This document shows, one piece after another, positions 1-41,241 of a stretch of 41,241 nt of DNA (position 1 is its first letter; each line of letters opens with the position of its first letter). Below the pieces are notes generated by a model. It was not told where the DNA came from. It was given only the letters and a program-made list of their open reading frames with translations, and searched no databases. Origin of the DNA: Halorubrum saccharovorum DSM 1137. Lineage in GTDB: Archaea; Halobacteriota; Halobacteria; Halobacteriales; Haloferacaceae. The stretch spans positions 136,590 through 177,830 of the forward strand of contig NZ_AOJE01000021.1 of NCBI RefSeq assembly GCF_000337915.1. Reading direction: 5' to 3'. The translations under genes were made by a program, and so were the position numbers.

Positions 1-59
1 CTGGAGTCGGCCGACCGGAGCGAAGCGACGGGAGGCCGACGAGGCTGGGGAGGTGTGAG

Positions 60-95
60 GTGCGGGCGGTGCGGTCGGTGCGGTCGGTGCGGTCG
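60..95. repeat. Short tandem repeat, 9-bp unit, about four copies
   Basis: The unit GTGCGGTCG occurs three times without change at 69-95, preceded by a one-mismatch copy at 60-68. It lies in the non-coding spacer left of the pheT 3' end. The unit length is a multiple of three, so long open frames appear across it, but I see no support for a gene here. Confidence 0.8.
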
Positions 96-187
96 GGTAG
101 GACTCAAAGGGGCAGTCGCGAGGACGACGCTCGGCGACGCAAGCACTGGAAGGAGCGAGCGTAGCGAGCGACTGAAGCGCGTGGTTC

Positions 188-288
188 GAGAGAGCGAAGC
201 TCTCTCGTCATCACGAAAGGCGCTCTGCGCCTTTCGAACGACAGCGAGCCGCGCGAGTCGTCGCGGCTGGGGCTTTGGAGGTCTTCAC
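188..288 (-). ncRNA. Candidate short leaderless transcript with two perfect hairpins
   Basis: A TATA-like box at 311-317 on the minus strand sits 26 bases before a GTG at 288-286, the spacing seen at leaderless haloarchaeal genes. The GTG opens a 25-codon frame (stop at 211-213). It is followed by a perfect hairpin with a 10-bp stem and 3-base loop at 214-236, and a second with an 8-bp stem and 3-base loop at 188-206. The two stem-loops could end the transcript or form a small RNA. The rest of 1-346 is low-complexity spacer with GAGCGAGCGTAGCGAGCG-like sequence and no gene I can support. Calling it RNA is inference; a dispersed repeat element is the main alternative. Confidence 0.25.
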
Positions 289-310
289 CGTCGATCCAGT
301 ATCAACGACC

Positions 311-317
311 TATAAAC
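311..317 (-). promoter_or_regulatory. TATA-like box pointing left, just after pheT
   Basis: The minus strand reads GTTTATA, a good match to a haloarchaeal TATA element, centred 26 bases before the GTG at 288. It lies 30 bases beyond the pheT stop, so it would drive transcription of the hairpin region and not of pheT. Confidence 0.35.
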
Positions 318-346
318 GCCCGACGGGAAACTTCGAGATCGAGTCC

Positions 347-2086
347 CTATTGGCCTAAAGCGTCGAGGTGGAACTCGAAGGCGGCGACGGGCACCTCCAG
401 GTCGTGTTCGACGAGGACGGCGGGGTGGACCTCGCCGATCACGCCGACCGGCTCGCCGTCGATCACGACTTCGGCGGTCCGACCGTCGATGAAGGAGGGG
501 TGCTCCGTGCGCGGCGTCTCCAGTTCCGCGCCGAAGTCGTCGCACACCGCCTGGAGGCGCCCCTTCGCGGTCTCGTAGGAGGCGTCGCGTCGGGCGACCG
601 CGCCGGCGACGTGACGGCGCTCGGCGACGTTCGTGTCCTCGCGATCGTCGCGCTCGGCCGCGAAGCCGACCTCCGCGATGTCCTGCGGGTACGCGTTGTG
701 GGTGTTGCGTTCGAGCAGCATCAGAAGCGACGGGAGCGCCCACGTCCGGAGCTGGGTGTACTCCTCGCTGTACGGCTCCGTGATCTCGACCGGCTCGCCG
801 GCGCCGAAGGCGTCGGCTCCCGCCCCCAGGTTCATCCGGTCGTAGTTCTCGGTCCCGCTCGTCATGTGGAAGTTGAGCAGGTCCTCGAAGCCGAGCCCGA
901 CGAGGCTGGTCCGGACCGCGTCCTCCAGCCGCGAGCGCTCGTGGCGCCCGCCGACTGTCCCCACGTCGGGGTAGCGCGGCTCCAAGTTGTCGAAGCCGTA
1001 CGCGCGTCCCACGTCGTCGACGAGGTCGAGCGGGTGGAGCACGTCGACGCGGTACGGCGGGATCTCCACCTCGTAGGTCACGTCCTCGTCGAGCGTGTAG
1101 GAGGCGTCGAGGCCGGCGCGCTCGAAGCAGTCGACGACCTCCTCGGGCTCGAAGTCGACGCCGAGGAGGGTCTCGATCCGGTCGTGGCTCACCGACTTCT
1201 CGTCGGTGTCGAGGTTCGGGCGGACGAGCTCCGCGCCGTACTCGCTCGGGGCGGTCGCGCCGTCGGCGTAGTGCACCTCGACCTCCTCGATCGTCGCGCC
1301 GCGGGCGGAGAGCGCGTAACAGATGATGTTGCACATCCGGTCGATCGTCCACTGGTCGGTGCCGGTGAGCTCGACGAACAGCTCGCGCGAGCCCGTCGTC
1401 ACCTCGGTGCGCTTCCCGTTGATGACCGGCGGGAACGAGAAGAGACCGAGCTCGTCGTAGATCGCGGGGTACCGCTCTAAGTCGTCGACGAGGTCGGCGT
1501 ACGTCCGCCCCGTGTCGTGTTCGGCGAGCACCTCGTCCGGCGTCAGCTCGTCGTTCGAATCGAGCGGGACGAACGCGTCGCCGTCGGGGTCGACGCCGCG
1601 GTAGGTGATCGACGGCTCCGCGCCCTCCTGGAGCGGCGCGCCCTTGACCATCGCCAGGTCGTGGATCCCGATGGCGCCCTTCGCGCGGCCGCGCCCCATC
1701 GTCGCGTGGAGCTTCTCCTGCAGCTGGATCAGCGAGTCGAGCGCGCCCTCGTCGAGGTCGACGCCGCGGACCACGGCGCCGGTGACGTACGGGCGCTCGT
1801 CCGGGACCGACTCGGCGACCTCGATCGTCCACTCGGGGTCGTTGGTCTCGGGGACGTAGACGCCGCGGTCGTCGCCGTAGTGGTAGCGCAGCGAGCGCGC
1901 GACGCCCTCGACGGAGAGCCGGTCGAGCCGGTCGGGCGCGAACTCGAACTGGAGGAGCCCGTCGTCGGTCTCCCCTTCGAACTCCAGGCCGAGCCCGAAC
2001 AGGTCCTGCTTGAACTCGTCGTCGCTCGTGTCGGTGCGGCCGGTGAGCCCGCGCAGCTCGTCGGTGTCGATGTCGACGACGGGCAT
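347..2086 (-). CDS. pheT: Phenylalanyl-tRNA synthetase beta subunit
   Basis: The 579-residue product is the beta subunit of the cytosolic (alpha-beta)2 enzyme that charges tRNA-Phe; 579 residues is normal for the shorter archaeal/eukaryotic-type subunit. The start MPVVDIDTDELRGLTG was chosen because its ATG overlaps the stop of the upstream pheS gene by one base (TGATG), giving translational coupling, and the N-terminus matches the archaeal family. A B3/B4-like region follows mid-protein (around TDQWTIDRMCNIICYAL), then the B5-like and catalytic-core-like C-terminal part that in the alpha subunit binds substrate but here is structural. There is no bacterial anticodon-binding domain at the C-terminus, as expected for archaea. 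It is the second gene of a pheS-pheT operon. Confidence 0.95.
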   Translation of the reverse strand: MPVVDIDTDELRGLTGRTDTSDDEFKQDLFGLGLEFEGETDDGLLQFEFAPDRLDRLSVEGVARSLRYHYGDDRGVYVPETNDPEWTIEVAESVPDERPYVTGAVVRGVDLDEGALDSLIQLQEKLHATMGRGRAKGAIGIHDLAMVKGAPLQEGAEPSITYRGVDPDGDAFVPLDSNDELTPDEVLAEHDTGRTYADLVDDLERYPAIYDELGLFSFPPVINGKRTEVTTGSRELFVELTGTDQWTIDRMCNIICYALSARGATIEEVEVHYADGATAPSEYGAELVRPNLDTDEKSVSHDRIETLLGVDFEPEEVVDCFERAGLDASYTLDEDVTYEVEIPPYRVDVLHPLDLVDDVGRAYGFDNLEPRYPDVGTVGGRHERSRLEDAVRTSLVGLGFEDLLNFHMTSGTENYDRMNLGAGADAFGAGEPVEITEPYSEEYTQLRTWALPSLLMLLERNTHNAYPQDIAEVGFAAERDDREDTNVAERRHVAGAVARRDASYETAKGRLQAVCDDFGAELETPRTEHPSFIDGRTAEVVIDGEPVGVIGEVHPAVLVEHDLEVPVAAFEFHLDALGQ

Positions 2087-3594
2087 CAGTAGCTCACCTC
2101 CGCGTCCCGCAGGAACTCGATGTCGGCCAGCGTCCCGTGGAGGTCGCGGATGTCCTCCGCACCGGTGGTGAGCATGGCGAGTCGCTCTAAGGCGAGCCCC
2201 CACGCCATCACGTCGCAGTCGACGCCGAGCGGGCCGGTGACCTCCTCGCGGAAGACGCCGGAGTTGCCGATCTCGATCTCCTCGCCCGTCTCGGGGTGTT
2301 CCCCGAACAGCTCGAAGGACGGCTCCGTGTACGGGTTGTAGTGCGGTTTAAACCGGATGTCCGTAATTCCGAACTGCCGGTAGAACTCCTCGAAGGTACC
2401 CATCAGGTCACGCACCGAGAGGTCCTCGGCCATCACCCACCCCTCGATCTGGAAGAACTCAAGGAGGTGCGTCGGGTCGAGGGTGTCGTTGCGGTACACC
2501 TTCTCGACGGAGAAGTAGCGCTGCGGCGGCTCCAGTTCGGCGCCCGCGATCCCGGAGAGATAGCGCATCGACAGCGAGGTGGTGTGGCCCCGCAGGGCGA
2601 CCTCGCGGGCGAACTCCTGGGACCACGGCGAGTGGTAGCCGTCGCCGTCCTCGCCCCAGCCGTCGCGGTGGGCCGCCTCGACGCGGGCCATCAGTTCGTC
2701 CGGAATCCCCTCCATCGGCGGCACGTCCAGCGCGAACCGGTCCCAGTGGGTCCGGGCCGGGTGGTCCTGCGGCATGAACAGGCAGTCGTTGATCCAGAAG
2801 TCGCTGTCGGCGTGGGGTCCCTCCATCTCCTGAAACCCCATCCCGACCAGCACGTCCTTCACGCGGTCCGCAGTCCGGCGGAGGACGTGTTTCCGACCGC
2901 CCCGCGTCGTCGGCGCGTCGGCCTCGACGTTGTACTCGGAGAACTCCACGTCGCGCCACTCGCCGCTGGCGAGCAGCTCCGGGGTGACCTGTGAGACCGT
3001 CTCCGTCGTCTCGACGGCCGTCATCAGGGCGTCGACGCCGTCGTCGGTGAGGGTGACCGCCCGGGTCACCGACTCGCCGCGGTCGACGAGCCCGCGGGAG
3101 TCGAGCTGATCGAGCACCGCCTCGTCGACTGCGGGGTCGTCGCCGTCGGCGAGCGCCGCGAGCGCGGCGGCCTCGGGGTCGGCGTCCGGGTCCGCGTCCG
3201 GGTCGACGGTTAGCTCGCCGGAGTCGATCGTCCCGAACCCCTTGCGCGCGAAGTTCGAGAGCGCGATGTCGACCTCGGGACCGTCGAGGCCGGCCTCGCC
3301 GATGACCCGTCCCATCGAGACCGCGGCCTCGTCCGCGTCGAGCGCGAGCCCGGCGCGGTAGAGCCGCGTTTCGGGGAGTGCGTCGTCGACGTACCGCCGA
3401 CCCTCGTCGGTGAGGCCGAGGGTCTCGGCGGCGGTCTCGACGACGGACAGGAGCCCCTCGTCGCGGAGATCGAACGCGGCACCGGTGACCGTCTCGGGTT
3501 TCAGGCCGGTCTCCGCCGCGATCTCGTCTATCGTCCGTTCGTCCGTCGCGCTCGCGGCCTCGAGGACCGCGAGCTGTCGTTCCGGGAGTCGCAT
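2086..3594 (-). CDS. pheS: Phenylalanyl-tRNA synthetase alpha subunit
   Basis: The 502-residue product is the catalytic subunit, forming Phe-AMP and transferring Phe to tRNA-Phe. The start MRLPERQLAVLEAASA was preferred over longer upstream frames because what lies before it is arginine/serine-rich and unlike the family. The first 80 or so residues form winged-helix-like segments, as in archaeal PheS. Class II motifs follow: a GPHADSDFWINDCLFMPQDH segment, the motif 2 stretch RYFSVEKVYRNDTLDPTHL, and motif 3 near the C-terminus (DVMAWGLALERLAM). The gene is the first of the operon and shares one base with pheT. Its 5' region faces the HalOD1 gene. Confidence 0.96.
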   Translation of the reverse strand: MRLPERQLAVLEAASATDERTIDEIAAETGLKPETVTGAAFDLRDEGLLSVVETAAETLGLTDEGRRYVDDALPETRLYRAGLALDADEAAVSMGRVIGEAGLDGPEVDIALSNFARKGFGTIDSGELTVDPDADPDADPEAAALAALADGDDPAVDEAVLDQLDSRGLVDRGESVTRAVTLTDDGVDALMTAVETTETVSQVTPELLASGEWRDVEFSEYNVEADAPTTRGGRKHVLRRTADRVKDVLVGMGFQEMEGPHADSDFWINDCLFMPQDHPARTHWDRFALDVPPMEGIPDELMARVEAAHRDGWGEDGDGYHSPWSQEFAREVALRGHTTSLSMRYLSGIAGAELEPPQRYFSVEKVYRNDTLDPTHLLEFFQIEGWVMAEDLSVRDLMGTFEEFYRQFGITDIRFKPHYNPYTEPSFELFGEHPETGEEIEIGNSGVFREEVTGPLGVDCDVMAWGLALERLAMLTTGAEDIRDLHGTLADIEFLRDAEVSY

Positions 3595-3930
3595 TCGAGT
3601 TGTGTGTATAGGCGTCTGGCTGGTTGGTAACGGTTCCGGCACGTCGCCGTCGCAGGGCGACGAACGGGGAGTTCCCGTCGCCGTCGCCGCGACGCCCGCC
3701 GATCGGCCCGGTTTCATCGCCCCGACGCGGGGCGGATCCGCCGCGCGCGACTCACGCGAAAACGAACCCGAACGCGTCACCGTCGGCTCCGCGAGCGATA
3801 CCCGGTCCGGCGCGTTCGAGTGCCATGCAACCGCATGGCGATCGATCGGATATAGGCGTCTCGCCCTCCGAGATATCAGATCAGATAAACGCAAGGATAG
3901 GTTTATACATGTATTCGACGCCTAATCAGT
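3595..3930. other. Divergent intergenic region between pheS and the HalOD1 gene
   Basis: There are 336 bases without a convincing gene. It holds the HalOD1 promoter at its right end. For pheS no box lies at leaderless distance; a minus-strand TTTATC-like element near 3886-3892 could drive a transcript with a long leader. The 11-mer TATAGGCGTCT occurs twice in the same direction (3607-3617 and 3851-3861); on the pheS strand both read AGACGCCTATA, so they could be duplicated TATA-type elements. Confidence 0.5.
3902..3908 (+). promoter_or_regulatory. TATA box of the HalOD1 gene
   Basis: TTTATAC lies 26 bases before the ATG at 3931, with a purine-rich BRE-like stretch (CGCAAGGATAG) just upstream. 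The spacing predicts a transcript that begins at or next to the ATG. Confidence 0.7.
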
Positions 3931-4236
3931 ATGAGCAGCGCAACGGCGGACTCTCAGAGCCACGATCCGGTCCCGGAGTCGGTTCGCGTCGAGCACGGTG
4001 ACCCCGGCCGGTCGCCGAGCCGCGCCGTCGTCGAGGCCGTCGCCGGGGCCGCAGGCGTCGAGCCGGTCGAGCTCGCCGACGAGGCCGGGATCGTTCTCTA
4101 CGATCACTTCGACTTGGACGCGCTGGACAGGCTCGTGGCCAGCCATCCCGGAACCACCATCGACATCTCGCTGTCCGTCCCCGGCTACGAGATCAGCGTC
4201 GACGCGACGGCGGTCGTCGCCGAGCCCGCCCGATAG
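3931..4236 (+). CDS. HalOD1 output domain protein
   Basis: This small acidic protein of 101 residues is almost entirely a HalOD1 domain, a haloarchaeal output domain found alone or at the end of signalling proteins. The pattern S-x-AVVEAVA-x-A-x-GV-x-P-x-ELAD around residues 28-50, then Y-DHFDLDALDRL and a final beta-rich segment (DISLSVPGYEISVDATAVV), is typical. No catalytic residues, signal peptide or membrane segment are seen. The start is supported by the TATA box 26 bases upstream. It is a single-gene unit between pheS (divergent) and a membrane protein gene (convergent). Its role in the cell is not known; involvement in regulation is inferred from the family only. Confidence 0.85.
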   Translation: MSSATADSQSHDPVPESVRVEHGDPGRSPSRAVVEAVAGAAGVEPVELADEAGIVLYDHFDLDALDRLVASHPGTTIDISLSVPGYEISVDATAVVAEPAR

Positions 4237-4263
4237 CCCATCGAAGGGGCTCCGAACGGCGTG

Positions 4264-4974
4264 TCACGCCGCCTCCGACCCTTCTCTCTCCCGCAGTGTC
4301 GCGATCCGATCGCCGAGCGGCGGCTGCACCTCGAACCACGTCGACCAGTCGCCGGTCTCCGGTTCGACTCCGCGGATCGCCGCCACGCGCTCGAACGCGT
4401 CGGCGACGCGACCCGCGCCGACCGCGTCCGCGGCCCGGTCGTCGGCCGCGTACTGCACCCGCCGCCCGACCCAGAACGCCGCGAGCCCGACCGCGACCAG
4501 CGACGCGAACCCCGCGTCGAACGGCACCGTCGCGGTGACGATCGCCGCCAACACGCCGACCACCGCCGCGACCGCGACGGCTCGGAACTCTCCGTAGTAC
4601 GTCTCGACGCGGCCGGCTTCGGCCGCGAGGAGACCGATCGCGACGTCGTCGTCGATGTCGTCGAGCACCGCCTCCGAGAGGAACAGCACGCGCCGACGGG
4701 GCGGACCGCGGACGGCGACATCGATGGGACCGACGCCGTCGCTTCCGGGCTCGCGCCCCGATTCGCCCCCGCCGGCCTCGTCCGCACCGCGGCGCTCGAT
4801 CGCGATCCGGTCCACGTCGAGCCCGGCCGTCTCTCGGAGGTAGTCGAGGCGGCCGCGCTCGGCGTCGGTCGGCTCCCGGAGGTCGCGGAACCGGTCGGCC
4901 GCGTACAGCGGACCGACCTCGACGGCGAGGACCGTCAGAACGGCGACGCCGACGAGCAGGACGGCCGTAAGCAT
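4264..4974 (-). CDS. Membrane protein resembling an M48 protease without its zinc site
   Basis: The 236-residue protein has an N-terminal membrane segment (residues 1-20) and a hydrophobic hairpin at 131-170. Its layout matches HtpX/M48 proteases: a LSEAVLDDIDDDVAIGLLA segment like the one before the protease zinc motif, a hydrophobic hairpin, a YAADDRAADAVG stretch like the M48 EYEADRRA segment, and a C-terminal PPLGDRIATL resembling the usual HPPLEERI. The catalytic HExxH is replaced by A118-E119-A-G-R122, and the third-ligand Glu position appears to be Gln174. I infer a pseudoprotease or a substrate/partner-binding protein. A TATA-like element near 5001-5005 fits a leaderless start at 4974. 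It lies 85 bases from the end of the ATPase gene, on the same strand. Confidence 0.6.
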   Translation of the reverse strand: MLTAVLLVGVAVLTVLAVEVGPLYAADRFRDLREPTDAERGRLDYLRETAGLDVDRIAIERRGADEAGGGESGREPGSDGVGPIDVAVRGPPRRRVLFLSEAVLDDIDDDVAIGLLAAEAGRVETYYGEFRAVAVAAVVGVLAAIVTATVPFDAGFASLVAVGLAAFWVGRRVQYAADDRAADAVGAGRVADAFERVAAIRGVEPETGDWSTWFEVQPPLGDRIATLREREGSEAA

Positions 4975-5000
4975 CGTCAGCGAGTCCGTCCCGGAGCGGT

Positions 5001-5005
5001 AAAAA
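5001..5005 (-). promoter_or_regulatory. TATA-like element for the pseudoprotease gene
   Basis: The minus strand reads CTTTTTACC centred about 29 bases before the ATG at 4974, the usual distance for a leaderless haloarchaeal transcript. Confidence 0.45.
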
Positions 5006-5059
5006 GGCGCGATTTCGCGGGCCGTCGGGAGAGCGCGGGGCGCCGCGGGCTCGGCCCCG

Positions 5060-5710
5060 TCAGTCGGGCACCCGCTGGGCGAGTTCGCGGATCGCTTCCG
5101 CCGCGGCGCTGTCGGGGGCGGTCTCGACGACCGGTCGCTCCTCGGCGACGGAACGACCGACTCGGGGGTCGGCGGGGACCACCGACGCGGGCGCGCCGAG
5201 CGCGTCGGCGATCGCGTCGACCGGCGGCTCCTCGGTCACGCGGTTGACCGCGCAGCCGACGAGTCCGGCGTCGAGCTCGCGGGCGAGCGCTCGGGTCCGG
5301 ATCGCGTCGGCCAGCGCGAACGCCCGCGGCGACACGACGAGCAGGCAGGCGTCCGCGACCGCGAGCGGGACGCCGGCGTCCGCGCGCCGCCCCGCGGGAC
5401 AGTCGAGGACGACGGTGCCGCGCTCCCGTTCGAGCGCCGCCACCGCGGCGTCGAGCCGCCGGAGGTCCGCCGCTCGCGCGCCGGCGAGGGTCCGACCGCA
5501 GGGAACGATGTCGACCGCGCCGACGCGCAGCGTTTCGATCGGGTCGGCCGCGCCGGCGAGCGCGTCGTGGAGGTCCGGACCGCGGCCGCCTGGGAGGTCG
5601 GCCATCCCGAGGTCGGCGTCGACGACGACCGCGTCGAGCGCGGCGGCGACGTTGTACGCGAGCGTCGTCTTCCCGACGCCGCCCTTCCCGCCGGCGACCG
5701 CGAGGATCAC
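5060..5710 (-). CDS. MinD/ParA-family P-loop ATPase
   Basis: The 216-residue protein begins with a deviant Walker A motif, GGKGGVGKTTLAYNVA (residues 7-22), with the signature lysine before the GG typical of MinD/ParA ATPases. The switch I region VVDADLGMADLP and a Walker B-like VVLDCPAG follow. The product is somewhat short for MinD, and I see no C-terminal amphipathic membrane-targeting helix. Its start overlaps the stop of the upstream coiled-coil gene by four bases, so the two are very likely translated together and may act together. Haloarchaea carry several MinD paralogues; which cargo or partner this one positions cannot be read from sequence. Confidence 0.85.
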   Translation of the reverse strand: MILAVAGGKGGVGKTTLAYNVAAALDAVVVDADLGMADLPGGRGPDLHDALAGAADPIETLRVGAVDIVPCGRTLAGARAADLRRLDAAVAALERERGTVVLDCPAGRRADAGVPLAVADACLLVVSPRAFALADAIRTRALARELDAGLVGCAVNRVTEEPPVDAIADALGAPASVVPADPRVGRSVAEERPVVETAPDSAAAEAIRELAQRVPD

Positions 5711-6516
5711 GCGAGCCGCTCCAGCGCCGCGACCGGCGCGTCGGTCGCCTCCGCGCGCGCCGCGAGCGCTGACGCGCGCTCGCTCAGCTCCCGGAGCCGC
5801 GCCGCGTCCGCGGCGACGCGCTCGTCGAGCCCGGAGAGTCCCTCGACGCCGTCGGCCTCCGCGACCGCCTCCGTCGCGGTTGCCAAGTCGGCGTCGGTTA
5901 ACCGCTCCGCCCGGTCGATCCGTTCCTCGACCGTGTTCAGTCGGGCGTCCACCGCGTCGGACCAGTTCGTCGGTTCCCCCGGCGGCGGTCCGAGAGCGGC
6001 AGAGTCGACGGGCGGTTCGTCCGCGTCGACCGCATCGACGACGTCAGCACCGCTTCCGCCGGTGTGGGCCGAATCATCCGAGTCGTCCTCCGGGTCCGGA
6101 TCGCCGAACCCGATCGCCTCGCCCGCGACCGCGTCCCTCGGCGGGCGGTGGTCGCCGAGCCGCCGAAGGGCCTCGGCCGTCGCCGACGCCGCTCCGTCGT
6201 CCCTCCCGCCGAGTCCCGCGTCTCCCGACTCCGCCGTCGGATCGACCGCCGCCACCTCGGCGACCTCGACCGGCGGATCGGCCGGCGGAGCGCGGGCCGC
6301 GAAGCCGAACGCCCGCCGTTCCCCGGGGTCGAGACGCAGCGTCACGCCCGATTCGTCCCACCCGTCCTCCGGAACGCCGCCTCGCCGCGGCGGGAGTACG
6401 GGGGCGCCGAGCCGGCTCTCGATCCGGACGCGTCGCGGGACGGCGTCGTCGTTGCGCGCGCGACACCGAACCAGCGACACGCCCCCTTCCCGGTCGACGT
6501 TCCACCCGAAGTCCAT
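5707..6516 (-). CDS. Hypothetical haloarchaeal protein with N-terminal beta domain and C-terminal coiled coil, partner of the MinD-like ATPase
   Basis: The 269-residue acidic protein has three parts: a beta-strand-rich N-terminal domain (residues 1-95, with a DPGERRAFGFAARAPP segment that resembles domains measuring or binding extracellular or envelope partners only loosely), a disordered Asp/Pro/Ser-rich linker, and a C-terminal helical region with heptad-like spacing (from about residue 185, VEERIDRAERL onward). The start MDFGWNVDREGG was chosen because a TATA-like box lies 27 bases before it; a longer frame begins eight codons upstream. The four-base overlap with the MinD-like ATPase gene suggests a dedicated partner or cargo adaptor. 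I do not recognise a named family. Confidence 0.7.
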   Translation of the reverse strand: MDFGWNVDREGGVSLVRCRARNDDAVPRRVRIESRLGAPVLPPRRGGVPEDGWDESGVTLRLDPGERRAFGFAARAPPADPPVEVAEVAAVDPTAESGDAGLGGRDDGAASATAEALRRLGDHRPPRDAVAGEAIGFGDPDPEDDSDDSAHTGGSGADVVDAVDADEPPVDSAALGPPPGEPTNWSDAVDARLNTVEERIDRAERLTDADLATATEAVAEADGVEGLSGLDERVAADAARLRELSERASALAARAEATDAPVAALERLA

Positions 6517-6540
6517 ACGCCGGGTGCCGCGGTATCGCAC

Positions 6541-6546
6541 TTAAAC
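6541..6546 (-). promoter_or_regulatory. TATA box of the coiled-coil/MinD-like operon
   Basis: The minus strand reads GTTTAAG about 27 bases before the ATG at 6516, consistent with a leaderless transcript carrying both genes. Confidence 0.5.
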
Positions 6547-6614
6547 TGCGGGCGAGGTGCGAGTGAAATGCGAGGCGGTGACCGGGCGAGCCCGCGAGCG
6601 CGGTGGGAGAATCG

Positions 6615-6620
6615 CTTATT
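6615..6620 (+). promoter_or_regulatory. TATA box of the 6644 nuclease-like gene
   Basis: CTTATT lies about 26 bases before the ATG at 6644. Together with the box at 6541-6546 it makes a compact divergent promoter region. Confidence 0.5.
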
Positions 6621-6643
6621 GTCCGCGAGGGTGTGCCACCCGT

Positions 6644-7807
6644 ATGAACGAGCCGGCGGTGTTCGACCGCGTGGTGACCGCGCTCGACGAGCGGAACTAC
6701 GAGCCGCTGGTCCACGTTCCGGAGGCGCACAGCGACGCGTACGCGGACGTGCTCGACCGCTGTCGCCGCCACGAGATCGCGATTCGCGGGCGGTACCCCG
6801 ACGTGCTCGGCTTCACCGACGCGAACCGCGTGTTCGCGATCGAGGTGAAGGGGTCGACGAACCTCCTGCGGGGCATCGGACAGGCGCTGACCTACCAGCA
6901 GGGCGCGCACGTGTCGTACCTCGCCGGCCACGGCGACGCCGTGCGGCCGCACGCCGATCTGCTCCGCTCGAAGGGGATCGGTGTCATCGGCGTCGACGAG
7001 GACGGGGCGACCGCGTGGCGCTCGCCCCCGAGCGCGGAGTCGACCGCGGAGGCCGCGGACATCGAGGGGCAGCTGTCCCTCCGGCTCCGCGGCAACGAGT
7101 TCGGCGGCGACATCACGACGCTGAGCCTCGCGCAGCCCTTGAACTACTTCGCGCCGGTCGTCGCCCTCGACCGGTACGGCCCCCTCGCACGCGACGAGAT
7201 CGTCGACGCGATCGCCGACGAGTACGGGTTCGGCGCCGGCGGCGAGACCGTCGCGAGCGCGCGCACCCTCGGACTGGTCTCGGCGGGGTCGCCCCACGAA
7301 CTGACCGATCAGGGGGAGCTGGCCGCGACGGTGCTTCGCGGGCACGGGATCGAGGACCTCGACGACCTGCGCCTGACGAAGGAGGACGTCGGTCGGCGCA
7401 CCGTCGCCGAGGTCCACCCGCCGCTCGCGGTCCTCCTCCGGAACTCCTTCGTCAGACACCCCGAGTTCGGGCTGCTGCTCGACGCGCTCCGGAAGGAGGG
7501 ACCGCGAGTCCACTTCCTCGATCTCGTCGAGCGGCTGGTCCGCGAGTACCCGAACGTCTTCCTGAGCGCGTTCTGCACGACTCGCGGCGCGGCCCGCGCC
7601 CGAGAGCTGATCGAGCGCGGTGAGACGGCCCGACTCTACCGGGAACGAGGCGTCTGGACGGACGTGATCCGCACCAACGTCCTGTTCAACTTCGTCCAGC
7701 AGCTGAAACACGTCGGCGTCCTCGCACCCGACACGCGCAGCCACAGCGGCGCGATCGCCGAGTACGACCCCGACGCGAAGCCGTGGATCGTCGCGGCCGT
7801 GGAGTGA
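6644..7807 (+). CDS. PD-(D/E)XK nuclease-like protein with winged-helix-like C-terminus
   Basis: The 387-residue protein has a restriction-endonuclease-like core near its N-terminus: D53 in RYPDVLGF, then E67 and K69 in FAIEVKGS, giving D-x13-E-x-K, followed by a helix (LLRGIGQALTYQQGA) and a beta strand with GVIGVD, the order of PD-(D/E)XK enzymes. From about residue 165 the protein is helical, with winged-helix-like stretches (RYGPLARDEIVDAIADEYGF and a later ARARELIERGETARLYRERG). The start follows a TATA box at leaderless distance. It ends 166 bases before brxA on the same strand, so it may be a separately promoted member of the defence island, or a chromosomal neighbour. Cleavage activity is inferred from the motif; substrate is unknown. 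Confidence 0.65.
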   Translation: MNEPAVFDRVVTALDERNYEPLVHVPEAHSDAYADVLDRCRRHEIAIRGRYPDVLGFTDANRVFAIEVKGSTNLLRGIGQALTYQQGAHVSYLAGHGDAVRPHADLLRSKGIGVIGVDEDGATAWRSPPSAESTAEAADIEGQLSLRLRGNEFGGDITTLSLAQPLNYFAPVVALDRYGPLARDEIVDAIADEYGFGAGGETVASARTLGLVSAGSPHELTDQGELAATVLRGHGIEDLDDLRLTKEDVGRRTVAEVHPPLAVLLRNSFVRHPEFGLLLDALRKEGPRVHFLDLVERLVREYPNVFLSAFCTTRGAARARELIERGETARLYRERGVWTDVIRTNVLFNFVQQLKHVGVLAPDTRSHSGAIAEYDPDAKPWIVAAVE

Positions 7808-7938
7808 CGGCCCCGACATCGGAGCGGGGCTCTGAATCGGTCCAAACGGCCGGTACATCTCACTCCACGCCAGGAATCGGAATGTCGCCAGACGGCTCTC
7901 GAGTCGCATACCCGCCGAGAACGCGGTTGGTCAATGAC

Positions 7939-7946
7939 AAATAGTA
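7939..7946 (+). promoter_or_regulatory. Probable promoter of the BREX operon
   Basis: AAATAGTA lies about 30 bases before the brxA ATG at 7974, in a locally AT-rich stretch. brxA, brxC1, brxB and brxC2 overlap one another, so this element probably drives at least the first four genes. Confidence 0.45.
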
Positions 7947-7973
7947 AAGTGGGTCGGTTGAATCCACCATCGT

Positions 7974-8810
7974 ATGAACGCTCTCCCGGACGGCGGAGAG
8001 GGACCGTCATCCCTCGCCCACACATTCTCTCCGGAGGAAGTCGATATGGATCTGACCATGTGTGGACTCTTGCCCGCTCGCGCAGAGGAGATCGCCCGGT
8101 TATACCGGGAGTATGGAACCTGGAACCAGGTCAAGGACGTCTGGTTCGACGAACGGCGCGGGAACCGAAGTACGAAGGGGAGCTCGCGGAAGATATATCG
8201 TATCCTCTCCTCACGGTTCAAAAATGCACCACCGAGCCTCCCCAACCCGAGCGATCTTCCCGCAGCGTTGGACGCCTGTACATCAGCCCGCGACAAAGCC
8301 CAAGTGCTCTATCCGTATCTCGTCGCCGACGATGCGCTCGTCCGATACGCCGTCCACGAATACGTCCAACGCCTTTCGGCCGACGGTCCCGGTGCGCTTG
8401 ACTTCTCGGACGAGACGCTCACGACCGTCCTAAACGAGTTCGAGTACGCCGACGGGACGGCGTTCGACTACGCCGACTCGACGACGGAGCGGTGGTGCAG
8501 GGGCTTCCGTTCGGTCATGCGTGAGATCGGGGTTTTAGAGGGTCGGCAAGCGGTCGTCGGTACTCCGCCGTCTCTCGGCGACATTCCGCTTCTCGTCGCC
8601 ACGGGCTACTCGTTCGAGGCGAGCGAGGACGCGTGGTTCGAGTCGCCGATCGGTCTTCAGTACCTGTTCCAGCCGACTGCGCGCTGGGAAGAGCTCTACG
8701 ACAGGGTCGTGGAGACGGAGGCGTGGGAGTTCGTCGAGCTCCACGGCAGCCTTCAGCTGCGGCCAACTGACGAGCCGTACTCGTGGATCACCAGCGAGGG
8801 AACGAGATAA
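7974..8810 (+). CDS. brxA: BREX protein BrxA (DUF1819 family)
   Basis: The 278-residue protein matches the BrxA/DUF1819 pattern: an N-terminal region with LLPARAEEIARLYREYGTW, a helical KIYRILSSRFKN segment, then AQVLYPYLVADDALVRYAVHEYV, a long central helical domain, and a C-terminal segment with W-x-E-LYDRVVETEAWEFVELHG. BrxA proteins are small helical, winged-helix-like proteins; a DNA-binding role has been reported for homologues. The gene opens the BREX cluster and its stop overlaps the brxC1 start by one base (TAATG), so the two are translationally coupled. An alternative start exists at MDLTMCGLL (8046), but the TATA position favours 7974. The identification rests on both sequence pattern and context. 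Confidence 0.85.
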   Translation: MNALPDGGEGPSSLAHTFSPEEVDMDLTMCGLLPARAEEIARLYREYGTWNQVKDVWFDERRGNRSTKGSSRKIYRILSSRFKNAPPSLPNPSDLPAALDACTSARDKAQVLYPYLVADDALVRYAVHEYVQRLSADGPGALDFSDETLTTVLNEFEYADGTAFDYADSTTERWCRGFRSVMREIGVLEGRQAVVGTPPSLGDIPLLVATGYSFEASEDAWFESPIGLQYLFQPTARWEELYDRVVETEAWEFVELHGSLQLRPTDEPYSWITSEGTR

Positions 8811-11800
8811 TGGCTGGCAGGTCGTGGTTCGCAGACCTCCCCGAGGACTTCGAGGAATCGGTGCGTATCGACCGCGAGGATCAGTCCGCAGACGAAAAGC
8901 GACACAGGAGACAGGCTATCGAGTCGTATCACGTGACGGTGGACTCCCGGCGCTTTCTCGACGACTTCGTCAACCGACTGCTCGGCGAAGCCGAGGACAT
9001 GCGAACGGGATCGAACTACTGGCTCTACGGCTACTACGGGAGTGGCAAGAGTCACCTCCTGACCGTTCTGGACGGGCTCCTCGACACCAGATGGCTTCGG
9101 AACCGTTCCGAGGCGGTCTGGAGCGATCTCGTCCCGGAGGCGTCGACCAGCGGGGGTCTCTGCGGGCTGCGAGATCAGTGGGAGACCGTTCATTCCGACT
9201 ACCACGTCATCCCCGTGTCAGTGAACTTGCTGAAGTACCAAGGCCAGAAGCAACGCAGCTTCAGCGAGATCGTCCTTCGCCACGCTCACCGAGATCCGAC
9301 CCTTACAGGCGTCGATGACAGCGTCTCTACTGGCCTGTCGTCCCAGCTCGACGTCGCGTACTTCGAAGACTGGTACCGGACGACGGAAGCGTGGTCGAAG
9401 CGACAGGACCGTGCGGCGGCTGTCGTTGACGCGGTGACGCCCGAGGCGCCGCGGTACGGGTGGGACGCGGCCGAACTCTGGACCGCCGTCCAGCGGTACA
9501 GCGCGCTGGCTGATGTCGTGCTTCCAGCCCTGTTCGAAGAGGTGACGGGTACGCGCGACGGCTACACCGACCTCCAGCCGTCGGACATCGACCCGGAAGA
9601 GGTCGTCAGTCGGCTGGAATCGCTGCGACAGGCCCGTGAGGAGGAGTTCGGAGAGCCGGTCAAGCTCGTCCTCCTGCTCGACGAAGTGAGCCTCTTCATC
9701 GGCACCGACTTCGAGCGCCTGACCGAACTGCAGACGCTCGCCGAAAACGTCGACGACATCGGTGACGGCGACATCCAGCTCGTCGCAACCGCACAGGCGA
9801 AGATCGAAGACGTCCAACCGAAGTTCGCGGCTCACGGAGCCGATTTCAGCATCGTCAAAGACCGGTTCCCACACCGGTATCAGCTTCCGAGCAAACACGT
9901 CGGCGAGATCGCCGAACGGCGGCTCTTCAAGAAGTCGGAGACGGGCGAGGAGGCGGTACGTCAGGTCCTCGATGACGCCGCTGTGAAACCGTCCGAATCG
10001 CTCGTGTACAGCGAGATCAAACAGAACACCAAGCCGCCGCTCGACGCGATCGACGACGAGCGGCTCGTCGAGTTCTATCCATTCCTCCCGTATCACGCGC
10101 CGCTGTTCTTGGAGATCCTGTTCAACCTCCGTCGGGAAGCGAGCGACCCAGCGAAATCGATCTTCTCGGGAACGGCACGGGCTATCCTCGCGCTCATGCA
10201 CGGATTGCTCACCGACTGGGTCGACGAGGGCGAGGACGACCGGATCATTTCGCTCGTCGACTTCTTCGAGCTGATCGAGCCCGAGCTGCGTGAGATCCTC
10301 CCGCAGGACATGCGCGTCGTTGAGGGCACCGACGAGACGACCGGCATCGCAGACGAGGTGGCCGACGAGGAACGCGAGCTCCAGGCGTTCGACCTCGACG
10401 TCGCGAAGGCGGTGCTCCTGCTTCAACACGTCCACGAGATTGTCCCGCTGAACGAGGGGAACATCGCGGTCGCCGTCATGGACGATTTGAACGGGCAATC
10501 GTGGATTAGCACGACGAACCGCGTCGAAGAGTCGCTGGATCGGCTACAGAAGTTCATCCGGCCCACACAGGACGAGAGTGGACCTCGCTATCGGTTCGCG
10601 ACACAGGGAGAGCGCCTCATCTACGACGAAGCCGAGGCGAACGAAGCAGCCCCAAACTGGGACGCCGTCGTCGAAGCACTGGACGAGCACCTCTGGGATC
10701 GCATCGCGCAGGACCTGTCGCTCCCGGAATCAGTCCCATACGGCGAGTCGGGTGACGAGTACCCGGTATCGTACCGTTTCACGCTCGATGGGACGGCGTT
10801 CGAAAACGGTCTCACCGCCGAGGACGGGTTAGAGATCGACGTCGCTGTGCAGGGGGTTCGGCCAGATACGGGCCCAGAACAACCGGACGAGAAGACGCTG
10901 TACTGGGAGATCGACGACACCGGGCTCGGGGATCTCCGGAACCGGCTGGTCGAGTGGTGGGCGCTTCGGGACGCCATCGCGACGCGCGACGCACCGTCGG
11001 CGGTCGAGCGTGACCTCGAGCAGCGCGCAGATTCGGTCCGCAGCAAACTGACAAGCGCGATGGGAAGCGGCTCGTACACCGTGAGAGATCGGACAGACAT
11101 CGGCGCCCTCGCGAACGCGGTTCGGGTCGCGGTGGACGTCACGTATCCCGACGACTTCCATCCGATGATGCTCCAGGTGGGGGAGAGCCGACTGCGCGAG
11201 CTGCGCGAACTCGGCAGCGATGCACCGCTGCCTGCGTGGGCACGAACGATTCAGGTCCCCTTACTGGACCAGACCGGAAGCCGAGGGAAACAGACCATAC
11301 AGAACAACGTGTTAACGCTCATCCGTCGGCAGCTGAACGACCGCAGTGAGGGGCTCAACATGAATACGGTTCTCGATGGTATCGTCAAACACAAACCGTT
11401 CTACGACGAGGCCCGCCCGGCACTCTGTGCACTCATTTGGGGGTTCTGTCGAGACGGGCGACTGCTTCCCGTCGACGAGAGCGGGAACACGCTGGAAGAC
11501 GAGGCAGTGCTCGACCTCGAACGCCTCTCGACGACGAGACTGAAACTCCTCCCGCGCACGAACATGGGCAAGCTGCTGGAAGAGGGCGGCTTCAAGGAGA
11601 CGACCGAAACGGTCGCAGACGGGCTCATCCGCCTCCAAGATGCGAACCAACGGCTTCGATCGACGCTGACTGGACTTCGCGAAGACGTGACGCTGGTCGT
11701 CGATGGGGACGTTCGAACCGAGGAAGTTACCGAGATGCTCACCGCGTTTGCCGACGAGCTGACCGAGAGAATCGCGACCACCGACGATCGCCTTGCAACC

Positions 11801-12559
11801 GTGAAATCACAAGACGACAGCATCACAGATGCCATCGACGAGACGAACGAGACACAGGAGTGGGTCAGCGAAGTGACCGATGTCTGGAACCGTCGCCTTT
11901 CGACGATCCATCAGCTTGACGCGGTGCTGACGGTCGGGAGTCGCCGGTTCAACTGGGTCGACGACGACGCACAGTCCGCCATCGAATCGCGGTCGGCCGC
12001 CGTCTCGTCGTTCGACGGCGAGTGGTGGACGACCGACGGGTGGAGTACGCTCTCCGGGGAGCTCGTTCCCGATCTCACGCCTGAGCTCGACCGGTCCTGG
12101 AACGCGTTCGCTGATGAAGACGGCCTGCGTGAACTGGTCGACCGCATTGCAGAGCACACCTGGATCCGCTCGCCGACGAACCTTCCCGTCGGCGTTCTCT
12201 ACGCCGGATTCGAACGCGAGTACGTCACTCCGATGCGTCAGCTGAAGCAGTGGTACGACACGATCGAGAACGCGATCGCGACGCTGTCGGCCGATGCGGA
12301 TGCCGATGAGGTCATCGCCGTAACCGACGATATCGCGCAGCTAGAGCCACTCGCCGACGCCGTCGAGTCCGATCTGGCTGAGTTGGCCGTTCGGCTCGAC
12401 GAACTGTCGGCGATCGTCGGCGATCGGGCCCCCGAGGACGTCGACCAGATCGGTATCGTTCCCGGCGACCGACAGAGCCTGAATCGTCGCTTGGAACGGC
12501 TCGTTGAACAGCGAGAGCTTGAAATCGAGGAGACTGACGGCGGGGTGATTCTTCGGTGA
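8810..12559 (+). CDS. brxC: BREX ATPase BrxC, first copy
   Basis: This is a 1249-residue P-loop ATPase of BrxC/PglY type, close to the usual family length. Walker A is GYYGSGKS at residues 74-81, preceded by the typical YLYGYYG-like segment; Walker B is LLLDEV around 288-293. A PHRYQLPSKHVGEIAERRLF stretch follows the ATPase core, and the C-terminal half is long and helical with coiled-coil-like segments (for example after residue 950). BrxC is the large ATPase of BREX and is required for defence in studied systems; its exact mechanical role is unsettled. The ATG overlaps the brxA stop by one base and its own stop overlaps the brxB GTG by four, so the genes are tightly coupled. Confidence 0.9.
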   Translation: MAGRSWFADLPEDFEESVRIDREDQSADEKRHRRQAIESYHVTVDSRRFLDDFVNRLLGEAEDMRTGSNYWLYGYYGSGKSHLLTVLDGLLDTRWLRNRSEAVWSDLVPEASTSGGLCGLRDQWETVHSDYHVIPVSVNLLKYQGQKQRSFSEIVLRHAHRDPTLTGVDDSVSTGLSSQLDVAYFEDWYRTTEAWSKRQDRAAAVVDAVTPEAPRYGWDAAELWTAVQRYSALADVVLPALFEEVTGTRDGYTDLQPSDIDPEEVVSRLESLRQAREEEFGEPVKLVLLLDEVSLFIGTDFERLTELQTLAENVDDIGDGDIQLVATAQAKIEDVQPKFAAHGADFSIVKDRFPHRYQLPSKHVGEIAERRLFKKSETGEEAVRQVLDDAAVKPSESLVYSEIKQNTKPPLDAIDDERLVEFYPFLPYHAPLFLEILFNLRREASDPAKSIFSGTARAILALMHGLLTDWVDEGEDDRIISLVDFFELIEPELREILPQDMRVVEGTDETTGIADEVADEERELQAFDLDVAKAVLLLQHVHEIVPLNEGNIAVAVMDDLNGQSWISTTNRVEESLDRLQKFIRPTQDESGPRYRFATQGERLIYDEAEANEAAPNWDAVVEALDEHLWDRIAQDLSLPESVPYGESGDEYPVSYRFTLDGTAFENGLTAEDGLEIDVAVQGVRPDTGPEQPDEKTLYWEIDDTGLGDLRNRLVEWWALRDAIATRDAPSAVERDLEQRADSVRSKLTSAMGSGSYTVRDRTDIGALANAVRVAVDVTYPDDFHPMMLQVGESRLRELRELGSDAPLPAWARTIQVPLLDQTGSRGKQTIQNNVLTLIRRQLNDRSEGLNMNTVLDGIVKHKPFYDEARPALCALIWGFCRDGRLLPVDESGNTLEDEAVLDLERLSTTRLKLLPRTNMGKLLEEGGFKETTETVADGLIRLQDANQRLRSTLTGLREDVTLVVDGDVRTEEVTEMLTAFADELTERIATTDDRLATVKSQDDSITDAIDETNETQEWVSEVTDVWNRRLSTIHQLDAVLTVGSRRFNWVDDDAQSAIESRSAAVSSFDGEWWTTDGWSTLSGELVPDLTPELDRSWNAFADEDGLRELVDRIAEHTWIRSPTNLPVGVLYAGFEREYVTPMRQLKQWYDTIENAIATLSADADADEVIAVTDDIAQLEPLADAVESDLAELAVRLDELSAIVGDRAPEDVDQIGIVPGDRQSLNRRLERLVEQRELEIEETDGGVILR

Positions 12560-13176
12560 GCCAGGGAAGTTCGTCGCCGTACCGCGAATTCAAAGAGAAG
12601 CTGCAGACGTTCGCACAGGGACAGCACGGCATTCGGAATCCGTTCGTCATCGCGGCTGTCGACCCGACGGTCGAACACCGGGTCACGGAGCGGCTCGAGA
12701 CGTGGTCGGCCGGCCAAGCCGAATCGCCGGAGATCCCGAGCGACATCACCGTACAGCCCATCTGGCTCGACGAACTGCTCCCACGGACCGACGTGTACGA
12801 ACTCCTCGTCGATCTGGGCGCCCCACTGGCTGAGCTCGGCGACGAGCCGTCTCCGGGTGAGCGTATCGAAGCGACGATGCAAGACCGGCTCGCCGACGAG
12901 CTCGTACAGCGGATGATCGAACGGGAGCTCGACGAAGCGCAACTGGAGGATCAGAGCCACGTGGTGCTGCTGCTCAACCTGGGCAGTTTGTACCCGTTTA
13001 CACGCGCGTCGGAACTGCTCGACGAGCTCGACCGACGGAACGTCAAGTCCACGATCGGGATCCCGTTCCCGGGAGACGTCGTCGGCGGAAAGTTGAGCTT
13101 CTTCGGCGGCGAATCGCGGCACTACTACCCCGCCCACCAGATTGACGGCCAGATCCAGGGGGTGCATCTCCAGTGA
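12556..13176 (+). CDS. brxB: BREX protein BrxB (DUF1788 family)
   Basis: The 206-residue product fits BrxB/DUF1788 in length and pattern: an N-terminal helical start, PFVIAAVDPTVEHRV, the central IWLDELLPRTDVYELLVD, a VVLLLNLGSLYPFTRASELLDEL strand-helix unit, and the C-terminal STIGIPFPGDVVGGKLSFFG. The biochemical role of BrxB is unknown; it is an essential component in several BREX systems. It starts with GTG inside a GTGA overlap with the brxC1 stop and ends in another GTGA overlap with the next gene. Its place between two brxC-type genes is different from the usual brxA-brxB-brxC order. Confidence 0.9.
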   Translation: MSQGSSSPYREFKEKLQTFAQGQHGIRNPFVIAAVDPTVEHRVTERLETWSAGQAESPEIPSDITVQPIWLDELLPRTDVYELLVDLGAPLAELGDEPSPGERIEATMQDRLADELVQRMIERELDEAQLEDQSHVVLLLNLGSLYPFTRASELLDELDRRNVKSTIGIPFPGDVVGGKLSFFGGESRHYYPAHQIDGQIQGVHLQ

Positions 13177-16100
13177 CTATCGACGAGCTCTTCCACGGCG
13201 ACCCGACGCGACAGCTCGAAGAAGTACAGAAAGTCAACGCGCGCGAGCGAGCCGAGACCGACGTTCGAGAGTTCTACGAGACGGACAGCGCCGAACAGGT
13301 TCTCAAAACCCTCGGCGAAACCGTCGAGACTCATCCCGGTGAGGCCGCTCGATTCCTCTACATCCACGCGACGTTCGGCTCGGGGAAGACCCACCTCCTG
13401 AAGCTGGTCGGTCTCCTCGCCGGCGACGACTCCGAGTTCGCCTCCCTCGGTGACCAACTGGCGGAGCAGTGGCCGGGGTTCGACGAACTCCAACAGTCGA
13501 TCACCGACTCTCACCTCGACAGTCTCAAGCCGGTGTTCCTCAACCTGCTCGACCGCGACGCGTCGAAAGAGCCCCCGTTGCCGTTCCTCATCTTCGAGGC
13601 GATCGGCCGCGAGTTCGGCTATCCGACCGACCCGAACTGGCTGCTCGAGTGGGCCTGGACGCTCGACATGGAGTACGATGGCGTCTGGGAGGCGCTCCGG
13701 GAGTTCGAGCACGACGGACGGACGTTCGACGACGTCCTCGCTGAACGCGCCACGCTCCGCAGTTGGCTCTACGACGCGTTGCCGGCGATGGCTGAGACGT
13801 CCGGGACGGACCTGAACAGCCGGCCGGGCGTGAAAGCCTCCATCGAGACCGCCGAGGCGGACGTCGAGCCCGAAGCGTTCGATCCCGAAGAGCTCGTCTC
13901 GCGGATCGAGGCGGTAACAGACTCGCTCAACGACGGGAGCACGCAGACAGAACTCCTGTTAGGTCTCGACGAGGTCGCGCTTTTCGTCGGCGACAGTCGC
14001 CATCGCTACCGGGAGTTCGAAGCGACGATGGAGGCGCTCCAGCGCGGGCCGAATCCGGTCGTCGTCACCACCGGACAGTACTCGCTCCCGGCGACGCGCG
14101 CGAGCCTCATCGGAGAGCCGCCCGAAGACCACTGGACGCGCCAACAGGTCCCGCTCGAAGGGGCGGACACGGAGATAATCGTCCGGAAGCGGTGGCTCCA
14201 GAAGTCCGATCCCGACGGCAGGGAGCGCGTCGAGTCGCTGGTGGCGTCGATGCCCGATCTTGAACTCCACACCTACTCGACGGTGACGAGCGCGGACCCG
14301 GATCCGGTCGAGTCCTACCCGTTCCGCGCGTACGACCTGTCGCTCCTCCGGGCGGTGATGCAGGAACTCATCACGCAGGGGCGGTCGACCGACCGAGACT
14401 ACATCCAGGGGCGGGCGCTGCTCGTGCTGGTTCGGTCGCTGTTCACGAAGTTCGGGTGGGCGTCGAACGCGGAAGGAGCGCTCGTCACGTGGGACGTGCT
14501 GTTCGATCTACTGGTCGAGGAGACGACGTACCTCCCGCTGTGGGTCCAGGAGATGATCGACAACACGCTCGTGCCCACGTTCGACGGCGACGAAGACGCC
14601 TGGGAGGTGCGCCTCGCGAAAGGCCTCTATCTGTTGAACCAGACGCCGGCCGTCCCCTCGACGCCCGAGAACCTCGGCCGGCTGATGGTCGGCGACGTCA
14701 CGGCGTCCGTCGACGAGGTCGTCGAGCGGACCGAGTCGGGGCTGGCGACGCTCGTCGACAAGCAGAAGGCGCTCACCGAGACGACCGACCGGGGCGACGA
14801 GGTGTACACGCTCGTCTCCGAGGAACAGGAAGGCATCCTCAGTCGCGCCCAGGACGAGGCCGCGAAGATCTCCCCGCACCAGCTGTCGGCGTGGGTGGAG
14901 ACGCGACTGCGCGAGAACGACGACTTCTTCCGGAGTGAGGGGAGCCGGCACGAGGTCGACGTCGGCGACGAGCGGCTCGTCCCGCTTCGGTACGACTACT
15001 CCGTCCTCGAACCGGTCGACCGGGCGCCGTCTCCGAAGTACGACGCGCTGCGCGTTCGCGTGCTGGCCGACGATCGCGACACCCTCTCCGAACAGGTGGA
15101 GACGTGGCAGGACGTGAACGACGGTCGCGACGGCGGCGAACACGTCCTGATCACGATCGACGTTCCCGAGACGATGCTGGAGCGGATTCGCAACGTCATC
15201 GGGATGGGGACGGTGCTGGAGGAAGAAACGGAGTCACACGAGGAGCTCGAACGGGAGCACCGCACGGATAAACGTCGCCTCGAAGCGTCGGTGACGGGGA
15301 TCCTCGAGGACGCGTCGGTGTACACGGTCCACGAACGGCGCGGAGCGCGCTCCGGCGCGCTCGGTGACGCCGTCGGCGACCAAGTCGGAACGGTGTTCGG
15401 CTCGTCGCGGAAGACGCTCTCGCGACCGCTCGTCGAGGTCGACGACGCGAAAGCGATGGCGGCGTTCTTCCGCGGCAGCGGTGAGTGGCCGCTTTCGGAC
15501 GCGGACGCCGCGATGCTCGGCGTCGACACTAGCGCCGGCGAGCTCACCGACACCGGCTGGTGCCGGGAGTTCATCGACGGGTACGAGGCACAGAAGTCGG
15601 TCGGGGTCGAGACGATCCTCCAACAGACCCGGACCGCGAACGGCGATTACCGCGGGACGCCGCAAGAATCGATCGCGGCCCTCCTCATCACGCTCGCGAC
15701 CTCCAACGAAGACGTCGTCCTCAAGCAAGACACGGAGTATCTGAACGACCCGACCACGATCGGCCGTCAGGTCCGGACGAAGGGCGGGCTCTCGTCGCTG
15801 ACGGTTCGCTTCGAGAAGAAGATCGATCCGAGGAAGGTTCGGGCGCTCGTCGCGACCGTCGGTTCCGGAGACCCGACCGGAGACGGTATCGACGAGTGGC
15901 TCGACGAGCTCGGGCGGTGGATCGGCGAGAACAGCGCGACGGTCAAACGCACGTTGAAAGGGGTCTCGAGGGAGTTCGACGTGACGCTGGAGTCCTTCGA
16001 GGCGACTGTCGAGCCGGCGCTCCGGGGCGAGGAGCTCACCACGTCCGACCTGGGAAGCGAAGACGACCTCGCGGCGGTGCTCGAAGAGGCCGACACCTTC

Positions 16101-17003
16101 GCGGACGCCCGCGAACTGTTCGGCGTCGAGGCGGACGGAGCGACGCTCTGGGAGCGCTTCGGCGACGAGCTGAACGCCATGACATCGCTCTATCCGAACG
16201 CGTCGATCACCGCCAGCATGCGAGCGACGGCGGAGAGCGACGCCGTCCCGAGCGTCGCGACGGTCGAATCTCGGCTCCAAGACGCCCGGAGCCACCGCAC
16301 CGACGGAGTCGCCGACCAGTATCGTCGGCTCACGGGAGAGACGACGACCGGGCCCGACCCCGAAGCGATCTGCGGCGATCTCGGCCGCTGGATCCGGTCG
16401 AACGAGGACGGCATCCGCGGCGTCCTCGACTCGGCGACCGCCGAATTCGACGGTATCGATCTGACGGAGCTCACGGCGCTGTTCGAGAGCGTCTGGAACG
16501 GAGAGACGCCCTCAGAGGACGCTCTCGTCGAGACCGACGCCGTGCGGCAGGCCGAGACGTACGCGACCGTCCGCGAACTGTTCGACGACGCGAACGGTGA
16601 GAGCCTCTGGTCCCGGCTCGGCGACGCCGCCGGAGAGCTCCGCTCCGAGCATCCGGAAACGCTGACGCGGGAGTCCGTCGACGCGGCGCTCGCGTCGTCG
16701 ACACCGCCGGCGCCGGGTCGCGTGGAGAGGCTGCTCGAAGAGGCCGAAGACCCGATTCTCGGGGAGGACGCGTGGGAGCGTCTCAAGCACGCGACCGACG
16801 AACTGGACGCGGAACTCCCGAACGCCGACCTCACGCAAACGCTGCGGGCGCGCGTCGACGCCGACGACCGGCCGAGCGAAGCGCGAGCGACGGAGTTACT
16901 GAGCGACGCGAACGACCTGCTCGACCGCGTCCGTGCGGTCAACGAGCGGTTGGACGCTCTCGACGACGGGAGTCTCGTGCTGATCGAGGAGCGTCCCGAG
17001 TGA
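13173..17003 (+). CDS. brxC: BREX ATPase BrxC/PglY, second copy
   Basis: This second large P-loop ATPase has 1276 residues. Walker A is FGSGKT (residues 68-73, in ATFGSGKTHLLKLV) and Walker B is LLGLDEV around 262-268, followed by a strand with VVVTTGQYSLPA. It differs strongly in sequence from the upstream copy, so it is an ancient paralogue and not a recent duplicate. The last 370 or so residues carry an internal repeat of about 160 residues: LGRWIGENS near 911 and LGRWIRSNEDG near 1069, each followed by a LW-x-R-x-GD helix, with a third partial unit near 1197. A GTGA overlap couples it to brxB. Two BrxC/PglY ATPases with BrxHII is the content described for type 5 BREX of Halobacteria. Confidence 0.87.
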   Translation: MTIDELFHGDPTRQLEEVQKVNARERAETDVREFYETDSAEQVLKTLGETVETHPGEAARFLYIHATFGSGKTHLLKLVGLLAGDDSEFASLGDQLAEQWPGFDELQQSITDSHLDSLKPVFLNLLDRDASKEPPLPFLIFEAIGREFGYPTDPNWLLEWAWTLDMEYDGVWEALREFEHDGRTFDDVLAERATLRSWLYDALPAMAETSGTDLNSRPGVKASIETAEADVEPEAFDPEELVSRIEAVTDSLNDGSTQTELLLGLDEVALFVGDSRHRYREFEATMEALQRGPNPVVVTTGQYSLPATRASLIGEPPEDHWTRQQVPLEGADTEIIVRKRWLQKSDPDGRERVESLVASMPDLELHTYSTVTSADPDPVESYPFRAYDLSLLRAVMQELITQGRSTDRDYIQGRALLVLVRSLFTKFGWASNAEGALVTWDVLFDLLVEETTYLPLWVQEMIDNTLVPTFDGDEDAWEVRLAKGLYLLNQTPAVPSTPENLGRLMVGDVTASVDEVVERTESGLATLVDKQKALTETTDRGDEVYTLVSEEQEGILSRAQDEAAKISPHQLSAWVETRLRENDDFFRSEGSRHEVDVGDERLVPLRYDYSVLEPVDRAPSPKYDALRVRVLADDRDTLSEQVETWQDVNDGRDGGEHVLITIDVPETMLERIRNVIGMGTVLEEETESHEELEREHRTDKRRLEASVTGILEDASVYTVHERRGARSGALGDAVGDQVGTVFGSSRKTLSRPLVEVDDAKAMAAFFRGSGEWPLSDADAAMLGVDTSAGELTDTGWCREFIDGYEAQKSVGVETILQQTRTANGDYRGTPQESIAALLITLATSNEDVVLKQDTEYLNDPTTIGRQVRTKGGLSSLTVRFEKKIDPRKVRALVATVGSGDPTGDGIDEWLDELGRWIGENSATVKRTLKGVSREFDVTLESFEATVEPALRGEELTTSDLGSEDDLAAVLEEADTFADARELFGVEADGATLWERFGDELNAMTSLYPNASITASMRATAESDAVPSVATVESRLQDARSHRTDGVADQYRRLTGETTTGPDPEAICGDLGRWIRSNEDGIRGVLDSATAEFDGIDLTELTALFESVWNGETPSEDALVETDAVRQAETYATVRELFDDANGESLWSRLGDAAGELRSEHPETLTRESVDAALASSTPPAPGRVERLLEEAEDPILGEDAWERLKHATDELDAELPNADLTQTLRARVDADDRPSEARATELLSDANDLLDRVRAVNERLDALDDGSLVLIEERPE

Positions 17004-17094
17004 CGGAGTCGCCGGCTCTGCGCGCGGGCGTTCCCGGACGCGGAGACGGGCGTGACAGGAAACGGCTTTGTGGCGAGTGTGAGTTGGAGCCGGT

Positions 17095-18090
17095 GTGACC
17101 AACCCGCTCTTTTCGACGTACACGCAGGGCGAGAACCGCGTCACGTCGACCCTGCTCGCGGTGCTCGAACACGTCAACAGTCGGCTGGGGGAGGACATCC
17201 TGGAGGCGCTCGTCGACGAGTCCGACCTCTCGCTCGTCGCGTTCGACAATCAGGTGACCGGCGTGGAGTCCGTCCCCGACGCGGCGATTCGCGGATCGAC
17301 CGCCCTCTGGTTCGAAACGAAGACGAGACGGAACGCCGTTCGGCGGGGGCAACTGGAAGGCCACCTCACGGCCCTCGATCGAGACCCGGCAGACCTCCAA
17401 CGCCTGATCGTGCTCACGCCCGACGAGCGCGTCCCCGACGAGGTCCGGGCGATCGACGACGATCGGCTCGTGTGGGCGAGCTTCGACACGCTCGTCGGCA
17501 CCGTCGAATCGGTGCTGGAACGCGACGTCGGGAGCGCCGAGGCGAGCATGTACGTCCCGACCGAGCGCGAGGCGTTCCTGCTGCGCGAGCTGACGCGGTT
17601 CGTCTACGACGAGGAGCTCGTGAGCGGGAGGGAGGACCGCGTCCTGGTCGTCGGCGCGCGGCGCGCGTGGGACGAGTACCGCGACTACGACCACTACTTC
17701 TGTCAGCCGAACCGGTCGTTCAAACCCGTCTCGCACCTCGCCTTCTACAAGGACGGCGAGATCAAGCCGGACGTGCCCCGGGTGACGGGGGGCGTCGAGA
17801 GCGTCACCCTCACCGAGGAGGCGGTTCGCGACCATCCGGAGCTCTCGCACGACCACGAGCGGTCCCTGCTCGACGCGGTCGAGAGGATGCGGAACGACGG
17901 GTCGGAACGGTACGGAGACACCCAGAAAGTCCTGTTCCTCGAACCGGACCTCGAACTGGATCGGGCGGTCCGGAACGACAAGACGGCCAGCGACTCGAAC
18001 CGGACGGTCGCGTTCGTGCAGGGTCACCGGTACGTCTCGCTGTCGACGCTGCGGGACGGTCCACAATATACGACTATTCTGGAGGACTAA
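17095..18090 (+). CDS. Predicted PD-(D/E)XK nuclease, BREX-embedded
   Basis: The 331-residue protein begins NPLFSTYTQGENRVTSTLL, with a conserved-looking Glu in the first helix, followed by D62 (SVPDAAI) and E74-T-K76 (LWFETKTRRNAV), giving E...D-x11-E-x-K, the PD-(D/E)XK arrangement. A strand with RLIVLTPDE follows at the expected place, then a DDDRLVWASF strand. The C-terminal half has no domain I recognise. It starts with GTG 92 bases after brxC2, so it is not overlapped like the genes before it. It is not a core BREX gene. It could be an accessory nuclease acting on unmodified DNA, or a guest restriction enzyme using the locus as a landing site. Activity is inferred from the motif only. 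Confidence 0.65.
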   Translation: MTNPLFSTYTQGENRVTSTLLAVLEHVNSRLGEDILEALVDESDLSLVAFDNQVTGVESVPDAAIRGSTALWFETKTRRNAVRRGQLEGHLTALDRDPADLQRLIVLTPDERVPDEVRAIDDDRLVWASFDTLVGTVESVLERDVGSAEASMYVPTEREAFLLRELTRFVYDEELVSGREDRVLVVGARRAWDEYRDYDHYFCQPNRSFKPVSHLAFYKDGEIKPDVPRVTGGVESVTLTEEAVRDHPELSHDHERSLLDAVERMRNDGSERYGDTQKVLFLEPDLELDRAVRNDKTASDSNRTVAFVQGHRYVSLSTLRDGPQYTTILED

Positions 18091-18099
18091 CCCCCCCAA

Positions 18100-18106
18100 T
18101 TTATTA
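18100..18106 (+). promoter_or_regulatory. TATA box of the 40-residue ORF / HEPN-like gene pair
   Basis: TTTATTA lies 27 bases before the ATG at 18130, directly after the stop of the nuclease-like gene and a run of seven Cs. It predicts an internal leaderless promoter within the BREX cluster, so this pair can be expressed on its own. Confidence 0.6.
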
Positions 18107-18129
18107 CTCCAGTCAGCCAATATTTAGGT

Positions 18130-18252
18130 ATGAGTGCGAAGGGACAACTCCAGCGATTCGAAAATCGGGCGCAGTTACTGCGTCATATCGCTGACGAGAC
18201 CGGCACCGATATCGATACGCTCTGGGATGAATACGAATCCCAGATTGAATAG
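18130..18252 (+). CDS. Small 40-residue protein before the HEPN-like gene
   Basis: The frame encodes MSAKGQLQRFENRAQLLRHI followed by 20 more residues ending in DEYESQIE. It is charged, probably two helices, with no membrane segment or cysteines. The support for it being real is its own TATA box at leaderless distance, haloarchaeal-like acidic composition, and its position 21 bases before the next gene on the same strand. By analogy with two-gene toxin-antitoxin loci it could be a small antitoxin or a regulator of the next gene's product; that is inference. It has no recognisable family motif. Confidence 0.55.
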   Translation: MSAKGQLQRFENRAQLLRHIADETGTDIDTLWDEYESQIE

Positions 18253-18273
18253 TACGATACAGTCTCTTTGCCT

Positions 18274-19641
18274 GTGACTGACGGTTCGGACCTAGACCTT
18301 TCTTTTACTATCGAAGCAGAGTCCGCTTCCCTGAGACCGATCGGTGAATTCCGCGTTTTCGATATTGAGGGCCCCGTTGTCTTCGTCGGTGATGCTGCCT
18401 ATCGGTCTGAAGACTTGCGAGAACTCGAGGTCTCAGACGTTCGTGCAGCACTCGAAGCGTTATCTGCCGATGAGGATTTCCAGACTATCGTGGATAGTTG
18501 TCCCACGAACACACCTCTCGTTTACGATGATATTGATTATCTAACTCGCCATCTCCCGACACATGCTCTGGATAAATGTGATAAACTGAGTCGAAGGGAA
18601 CCGTTCTCGAAGGAATTAATTCTCCTTGTTGCATACGTTGAACGCCAGAATTCACTCATCGGCCATTCAGACAACGTTCTTGAATACTACCTCGACCAAC
18701 GCGAGGAGATCGTAACGAAACTCAACTCAAATTCAGAAGTCGACGGTGAAATTGAGCGCTCCTTCTTTTCATACCTCCTGCTTGCATCTGCACTCATCGA
18801 AGAACTCGCCACCGAAACCGTCCTTAACGAATTCTTCCGAGAGGAGGCTCGCCTCAATACTACCTCTGAACTGGTTCGCAGTATGGGTCACGCAAAGCGT
18901 CTGGAGAAACTGTGTGACATTCAGATTCTGAGTGACGGTGACCACAGCGAACTGGTGGACGTGAAGGAACGACGGAACAATCTCGTTCACGACGCACAGA
19001 AACGGGCGGGTCTCAACGAACTCGAATCACGGAGAGAAGTCGGTCAGGTCCTCGAAAAGACTGATCGGTGTGCAGCGGTCCTCCTCTCAGTCTCGGGGAA
19101 AGACATCGAATCGATAATCGCTCGTCGAGGCACGGTTATATACGTCAATCACGCCCAACGAGATGCGATTGAGGACACAATAACGACGTGGGACCGCGAG
19201 CGAGAGCGGGAACTACGAATCTTGCGAAGATGTCGAAGGGCCACGCTCGGGGATCTTCGCTGGGATGTCGAATCGAGTACCACCAGACAGTATGACGTCA
19301 CCGAAGGGTTCGATTTTGACGGATTCGAAGACGAAGGAGTCTACCAAGTGCTCATGGAGTTCCTGCGGGATGCCTCCGATGCGTTCCTAGACCGGATTGA
19401 CGCCGACGCGAACGAGAGTAACCTAGACAGGTTCGACTTTGCACTGCTGACGCTCCTTTGCGCTGGACACAGTTACGAAGACATCGCTCGATGGCTGAAT
19501 ACGGACCCGAAATACGTCCAGCGGAAAGAGAATGTCATCGCGTGGAGGGCCTCGGAGTTCGAGAAGACGCGAGTCGGGACGATTCCCCGGCCAGACAAGC
19601 CCGTCTGGTCTGTTACGGACGCAACACCGAACCTCCGCTGA
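18274..19641 (+). CDS. HEPN-like protein with C-terminal helix-turn-helix, candidate toxin or abortive-infection effector
   Basis: The 455-residue protein (GTG start; a TTG two codons earlier is possible) has a mainly helical central domain. It contains KERRNNLVHDAQKRA, in which R234-x4-H239 has the R-x4-6-H form of HEPN domains, many of which are RNases in toxin-antitoxin, Abi and CRISPR systems. The helix before it (around SMGHAKRLEKLCDI) and its place after a long helical segment fit a HEPN four-helix bundle. Residues about 390-425 (LLCAGHSYEDIARWLNTD) read as a LuxR-like helix-turn-helix. The DNA is clearly AT-richer than its BREX neighbours, with codons such as TTA, ATA and AAT, so it was probably acquired separately. 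Nuclease activity is not shown; it may instead be a DUF4145-like binding domain. Confidence 0.55.
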   Translation: MTDGSDLDLSFTIEAESASLRPIGEFRVFDIEGPVVFVGDAAYRSEDLRELEVSDVRAALEALSADEDFQTIVDSCPTNTPLVYDDIDYLTRHLPTHALDKCDKLSRREPFSKELILLVAYVERQNSLIGHSDNVLEYYLDQREEIVTKLNSNSEVDGEIERSFFSYLLLASALIEELATETVLNEFFREEARLNTTSELVRSMGHAKRLEKLCDIQILSDGDHSELVDVKERRNNLVHDAQKRAGLNELESRREVGQVLEKTDRCAAVLLSVSGKDIESIIARRGTVIYVNHAQRDAIEDTITTWDRERERELRILRRCRRATLGDLRWDVESSTTRQYDVTEGFDFDGFEDEGVYQVLMEFLRDASDAFLDRIDADANESNLDRFDFALLTLLCAGHSYEDIARWLNTDPKYVQRKENVIAWRASEFEKTRVGTIPRPDKPVWSVTDATPNLR

Positions 19642-19716
19642 ACGACCGCGATCGGCGGCATCTCGCCAACATTAAAGAGGCTCGTGAGAGTCGAGTGGAG
19701 CATACGTACCTCCCCA

Positions 19717-22700
19717 ATGGCAAGCGATTCTCTCTCTCAGCGGACGGCCCAACTGGACAAGGCGGAGCGCGAGCACCTCGAAGACGTGGTCGCCGAGATG
19801 CGCGAGCGCGTCGAAGACAACGTCGCGTTCCAGCTCACCCGGAACGGACTCGACGACGAGCCCGACGACCGCGACGCGCTCGACGAGGACACCAAACGAC
19901 TCGTCGAGGCGATCCGGCTCGAAGCCGTCGACGGCGAGGACTGGACGGAGGCGGTCGACCAGTACGTCACCGGCGTCGGCTACACCGTCGTCAACCGCCT
20001 CGCCGCGCTGCGCTGTATGGAAGTCCGGGAGTTCGTCGACGAGGAGGTCACCGTCTTCAAGCAGAACGGGCTGACGCCCGCCGCCGAGACGCTCGTTCAC
20101 GAGGAGTTCCTCTTGGAGGAGGAGGCGATTCTGGCGGCCTACCACAACGCCTGCGACGACCTGGCCGAGGAGATCGAGATCCTCTTCGACCGGTCGTCGG
20201 CCTACAGCCTGATCGACCCCGACGACGACACCTTCGCGGAACTCTGCGAGATGCTCGATGCGGTCCCCGACGCGGTGTGGCGCGCCGACGACGTGCTCGG
20301 CTGGGTGTACGAGTACTACAACCGTCCCGTCGTCGAGGCGCTCGACGCGAAGAACACCCTCGAACCGGCGGACGTGGGGCCCGCCAACCAGTTCTACACG
20401 CCCCACTGGGTCGTGCGCATGCTCGCGGACAACTCGCTCGGGAAGCTCTACCTCGAAGCGACCGACCGGGCGGACGCCGTCCCGGCGCCCGACGCCCTCG
20501 CTCCCGAGGAGCGCAAGGACCGCCTCGTCACGCCCGAGGACGCCCCCGGCGTCCCCGAGCTCTGCACCTACCTCATTCCGGACGAGGAGCCCGGCGACGC
20601 CCCCGAGTTCGACCACCCGCGCGACCTGCGCGTCATCGATCCGGCCTGCGGCAGCGGGCACTTCCTCCTCTACGCGTTCGACATCCTGGAGCGCATCTGG
20701 TGGGCCGAGACCGATCTGGACCGCGCGGAGATCCCCGCGAAAATCCTCGAACACAACCTCCACGGCGTCGACATCGATCTGCGCTCCTGTCAGCTCTCGG
20801 CGTTCAACCTCTACCTGAAGGCTCGCACGCGGGCCGAGGCGGAGGGCGGCGACTTCGAGATGCCCAACGTCGGGATCGTCTGCGCGGACGCCCGCGTCGC
20901 CGAGGTCGAGGAGGCGACCGACGTGCTCGACGCGATCACGGGCGAGGGGACGGACCTGCGGGAGGCCATCGACGACGTGATCGAGACGTTCCAGCACACC
21001 GAGGCGCTCGGGAGCCTGCTCGACGTGAGCGGGACCCTCGAAGCGGCGTTCGACGCCGGCAAGACGCAGACCGAACTCGGCGACTACAACCAGGGAGCGC
21101 ATCAGTCGCTCAACTCCTTTTTAAAGGCGCTTCGCCGAGCCGTCGACGACCAAACGGGCGACTCGTTCGGCGAGCAGAACCTCCGGAGTTTCCTCCACCT
21201 GCTGGTGGTGCTGACGCAGGAGTACGATACGGCGCTGATGAATCCGCCGTACGGGATGAGAGGCCGAATGCCTGATGATGTTCAGGAGTACGTCACTGAG
21301 CAGTACGATTACTATCCGGAGTACTACGTCAACTTCTTCGAGGCGTGCGAACGGCTCTCGAAGTCAGACGGCCGGATCGGGATGTTGATTCCGTGGTCCT
21401 TCATGTTCCGAAAAGTCTTTGAGGAATTTCGGACGGATTTCGTCAGCGAAGACCGGAATTTCGATTTCCTTGCGGAGTTCGGCTACGACATCCTCGACAA
21501 CGCGACCGTCGGAACAGTCGGAACCGTTCTCCGGGTTGGAACCGCCGGAAACGAGGAGGGGACGTTCATCCGTCTTCACGATGTCGCTAAAGGAGAGAAA
21601 GAGGGGAAGTTCCTCTCCGCATCCTTCGAGAACGCGATGGACGGTAAGGTACAGCGGCGCTTCACCAGAGACACGTCAGAGTTTTCGTTGATACCCGGCG
21701 CATCGGTGTCGTATTGGGTTCCGAAGAAGCTCCGAGAGCTGTACACAGCGGAAACGTTGCTGGACGCAGACAACGCAGAGATGCCAGATAGGGACAGTGT
21801 GGGAGTTGTCAAGCAGGGTCTGGCGACGGGGAACGATGACCGCTTCTTCCGACAGTTCTGGGAGTCGGAGCAGGCCTCAGAACAATTCCCGCCGATCTCG
21901 AAGGGAGGAAGCGACGCGTGGTTGCTTCCGCGGATTAGCAGAACCGTTCTCTGGGAGAACGACGGCCAAGAGGTGAAGCGGTACAGTGGATCACGTCCCC
22001 AGAACACTCAATTCTACTTCAGTGAGGGCGTGACATTTAACAGCCGAAAACGGAGCGGGCGGAACTTCGGCTATATGCATTCCCAATCAGTCTTTTCCCA
22101 CGTCGGGACGGCTATTTTCCCCGACGATCTGACGGCGTGGCCCCTAATTGCGTATCTCAACAGTCGGCTGATGACCTACCTGAAACTGGCACAGACGTTC
22201 GAACGCAAGTGGGAGGTGAGCACTGTCGCACGCCTTCCAGTGATCGACGCCGTCTTCGAAAACGAAGAAGAGCTTGCAGAGGCGGCAAAAGAGCAGGTCG
22301 CTAACGTCGTATCCAAGCGAACTCTCGATTTCACTTCTCCACACTTTTCAGGAACGATGGTCGCTCAGATGGCTGGATATAGTTCCACGGTAGCTTACGA
22401 TCATCCACACAGGACGATCTTAGACGATGTTCCGTGGACTCAGCCGCCGCAGGTGGATCCGGATGTGAGCTTGGAGGAAATGGCCGATCTGGCAGAAAAA
22501 CACCTCCAAGAGATTGACAGCGATCTCGAACAGGTTTCGCGACAGACTGATGAAATGCTGTTTGATTATGTTGGCCTCACCGAGGAACAGCAAACTGACG
22601 TGTTACAGGAGGTGAGTCTCCGAACGATCGACGATCCGCTTGGTGATAGAGCAGAGATCGACGCCTCCGAATCTTCAGCGATTTCGGCAGAGGAGTTGGC

Positions 22701-23925
22701 CAAGGACTTCATTCTCCAGTTGACGATGGAGATCGTTAGCGAGTCCGACGACGGCATCATCCCCATCACCGACATCGACGGCGAAGAGGACCTCCTCACC
22801 CGCATCGAGGCCGAGTTCGAGCGCGTCTGGGGCGACCACGCCGCCGCCCGCCTCGCCGAAGTCGACGAGGTGCTCGGCAGCCGAAGCGCCGCCGAGGAGG
22901 CGTACCCCAACCTCCGAGCCTGGCTCGAAGACGACCTCTTCGACTACCACGTCTCGACGTTCGATCGAACCCCGATCGTCTGGCGGTTCACCACCGAGCG
23001 CCTCGTCTCGGACCCCGAGGGCGAGGGCTTCGGCTGTCTGGTCGACTACCACCGCATCGACGCGGGGCTGTTCGACCGCCTGCGGAACCGCTACCTCGAA
23101 CCGCGGAAGGGCCTGCTGCGCGAGCGCCGATCGGCCGCGAACCGCCGCCGGAGCGACGAGTCGCTGTCGGCGAGCGAGCAGGCCGACGCCGCCGAGGCGT
23201 ACGCCCGGTGCGAGAGCGGGCTCGAACAGATAACGGTGTTCGAGGACCGACTCGCGACGCTGGCGCAGTCCGACCCCCGATCGCTGTCGGCGGCGACGCG
23301 AGAGACCGCCGCGGCGGCCGCCGAGCGCGTCGCCGAGTTCCGCGAGCGAACTGAGGAACGCCTCGAAACCGTCGACGAACTCGCCGCGATGGACGACGTC
23401 GACCTCGGCGAGCTGTTCACCGAGAACTTCTACGAGAAGGTCGAGGGGCGACGCGAGGAGTGGATCGACGCGCTGGACGACCTCGAAGCCGCGTTCGACG
23501 CCTACGCGGCGGACGCGGATCGGCCGGTGGCGGCGCACCGCTACGACCTGTTCGACTACTACACCGAGGACCTCCTCGGGAGTTCGCACTTCGCGAGCAA
23601 CGGCATCCTCTACGTGACCTACTACTTCGACAAGCTCGAACGGGCCGATCAGGCCCGCCTCGACGGCGGCGGCGTCTCGCGGAAACGGCGGCTGATCTCG
23701 TCGCTCGCGAGCGATCTGGACGCGTACGTCGACCTCGGCGAGTCCGTCGCCGACGACTGCGCGGCGGTCTCGTCGGAGATATCCTCCGACTGGGGCGACC
23801 GCGCGCTCGCGGAGGTCACGACCGCCGGCTACCGGCCGACCCGCAAACACGGCGTCGAGATCAACATCGCGCCGCTGGCCGACGCCGAGATCGTGCCGAA
23901 GACCGTCGACGAACGGGTGCTGTGA
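19717..23925 (+). CDS. pglX: BREX adenine-specific DNA methyltransferase PglX, first copy
   Basis: The 1402-residue protein is a PglX/BrxX-type N6-adenine methyltransferase. Motif I is DPACGSGHFLLYAF from residue 308 (AdoMet binding) and motif IV is NPPY at 509-512. A central target-recognition-like region follows, then a long helical C-terminal part (TTERLVSDPEGEGFG onward). The start MASDSLSQ was chosen because it aligns with the second copy's MSGDSLSQ; an ATG 11 codons upstream is less likely. The central part, about 21253-22740, is AT-richer than both ends and unrelated to the same part of pglX2, whereas the ends are nearly identical to it. PglX methylates a host site and in phage defence supplies recognition. 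It lies 75 bases after the HEPN-like gene and its stop is 2 bases before pglZ. Confidence 0.9.
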   Translation: MASDSLSQRTAQLDKAEREHLEDVVAEMRERVEDNVAFQLTRNGLDDEPDDRDALDEDTKRLVEAIRLEAVDGEDWTEAVDQYVTGVGYTVVNRLAALRCMEVREFVDEEVTVFKQNGLTPAAETLVHEEFLLEEEAILAAYHNACDDLAEEIEILFDRSSAYSLIDPDDDTFAELCEMLDAVPDAVWRADDVLGWVYEYYNRPVVEALDAKNTLEPADVGPANQFYTPHWVVRMLADNSLGKLYLEATDRADAVPAPDALAPEERKDRLVTPEDAPGVPELCTYLIPDEEPGDAPEFDHPRDLRVIDPACGSGHFLLYAFDILERIWWAETDLDRAEIPAKILEHNLHGVDIDLRSCQLSAFNLYLKARTRAEAEGGDFEMPNVGIVCADARVAEVEEATDVLDAITGEGTDLREAIDDVIETFQHTEALGSLLDVSGTLEAAFDAGKTQTELGDYNQGAHQSLNSFLKALRRAVDDQTGDSFGEQNLRSFLHLLVVLTQEYDTALMNPPYGMRGRMPDDVQEYVTEQYDYYPEYYVNFFEACERLSKSDGRIGMLIPWSFMFRKVFEEFRTDFVSEDRNFDFLAEFGYDILDNATVGTVGTVLRVGTAGNEEGTFIRLHDVAKGEKEGKFLSASFENAMDGKVQRRFTRDTSEFSLIPGASVSYWVPKKLRELYTAETLLDADNAEMPDRDSVGVVKQGLATGNDDRFFRQFWESEQASEQFPPISKGGSDAWLLPRISRTVLWENDGQEVKRYSGSRPQNTQFYFSEGVTFNSRKRSGRNFGYMHSQSVFSHVGTAIFPDDLTAWPLIAYLNSRLMTYLKLAQTFERKWEVSTVARLPVIDAVFENEEELAEAAKEQVANVVSKRTLDFTSPHFSGTMVAQMAGYSSTVAYDHPHRTILDDVPWTQPPQVDPDVSLEEMADLAEKHLQEIDSDLEQVSRQTDEMLFDYVGLTEEQQTDVLQEVSLRTIDDPLGDRAEIDASESSAISAEELAKDFILQLTMEIVSESDDGIIPITDIDGEEDLLTRIEAEFERVWGDHAAARLAEVDEVLGSRSAAEEAYPNLRAWLEDDLFDYHVSTFDRTPIVWRFTTERLVSDPEGEGFGCLVDYHRIDAGLFDRLRNRYLEPRKGLLRERRSAANRRRSDESLSASEQADAAEAYARCESGLEQITVFEDRLATLAQSDPRSLSAATRETAAAAAERVAEFRERTEERLETVDELAAMDDVDLGELFTENFYEKVEGRREEWIDALDDLEAAFDAYAADADRPVAAHRYDLFDYYTEDLLGSSHFASNGILYVTYYFDKLERADQARLDGGGVSRKRRLISSLASDLDAYVDLGESVADDCAAVSSEISSDWGDRALAEVTTAGYRPTRKHGVEINIAPLADAEIVPKTVDERVL
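19755..20322 (+). repeat. Direct repeat A, copy 1 (5' end of pglX1)
   Basis: These 568 bases align with 26206-26773 at a constant offset of 6451, with no insertion or deletion and only scattered substitutions. Such a pair is long enough for homologous recombination. An exchange between copies would delete the rest of pglX1 and pglZ. Confidence 0.85.
22981..23196 (+). repeat. Direct repeat B, copy 1 (3' part of pglX1)
   Basis: These 216 bases align with 29450-29665 at a constant offset of 6469. A further pair, 23797-23911 and 30362-30476 (offset 6565), covers the 3' ends. Together with repeat A they bracket the unrelated central cassettes of the two pglX genes. Confidence 0.85.
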
Positions 23926-23927
23926 CC

Positions 23928-26093
23928 ATGCCCGCGACCAAGACCCTCCCGCAGTGCGCCGAGGACGCCATCGAGACCGCGATCGACGAGGCGGCCGACG
24001 ACGATCCGGTCGTGCTCTGGTGGGACGACGGCGGCTACCTCCGCGAGGTCGTCGAGAACGCGAGCCGCTCGCTGGGCTGCGCGTTCCGCGCGGCCGAGGG
24101 GACCCCCCTGGAGCTCCGCGCCGAGGCGCCCCGCGACCGCACCGTCTGGTACGTCCCGCAGGCGCGCGGCGACGACGTGGACTGGTTCAGAGACGTCGAA
24201 CACACCGGCGGCGTCGTCGAGGGGCACATCGGTAAGCTCGCGGCGCGCTGCTTCGAGAACGACCGCCTCCAGGCCGCCTCGATCCGCACAGCCTACGAGG
24301 AGTCCGCCGAGGGCGACCGCGAGCAGGTCGCGACGACGCTCTTCCGAGCGCTCAACGGCGAGGGCGGTCTCCCGACGCTTCGGGGGCTCCAGACGAAGAT
24401 CGTCCTCGACGGCCACGACGACCCGGTGCAGTTCGTCCTCGAACACGGCGCCGAGAACCTCCCCGACGACCCCGACGACCTCCTGCAGATCCGCGACCTG
24501 CTGGTCGACGACGGCGTCGCGGCCGTCGCGGGCGTCACCGACGAGGACGAGCTCGTGACGCGGACGCGCCGCTGGGCGGTCGCCGAGTGGCTCGTCGAGG
24601 AGGGGCTCGACGAGTCGCTGCTCGACGCCGACTACCGACCCGATCCCGGGTCGGGGCTGGGCATCTCCCGGCCCGAGCTCCAGTCGCTGCTGAGCAAGGT
24701 CGACACCGGGCGCGCCGGAGAGCTGGCGAGCGTCTACCTCGACCCCGACGCCCGCTTCTGGCACGACGTGTTGCGAACCTACGACGACCCGTGGGAGCTC
24801 GCCGACTGCCCGGTCGACGCCTCGCTCGAACACGAGCTGTGGGACGACTGGACGCGCTCCTTCCGCGAGGGCGCGTACGAGACGTGCGCGGCCCGGGCGT
24901 CGACGCGCCACCGGCGGCTGGAGACGGTCTACGGCGACGTCCCGTGGACGCGCGTCTGGGAGCAGGCCGTCGAGGTCGCCAACCTCGGGCACGAGCTCGA
25001 AACGTGGGAAGAGCGCGGCGACACGACCGACGTCGTCGACCTCTACGGCGACGTCGAGGACGGGACCTGGCAGATCGACAACGCCGTCTACAACCTCATC
25101 GTCTCGGGCGACCCCGAGGCCGCCCTTCCCGAAGAGCATCCCGCGACGGCGACGCTCGGCGACCTGCGGGCGTCGCTGACCGAGTCGCGCTATCTCGACT
25201 ACCTCAGCGACCTCGGCGACCTCGTCGCCGACCAGATCGAGGGGGGCTCGCCGTTCGCCGGCGAAAACCACGCCCACCAGTTCTTCGATCAGGAGCAAGA
25301 GCACCTCCAGAGCGGACAGAGCGTGGCGCTGTTCGTCGTCGACGCGCTGCGCTTCGACCTCGCACACGAGCTGGCCGAGTCCGTCCGCCGCGAACTCCCG
25401 GGCCTCGAAGTCGACGAGACACCCTGGGTCGGAACGCTCCCCTCGGACACCGAGTTCGGAAAGGCGGCGCTCACGCCCGGCAGCACGTTCAGTTTCAACG
25501 TCGAGCTCGACGACGGGGAGCTCGTCCCCCAGCGCAACGGCCGCGCGATCGACAACCGCCAGCGCGAGAAGCTGTTGCGGGAGGACGGCTGGAGCTACAT
25601 CATGCAGAGCGAGGACGACGCGTCGGGCTGGAGCAGCACCCGCGTCGCCTACTACTGGAACGACCTCGACAAGGCCGGCGAGGAGGAGCTGACCGACTTC
25701 GAGGCCGTGTTCAGCGACCGGATCGAGACGATCTCGGATATCATCTGCGAGAAGATCGACCGGGGCGAGTGGGACCGGGCGTACATCCTCGCCGATCACG
25801 GTTTCGTCTCCCTCCCGCAAAGCGTCGACATCGACGACATCCACCCGCCGGACGAGGCCGAGAAAGTGACCCGCCGGTGGGTCGCCGGCGAGGACCTCGA
25901 CGCGGACGCGCCGGGCGTCCTCCTCGACGAGAACGCGCACCTCGGCTACCTCGACGACGACACGAGGATCAGCGCCCTCGCGGACCCGATCCAGCGCTTC
26001 CGCAATCAGGGGCTCCCCGACGCCCGCTTCTACCACGGCGGCGTCCTCCCCCAGGAGTTCGTGCTGAACTTCGTCACGATCACGCAGGAGTGA
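23928..26093 (+). CDS. pglZ: BREX alkaline-phosphatase-superfamily protein PglZ
   Basis: The 721-residue protein ends in a PglZ domain of the alkaline phosphatase superfamily. Metal-site motifs are present: VVDALRFD with D472, ILADHGFVSLP with D623 and H624, and YHGG with H703. The N-terminal 450 residues are helical and acidic, starting with a WWDDGGYLREVV segment seen in PglZ proteins. PglZ is a core BREX component required for defence; a metal-dependent phosphatase or nuclease role has been discussed, and its in vivo substrate is not settled. The ATG is two bases after the pglX1 stop and 74 bases separate its stop from pglX2. It lies between two pglX genes, so one PglZ may serve both methyltransferases. 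Confidence 0.9.
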   Translation: MPATKTLPQCAEDAIETAIDEAADDDPVVLWWDDGGYLREVVENASRSLGCAFRAAEGTPLELRAEAPRDRTVWYVPQARGDDVDWFRDVEHTGGVVEGHIGKLAARCFENDRLQAASIRTAYEESAEGDREQVATTLFRALNGEGGLPTLRGLQTKIVLDGHDDPVQFVLEHGAENLPDDPDDLLQIRDLLVDDGVAAVAGVTDEDELVTRTRRWAVAEWLVEEGLDESLLDADYRPDPGSGLGISRPELQSLLSKVDTGRAGELASVYLDPDARFWHDVLRTYDDPWELADCPVDASLEHELWDDWTRSFREGAYETCAARASTRHRRLETVYGDVPWTRVWEQAVEVANLGHELETWEERGDTTDVVDLYGDVEDGTWQIDNAVYNLIVSGDPEAALPEEHPATATLGDLRASLTESRYLDYLSDLGDLVADQIEGGSPFAGENHAHQFFDQEQEHLQSGQSVALFVVDALRFDLAHELAESVRRELPGLEVDETPWVGTLPSDTEFGKAALTPGSTFSFNVELDDGELVPQRNGRAIDNRQREKLLREDGWSYIMQSEDDASGWSSTRVAYYWNDLDKAGEEELTDFEAVFSDRIETISDIICEKIDRGEWDRAYILADHGFVSLPQSVDIDDIHPPDEAEKVTRRWVAGEDLDADAPGVLLDENAHLGYLDDDTRISALADPIQRFRNQGLPDARFYHGGVLPQEFVLNFVTITQE

Positions 26094-26167
26094 CTCCGCC
26101 TCTCCCGGGCCCGCTTCGGCAAGGTTGATATGACGGGGGGCGGTCCTAACACACAATTCTCAGCCTC

Positions 26168-29100
26168 ATGTCAGGCGATTCCCTCTCCCAGCGGCAGGCG
26201 CAGTTGGACAAGGCGGAGCGCGAACACCTCGAGGACGTGGTCGCCGAGATGCGCGAGCGCGTCGAGGACAACGTCGCGTTCCAGCTCACCCGGAACGGAC
26301 TCGACGACGAGCCCGACGATGTCGACGCGCTCGACGAGGACACCAAACGGCTCGTCGAGGCGATCCGGCTCGAAGCCGTCGACGGCGAGACGTGGGACGA
26401 GGCGGTCGACCAGTACGTCACGGGGGTCGGCTACACCATCGTCAACCGCCTCGCCGCGCTGCGCTGTATGGAGGTCCGGAGCTTCGTCGACGAGGAGGTC
26501 ACCGTCTTCAAGCAGAACGGGCTGACCCCCGCCGCCGAGACGCTCGTTCACGAGGAGTTCCTCTTGGAAGAGGAGGCCATCCTCGAAGCGTATCACGACG
26601 CCTGCGACGACCTGGCCGAGGAGATCGAGATCCTCTTCGACCGGTCGTCCGCGTACAGCCTGATCGACCCCGACGACGACACCTTCGAGGCGCTCTGCGG
26701 GATGCTCGATTCGGTCCCCGACGCGGTGTGGCGCGCCGACGACGTGCTCGGCTGGGTGTACGAGTACTACAACGTCGACCTGCTCGACGACCTGCGTCGC
26801 AAGGGCGACCGCGAGGGGCTCGAACCCGAGGACGTGCCGCCGGCGAACCAGTTCTACACGCCCCACTGGGTCGTGCGCATGCTCACCGACAACTCGCTCG
26901 GGAAGCTCTACCTCGAACACACGGGCGAGCTACAGGAGGTCGTCGACACGCAGGAGGCGTTCTCGCCGGACGAGCGGAAGAACCGCCCCCTGTCACCGGA
27001 CGAGTCGCCCGATATCGCCGATTTCTGCACCTACCTCGTGCCGAGCGAGGAGGAGGGCGAGCCGACCGACTTCGATCACCCCGAGGAGCTTCGCGTGATC
27101 GATCCGGCCTGCGGCAGCGGGCACTTCCTCCTCTACGCCTTCGACGTGCTCGAACGCATCTGGCGCGCCGAGACCGACCTCCCCGACGAGCAGATTCCCC
27201 GGAAGATCCTCGAACACAACCTCTACGGCGTCGACCTCGACATGCGCGCGTGTCAGCTCTCGGCGTTCAACCTCTACCTGAAGGGTCGCACTCGCGCGGA
27301 GGCCGAGGGCGCCGACGGCTTCGACATGCCCGAGGTCGGGATCGTGTGTGCCGACGCGAGTGTCGCCGAGGTCGACGGCGTCGAGGCGGTGTTCGACGAG
27401 GTCGCCGGCGACGATCCCGAGGTCGCGCAGGCGCTCGATCGCATCCTCGACGCCTTCGAGGAGGTTCACGGGCTCGGGAGCCTGCTCGACGTGCGCGGGA
27501 CGCTCGGCGACCTGTTCGAGGACGACGCCGAGGTCGGCGGCACGCAACTCACGCTCGGCGACGACCCCCGCGAGAGCCACACCCTCGGGCAGGTGCTCCA
27601 CAGTCTGCGGGAGGCGGTAGAGGAACACCGCGAAACCGACTCGTTCCTCGCGCAGGACCTCCGGAGTTTCGTGCGACTGCTGGACATTCTGGCGCAGGAT
27701 TACGACGTGGCGCTGATGAATCCGCCGTATGGGTCTCGGAATCGGATGCCGGAAAGCGTGAAAGGGTACATCCGGGAACACTACGACTATCCCGCAGAGT
27801 TCTACGTCAATTTCTTCGAAGTTTGCGAGAACATCACTTCCTCTGGCGGCCGTATCGGGATGCTAGTGCCCCAATCCTTTATGCTAAAGAACAAATTCCG
27901 AGAGTTCAGGAAGGATTTCATAAACGGTAATAATAACTTCGACTTCTTGGCAGAGTTTGGGTTAGGTATTCTGGACAACGCGACAGTCAGGACCGCGGCA
28001 ACGGTCACTCGATCAGGTGTTGAGCAATCAGATCCGACGGGGTACTTCCTACGCCTGCATGACCTTCCATCTCACGAGAAGGAGAGTGTATTCAACGATC
28101 TAATCACTGGTGCCGAAACTGATGTTACGCGGACCTTCGAGGTTCCACTTAGCGAATTCGCAGATATTCCCGGACATACAATATGCTACTCGACTCCTTC
28201 GGAGGTTCGAGAGCTACATGACTCTGAGCTAAAGCTTGACGCCGAGCAGGCCGACATCGAAGGAGAATCTGTCGGCGTCGCTCGTCAAGGAGTGGCTACC
28301 GCGGATAACGATCGATTTCTCCGTTTTCACTGGGAATCGTCGGGGCTTAGCGATTATGAGCCCATCGCAAGCGGTGGTAAGGATGCTTGGGTTGCGCCAT
28401 TGATCTCCGAAACTGTGGAATGGGGAGACAACGGCGAACGAATAAAACGTTCCAGTCAAACGATCCGAACTCCCAATGAATCGCTATACGGGAAGGAGGG
28501 TCTGACGTGGACGAGAGTGAAGAAAACCGGGCGAAGATTTGGTTACTATCCTGGTGGACTGTTCAGTGACACGGGGTACCTCTTCGTGCCCGACGAAGAG
28601 TATTCGCCGTGGGAGATTATGTCGGTAGTGAACTCGACGCTATACCACTCGTTATTCTTGTCTCTTAGTACAGAGAGAAACTGGAACTCCGGAGACGTTG
28701 GAAGAATGCCGTGGTTCAGGAAGTTCGAGAATACTTCTGGCCTCAAAGAGGTGGCAAAAGACCAGTATAAAACGATGATTGAGAGATATCACTCTGATCC
28801 AGCCAGTCCATACTACGTCGGGCCAGAGATGCTCCCCCAGGATGTGGCAGATGAATTTTCGTACTCTCATCCACATACTTCAGTGATAGTCGATGGAGTG
28901 TCTCCTGAGTACGGAGTCACTGACCCGAGCCAGCCGATTAGCGCTCTTGCGAGAGAGTCTAAACAAAAAGATATCTCTCGGCGGAAGGAACTACTGGAAT
29001 CTTTTGCAAAAATAAATAAAATCGTGTACGATGCCGTCGATATTTCCAAAGACACGAGGGAAGAGATACTTGAAGAGGTCTATCTGCGAACGTTAGAGTC

Positions 29101-30490
29101 CCCCGAAGATCGCGAAGTGCCCGATCCTGAATCGGTCCCCGAAGTTCCCGACAACATCGACGAGCAGGTCAAGGACCTCGTCCATCACTTCGCGATGGAG
29201 GCCGTCCGCGAGGAGGACGACGGGATCGTTCCGGTGTATGAGACCGACGACCAGCCCGACATGCTCGATCGGATCGTCGAGCGCTTCGAGGACGCCTACG
29301 GCGAGCACGCCGCCGATCGGCTGATCGAGGTCGACGAGATCCTCGGGACCGAGTCCGCCAGCGAGGAGGCGTACCCCAACCTCCGGGCGTTCGTCGCCGA
29401 GGACCTCTTCGACTACCACGTCGATCGCATGGCGAACACGCCGATCGTCTGGCGGTTCACCACCGAGCGCCTCGTCTCCGACTCGACCGGCGAGGGCTTC
29501 GCCTGCTTCGTCGACTACCACGGCATCGACGCCGGGCTGTTCGACCGCCTCTCGAACCGCTACCTCGAACCGCGGAAGGCCGACCTGCGCGAGCGCCGGT
29601 CGGCGGCCAACCGCCGCCGGAGCGACGACTCGCTGTCGGCGAGCGAGCAGGCCGACGCCGCGGAGCGGTACGAGCGCTGCGCGAGCGGCCTCGACCAGAT
29701 CGCCGTCTTCGAAGACGTGCTCCAGGAGTTGGGCAGCACCGACGAGCGCGACTTCGACGACGAGGACCGCGAGCGCGTCGCGGACCTGGCCCCGAAGGTC
29801 GCCGCCTTCCGCGAGGAGACCCGCCAGCGCGTCGAGACGCTTGCTGACCTGCGCGAGCGCAAGAGCGACGAGTGGTTCCGAGAGACGTTCTCGAACAACT
29901 TCTGGAACGCCGTCGACGAGTGGCGCGACGAGTGGCTCGACGCCCTCGCCGACCTCGAACGCGCCTGCGAGGCGTACGGCCGACCCAGCGACGAGCCGGT
30001 CGAAGCGCACCTCGCCGACCTGTTCGACTACTTCTCCTGGCGGCTCAAGGGCTCGGACCACTACTCCAGTACGGGCATCCTCTTTCTGACCTACTACTTC
30101 GAGCGCGAGGGCGCCGCCCTCCTCGACGACGAGGGGCACCCGCACGACAACCTGACCGCGGACGAGCGCCTGCTCGCCTCGCTCGCGACCGGCCTCGACG
30201 ACCCGAGCGTCGTCGACCGGGAGTACCTGGAGGCGATGGCCGACGCGGAGGGCGTCGAGAGCGCCGCCGACCTCCCGCCGCTGGCCGAGTTCAAGGCGCT
30301 CGCCGAGGAGATCGACGACCGCTGCCAGGCCGTGGACGAGCGGGTCCCCTCGGACTGGGCCGACCGCGCGCTCGCGGAGGTCACGACCGCCGGCTACCGA
30401 CCGAACCGCAAACACGGCGTCGAGATCAACATCTCGCCGCTCGCCGACGCCGAGATCGTGCCGAAGACCGTCGACGACCAGGTGTTGTAA
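26168..30490 (+). CDS. pglX: BREX adenine-specific DNA methyltransferase PglX, second copy
   Basis: The 1440-residue protein has motif I DPACGSGHFLLYAF from residue 312 and motif IV NPPY at 518-521, so both AdoMet-binding and catalytic motifs are intact. The N-terminal 200 residues and the C-terminal third are very close to the first copy. The central region, about 27733-29170, differs completely and is AT-rich, with codons such as ATA, AAT and TTA rare in the flanks. It includes a KDAWVAPLI segment parallel to SDAWLLPRI in the first copy, so the architecture is conserved while the sequence has changed. The two enzymes probably recognise different DNA sites. It is followed by a 94-base gap containing a 9-bp tandem repeat and then brxHII. 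Confidence 0.9.
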   Translation: MSGDSLSQRQAQLDKAEREHLEDVVAEMRERVEDNVAFQLTRNGLDDEPDDVDALDEDTKRLVEAIRLEAVDGETWDEAVDQYVTGVGYTIVNRLAALRCMEVRSFVDEEVTVFKQNGLTPAAETLVHEEFLLEEEAILEAYHDACDDLAEEIEILFDRSSAYSLIDPDDDTFEALCGMLDSVPDAVWRADDVLGWVYEYYNVDLLDDLRRKGDREGLEPEDVPPANQFYTPHWVVRMLTDNSLGKLYLEHTGELQEVVDTQEAFSPDERKNRPLSPDESPDIADFCTYLVPSEEEGEPTDFDHPEELRVIDPACGSGHFLLYAFDVLERIWRAETDLPDEQIPRKILEHNLYGVDLDMRACQLSAFNLYLKGRTRAEAEGADGFDMPEVGIVCADASVAEVDGVEAVFDEVAGDDPEVAQALDRILDAFEEVHGLGSLLDVRGTLGDLFEDDAEVGGTQLTLGDDPRESHTLGQVLHSLREAVEEHRETDSFLAQDLRSFVRLLDILAQDYDVALMNPPYGSRNRMPESVKGYIREHYDYPAEFYVNFFEVCENITSSGGRIGMLVPQSFMLKNKFREFRKDFINGNNNFDFLAEFGLGILDNATVRTAATVTRSGVEQSDPTGYFLRLHDLPSHEKESVFNDLITGAETDVTRTFEVPLSEFADIPGHTICYSTPSEVRELHDSELKLDAEQADIEGESVGVARQGVATADNDRFLRFHWESSGLSDYEPIASGGKDAWVAPLISETVEWGDNGERIKRSSQTIRTPNESLYGKEGLTWTRVKKTGRRFGYYPGGLFSDTGYLFVPDEEYSPWEIMSVVNSTLYHSLFLSLSTERNWNSGDVGRMPWFRKFENTSGLKEVAKDQYKTMIERYHSDPASPYYVGPEMLPQDVADEFSYSHPHTSVIVDGVSPEYGVTDPSQPISALARESKQKDISRRKELLESFAKINKIVYDAVDISKDTREEILEEVYLRTLESPEDREVPDPESVPEVPDNIDEQVKDLVHHFAMEAVREEDDGIVPVYETDDQPDMLDRIVERFEDAYGEHAADRLIEVDEILGTESASEEAYPNLRAFVAEDLFDYHVDRMANTPIVWRFTTERLVSDSTGEGFACFVDYHGIDAGLFDRLSNRYLEPRKADLRERRSAANRRRSDDSLSASEQADAAERYERCASGLDQIAVFEDVLQELGSTDERDFDDEDRERVADLAPKVAAFREETRQRVETLADLRERKSDEWFRETFSNNFWNAVDEWRDEWLDALADLERACEAYGRPSDEPVEAHLADLFDYFSWRLKGSDHYSSTGILFLTYYFEREGAALLDDEGHPHDNLTADERLLASLATGLDDPSVVDREYLEAMADAEGVESAADLPPLAEFKALAEEIDDRCQAVDERVPSDWADRALAEVTTAGYRPNRKHGVEINISPLADAEIVPKTVDDQVL
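26206..26773 (+). repeat. Direct repeat A, copy 2 (5' end of pglX2)
   Basis: This is the partner of 19755-20322. The similarity extends to the shared GAGTACTACAAC and then drops, with a short length difference between the genes immediately after. Confidence 0.85.
29450..29665 (+). repeat. Direct repeat B, copy 2 (3' part of pglX2)
   Basis: This is the partner of 22981-23196, encoding the WRFTTERLVS to SASEQADAAE stretch in both proteins. Confidence 0.85.
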
Positions 30491-30511
30491 CGACCGGATC
30501 CTCCACTCTCC

Positions 30512-30574
30512 CAGATACCTCAGATACCCCAGATACCCCAGATACCCCAGATACCCCAGATACCCCAGATACCT
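30512..30574 (+). repeat. 9-bp minisatellite, seven copies, between pglX2 and brxHII
   Basis: The unit CAGATACC(C/T) occurs seven times head to tail, with T in the last position of the first and last copies and C in the five between; a degenerate eighth copy runs into the brxHII start. It fills most of the 94-base gap and ends 10 bases before the ATG at 30585. No separate TATA box is seen inside it. Copy number could vary by slipped-strand replication and alter spacing before brxHII. Confidence 0.9.
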
Positions 30575-30584
30575 CAGATCACCC

Positions 30585-33500
30585 ATGTCACCGACACCAG
30601 ATCTCGCCCCCGGCGACGCGATCACGCTCAACGGCACCCCGGCGGAAGTCATCACGACGGACGCCGTCGGCGACCTCGACTACCTCCGAGCGTACGTCGA
30701 GGGCGACGGCGTGAAGACGGTCTGTCTCGACGACGTCGAGGTCGAGCCGACGCGCGACCGGCTCGCCGCCCTCTCGCCGGCGGCGGCCGATCAGCTGCAC
30801 CCGGACCACGAGGCGGTCTCGGCCGAGTGGTTCGACCTGCGCTCGCAGGCGCTTCGACTGCAGATCGCCCACGAGCAGGGCCAACTGCTGAGCATCTCGA
30901 ACTCGCTGGTCCGGCTCGAACCCTACCAGCTCGCCGCGGTCAACTGGGTGATGCAGAAGCTCCGGCAGCGCGCCCTCATCGCCGACGACGTCGGCCTCGG
31001 GAAGACCATCGAAGCGGGGCTCATCCTCAAGGAACTCACCGCCCGGAATCGCGCCGACCGCGTCCTGTTCGTCGTTCCCGCCCACCTCCAGAAGAAGTGG
31101 ATCCGCGACATGGACCGCTTCTTCGACATCGACCTCACGCCCGCCGACAGGCAGTGGGTCGAGGGAGAGCGCCGGCGACTCGGCGAGGCGGCCAACATTT
31201 GGGACCAAGACCACCAGCAGATGGTCGCGAGTCAGGCCTTCCTCCGACAGGACGAGTTCCGCTCGGCCCTCGAGGAAGCGTTCTGGGACGTGGCGATAGT
31301 CGACGAGGCGCACAAGGCCGCCAAACGGGGCGAGTCCCCCAGTAAGACGTCGAAGATGGTCGAACGGGTCGCCGGCAACTCCGACTCCCTGCTGCTGCTC
31401 AGCGCGACGCCACACGACGGGAAGGGCGAGGCGTTCCGCTCGCTCGTCGAGTACATCGATCCCTTCCTCGTCGCCGAGGACCGAGACCTCTCGAAGGAGG
31501 CCGTCGATCGCGTGATGATTCGTCGCGGGAAGCAGACGCTGTACGACGACGACGGCGAACGCATTTTCCCAGACCGTGAGGTCAACACCGTTCCCGTGGA
31601 GATGACCCACGACGAGCGGCAGTTCTATCGGGCGGTTACCGACTACGTCCAGAACGTCTACAACCGCTCCGAGAAGCTGAACGAGCCCGCGGTCGGGTTC
31701 GCGATGGCGCTCATGCAGAAACGGCTGGTCAGCAGTATCGGCGCCATTCGGGCGACGCTGAGCCGTCGCTTGGGCGACCTCGTCGACGAGCAGTCGACCT
31801 CCACGAGCCTCTCGGAGGAGGCCGCCGCGTATCTCGACGGCGAGGACCTCGACGAGGAGGACAAACAACGAGCCGAGGAGGAACTCTCGGCGCTGACCGT
31901 CACCGAGAGCGACGCGCAACTCGAAGAGGAGATCGAGACGCTTCGCGATCTGGTCGCGCTGGCCGAGGGCATCTCCGTCGACTCGAAGGCCCAGAAGGTG
32001 CGTCGCTACATCCAACAGCTCTTAGAGGAGCAACCCGACGAGAAACTGCTCCTGTTCACCGAGTACCGCGACACGCTCGATTACCTCCTGGAGTTGGTGA
32101 AAGACGAACCGTGGGCCGACGAGATCCTCGTCATCCACGGCGACGTCGACAAGGAGGAACGCGCCCGCATCGAAGACGAGTTCAACCACGGCCAGTCCCG
32201 GCTGCTCTTCGCGACCGACGCCGCGAGCGAGGGGATCGACCTCCAGCACAGCTGCCACATCATGGTGAACTACGAGCTGCCGTGGAACCCGAACCGACTC
32301 GAACAGCGCATCGGTCGCCTCCACCGCTACGGACAGGACAAGGAGGTCAACGTCTGGAACTTCACGTTCGACGATACGCGCGAGGGCGAGATCTTCGACA
32401 TGCTCCAGACCAAGGTCGAGGCCATCCGCGGCAAGCTCGGCAACACGGCCGACGTGCTGGGGATGCTCGACGACATCGACGTCGACTCGCTCATCATGGA
32501 GTCGCTCCGGGACGACGAACCTGCGAGCGCGACCACCGAGGAACTCGAGGCGCTCATCGACGAGCGCCAACGCACGCTCCAGGAGTGGTACGAACGCAGC
32601 CTCATCGACACGAGCACGTTCGACCAGAAGAGCCGAGAGAGGATCCGGGAGGTCATGGACGAGTCCGAGGACGTCTACGGGACGGAGGCCGACATCCACG
32701 AGTTCGTGGAGCGCGGCGTCGAGGCGCTCGGTGGCGACGTCGAGAAAGCCGGGAGCAGTCTCTACAGGGCCCGGCTCCCCCGCTCGCTTCGGCAGGGAAC
32801 GGACGAGGAGTACGGGCCGTTCACGTTCAGTCGAGAGTTCGCGATGGACCACGACGGCATCGACTACGTGTCGCCGGACGACGAGCTGGTCCAGCGACTC
32901 ATGCAGCAAATCCTGGACAGCGAGCACGGCGGTGCCGGACTGAAGCTCCTCCCGTTCGTTGACGAGCCGGGCATCGCGTACAATTACCGCGTGACGTTCG
33001 AGGACGGAACGGGCGACGTCATCCGCGAAGAGATGATCCCCGTGTACGTGGATTCCCGCCACCGAGACCCTCGACAGCGACTGGGCCGGCGCGTTGTCCA
33101 CGGGGACAGCGTCAGCGGATCGCCCGACACAGACCGTGTTCGGGCACTGATTCAACAGCGGGATCGGCTGCGGACAGCGGCTGATCGCTACATCAGCCAG
33201 CGGGTCGCCTCCCTGAGAGCGGAGCTACACGAACGGCGCCGAGAGGAGACCCAACAAGAACTCGATGACCTAGAGGCGTACGCAGAAGCCGAACGACAGC
33301 GCATCGAGGAGTTCATCGAGGAGTACGAGCGGAAGGCGGAGGCCGGGTCGAATATGGACATCGCCATTCGGGGCCAACAGGAGCGGCTGACCAAGCTCGA
33401 ACAGCGGATCGAGGACCGACGGGAGGAATTACAGCGGAAGGCGCAGGTCATCTCACTCGCGCCCGAAGTCGAGAATATCTGCCTGTCGCTCCCGGTCTGA
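30585..33500 (+). CDS. brxHII: BREX helicase BrxHII (SNF2/DEAH-type)
   Basis: The 971-residue protein is a superfamily 2 helicase/translocase of the SNF2-related kind. Motif I is DDVGLGKT with K140, motif II is DEAH at 240-243, motif III is LLLLSATPHDG, and the C-terminal RecA domain has LLLFTEYRDTL, ATDAASEGIDLQ and QRIGRLHRYGQ (motif VI). A coiled-coil-like tail (residues 840-960, RREETQQELDDLEAY and onward) follows. BrxHII is the helicase listed for BREX types 3 and 5, and takes the place of BrxL or BrxHI in other types. It is the last gene of the cluster. The start has a minisatellite directly upstream, and an 84-base spacer after the stop leads into another tandem repeat. Confidence 0.9.
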   Translation: MSPTPDLAPGDAITLNGTPAEVITTDAVGDLDYLRAYVEGDGVKTVCLDDVEVEPTRDRLAALSPAAADQLHPDHEAVSAEWFDLRSQALRLQIAHEQGQLLSISNSLVRLEPYQLAAVNWVMQKLRQRALIADDVGLGKTIEAGLILKELTARNRADRVLFVVPAHLQKKWIRDMDRFFDIDLTPADRQWVEGERRRLGEAANIWDQDHQQMVASQAFLRQDEFRSALEEAFWDVAIVDEAHKAAKRGESPSKTSKMVERVAGNSDSLLLLSATPHDGKGEAFRSLVEYIDPFLVAEDRDLSKEAVDRVMIRRGKQTLYDDDGERIFPDREVNTVPVEMTHDERQFYRAVTDYVQNVYNRSEKLNEPAVGFAMALMQKRLVSSIGAIRATLSRRLGDLVDEQSTSTSLSEEAAAYLDGEDLDEEDKQRAEEELSALTVTESDAQLEEEIETLRDLVALAEGISVDSKAQKVRRYIQQLLEEQPDEKLLLFTEYRDTLDYLLELVKDEPWADEILVIHGDVDKEERARIEDEFNHGQSRLLFATDAASEGIDLQHSCHIMVNYELPWNPNRLEQRIGRLHRYGQDKEVNVWNFTFDDTREGEIFDMLQTKVEAIRGKLGNTADVLGMLDDIDVDSLIMESLRDDEPASATTEELEALIDERQRTLQEWYERSLIDTSTFDQKSRERIREVMDESEDVYGTEADIHEFVERGVEALGGDVEKAGSSLYRARLPRSLRQGTDEEYGPFTFSREFAMDHDGIDYVSPDDELVQRLMQQILDSEHGGAGLKLLPFVDEPGIAYNYRVTFEDGTGDVIREEMIPVYVDSRHRDPRQRLGRRVVHGDSVSGSPDTDRVRALIQQRDRLRTAADRYISQRVASLRAELHERRREETQQELDDLEAYAEAERQRIEEFIEEYERKAEAGSNMDIAIRGQQERLTKLEQRIEDRREELQRKAQVISLAPEVENICLSLPV

Positions 33501-33583
33501 TCGCGGCGGGTTCACGGTCAGTCGATCGGGACGGGGAACCTGTCGCCCGGCGAGATTAGCGGTCGACCAGAAGGTGCGTCGTC

Positions 33584-33668
33584 GGTGTTCCGGTGTCGTC
33601 GATGTTCCGGTGTCGTCGATGTTCCGGTGTCGTCGATGTTCCGGTGTCGTCGATGTTCCGGTGTCGTT
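33584..33668 (+). repeat. 17-bp minisatellite, five copies, after brxHII
   Basis: The unit GATGTTCCGGTGTCGTC is perfect at 33601-33651 (three copies), with one-mismatch copies on each side. The period of 17 keeps all three frames open on the plus strand, so spurious reading frames cover it. It starts 84 bases after the BREX cluster ends. Confidence 0.9.
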
Positions 33669-33732
33669 CAACTCGCGGTGCCGGACGTAGATCCGCACGA
33701 GCGGCCCCCGGACCGACCCCAGGAGCGTCCCG

Positions 33733-33945
33733 TCACAGGTGGCGCGTATCGGTCGTGCGGCCGGACGTATCGGCGTTGCGGGTGCAGGTCTCCGCGCCGA
33801 CGCGCTCGAACGCGTCGCGGATCCCCGCGGCACTCACCCGCCCGCCCGGCGTCACTGCGGGAACGTCGCTCGCAGTGACAGTGCCCCCGACGGCGGGGGC
33901 GTGCGCAAACGACTGTGGGTCCGAGAACGAGATCCCGCCGAGAGC
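33733..33945 (-). pseudogene. Possible C-terminal remnant of a chromosomal gene
   Basis: A minus-strand frame of about 70 codons, open from a stop at 33946-33948 to a stop at 33733-33735, has coding-like haloarchaeal codon use with G or C in most third positions. It reads in part [16 protein letters not shown], then RVSAAGIRDAFERVGAETC. No good start or promoter is present, and composition turns AT-rich at about 33950, so the front of the gene seems to have been replaced. It may be a relic of the gene once adjoining the BREX cluster. I do not recognise the family. Confidence 0.25.
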
Positions 33946-34004
33946 TCATTGGTCGTGAGACACACACCGATGGAGTTGAAGTCAGCTGTCAAATTGTCTT
34001 TATT

Positions 34005-34154
34005 GATATTTGCGCCAGTAACTACATAAGGAAGTGTGACTTCCTTTCGAGCAACCAGCAACCGATCGGAACGGGCTTGGGGTTGTCTCCGGCGTCGAGA
34101 ACCGCGCCTGAGTGTCCCGAACCCTCGTTCATCGGTGGCCGCTGGGTTCAAACT
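34005..34154 (+). promoter_or_regulatory. Promoter region and conserved leader of pilin gene 1
   Basis: The 26 bases at 34005-34030 (GATATTTGCGCCAGTAACTA then CATAAG) recur with one mismatch at 34766-34791 before the second pilin gene. The TACATAA element is a TATA candidate, which would give a leader of about 100 bases, unusual beside the leaderless genes elsewhere in the window. The last 26 bases before the ATG (GTTCATCGGTGGCCGCTGGG then TTCAAACT) are identical in both genes, which suggests a conserved function in translation control or a recent duplication. Confidence 0.45.
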
Positions 34155-34568
34155 ATGAAACCAAGCAACCAATCCAACGCGGAGGACCGGGCAGTGAGTC
34201 CCGTCATCGGCGTCATCCTCATGGTCGCGATCACCGTCATCCTGGCGGCCGTTATCGGGACGTTCGTTCTCGGACTCGGCGATCAGCTAGGCGATACCGC
34301 GCCGCAGGCGAGCTTCACGATTGACGGAAACAATTCGACTCACGTCAACATAACCAAAACCGGCGGGCAATCGATTGAAGCGTCCGATCTCACGATTTCG
34401 ATTGACGGTGAGAGAGGGACCGATGGCTTTGGTTCTGGACCGTGGCAGAGTGGTGAACAGAAGAGCGTTAACGTCTCCAGTATCGCTCCGGCCGGAGAGG
34501 CCGAAGTTCGGATAATTCACGATCCGAGTGGCAGCGCGATCTTCCAAGACACGTACGACTTCAGCTGA
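34155..34568 (+). CDS. Haloarchaeal type IV pilin, copy 1
   Basis: The 137-residue protein has a short charged leader ([13 protein letters not shown]) followed by [19 protein letters not shown], the conserved hydrophobic segment of haloarchaeal PilA-type pilins. The prepilin peptidase PibD is expected to cut before or near VSPVIG; the helix would then form the pilus core. The rest is a small beta-rich, N-glycosylatable head (NNS, NST, NIT, NVS sites). The ATG lies at the end of the conserved leader; longer open frames upstream are not pilin-like. The first 140 bases are almost identical to copy 2, and a 30-base block near the 3' end (34515-34544) is identical to it, while the middle differs. 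It would be an adhesion or surface pilus subunit. Confidence 0.85.
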
Positions 34569-34765
34569 TCCTGTAGCTCTTTTTCCTCTCCGCCGGCTGT
34601 CCGACTTTTGTCCGCTACCGCAGCCCAAGCAAACCGGAGTTATCTTCTCCAACCGGTCCGGGTACGTGCGATCGCTGTAGGTCAAGGAGAGAGATCGCGC
34701 TGGGAGATCCGTCTCGCAGATCACGTGTCGACGGATCCGGCGTTATCCGGCAGATTGTCTCAACT

Positions 34766-34914
34766 GATATTCGCGCCAGTAACTACATAAGGGAGCGGGA
34801 CCTTTTTTCAGACAACCAGCAACCGACCGAAACAGGATCGGGGTTGTCTCCGAGGTCACTTACGGCACTGAGTGCCCCGAAATCACGTTCATCGGTGGCC
34901 GCTGGGTTCAAACT
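34766..34914 (+). promoter_or_regulatory. Promoter region and conserved leader of pilin gene 2
   Basis: This is the second copy of the pilin upstream region, offset by 760-761 bases from the first. The gap between the two pilin genes (34569-34914) otherwise holds no gene I can support. Confidence 0.45.
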
Positions 34915-35337
34915 ATGAAACCAAGCAACCAATCCAACGCAGAGGACCGAGCAGTGAGTCCCGTTATCGGCGTCATCCTCATGGTCGCGATCACCGTCAT
35001 CCTGGCGGCCGTTATCGGGACGTTCGTTCTCGGACTCGGCGATCAGCTAGGCGAAACTGCACCGCAAGCGAGCTTCACGGTTGAGGAAGTGAATAGCAGT
35101 AATGGAAACATCACTTTCGTCAAAACCGGCGGTCAAACGGTCGCTGCCGGCGATCTCTCGTTATCGATTGACGGGGATCTATACGAAGGGGCGTTCCCGG
35201 ACGGAGACTGGCAAAGTGGGCAACAGAAGATAGGGAACTACACCGATGACGCTTACACTGGTGAGCAGACAGTCAGGATCATTCACGATCCGAGTGGCAG
35301 CGCGATCTTCGAAGAGAGCGTTGATTTCGGCAGCTGA
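34915..35337 (+). CDS. Haloarchaeal type IV pilin, copy 2
   Basis: The 140-residue protein repeats the leader and hydrophobic segment of copy 1 without change through about residue 50, then diverges (EVNSSNGNITFVKTGGQTVA) and rejoins it at [12 protein letters not shown] near the C-terminus. Constant ends with a variable exposed middle is what would be expected of surface subunits under phage or adhesion selection, or of partial gene conversion. It is followed within 40 bases by the broken transposase. Confidence 0.85.
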   Translation: MKPSNQSNAEDRAVSPVIGVILMVAITVILAAVIGTFVLGLGDQLGETAPQASFTVEEVNSSNGNITFVKTGGQTVAAGDLSLSIDGDLYEGAFPDGDWQSGQQKIGNYTDDAYTGEQTVRIIHDPSGSAIFEESVDFGS

Positions 35338-35373
35338 TAGCTCACAAGCTGCCATTTTAGACACAGGGTCGTG

Positions 35374-36040
35374 TTAAGTGTGACGTGAAGTGTGGTAGAC
35401 GACGACTGCTTCGAGCCAGTTTTGAGCTGTCTCTAGCGCGACATTTCTGAAACTATTCGAAATCGAAGATGTTCGTCGTTCTATTTCTCAAAATATACGT
35501 TCGATTGCATTCCGATTTCCAGGTTGAATGACTTGAAATCGATGGCCGTCTTCAGCGAGAACTAATCCGAGATCGTCTGCGTCATCGACGAGAAATACCA
35601 CGTCGTTCAGCTGATAGCGCCGGTGTATCTCGGTCAGAAACCATCGCGTCATCTGTTTATTTGCGGTCGGATAGTGGCTCACGTGAAGGATCTCGTTCGT
35701 CTGTGGATCAACCGCGCCGTACAGCCAGAGCTTCTGATCACGGAGGCGGATCATCTTTGCGTCAACCGCAAGTTGATCCTCGGAGACGGTTGAGATCGGC
35801 TGTAGATCGGCCTCATGGACCCAGTTATGGATCGCGACGTGACTTCTCTGATCCCGAACCATTCAATATTCTTACTTACCTTATGCAGTGATATATTGGC
35901 CAAGTGAAAGCAATTTCCTACTTCAATTGCCCAGCGCGTGGTTCGATCACGCTCCACAAACGACAAGTCGATCCACGCGGTACCTTCGCTGAGGCGTCGA
36001 AATCTGTCATAGACACTCAGAAATCGTCCGACTCATCCTC
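35374..36040 (-). pseudogene. Broken IS6-family transposase
   Basis: Read on the minus strand, the parts of an IS6-type transposase appear in order: RLSEGTAWIDLSFVERDRTT near 35950-36015, SLHKVSKNIEWFG, then after a frameshift near 35860 SHVAIHNWVHEADLQP, VDAKMIRLRDQKLWLYGAVD with the first catalytic Asp, a VVFLVDDADD segment with the second, and GNRNAIERIF. An in-frame TGA at about 35488-35490 interrupts the usual ERIFREIKRRT motif that carries the catalytic Glu; the frame continues to a stop at 35374-35376. The element cannot make a full transposase. I did not find convincing terminal inverted repeats. It lies between the pilin genes and the copper-oxidase region. Confidence 0.75.
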
Positions 36041-36220
36041 TGAGTTAACGCGACCGAAAGTTCTAACGGCTACTATAGGTCGCCCTACTCTGACGGGCTC
36101 GACCGTCTCCTCGTGACCCACACCGTTCGTGAGAGTCCAGAGACTGCGATCAGCTCGCCACGGTCACGCCGCGAATCGTCGATCGCTCTGTGAGCGGTAA
36201 TCGGAGCCACAAAACGGCGG

Positions 36221-38152
36221 CTACTCGAAGATCGGGCCGCCGTCACTGCGGTTGTCGTCGTCTGTCGGGAACGTGCACCTCTCGTCGTCCTCACCATCGT
36301 CTCCGTCGTCGTCTTCACCGTCGTCTTTATCCGGCAGCACCCGGAGCGGGCGCATCATGTCGTGGTCCTCGTGTTCGAGCATGTGGCAGTGCCACATATA
36401 CCAGCCAGTCTGGTCGTTGAAGAGTCCCTCGTACTCCCCGAAGTGGACGATGATGTGCGTGACCTGCCCGGGGTCGACGGTGACGACGTCGTTCCAGCCC
36501 CGTTCTCCCTGCTTCGGCGGTGAGAGCGTCTCCGGGTCGATAGAGTCCGCTTCGGGATCGAAGTCGCCGTAGGATTGGTGACCGAGCACCTGGAAGTGGA
36601 CGAGGTGGAGATGGACGGGATGAGACATCGCAGTGCGGTTAACGATGCTCCAGATCTCCGTCGTTCCTTTCCGCGGCGTCTCGGTTGCGGCGTCGTAGAG
36701 CCGATTGCCCAGTGGCTCCTCCCCGGTCCCGAGGAGGTGTAGCTGCCGCCCGTTCTCGTCTGTCTGAGTCGCCAGGGTGACGTGACGGTTCCTGTCCGCC
36801 GATTCGACCGGGATGTCGGGAACGCGACCGAGTGAGTTCGGTACCTGACTCGTGTCGTCCCCGCCAGAAGTGTTCTGGACGTCGACGAGTAGAACCTCCG
36901 GGAGCGGTTCGACTCCGTCGTCGGTTCCGACCGATCCGCGGAACTCCGCGGGCGCGTCGTTGTGAAGGAGGAGTGTCGAGCCTGCATAGTCGGCGAAGTC
37001 GACGACGACGTCGGCACGGGCGCTCGATCCAAGCTGCAGGCGGTCCTCAACCTGTCGGGGTTGTGCGAGGAGTCCCCCGTCGTTGCCGACGAGGGTGAGA
37101 GCTGGACCGTCTTCCCCCGTTGTCCCCGTCGCTTCGTCGTACTCGACGAGCTTGAGGCTGTAGAAGCGGCTGTTCGACCCATTGAGCAACCGGAGTCGAT
37201 ACGACCGAGGCTCGACGGTCAATCGCGGCCACGCCTTTCCGTTGACGACGGACGTGTCGCCGTAGAACTGCGGCACGATACTCGGGTCGGGGCCGGAACC
37301 GCCACCATCAGTCGGCCCTGTCGGATAGAAGAGGCTCCCGTCCTCTTCGAACGTCCTGTCCTGCAGGACGAGCGGGATCTCGTACTCGCCCTCGGGGAGA
37401 CCGAGTTCGTCCTCCCGATCAGACCTAAGCAAATAAAAGCCAGCGAGCCCAGCGTAAACGTTCAGTCGGGTGATCCCGAGCGAGTGGTCGTGGTACCAGA
37501 GCGTCGCGGCCGGCTGATCGTTGACGTAGTAGTAGTCTTTCTTCTCGAACTTCGGCCCCGTCTCCTCGAAGTCCCGCGTGAACCACGCCAGTGGCTTTCC
37601 GTCGCTGGTGTGCTCGACGTTTCCACCGTGGAGGTGCGTGACGACCCTGGTCCCGGTCGAGTCGTACGGAACCATATCACTGTGGATGGTCGTGTCCACG
37701 GGGAGGAGATGCTCGTCGGGCAACTTGTTCTTCCACCGGACGTAAACCGGTTCCCCTCGCCGTGCTTCGATGGTGGGGCCGGGATACTGGCCGTCGTATC
37801 CCCAGACTGTCGTCGGGGGCAGGTCCCGGTGAAGGGTTTGCTGGACCTCCCGTATGTCGACCTCGTAGTAGGGCTGGCCGTCTTTCGTCCCCGTCGGCTC
37901 GATCACGCCGGGGCGCGGAACCTCGTCGACCCACTTCTCAAGACCGGGTGACGAAACCGCGGCCTGCCCAGCCTGAACTGCGCTGGTCTCGCTGCGTGCG
38001 GAGTTCGACTGTCCCGACACGGTGTTCCCTGCGTAACCGCCCAAGCCAATCGCGCCCAGAGCTCGTATCAGGCTCCGGCGGGGAACGAGCGACGATCGAG
38101 ATCTTCCGGTGGTGCCCTCTACTCCGTCCGTTCGTGGATTATCTCGTGGCAT
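36221..38152 (-). CDS. Tat-exported multicopper oxidase (laccase/CotA-like)
   Basis: The 643-residue protein begins with a twin-arginine signal (PRRSLIRALGAIGLGGYAG, residues 24-42) and so is exported folded with copper. Four copper-binding segments are present: THLHGG (H173, H175), LWYHDHS (H221, H223), HPVHLHLVHF (H511, H514, H516) and WHCHMLEHEDHDMM (H588, C589, H590, H594, M599), supplying the T1 site and the T2/T3 trinuclear cluster. It has the three-cupredoxin-domain length of laccases such as the one described from Haloferax volcanii. The end has an Asp/Glu-rich tail (609-637). It would oxidise phenolic compounds, Cu(I) or similar donors with O2 in the cell envelope; substrate cannot be read from sequence. 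No clear TATA box at leaderless distance was found. Confidence 0.92.
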   Translation of the reverse strand: MPRDNPRTDGVEGTTGRSRSSLVPRRSLIRALGAIGLGGYAGNTVSGQSNSARSETSAVQAGQAAVSSPGLEKWVDEVPRPGVIEPTGTKDGQPYYEVDIREVQQTLHRDLPPTTVWGYDGQYPGPTIEARRGEPVYVRWKNKLPDEHLLPVDTTIHSDMVPYDSTGTRVVTHLHGGNVEHTSDGKPLAWFTRDFEETGPKFEKKDYYYVNDQPAATLWYHDHSLGITRLNVYAGLAGFYLLRSDREDELGLPEGEYEIPLVLQDRTFEEDGSLFYPTGPTDGGGSGPDPSIVPQFYGDTSVVNGKAWPRLTVEPRSYRLRLLNGSNSRFYSLKLVEYDEATGTTGEDGPALTLVGNDGGLLAQPRQVEDRLQLGSSARADVVVDFADYAGSTLLLHNDAPAEFRGSVGTDDGVEPLPEVLLVDVQNTSGGDDTSQVPNSLGRVPDIPVESADRNRHVTLATQTDENGRQLHLLGTGEEPLGNRLYDAATETPRKGTTEIWSIVNRTAMSHPVHLHLVHFQVLGHQSYGDFDPEADSIDPETLSPPKQGERGWNDVVTVDPGQVTHIIVHFGEYEGLFNDQTGWYMWHCHMLEHEDHDMMRPLRVLPDKDDGEDDDGDDGEDDERCTFPTDDDNRSDGGPIFE

Positions 38153-38509
38153 GTGTGTTCCTGTATCGGTGGGTTAGCGTCGCGTAGCCCCCGTCACCTC
38201 ACGGATGGCTACCAGTAGCCGATCACAGACTGCACAGTAGTGATCGATGTACAGACAATATGGATTAATGCATTTAACACTTTATGCAGTCGGAAGCAGG
38301 TCGACTGCAGACGCCGTTCGGTCGCCCGCTAGACGGCAATTCGGGTGGCCAGCCGATGACGACTCTAGCAACCCCCTGTTCGACTGTCTCGGCCATCGTT
38401 CCGGCAAGGGGTCACTGGTCAATCGGGCCGATCCAAAAGGACGGAGGATGAGTATCCGGACGCGACGAAAGCGGAACTGGCCGACAGGCTCAGTTGCTCA
38501 CACGAAGAG
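38153..38509. other. Spacer upstream of the multicopper oxidase, with decayed coding signal
   Basis: These 357 bases hold an AT-rich patch near 38255-38290 (TTAATGCATTTAACACTTTA) that could be a promoter toward the right. A plus-strand frame begins with ATG at 38247 but is not convincing after about 38430. From 38369 a second plus-strand frame is open into the next gene without any ATG, GTG or TTG, and from about 38435 reads like protein (TEDEYPDATKAELADRLSCS). A frameshift or 5' loss is likely. Confidence 0.4.
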
Positions 38510-38881
38510 ATGTTACGGACAGTGGACTCGATCTCCACTTTCGAGTGGGACCGCCGACAGGAAATAGTTCGGCAGTTCTTCAACGACCAGCACAATCGTG
38601 ACGGCGAGCGGGAGGTTGTCGACAGCTTCATTCAGGAGTTGGCCGCGAAGGCCGACGACGGCGTGGTGGGTGAGGGGAGCGAGATACCCTACGAGTCGCT
38701 ATCTCCGTTGGGGTTCGAGCGCTGTGAGAGTATCCAGGATAAGGACTCTCTGGTCTTCGTAAACCTCGTAGACGATGTACCCGACGAGGGAGACGGGCGT
38801 GATCCGTGCGCAGTAACGGAGATCTGCTGTCACCGTTGTGACGTTCGGCTCTACGTGTCTCCCGATTCGATGTCAGTGTGA
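38510..38881 (+). CDS. Hypothetical small protein, probably 5'-truncated or frameshifted
   Basis: The 123-residue product starting MLRTVDSIS has a charged helical first half (DRRQEIVRQFFNDQHNRD) and a C-terminal CCHRCDVRLYV segment with a CxxC pair. The same frame extends upstream with a helix-turn-helix-like sequence (KAELADRLSCSHEE) directly continuous with this start, but no start codon is found before the stop at 38366-38368. This suggests a real gene, possibly a HTH regulator, that has lost its beginning. It lies on the plus strand between two minus-strand exported copper protein genes. I do not recognise a family. Confidence 0.4.
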   Translation: MLRTVDSISTFEWDRRQEIVRQFFNDQHNRDGEREVVDSFIQELAAKADDGVVGEGSEIPYESLSPLGFERCESIQDKDSLVFVNLVDDVPDEGDGRDPCAVTEICCHRCDVRLYVSPDSMSV

Positions 38882-38946
38882 AGCTTGCGGCAGAAAGCGG
38901 CGAGTGTCCACGACAGCGCGATGGGGGGGGAAGAAGCTCGTTTCCG

Positions 38947-40986
38947 TCAGACCACCTCGATATTGCCGGCCATAGTGACCTGGTGAGGTTCGCAGACATA
39001 CTCTGCCATCTCACTACTGGCCGTGAACGTCAGCCACTGACCGTCGCCGGGGTCGCTCGTTCGCTGGGTCTGGAGGTCGCCGACGACGTTGCCATCCCCG
39101 TCGCGGATGGCGATGTTGTGGCCGAACCCGTCACCTTCCGTCCAGCCGATCTTGTACGTCTCGCCCTCCTGGAGAGTCAGTGTCGGGTTGGTGTCTCCCT
39201 CGATCGAGCTCGGAGCGATACCCACCCACCCGCCGATCTGTCCGCGGAATTCGAACGTCGGCGGACCCGCGTCCTCCACGGTGATCGTCTGCGTGGCGGT
39301 GGCGGTGGCTCCGACGTCGTCGGTGACGGTTAGTGTCACGTCGTACTCGCCGGCGGAGTCGTAGGAGTGATCCACGGACTGTCCGGTTGCCGACGAACCG
39401 TCGCCGAACGTCCACTCGTAACTCTCGATCGACCCGTCGGGGTCGGACGAGTTCGAAGCGTCGAGCGTCACCACGTCGCCCGGTGCGACGGACGTCGACG
39501 ACGCCGTGAAATCCGCCGTCGGCGACTCGTTGGCGTCTACGGTGATCGTCTGCGTAGCGGTGGCGGTGGATCCGCCGTCGTCGGTGACGGTCAGTGTCAC
39601 GTCGTACTGGCCGGCGGAGCCGTAGGAGTGATCCACGGACTGTCCGGTTGCCGACGAACCGTCGCCGAACGTCCACCCGTAACTCTCGATCGACCCGTCG
39701 GGGTCGGACGAGTTCGAGGCGTCGAGCGTCACCACGTCGCCCGGTGCGACGGACGTCGACGACGCCGTGAACTCCGCCGTCGGCGACTCGTTGCCGCCAC
39801 CGGAGCCTTCGGCGAGCGTCAGCGACCCGAGCGAACTCACCGACTTGTCGCTGCTGATCGCCGGGAGCGCCCATTCGAGGACGCCATCGCGACCGTCGTC
39901 GTCGCTCTCGTTGACGAGGACGCTGAACGGGAACGAATCGCCTGGTCCCTTGCTCTCGGCGAACAGAGCCTCCCAGGGAACCGCCGCGTCGTAGGTCGTC
40001 GTAGACCCGGAACGCGACGTGGTAGCGTCGATGGCGTCGGTCCTAGACTGGGCGTTGCCGTCGATCCAGCGGTGGACAGACGTGCTGCCGTCGACGCGGC
40101 TGAGACCGTACTCTGGGCCGTACGTGTCGCCGCTACCGACGGCCCACTGGATGCTGTCTGCCTGCCACATGTCGACGCCACTGATCGCCGTGTGCGTGTC
40201 GTCGGTCACCTCAACGGTGAGGTAGAGCGCGTCCGCATCGTAGCCGAGGTAGACGTCGGCCGAGAGGTCGTCCGGACCGCTCGGGTCGCTGTCGCCGTCG
40301 ACATCGTCGAACACGTCACCTTCGGGTTCCAGCGTGAAGGCGGGTTCCTCGGCCGTGCCGCCACCCGTCTGCTGGACGGTGTACTCGGTCGGCGTGGGTT
40401 CGATGCCGCTACCGACGTCGATGGAGCCGTTCTGGGACTCGGAGTGAGGCCCGGAGTAGTAGGTTGCCATCTCCTCAGTGGCAGTGAACTCGACGGATTG
40501 TGTGGCTCCTTCTTCGGAGACGGTCTCGGAGCTGACGAGTTCGTTTCCGTCGGCGTCGGCGATGACGAAATTGTGGTCCTCGCCGTCGGTGTTGGTCCAC
40601 TCGACCGTGTAGGTCTCTCCCGCGGTCAACTCCAGAGTCGGATTGGTCAGGTCGGCGATGGAGTCCGGCGAAACCCCCATCCAGACGTGCATGCCGCCAA
40701 CGATATTACAAACTTCCTCGGACGGTCCGCGCATGACCCCGCCCTCGCCGTCCTCCCAGGCGAACTCCCAGCGACCGCGGCCACTGCTGGTATCGATCGT
40801 CACTGCCTCTAGCTCGATGACGTTTCCACTGTCCTCCTGAGCACTGGTGAGGCCGGCCAGACCGCTCAGTGCAGCCGCGCCAGCACCAGTCGCCTGCAGG
40901 AACTGACGACGGTTAGTCGGGAACCTCGGATTCCGATCCCCATAGTCGTCAGCCGGTACGTCGTGGTCGCGATTGTCAGATGTCAT
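38947..40986 (-). CDS. Tat-exported protein: two cupredoxin-like domains flanking a CBM9-like domain and two PKD repeats
   Basis: The 679-residue protein has a twin-arginine signal (NRRQFLQATGAGAAALSGLA, residues 25-44). A cupredoxin-like domain (about 55-192) is followed by a CBM9/DOMON-like domain (about 220-390, with VYLGYDADALYLTVEVTDD and MWQADSIQWAV), two nearly identical PKD domains (WTFGDGSSATGQSV in both), and a second cupredoxin-like domain (about 595-679). The C-terminal one has a complete type 1 copper set: H623, C665, H668, M672 (CEPHQVTM). The N-terminal one keeps H138 and H181 but has S178 and Q185 where Cys and Met are expected. The start is backed by a GGAGTG at 8 bases. An electron-transfer and surface-attachment role is inferred; the multicopper oxidase may be a partner. 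Confidence 0.85.
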   Translation of the reverse strand: MTSDNRDHDVPADDYGDRNPRFPTNRRQFLQATGAGAAALSGLAGLTSAQEDSGNVIELEAVTIDTSSGRGRWEFAWEDGEGGVMRGPSEEVCNIVGGMHVWMGVSPDSIADLTNPTLELTAGETYTVEWTNTDGEDHNFVIADADGNELVSSETVSEEGATQSVEFTATEEMATYYSGPHSESQNGSIDVGSGIEPTPTEYTVQQTGGGTAEEPAFTLEPEGDVFDDVDGDSDPSGPDDLSADVYLGYDADALYLTVEVTDDTHTAISGVDMWQADSIQWAVGSGDTYGPEYGLSRVDGSTSVHRWIDGNAQSRTDAIDATTSRSGSTTTYDAAVPWEALFAESKGPGDSFPFSVLVNESDDDGRDGVLEWALPAISSDKSVSSLGSLTLAEGSGGGNESPTAEFTASSTSVAPGDVVTLDASNSSDPDGSIESYGWTFGDGSSATGQSVDHSYGSAGQYDVTLTVTDDGGSTATATQTITVDANESPTADFTASSTSVAPGDVVTLDASNSSDPDGSIESYEWTFGDGSSATGQSVDHSYDSAGEYDVTLTVTDDVGATATATQTITVEDAGPPTFEFRGQIGGWVGIAPSSIEGDTNPTLTLQEGETYKIGWTEGDGFGHNIAIRDGDGNVVGDLQTQRTSDPGDGQWLTFTASSEMAEYVCEPHQVTMAGNIEVV
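39361..39793 (-). repeat. Tandem DNA repeat encoding the two PKD domains, period 261 bp
   Basis: The block 39361-39532 is repeated at 39622-39793 with only a few substitutions, one unit being 87 codons. The near-identity suggests recent duplication or ongoing gene conversion; copy number may vary between strains. Confidence 0.85.
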
Positions 40987-40994
40987 TTCTATCT

Positions 40995-41000
40995 CACTCC
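40995..41000 (-). promoter_or_regulatory. Shine-Dalgarno-like site of the cupredoxin/PKD gene
   Basis: The minus strand reads GGAGTG eight bases before the ATG at 40986. As no TATA box stands at leaderless distance, the gene may be translated from a leadered or polycistronic message with the gene to its right. Confidence 0.4.
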
Positions 41001-41052
41001 GTTCGAGACGCTTGTTAGGTACTGATCGAATCGTTCTCTGGAAAGGGCACGA

Positions 41053-41241
41053 TCAGGAGTCATTCGTTTCGTTACTGCTGATCGCATCGTCAACGGTCCC
41101 GTTCTCAACAGTCTCGTTGTCGCCGGTACTGGTTTCCTCGTCCTCGGAGTCGTCGTCAGCATCGTCGTCGAGAGTTTCGATGTCCTCGTCTACTTCGGCG
41201 CCGGCGTCGGTGTCGCCGGAGGCGTCGGCGCTGGCCTGTTC
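41053..41241 (-). CDS. C-terminal end of an acidic protein, cut by the window edge
   Basis: The minus-strand frame of 62 codons ends at 41053-41055 and is very rich in Asp, Glu, Ser and Thr with N-glycosylation sites (NET, NGT, NET), like the low-complexity ends of haloarchaeal surface proteins. It is on the strand of the cupredoxin/PKD gene, 66 bases upstream of it, and may belong to the same operon. The plus strand of the same stretch is also open and reads as a hydrophobic protein; the acidic reading has the more typical codon use, but the choice is not certain. Confidence 0.5.
   Translation of the reverse strand, partial: EQASADASGDTDAGAEVDEDIETLDDDADDDSEDEETSTGDNETVENGTVDDAISSNETNDS

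What the first reader, a model, noticed from the sequence alone, without database searches (positions are those of the whole stretch)
19717..30490. Two PglX genes with near-identical ends and unrelated central cassettes: specificity shuffling in BREX
Directly visible: 19755-20322 aligns to 26206-26773 at constant offset 6451 without an indel, and further blocks align at 22981-23196/29450-29665 and 23797-23911/30362-30476. Between them, from just after NPPY (about 21253-22740 and 27733-29170), the two genes share no evident nucleotide similarity and are AT-richer than their flanks. In PglX the region after the methyltransferase motifs holds target recognition. Inference: central cassettes have been swapped in by recombination at the conserved flanks, giving two methylation specificities in one BREX with a single PglZ. 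The direct repeats also permit deletion of pglZ or creation of chimaeric pglX genes.
Basis: partly seen in the sequence, partly recalled or inferred. Interest (0 to 1): 0.82.

Follow-up and report, generated by a model that had tools for sequence, protein, structure and literature searches.

The report
Mosaic pglX pair in haloarchaeal BREX
A salt-loving archaeon carries two versions of the sequence-reading enzyme of one antiviral system, and comparison with about 60 relatives shows that this enzyme is assembled from swappable parts (fixed ends, two interchangeable catalytic frames, freely exchanged DNA-reading centres), which probably lets one defence system patrol two different DNA words.

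Summary
Observation partly confirmed. The locus is a complete BREX type 5 cluster with two intact pglX genes around one pglZ. The repeat blocks are real; the first ends at codon 202 of both genes, at the N-terminal-domain (NTD) border. The centres are not unrelated: they align colinearly (about 10-60% amino-acid identity), but synonymous sites are random and GC3 is low.

The genes are not a recent duplicate with one swapped centre. Their frames (aa 203-515, about 1031-1387) belong to two ancient classes, A and B, each occurring alone in other haloarchaea. Across 53 PglX from 45 loci: the NTD (and less strongly the last ~50 aa) follows the locus (PglZ), not the class; frames follow class; centres follow neither closely. 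Class on the PglZ tree is near random (12 changes; shuffled mean 13.8). The seam ...WRADDVLGWVYEYYN|RPVVEALD (A) or |V(K/D)LLDDL (B) recurs; seven held-out plasmid loci agree. Two Haloarcula pairs show natural before/after swaps. In the window the two NTDs are each other's closest relatives, implying recombination between copies.

Best reading: one BREX-5 with two specificities, built from locus-matched ends, alternative frames and exchanged target-recognition modules. Methylation and partner docking are untested.

The parts
7974..8810 (+). brxA
   Evidence: PADLOC BrxA PDLC02456, E 7e-123
8783..12559 (+). brxC copy a
   Evidence: PADLOC BrxC PDLC02474, 1943 bits
12556..13176 (+). brxB
   Evidence: PADLOC BrxB PDLC02467, E 1.8e-96
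13173..17003 (+). brxC copy b
   Evidence: PADLOC BrxC PDLC02473, 1937 bits
17052..19641 (+). two uncharacterised genes (17052-18194, 18268-19641) between brxCb and pglX1; homologues at the same place in some relatives (e.g. L042, L049, L068)
   Evidence: no Pfam or NCBIfam match and no meaningful PADLOC match; tblastn in relatives
19717..23925 (+). pglX1, class A BREX-5 methyltransferase (1402 aa)
   Evidence: NF033454 2489 bits, cut-off 900; class by frame tree
19717..20322 (+). pglX1 NTD (aa 1-202), locus-matched and homogenised with pglX2; ends in WRADDVLGWVYEYYN
   Evidence: 93% aa, 4-fold identity 0.87 v 0.48 expected; NTD tree pairs it with pglX2, SH-aLRT 98
20323..21252 (+). pglX1 class A frame, N part (methyltransferase domain up to NPPY)
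21253..22740 (+). pglX1 variable centre with the target recognition domain; low GC3; nearest found L113 (78% over aa 641-850) and L096 (77%)
22747..23763 (+). pglX1 class A frame, C part
23764..23922 (+). pglX1 C-terminal tail, homogenised with pglX2
   Evidence: 4-fold identity 0.81 v 0.48 expected
23928..26093 (+). pglZ, the single phosphatase-like effector
   Evidence: NF033444 1116 bits, cut-off 250
26168..30490 (+). pglX2, class B BREX-5 methyltransferase (1440 aa), in the pglZ-brxHII slot where relatives carry other cargo
   Evidence: NF033454 2431 bits
26168..26773 (+). pglX2 NTD (aa 1-202)
26774..27730 (+). pglX2 class B frame, N part
27731..29215 (+). pglX2 variable centre with the target recognition domain
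29216..30328 (+). pglX2 class B frame, C part
30329..30487 (+). pglX2 C-terminal tail
30585..33500 (+). brxHII helicase
   Evidence: PADLOC BrxHII PDLC02504, 1926 bits

Best explanation
This is a complete BREX type 5 locus that carries two full-length PglX methyltransferase/specificity proteins sharing one PglZ and one set of BrxA/B/C/HII proteins. PglX in this family is a three-layer mosaic. (i) The NTD (aa 1-202), and less clearly the last ~50 residues, stay with the locus and are homogenised between the two copies by recombination; I infer that they dock PglX to its partner proteins. (ii) The catalytic frame (about aa 203-515 and 1031-1387) exists in two ancient, interchangeable classes, A (pglX1) and B (pglX2), joined to the NTD at an exact seam after WRADDVLGWVYEYYN. 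(iii) The centre (about aa 516-1020), which holds the target recognition domain, is exchanged mostly within a class and sets the recognised DNA word. New specificity is acquired by homologous recombination of a frame, or of the downstream part holding the centre, into locus-matched ends. In this genome one slot carries an A product and the other a B product, so the system should methylate, and restrict by, two different asymmetric m6A motifs. Shown: the mosaic, the seam, the class alternation, homogenised ends, natural swaps. Inferred: two active specificities, docking by NTD and tail, homologous recombination as the route.
For: BREX-5 identity of both PglX, PglZ and the neighbours. Regression of distance on PglZ distance and class (53 PglX, 45 loci): NTD beta PglZ 0.88, class 0.08; frame segments 201-300, 401-515, 1191-1387: class 0.77-0.92, PglZ 0.06-0.13; centre: PglZ about 0, class 0.34-0.50. 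Trees: NTD groups the window pair (98*), needs 1 change for PglZ clade but 11 for class, class A monophyly rejected p-AU 2e-45; the frame needs 1 change for class, window pair rejected p-AU 3.5e-50. Class of the upstream pglX on the PglZ tree: 12 changes against shuffled mean 13.8 (95 of 500 shuffles as low), at least 9 forced by starred branches; on brxHII 13 v 13.7. Change point at aa 202-203 in 9 of 10 A/B comparisons, C side 1393-1407 in 10 of 10. Natural swaps in Haloarcula and a centre-only difference between H. pellucida paralogues. Hold-out: 7 of 7 plasmid loci have NTDs that follow PglZ clade; a Haloplanus locus of the divergent layout has a class A frame (76%) on a foreign NTD (54-55%), and a Haladaptatus one has a centre 78% like pglX1 on a 50% NTD. 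GC3 of the centre lower than the ends in 53 of 53. In E. coli BrxX the NTD is 1-210, the target recognition domain 651-837, and NTD/CTD are suggested partner-interacting regions (PMC11842806); changing residues in this region alters PglX specificity (PMC11341690).
Against: No methylation data; both specificities are inferred from sequence. That NTD and tail follow the locus could be plain linkage plus gene conversion and not partner docking; the data cannot separate these. The tail follows locus less strictly (beta PglZ 0.58, class 0.26). In the Haloarcula core swap the tail moved with the core, so the right-hand seam is variable. Trees are quick maximum-likelihood trees with many weak branches. 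One genome per species, so swap rates within a population are unknown. Low GC3 of the centre might have causes other than turnover.
Confidence: 0.74

Rival explanations
1. Recent duplication of one pglX with replacement of only the central cassette.
For: Near-identical NTD and tail and strongly diverged centre. This is exactly the pattern in Haloarcula pellucida (both class B; flanks up to 96-100% nt, centre about 50%).
Against: In the window the frames on both sides of the centre belong to different ancient classes; the pair as a clade on frame data is rejected with p-AU 3.5e-50, and each copy's frame is closest to other genera.
Confidence: 0.06
2. The ends look alike only because of strong protein-level constraint, with no DNA exchange between the copies.
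For: NTD and tail are conserved blocks in all relatives (mean pairwise identity 77% and 73%).
Against: 4-fold degenerate sites in the window NTD pair are 87% identical where composition predicts 48%, and 89% v 39% in L069; the pair groups with SH-aLRT 98 in the NTD tree, and the L069 pair with 96.
Confidence: 0.05
3. Only one PglX is active; the other is a decoy, a silent donor of recognition modules for gene conversion, or on its way out.
For: Single pglX is the norm; one second copy has an internal stop (L052); pglX is broken or gutted in several relatives (L062, L071, L072, L086; L060).
Against: Both window genes are intact with catalytic motifs, 2-94 bp from their neighbours on the same strand; intact two-copy loci recur in both PglZ clades.
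Confidence: 0.2
4. NTD and tail follow the locus purely through linkage and recombination mechanics, with no partner-specific docking.
For: Seams lie in conserved blocks, where homologous recombination finds homology; no direct interaction data for type 5.
Against: The seam coincides with the NTD/methyltransferase border of solved BrxX; the downstream copy, not adjacent to the same genes, also carries the locus-type NTD.
Confidence: 0.4

Closest known systems
BREX type 5 (NCBIfam NF033454 PglX, NF033444 PglZ; PADLOC BrxHII)
   Same: All components and the haloarchaeal setting; both PglX score far above the curated cut-off
   Different: Two pglX of different frame classes on either side of pglZ; the mosaic structure is not described in the papers I could read. 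Goldfarb 2015, which defines type 5, is not held, so duplicated pglX may be mentioned there.
BREX type 1 PglX/BrxX (E. coli 9EWZ, Salmonella 8C45)
   Same: Same protein family and domain order; best structural match of the pglX1 model (Foldseek E 2.9e-35); TRD changes alter specificity (PMC11341690)
   Different: About 200 residues longer; type 5 uses BrxHII instead of BrxL; no two-class frame alternation reported
Type I restriction-modification with duplicated hsdS (PMC7394358)
   Same: Several specificity proteins share one set of partners; conserved regions flank variable recognition domains; recombination creates new specificities
   Different: Here specificity and catalysis are in one polypeptide, the copies are direct repeats around pglZ, and a whole catalytic frame alternates as well as the recognition part
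Allelic recognition-domain exchange in type III mod and type IIG/MmeI-like enzymes
   Same: Variable central recognition domain between conserved methyltransferase parts
   Different: Normally one copy with alleles across strains; here three nested layers with different histories, two copies in one locus (comparison from general knowledge)

Membership tests
BREX type 5 | PglX of the BREX-5 family above the curated cut-off | tested here: met
   NF033454 2489 and 2431 bits, cut-off 900
BREX type 5 | BREX-5 PglZ | tested here: met
   NF033444 1116 bits, cut-off 250
BREX type 5 | brxA, brxB, two brxC, brxHII in one cluster, no brxL | tested here: met
   PADLOC hits for each; no BrxL among the scanned cluster genes
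BREX type 5 | Haloarchaeal host | tested here: met
   same-genus loci include Halorubrum records; relatives are all Halobacteria
BREX type 5 | m6A at asymmetric sites and virus exclusion | not testable with these tools
   needs methylation calling and infection assays
Phase-variable specificity shufflon (inverting hsdS type) | Inverted repeats allowing inversion | tested here: not met
   pglX1 and pglX2 are direct repeats; the two inverted pairs found are short, 73-76% complementary and do not pair the pglX genes
Phase-variable specificity shufflon (inverting hsdS type) | Dedicated site-specific recombinase in the locus | tested here: inconclusive
   no recombinase among the scanned genes; two genes at 17052-19641 remain unassigned
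Type I restriction-modification | Separate HsdM, HsdS and HsdR subunits | tested here: not met
   methyltransferase and recognition parts lie in one polypeptide; best family is BREX-5 PglX

The most novel reading that the evidence does not exclude
BREX-5 PglX is a plug-in enzyme: NTD and tail are locus-specific docking adaptors, and two catalytic frame classes (A and B), kept as alternatives across haloarchaeal genera, are repeatedly swapped into them at a fixed seam with their own pools of recognition modules; loci such as this one run both frames at once with one PglZ, giving a BREX with two simultaneous specificities.
Probability: 0.45. Interest if true: 0.75.

Novelty: new variant of a known kind. 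Interest (0 to 1): 0.6.

Why it matters
How BREX changes its target is open, and so is which parts of PglX bind the rest of the complex. The seam after WRADDVLGWVYEYYN, the two frame classes and the natural swap pairs in Haloarcula give ready-made chimaeras for testing both: which parts are docking, which are frame and which are recognition. A BREX with two PglX would also be a simple way for one defence system to cover two DNA words.

Tried and rejected
Simple duplication plus cassette swap: rejected for the window by the frame tree. Chance or compositional similarity of the ends: rejected by 4-fold sites against composition. A recombination hotspot seen as raised synonymous conservation at the seam: not found (4-fold identity 44% at codons 181-200, like the neighbours). 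A pglX-less BREX clade (L097-L103): I first read these as lacking pglX; plasmid records of the same clade show pglX and brxHII divergently transcribed beyond my 20-kb stretch, so rejected. An AddAB-like helicase-nuclease as partner of that clade: not consistent among its members. AlphaFold models: the pglX1 203-1402 model has good centre and C part but a poor methyltransferase part (mean pLDDT 74.7), and the 1-1200 model a poor NTD (67.8), so contacts between class-specific segments could not be read. The literature search found no description of frame classes or seam, but the library lacks most subscription papers.
Full report
Setting. The window is part of a 3.4-Mb haloarchaeal genome (G000, contig C21). 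It holds brxA, brxC, brxB, a second brxC, two unassigned genes, pglX1 (19717-23925), pglZ (23928-26093), pglX2 (26168-30490) and brxHII (30585-33500), all on the + strand. NCBIfam places both PglX and PglZ in BREX-5 with scores far above the cut-offs. No other pglX is in the genome.

Checking the observation. The repeat finder returns the stated blocks and some more. A codon alignment through the whole genes shows aa 1-200 at 90-95% amino-acid identity per window, then an abrupt drop, a patchwork of 32-85% up to NPPY, a centre at 10-62%, then 29-85%, and the last ~50 aa at 80-85%. So the centre is homologous and colinear, not unrelated, but its synonymous sites are random: 4-fold identity 0.29, against 0.87 in the NTD and 0.48 expected from composition. 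Its GC3 is 0.51-0.70 against 0.90-0.97 elsewhere, and this contrast holds in all 53 PglX examined.

Relatives. PglZ relatives were found in 62 of 391 Halobacteria genomes, and 29 loci came from named genomes; flanking DNA was read from these and from 40 stretches of the surveyed genomes. PglZ falls into clade I (70% identity or more to the window) and clade II (49-53%). Most loci have one pglX upstream of pglZ; 8 of the 45 loci with a full-length pglX have a second between pglZ and brxHII.

Three layers. Segment by segment, every PglX resembles either pglX1 or pglX2 in aa 201-515 and 1031-1387, and these segments go together. I call these frames class A and class B (my names); one protein, L044, fits neither well. 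Between loci of the same PglZ clade, same-class against different-class identity is 83 v 82% for the NTD, 87 v 57% for 201-300, 79 v 43% for 401-515, 47 v 40% for 641-850 and 79 v 74% for the tail. Between clades the NTD falls to 70-71% whatever the class, while the frame stays at 84% (201-300) within a class. A two-predictor distance regression says the same. NTD tree: window copies are sisters (98*), PglZ clade needs 1 change, class needs 11. Frame tree: class needs 1 change, and the window pair is rejected with p-AU 3.5e-50.

Class alternation. Mapped on the PglZ tree, the class of the upstream pglX changes 12 times, against 13.8 for shuffled labels (95 of 500 shuffles as low; at least 9 changes forced by well-supported branches), and 13 v 13.7 on the brxHII tree. 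The frame class is thus almost random with respect to the locus, as expected from repeated exchange.

The seam. Change-point analysis of A/B pairs puts the left joint at aa 202-203 in 9 of 10 comparisons (aa 159 in L069) and the right joint at aa 1393-1407 in all 10. The sequence reads ...WRADDVLGWVYEYYN followed by RPVVEALDAKN (A) or VKLLDDLRRKGD (B; VDLLDDLRRKGD in the window). In E. coli BrxX the NTD is 1-210, the methyltransferase domain 211-650, the target recognition domain 651-837 and the CTD 838-1205 (PMC11842806). The sequence alignment places our aa 192-202 at the end of that NTD and our ~665-852 on its recognition domain.

Natural swaps. H. argentinensis (L088) and G168 (L090) are 96% identical over 4.8 kb up to codon 201 of the upstream pglX and again over 11.1 kb from the pglZ start, but between these points one has an A core and the other a B core. 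H. amylolytica (L058) and G084 (L095) match at 94-99% up to aa ~400 of the upstream pglX and at 98% from pglZ on, but differ between (75-79% at 401-515, about 50% in the centre, about 83% after it). Within a class, centre similarity is only weakly tied to frame similarity (rho 0.21-0.22), with 85 pairs whose frames are 85% or more alike but whose 641-850 regions are under 50%.

Hold-out. Ten plasmid loci were analysed after the model was formed. In the 7 with pglZ of clade I or II, the NTD followed the PglZ clade every time, and the frame scored clearly higher for one class, with the expected seam motif (variant in L109). In the other three, from a divergent layout with pglX and brxHII beside brxA, the NTD was foreign to both clades (49-57%), yet Haloplanus has a class A frame (76%) and Haladaptatus has a centre 78% identical to that of pglX1.

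Homogenised ends. In the window and in L069, which each carry one A and one B gene, the two NTDs are closer to each other than to any other NTD (93 and 95% aa; third positions 87 and 90% against 77% for the best other), although the next 100 aa are only 54 and 60% alike. Composition cannot explain this. So the copies have exchanged DNA at their ends, or one core was dropped into a duplicate of the other gene.

Mechanism. Shown: the mosaic, the seam, the alternation, homogenised ends. Inferred: the centre sets the methylated word (TRD changes alter specificity in Salmonella PglX; PMC11341690); NTD and tail dock to partners, since E. coli BrxX methylates only with BrxB, BrxC and BrxZ and the authors suggest NTD/CTD for interactions (PMC11842806); both window enzymes are active, giving two specificities with one PglZ. 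Recognition types shared at >=60% identity stay within a class except for one divergent protein, so the window's two centres were probably drawn from two pools.

Limits. One genome per species, quick trees, no methylation data, moderate structure models. Linkage and docking cannot be told apart from sequence. Goldfarb 2015 could not be read, so duplicated pglX as such may be known; the frame classes, the seam and the alternation were not found in the papers searched.

Noticed in passing
L060 9636-9998 and 12148-12432 (Halorubrum sp. 48-1-W): pglX is reduced to its first ~58 residues fused in frame to its C-terminal tail, and next to it brxHII is reduced to residues ~1-55 fused to 935-971, while brxA, both brxC, brxB and pglZ are intact: two neighbouring genes gutted with both ends kept in frame.
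   Followed up: partly
L066 and L075: BREX-5 loci with no full-length pglX or brxHII in the stretch read (L075 keeps the C-terminal ends of both); whether copies lie elsewhere in the genome was not checked.
   Followed up: no
Spacers between pglX, pglZ and brxHII in relatives (e.g. L032 9453-9998, L069 15465-15893, L051 5622-9855 and 12218-13495): These junctions are cargo slots: a recurring ~180-aa protein of no known family, a PD-(D/E)XK endonuclease (PF11645), an OLD-like ATPase with TOPRIM, a 425-aa protein. In the window the pglZ-brxHII slot holds pglX2.
   Followed up: partly
L110, L111, L113: Third BREX-5 layout: pglX and brxHII transcribed divergently from brxA-brxC-brxB-brxC, with an NTD unlike that of clades I and II.
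   Followed up: partly
window 33915-35337: Tandem pair of archaeal type IV pilin-like genes (Pilin_N) just downstream of BREX, with near-identical N-terminal parts and diverged C-terminal parts.
   Followed up: no
window 33578-33667: Array of 5.3 copies of a 17-bp unit GTCGTCGATGTTCCGGT right after brxHII.
   Followed up: no
window 35488-35862: Fragment resembling an IS240-type transposase DDE domain (below the curated cut-off) downstream of BREX.
   Followed up: no
window 17052-19641: Two genes of no known family between brxCb and pglX1, with homologues at the same place in several relatives.
   Followed up: partly

Follow-up and report, generated by a model that had tools for sequence, protein, structure and literature searches.

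The window analysed here, a stretch of 41,241 nucleotides, covers the final 41 kb of contig C21 in the draft genome of Halorubrum saccharovorum DSM 1137. The contig ends 255 bp upstream of a gene for a multi-domain protein (Table 1), in which a Tat signal is followed by a cupredoxin (N-domain), a CBM9-like domain, two PKD domains and a second cupredoxin (C-domain). Its ORF (38947-40986) is free of ambiguous bases, and the window likewise contains no N. Pfam assigned two Copper-bind stretches, CBM9_1 (residues 236-392) and two PKD_4 domains to this protein and found no enzyme domain in it; GSDH and DUF7133 gave no Pfam match up to an E value of 1. The position of the ORF and the ligand residues of both cupredoxins (H138, S178, H181 and Q185 in the N-domain; H623, C665, H668 and M672 in the C-domain) are as described in an earlier note on this DNA. 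The signal region matched TIGR01409 with 18.5 bits (NCBIfam cut-off 16.7), while Pfam TAT_signal stayed slightly below its cut-off. The protein thus carries a twin-arginine signal by profile, and export by the Tat route is predicted. Profile PF06452 was matched with 38.4 bits (cut-off 23.4), which places the CBM9-like domain in carbohydrate-binding module family 9 and makes it a putative sugar-binding module. Residues 50-679 include 116 Asp/Glu against 14 Lys/Arg, and such a strong acidic excess is expected for a haloarchaeal secreted protein. A full-length structural model calculated without an alignment reached a pLDDT of 43.9, too low to place the domains.

Table 1. Features of the two-cupredoxin gene and its neighbours (positions in the window)
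Feature	Position	Strand	Remarks
Whole gene, two-cupredoxin protein, 679 aa	38947..40986	-	Tat signal, no recognised catalytic domain
Tat signal peptide region, residues 1-49, NRRQFLQ...	40840..40986	-	TIGR01409; Pfam TAT_signal; paralogue identity
N-terminal cupredoxin region, residues 50-195, H138/S178/H181/Q185	40402..40839	-	
Ser178 codon TCC, where the copper-ligand Cys belongs	40453..40455	-	
Gln185, axial ligand position	40432..40434	-	Gln in Cys-bearing close paralogues too
CBM9-like domain, residues 236-392	39811..40281	-	Pfam
PKD domain 1, residues 399-484	39535..39792	-	Pfam
PKD domain 2, residues 486-570	39277..39531	-	Pfam
C-terminal cupredoxin, residues 574-679, H623/C665/H668/M672	38950..39267	-	Pfam
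Multicopper oxidase, 643 aa (P0002)	36221..38152	-	Same direction, 794 bp downstream of the gene; candidate electron acceptor
C-terminal tail of a gene cut by the contig end	41053..41241	-	Resembles the secreted protein preceding giants

Genes with the same N-domain were found on three other contigs of the same genome (C45, C44 and C5). Their products reach about 1970 aa and have an N-terminal cupredoxin and often a second, C-terminal one, with GSDH, DUF7133, ThuA, 3-keto-disaccharide hydrolase, malectin, laminin-G or CBM modules in between. On C44 and C45, gaps flanked by repeats break the reading frames. Overall, the relatives are giant secreted proteins of about 880-1980 aa (stop-to-stop frames, slightly over the protein length), hereafter called giants. 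The window protein has both terminal cupredoxins of this family, without GSDH or DUF7133 between them. A family of multi-module proteins for sugar oxidation accounts for what the earlier note had called an unusual mix of domains, and within this family the window protein is a mosaic without an enzyme. The dehydrogenase activity of the giants is itself predicted from the Pfam assignment of GSDH; a PDB sequence search with the GSDH region of a giant from genome G304 found no solved structure at E<=0.01.

The nearest relatives elsewhere, among 392 sampled genomes, form a cluster in G304, a genome from a different family within the order; their N-domains reach 84% identity to that of the window protein. 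Five of the seven G304 giants are directly preceded by a secreted-looking protein (frames of 371-398 aa), and the members of this kind that were tested had no Pfam or NCBIfam match. The gene fragment upstream of the window gene seems to be the tail of such a protein (about 360-400 aa); its best match to another locus (E 3.3e-10) runs through an acidic low-complexity tail. Beyond the genome itself, N-domain matches in the same genus were absent or weak (best E 4.8e-11 among the matches listed). Therefore, the window cluster looks laterally acquired.

The two cupredoxins of the window protein had been described as internal duplicates that share a sequence motif. The similarity is real (BLASTP: 45 of 106 residues or 42% identical, E 3e-25), but the motif had been written loosely, and its regular-expression version gave no match. 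The string actually shared by the two domains is W-x-G-[VI]-[SA]-P-[DS]-S-I-x(3)-T-N-P-T-L-x-L-x-x-G-E-T-Y. The domains are distant paralogues at this level of similarity. A recent internal duplication was rejected, since each of them is closer to domains of other genes: the N-domain reaches 78.6-84.5% identity with five G304 N-domains, compared to 42% with its own C-domain. A tree of 108 cupredoxin rows did not split cleanly into N-domains and others (30 others plus 2 N-domains against 63 N-domains plus 13 others), and the N label required 9 changes on it, compared to 33.9 in shuffles.

We compared both domains with the features of known copper sites. The C-domain qualifies as a type-1 blue copper domain by its residues: it matches the cupredoxin family PF00127 (best stretch 603-678) and has the two His, the Cys and an axial Met. 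The N-domain has the predicted cupredoxin fold (see below), but the Cys thiolate of a type-1 site is replaced by Ser178 (codon TCC). Nor does it have a complete stellacyanin-like His2-Cys-Gln site, since both His and Gln185 are present without the Cys, whereas its Cys-bearing paralogues have the full set. The only cysteines of the window protein are C93 and C665.

The fold of the N-domain was modelled with AlphaFold2 on a segment of 146 residues and 23 aligned sequences from the window or related loci. Block means of the confidence score were 89-98 over segment residues 51-140, while residues 20-47 were mostly below 50. A Foldseek search returned the Hyphomicrobium three-domain nitrite reductases at the top, followed by, among others, multicopper oxidases, coagulation factor V, rusticyanin and plastocyanin. 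VIA-align superimposed the model on the N-terminal cupredoxin of 2dv6 with a Z score of 16.3 (107 aligned residues, 1.9 A, 29% identity) and on rusticyanin and auracyanin with Z scores of about 11. The N-domain is thus predicted to fold as a cupredoxin, which leaves the earlier claim standing at the very point, the presence or absence of this fold, on which it had been made to depend.

The same note had taken both S178 and Q185 as signs of a lost copper site. The exchange of Cys for Ser at position 178 stands, but Gln185 was rejected as a lost axial ligand, because Gln is also the axial residue of the closest Cys-bearing N-domains. In an alignment of 14 N-domains, the axial Gln was found in all 14, a uniformity that is partly by choice because the rows were picked as nearest or Gln-type N-domains (a Met-type N-domain on C5 of the same genome was omitted); the Cys was present in all except the window protein and one from genome G211 (L091). 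Among 65 N-position rows, 46 have the ligand set HCHM and 12 HCHQ. The Cys-bearing HCHQ rows use TGC or TGT for the Cys, and the TCC of the window gene is one base away from TGC. His2-Cys-Gln is a known set of type-1 ligands, as passages of two reports describe for stellacyanin (PMC11881046) and for the NirK of Thermus scotoductus (PMC6400189). Given this established set and the Gln of the nearest Cys-bearing paralogues, the ancestor of the window N-domain was most likely a Gln-type copper site, from which the Cys alone was lost.

How often the Cys is lost was addressed by a census of complete ORFs >500 aa in the fetched loci, which comprised the top N-domain hits and long ORFs and are therefore a non-random sample. 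It left out ORFs cut by the ends of the fetched stretches, ORFs <=500 aa, ORFs with a single cupredoxin that is not N-terminal, and false second hits in two loci (L116 and L117). Among 22 ORFs with two cupredoxins, the N-site Cys is replaced by Ser in seven, while the C-site is His-Cys-His-Met in all 22. The seven cases are the window protein (HSHQ) and proteins from genomes G211 (HSYQ), G342 (HSYM), G269 (HSNM, two proteins) and G237 (QSNM, two proteins). The Cys is always kept where an N-terminal cupredoxin is the only one of the ORF (24/24, or 23/23 without the gap-split fragment L006). The difference between 7/22 and 0/23 gives a Fisher p of 0.0038, and counting two gap-split genes of the window's own genome (7/24) gives 0.0094, both with kinship ignored. 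These raw counts are suggestive of a link between Cys loss and a second cupredoxin, but amount to three to four independent pairs and have no phylogenetic support. Hence the replacement at position 178 recurs in relatives, and a division into an electron-carrying and a structural cupredoxin, as the earlier note had proposed, is consistent with this survey.

On a tree of 46 N-domains, calculated with the ligand columns removed, at least four changes from Cys to Ser are required (4-4 over the bootstrap trees), three of which are forced by starred branches. The Ser codon is TCC in five of the seven cases, AGC in one and TCA in one; a single base separates TCC, and likewise AGC, from TGC. The second His is also gone in three of the four lineages (replaced by Tyr or Asn), and in G237 the first His as well. 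This pattern looks like the decay of a dispensable site in a domain that is retained, with the window protein as the least decayed case, and a single working copper site per protein appears to suffice. Pairwise comparison (Nei-Gojobori, own script) of the window N-domain with 10 Cys-bearing relatives gave dN/dS values of 0.16-0.31, which are rough because dS reaches 1.3; three pairs of Cys-bearing relatives gave similarly rough values of 0.09-0.25. As a whole, the window N-domain thus appears to be under purifying selection, on this rough measure. A domain that is still constrained implies either that the Cys was lost recently or that the domain has a use without copper.

Such a constraint would also be expected if the N-domain still bound a metal, in a type-2-like site formed by H138, H181, Q185, Ser or water and perhaps Cys93, and served in copper storage, sensing or low-potential redox chemistry rather than in electron transfer by blue copper. 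The Cys alone was exchanged, with both His and the Gln remaining, and Cys93 is present in 11 of the 14 aligned N-domains, the other three being without that segment. But the other Cys-less lineages have lost the second His too (HSYQ, HSYM, HSNM, QSNM), as is expected of decay after the loss of copper, and the segment around Cys93 has a pLDDT <50. We consider a type-2-like site very doubtful, and favour a domain that has given up its copper.

Next to the history of its N-domain, the window protein has a history as a composite. We compared it segment by segment with 11 chosen proteins. Residues 1-55 are 74.5% identical to giant g5 of G304 (next best 56% over 32 residues and 49% over 55). The N-domain is nearest to G304 g3, g2 and g5 (81-84.5%), and residues 201-391 best match the C-terminal CBM9 of g3 (82%). 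The PKD domains are again nearest to g5 (87-91%, with 91% for PKD 2; next best 64-66%). The C-domain is nearest to the C45 protein of the same genome (77%), followed by one from G405 (72%). Where g3 has 1303 residues to separate its N-domain from CBM9 (207-1509 of the g3 frame), the window protein has nine. In g5, the signal, N-domain, PKD and C-domain follow in the same order as in the window protein, with AP_endonuc_2, ThuA, GSDH and malectin between N-domain and PKD. The two PKD copies of the window gene are 95.7% identical in DNA and, by this comparison, are a fresh tandem copy. A query spanning the end of the N-domain through CBM9 was matched in 5 of 392 genomes at E<=1e-8, and the only full-length match was the window gene. 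One frame in G090 aligned from residue 7 of the 247 (48%), but the cupredoxin profile found no such domain there. The junction between N-domain and CBM9 was thus seen in none of the 391 other genomes, so that the maintenance of this protein is not supported by an orthologue. Judged by these identities, the window protein is an enzyme-less mosaic of paralogue parts. An assembly artefact is conceivable, but the gene is not a simple chimera of paralogues from its own genome, since its parts are only about 69-82% identical to these in DNA and the window contains no N.

A mosaic of this kind could be a decaying remnant on its way to a pseudogene, or S178 could be a recent null mutation or a sequencing error. 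The single base that separates TCC from TGC, the lack of an enzyme core, the junction seen in one gene only, the recent PKD duplication and the nearby contig end would all suit such a gene. Its ORF is intact over 679 codons, however, with an intact C-site, and the dN/dS of the N-domain is low. Moreover, the same exchange of Cys for Ser occurred in other lineages as well. We therefore regard decay of the whole gene as unlikely, and a functional protein with a copper-free N-domain as the better description.

The neighbourhood of the gene offers a possible partner. At E<=1e-10, the genome encodes three multicopper oxidases similar to P0002, and all of them are located near cupredoxin giants or the window gene. 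The window oxidase lies 794 bp from the gene in the same direction, the one on C5 follows a giant after about 0.2 kb in the same direction, and the one on C44 is about 2.8 kb from a giant in the opposite direction. Elsewhere, a P0002-like oxidase was found in 60 of 293 sampled genomes, and the neighbourhood was inspected for a minority of these 60. The best match to P0002 among the 293 genomes (88%) is found in G304, at a distance of about 23 kb from the giant cluster. Closer pairs occur in G405, where an oxidase frame precedes a co-directional giant by about 50 bp, in G269, where the oxidase frame is about 1.2 kb downstream of two giants, all in the same direction, and in G237, with a divergent oxidase frame about 3.4 kb off a giant. 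In G342, one frame combines a signal, a cupredoxin (HCHM) and a multicopper oxidase; the stretch examined ends within this frame. The pairing is not universal. The listed oxidase of G211 is about 45 kb from one giant, and in G090 the oxidase and the examined giant are on separate contigs. Two further oxidases in G237 and one in G304 are away from the examined giants. Five more genomes (G187, G270, G280, G289 and G294) do not have their oxidase on the same contig as their best-listed single-cupredoxin hits. Between giants g3 and g4 of G304, there is a gene for a copper nitrite reductase (TIGR02376, above the cut-off). As an acceptor in the genome studied here, nitrite reductase was rejected: its sole NirK above the cut-off is on C13, off the contigs of these genes.

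These neighbourhoods bear on a reading in which the window protein is mainly an adhesive protein of the surface or matrix, whose copper site sequesters copper or is incidental and passes no electrons to an oxidase. Surface proteins often contain PKD and CBM9-like modules, and Pfam found no enzyme in this one. But the neighbouring oxidase is co-directional, all three P0002-like oxidases are near such proteins, and a natural fusion of cupredoxin and oxidase exists. A purely adhesive role thus seems improbable to us, and we lean slightly towards the window gene encoding an exported, carbohydrate-anchored electron shuttle with one copper. For this shuttle, domain content, the predicted N-fold, the ligand residues, recurrent Cys loss, mosaic origin and gene neighbourhood were computed, and from them we infer export, sugar binding, copper content and electron flow.

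In such a shuttle, a type-1 blue copper site would be possible in the C-terminal cupredoxin only. The N-domain would derive from a stellacyanin-like His2-Cys-Gln site, with its Cys changed to Ser and its fold kept as a structural or docking module, and the protein would be anchored to polysaccharide by its CBM9-like domain together with the PKD spacers. In the giants, sugar might be oxidised by the beta-propeller and the electrons passed to the tethered copper domains (one or two cupredoxins), which could reduce a neighbouring multicopper oxidase or possibly, in one of the clusters, a copper nitrite reductase. The window protein would relay electrons from the dehydrogenase giants to the oxidase encoded beside it. 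A passage of PMC9007349 describes a bacterial PF06439 protein as a 3-ketotrehalose hydrolase; by analogy, the giants that carry PF06439, which is absent from the window protein, may oxidise their substrate at C3. More tentatively, and with clear doubts, we propose an extracellular system of haloarchaea in which giant dehydrogenases, anchored cupredoxins and oxidases would carry electrons from polysaccharide to oxygen (or nitrite), with the window protein as a shuffled relay whose copper-free N-domain serves in docking after a Cys to Ser exchange that occurred repeatedly.

Taken together, the observation of the earlier note is confirmed and its interpretation is partly supported: it was right about what is there and half right about what it means. 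If the proposal holds, it describes an electron pathway outside the cell for haloarchaeal sugar oxidation; a small number of searches in open-access literature, of incomplete coverage, yielded no such pathway, and a literature search on fusions of this kind or on copper-less cupredoxins returned nothing on point. The ligand sets HCHQ, HSHQ and HSYQ, and HCHM, HSYM, HSNM and QSNM, would then form a natural series of metal-ligand loss within a sequence family that is kept. They also indicate that the annotation of such domains as copper-binding can mislead at the level of the ligands. Repeated Cys loss, Gln-type ancestry and the oxidase neighbourhood are of greater interest than the single protein.

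Compared to known systems, the window protein resembles plastocyanin- and azurin-type domains (PF00127, including halocyanins) in the His-Cys-His-Met set of its C-domain, located in a C-x2-H-x3-M loop, and in the predicted fold of its N-domain. But it has a Tat signal and several domains, with a cupredoxin at each end, and its N-domain is without the Cys. The axial Gln of the N-domain family is shared with stellacyanin and the Thermus scotoductus NirK site, according to passages of PMC11881046 and PMC6400189. This likeness is one of ligand residues; the Cys-bearing paralogues would match these sites, whereas the window protein has Ser in place of the Cys. The three-domain nitrite reductase of Hyphomicrobium denitrificans (2dv6, 6tfd) likewise has a cupredoxin tethered at the N-terminus of a larger protein, but there it is fused to a nitrite reductase and here to CBM9, PKD and a second cupredoxin. 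The haloarchaeal giants annotated as 'PQQ-dependent sugar dehydrogenase' or 'ThuA domain-containing protein' have the same N-domain family and, in the compared members, the two-cupredoxin frame, whereas the window protein is without their GSDH, DUF7133, ThuA and 3-keto-disaccharide hydrolase. Finally, several relatives share PF06439 (DUF1080) with the bacterial 3-keto-glycoside pathway, as far as it is described in the passages of PMC9007349, and carry it in one chain with GSDH or DUF7133. Unlike that pathway, these relatives are single giant polypeptides, with a putative exit of electrons through copper proteins.

The 679-residue protein of the window contains two cysteines, Cys93 and Cys665, the latter in the C-terminal cupredoxin domain. 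Cys93 was found in 11 of the 14 aligned N-domains, and the segment is missing from the remaining three. In the N-domains of loci L098 and L099 (two genes each, from the haloarchaeal genomes G269 and G237), the copper loop is replaced by S-Q-[TP]-N-R-H, which perhaps represents a new binding function.

Features in and around the window gene
Feature	Position in window	Strand	Remark
Cys93 codon	40708-40710	-	cysteine ahead of the N-domain core
Multicopper oxidase	36221-38152	-	
Gene tail	41053-41241	-	rest lost at contig end

The truncated gene upstream of the window gene resembles an unnamed secreted protein (∼360-400 aa) located before the giants, the large secreted cupredoxin relatives of the window protein, in its own genome and in genome G304. 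Elsewhere in the own genome, runs of N between repeated sequence interrupt the reading frames of several giants (L022, L023 and L024, on contigs C45 and C44). By their look, these broken frames are assembly gaps and not true frameshifts.

Further genes in the window include one for a protein with an archaeal type IV pilin N-terminal domain (33915-34568). Two large Eco57I-type methylase proteins and one SNF2/ResIII helicase are encoded at 19684-33500, a region that looks like a phage-defence or restriction island.

The multicopper oxidase has just two homologues in its own genome at E<=1e-10, both near cupredoxin giants. In genome G342, a single frame (L067:1-1980, truncated by the locus end) encodes a signal, a cupredoxin with the HCHM ligand set and a multicopper oxidase, a natural fusion. 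Genome G304 carries a copper nitrite reductase gene (L088:7200-8489; TIGR02376, above cut-off) flanked by two cupredoxin giants; its product is a possible alternative electron acceptor to the oxidase.
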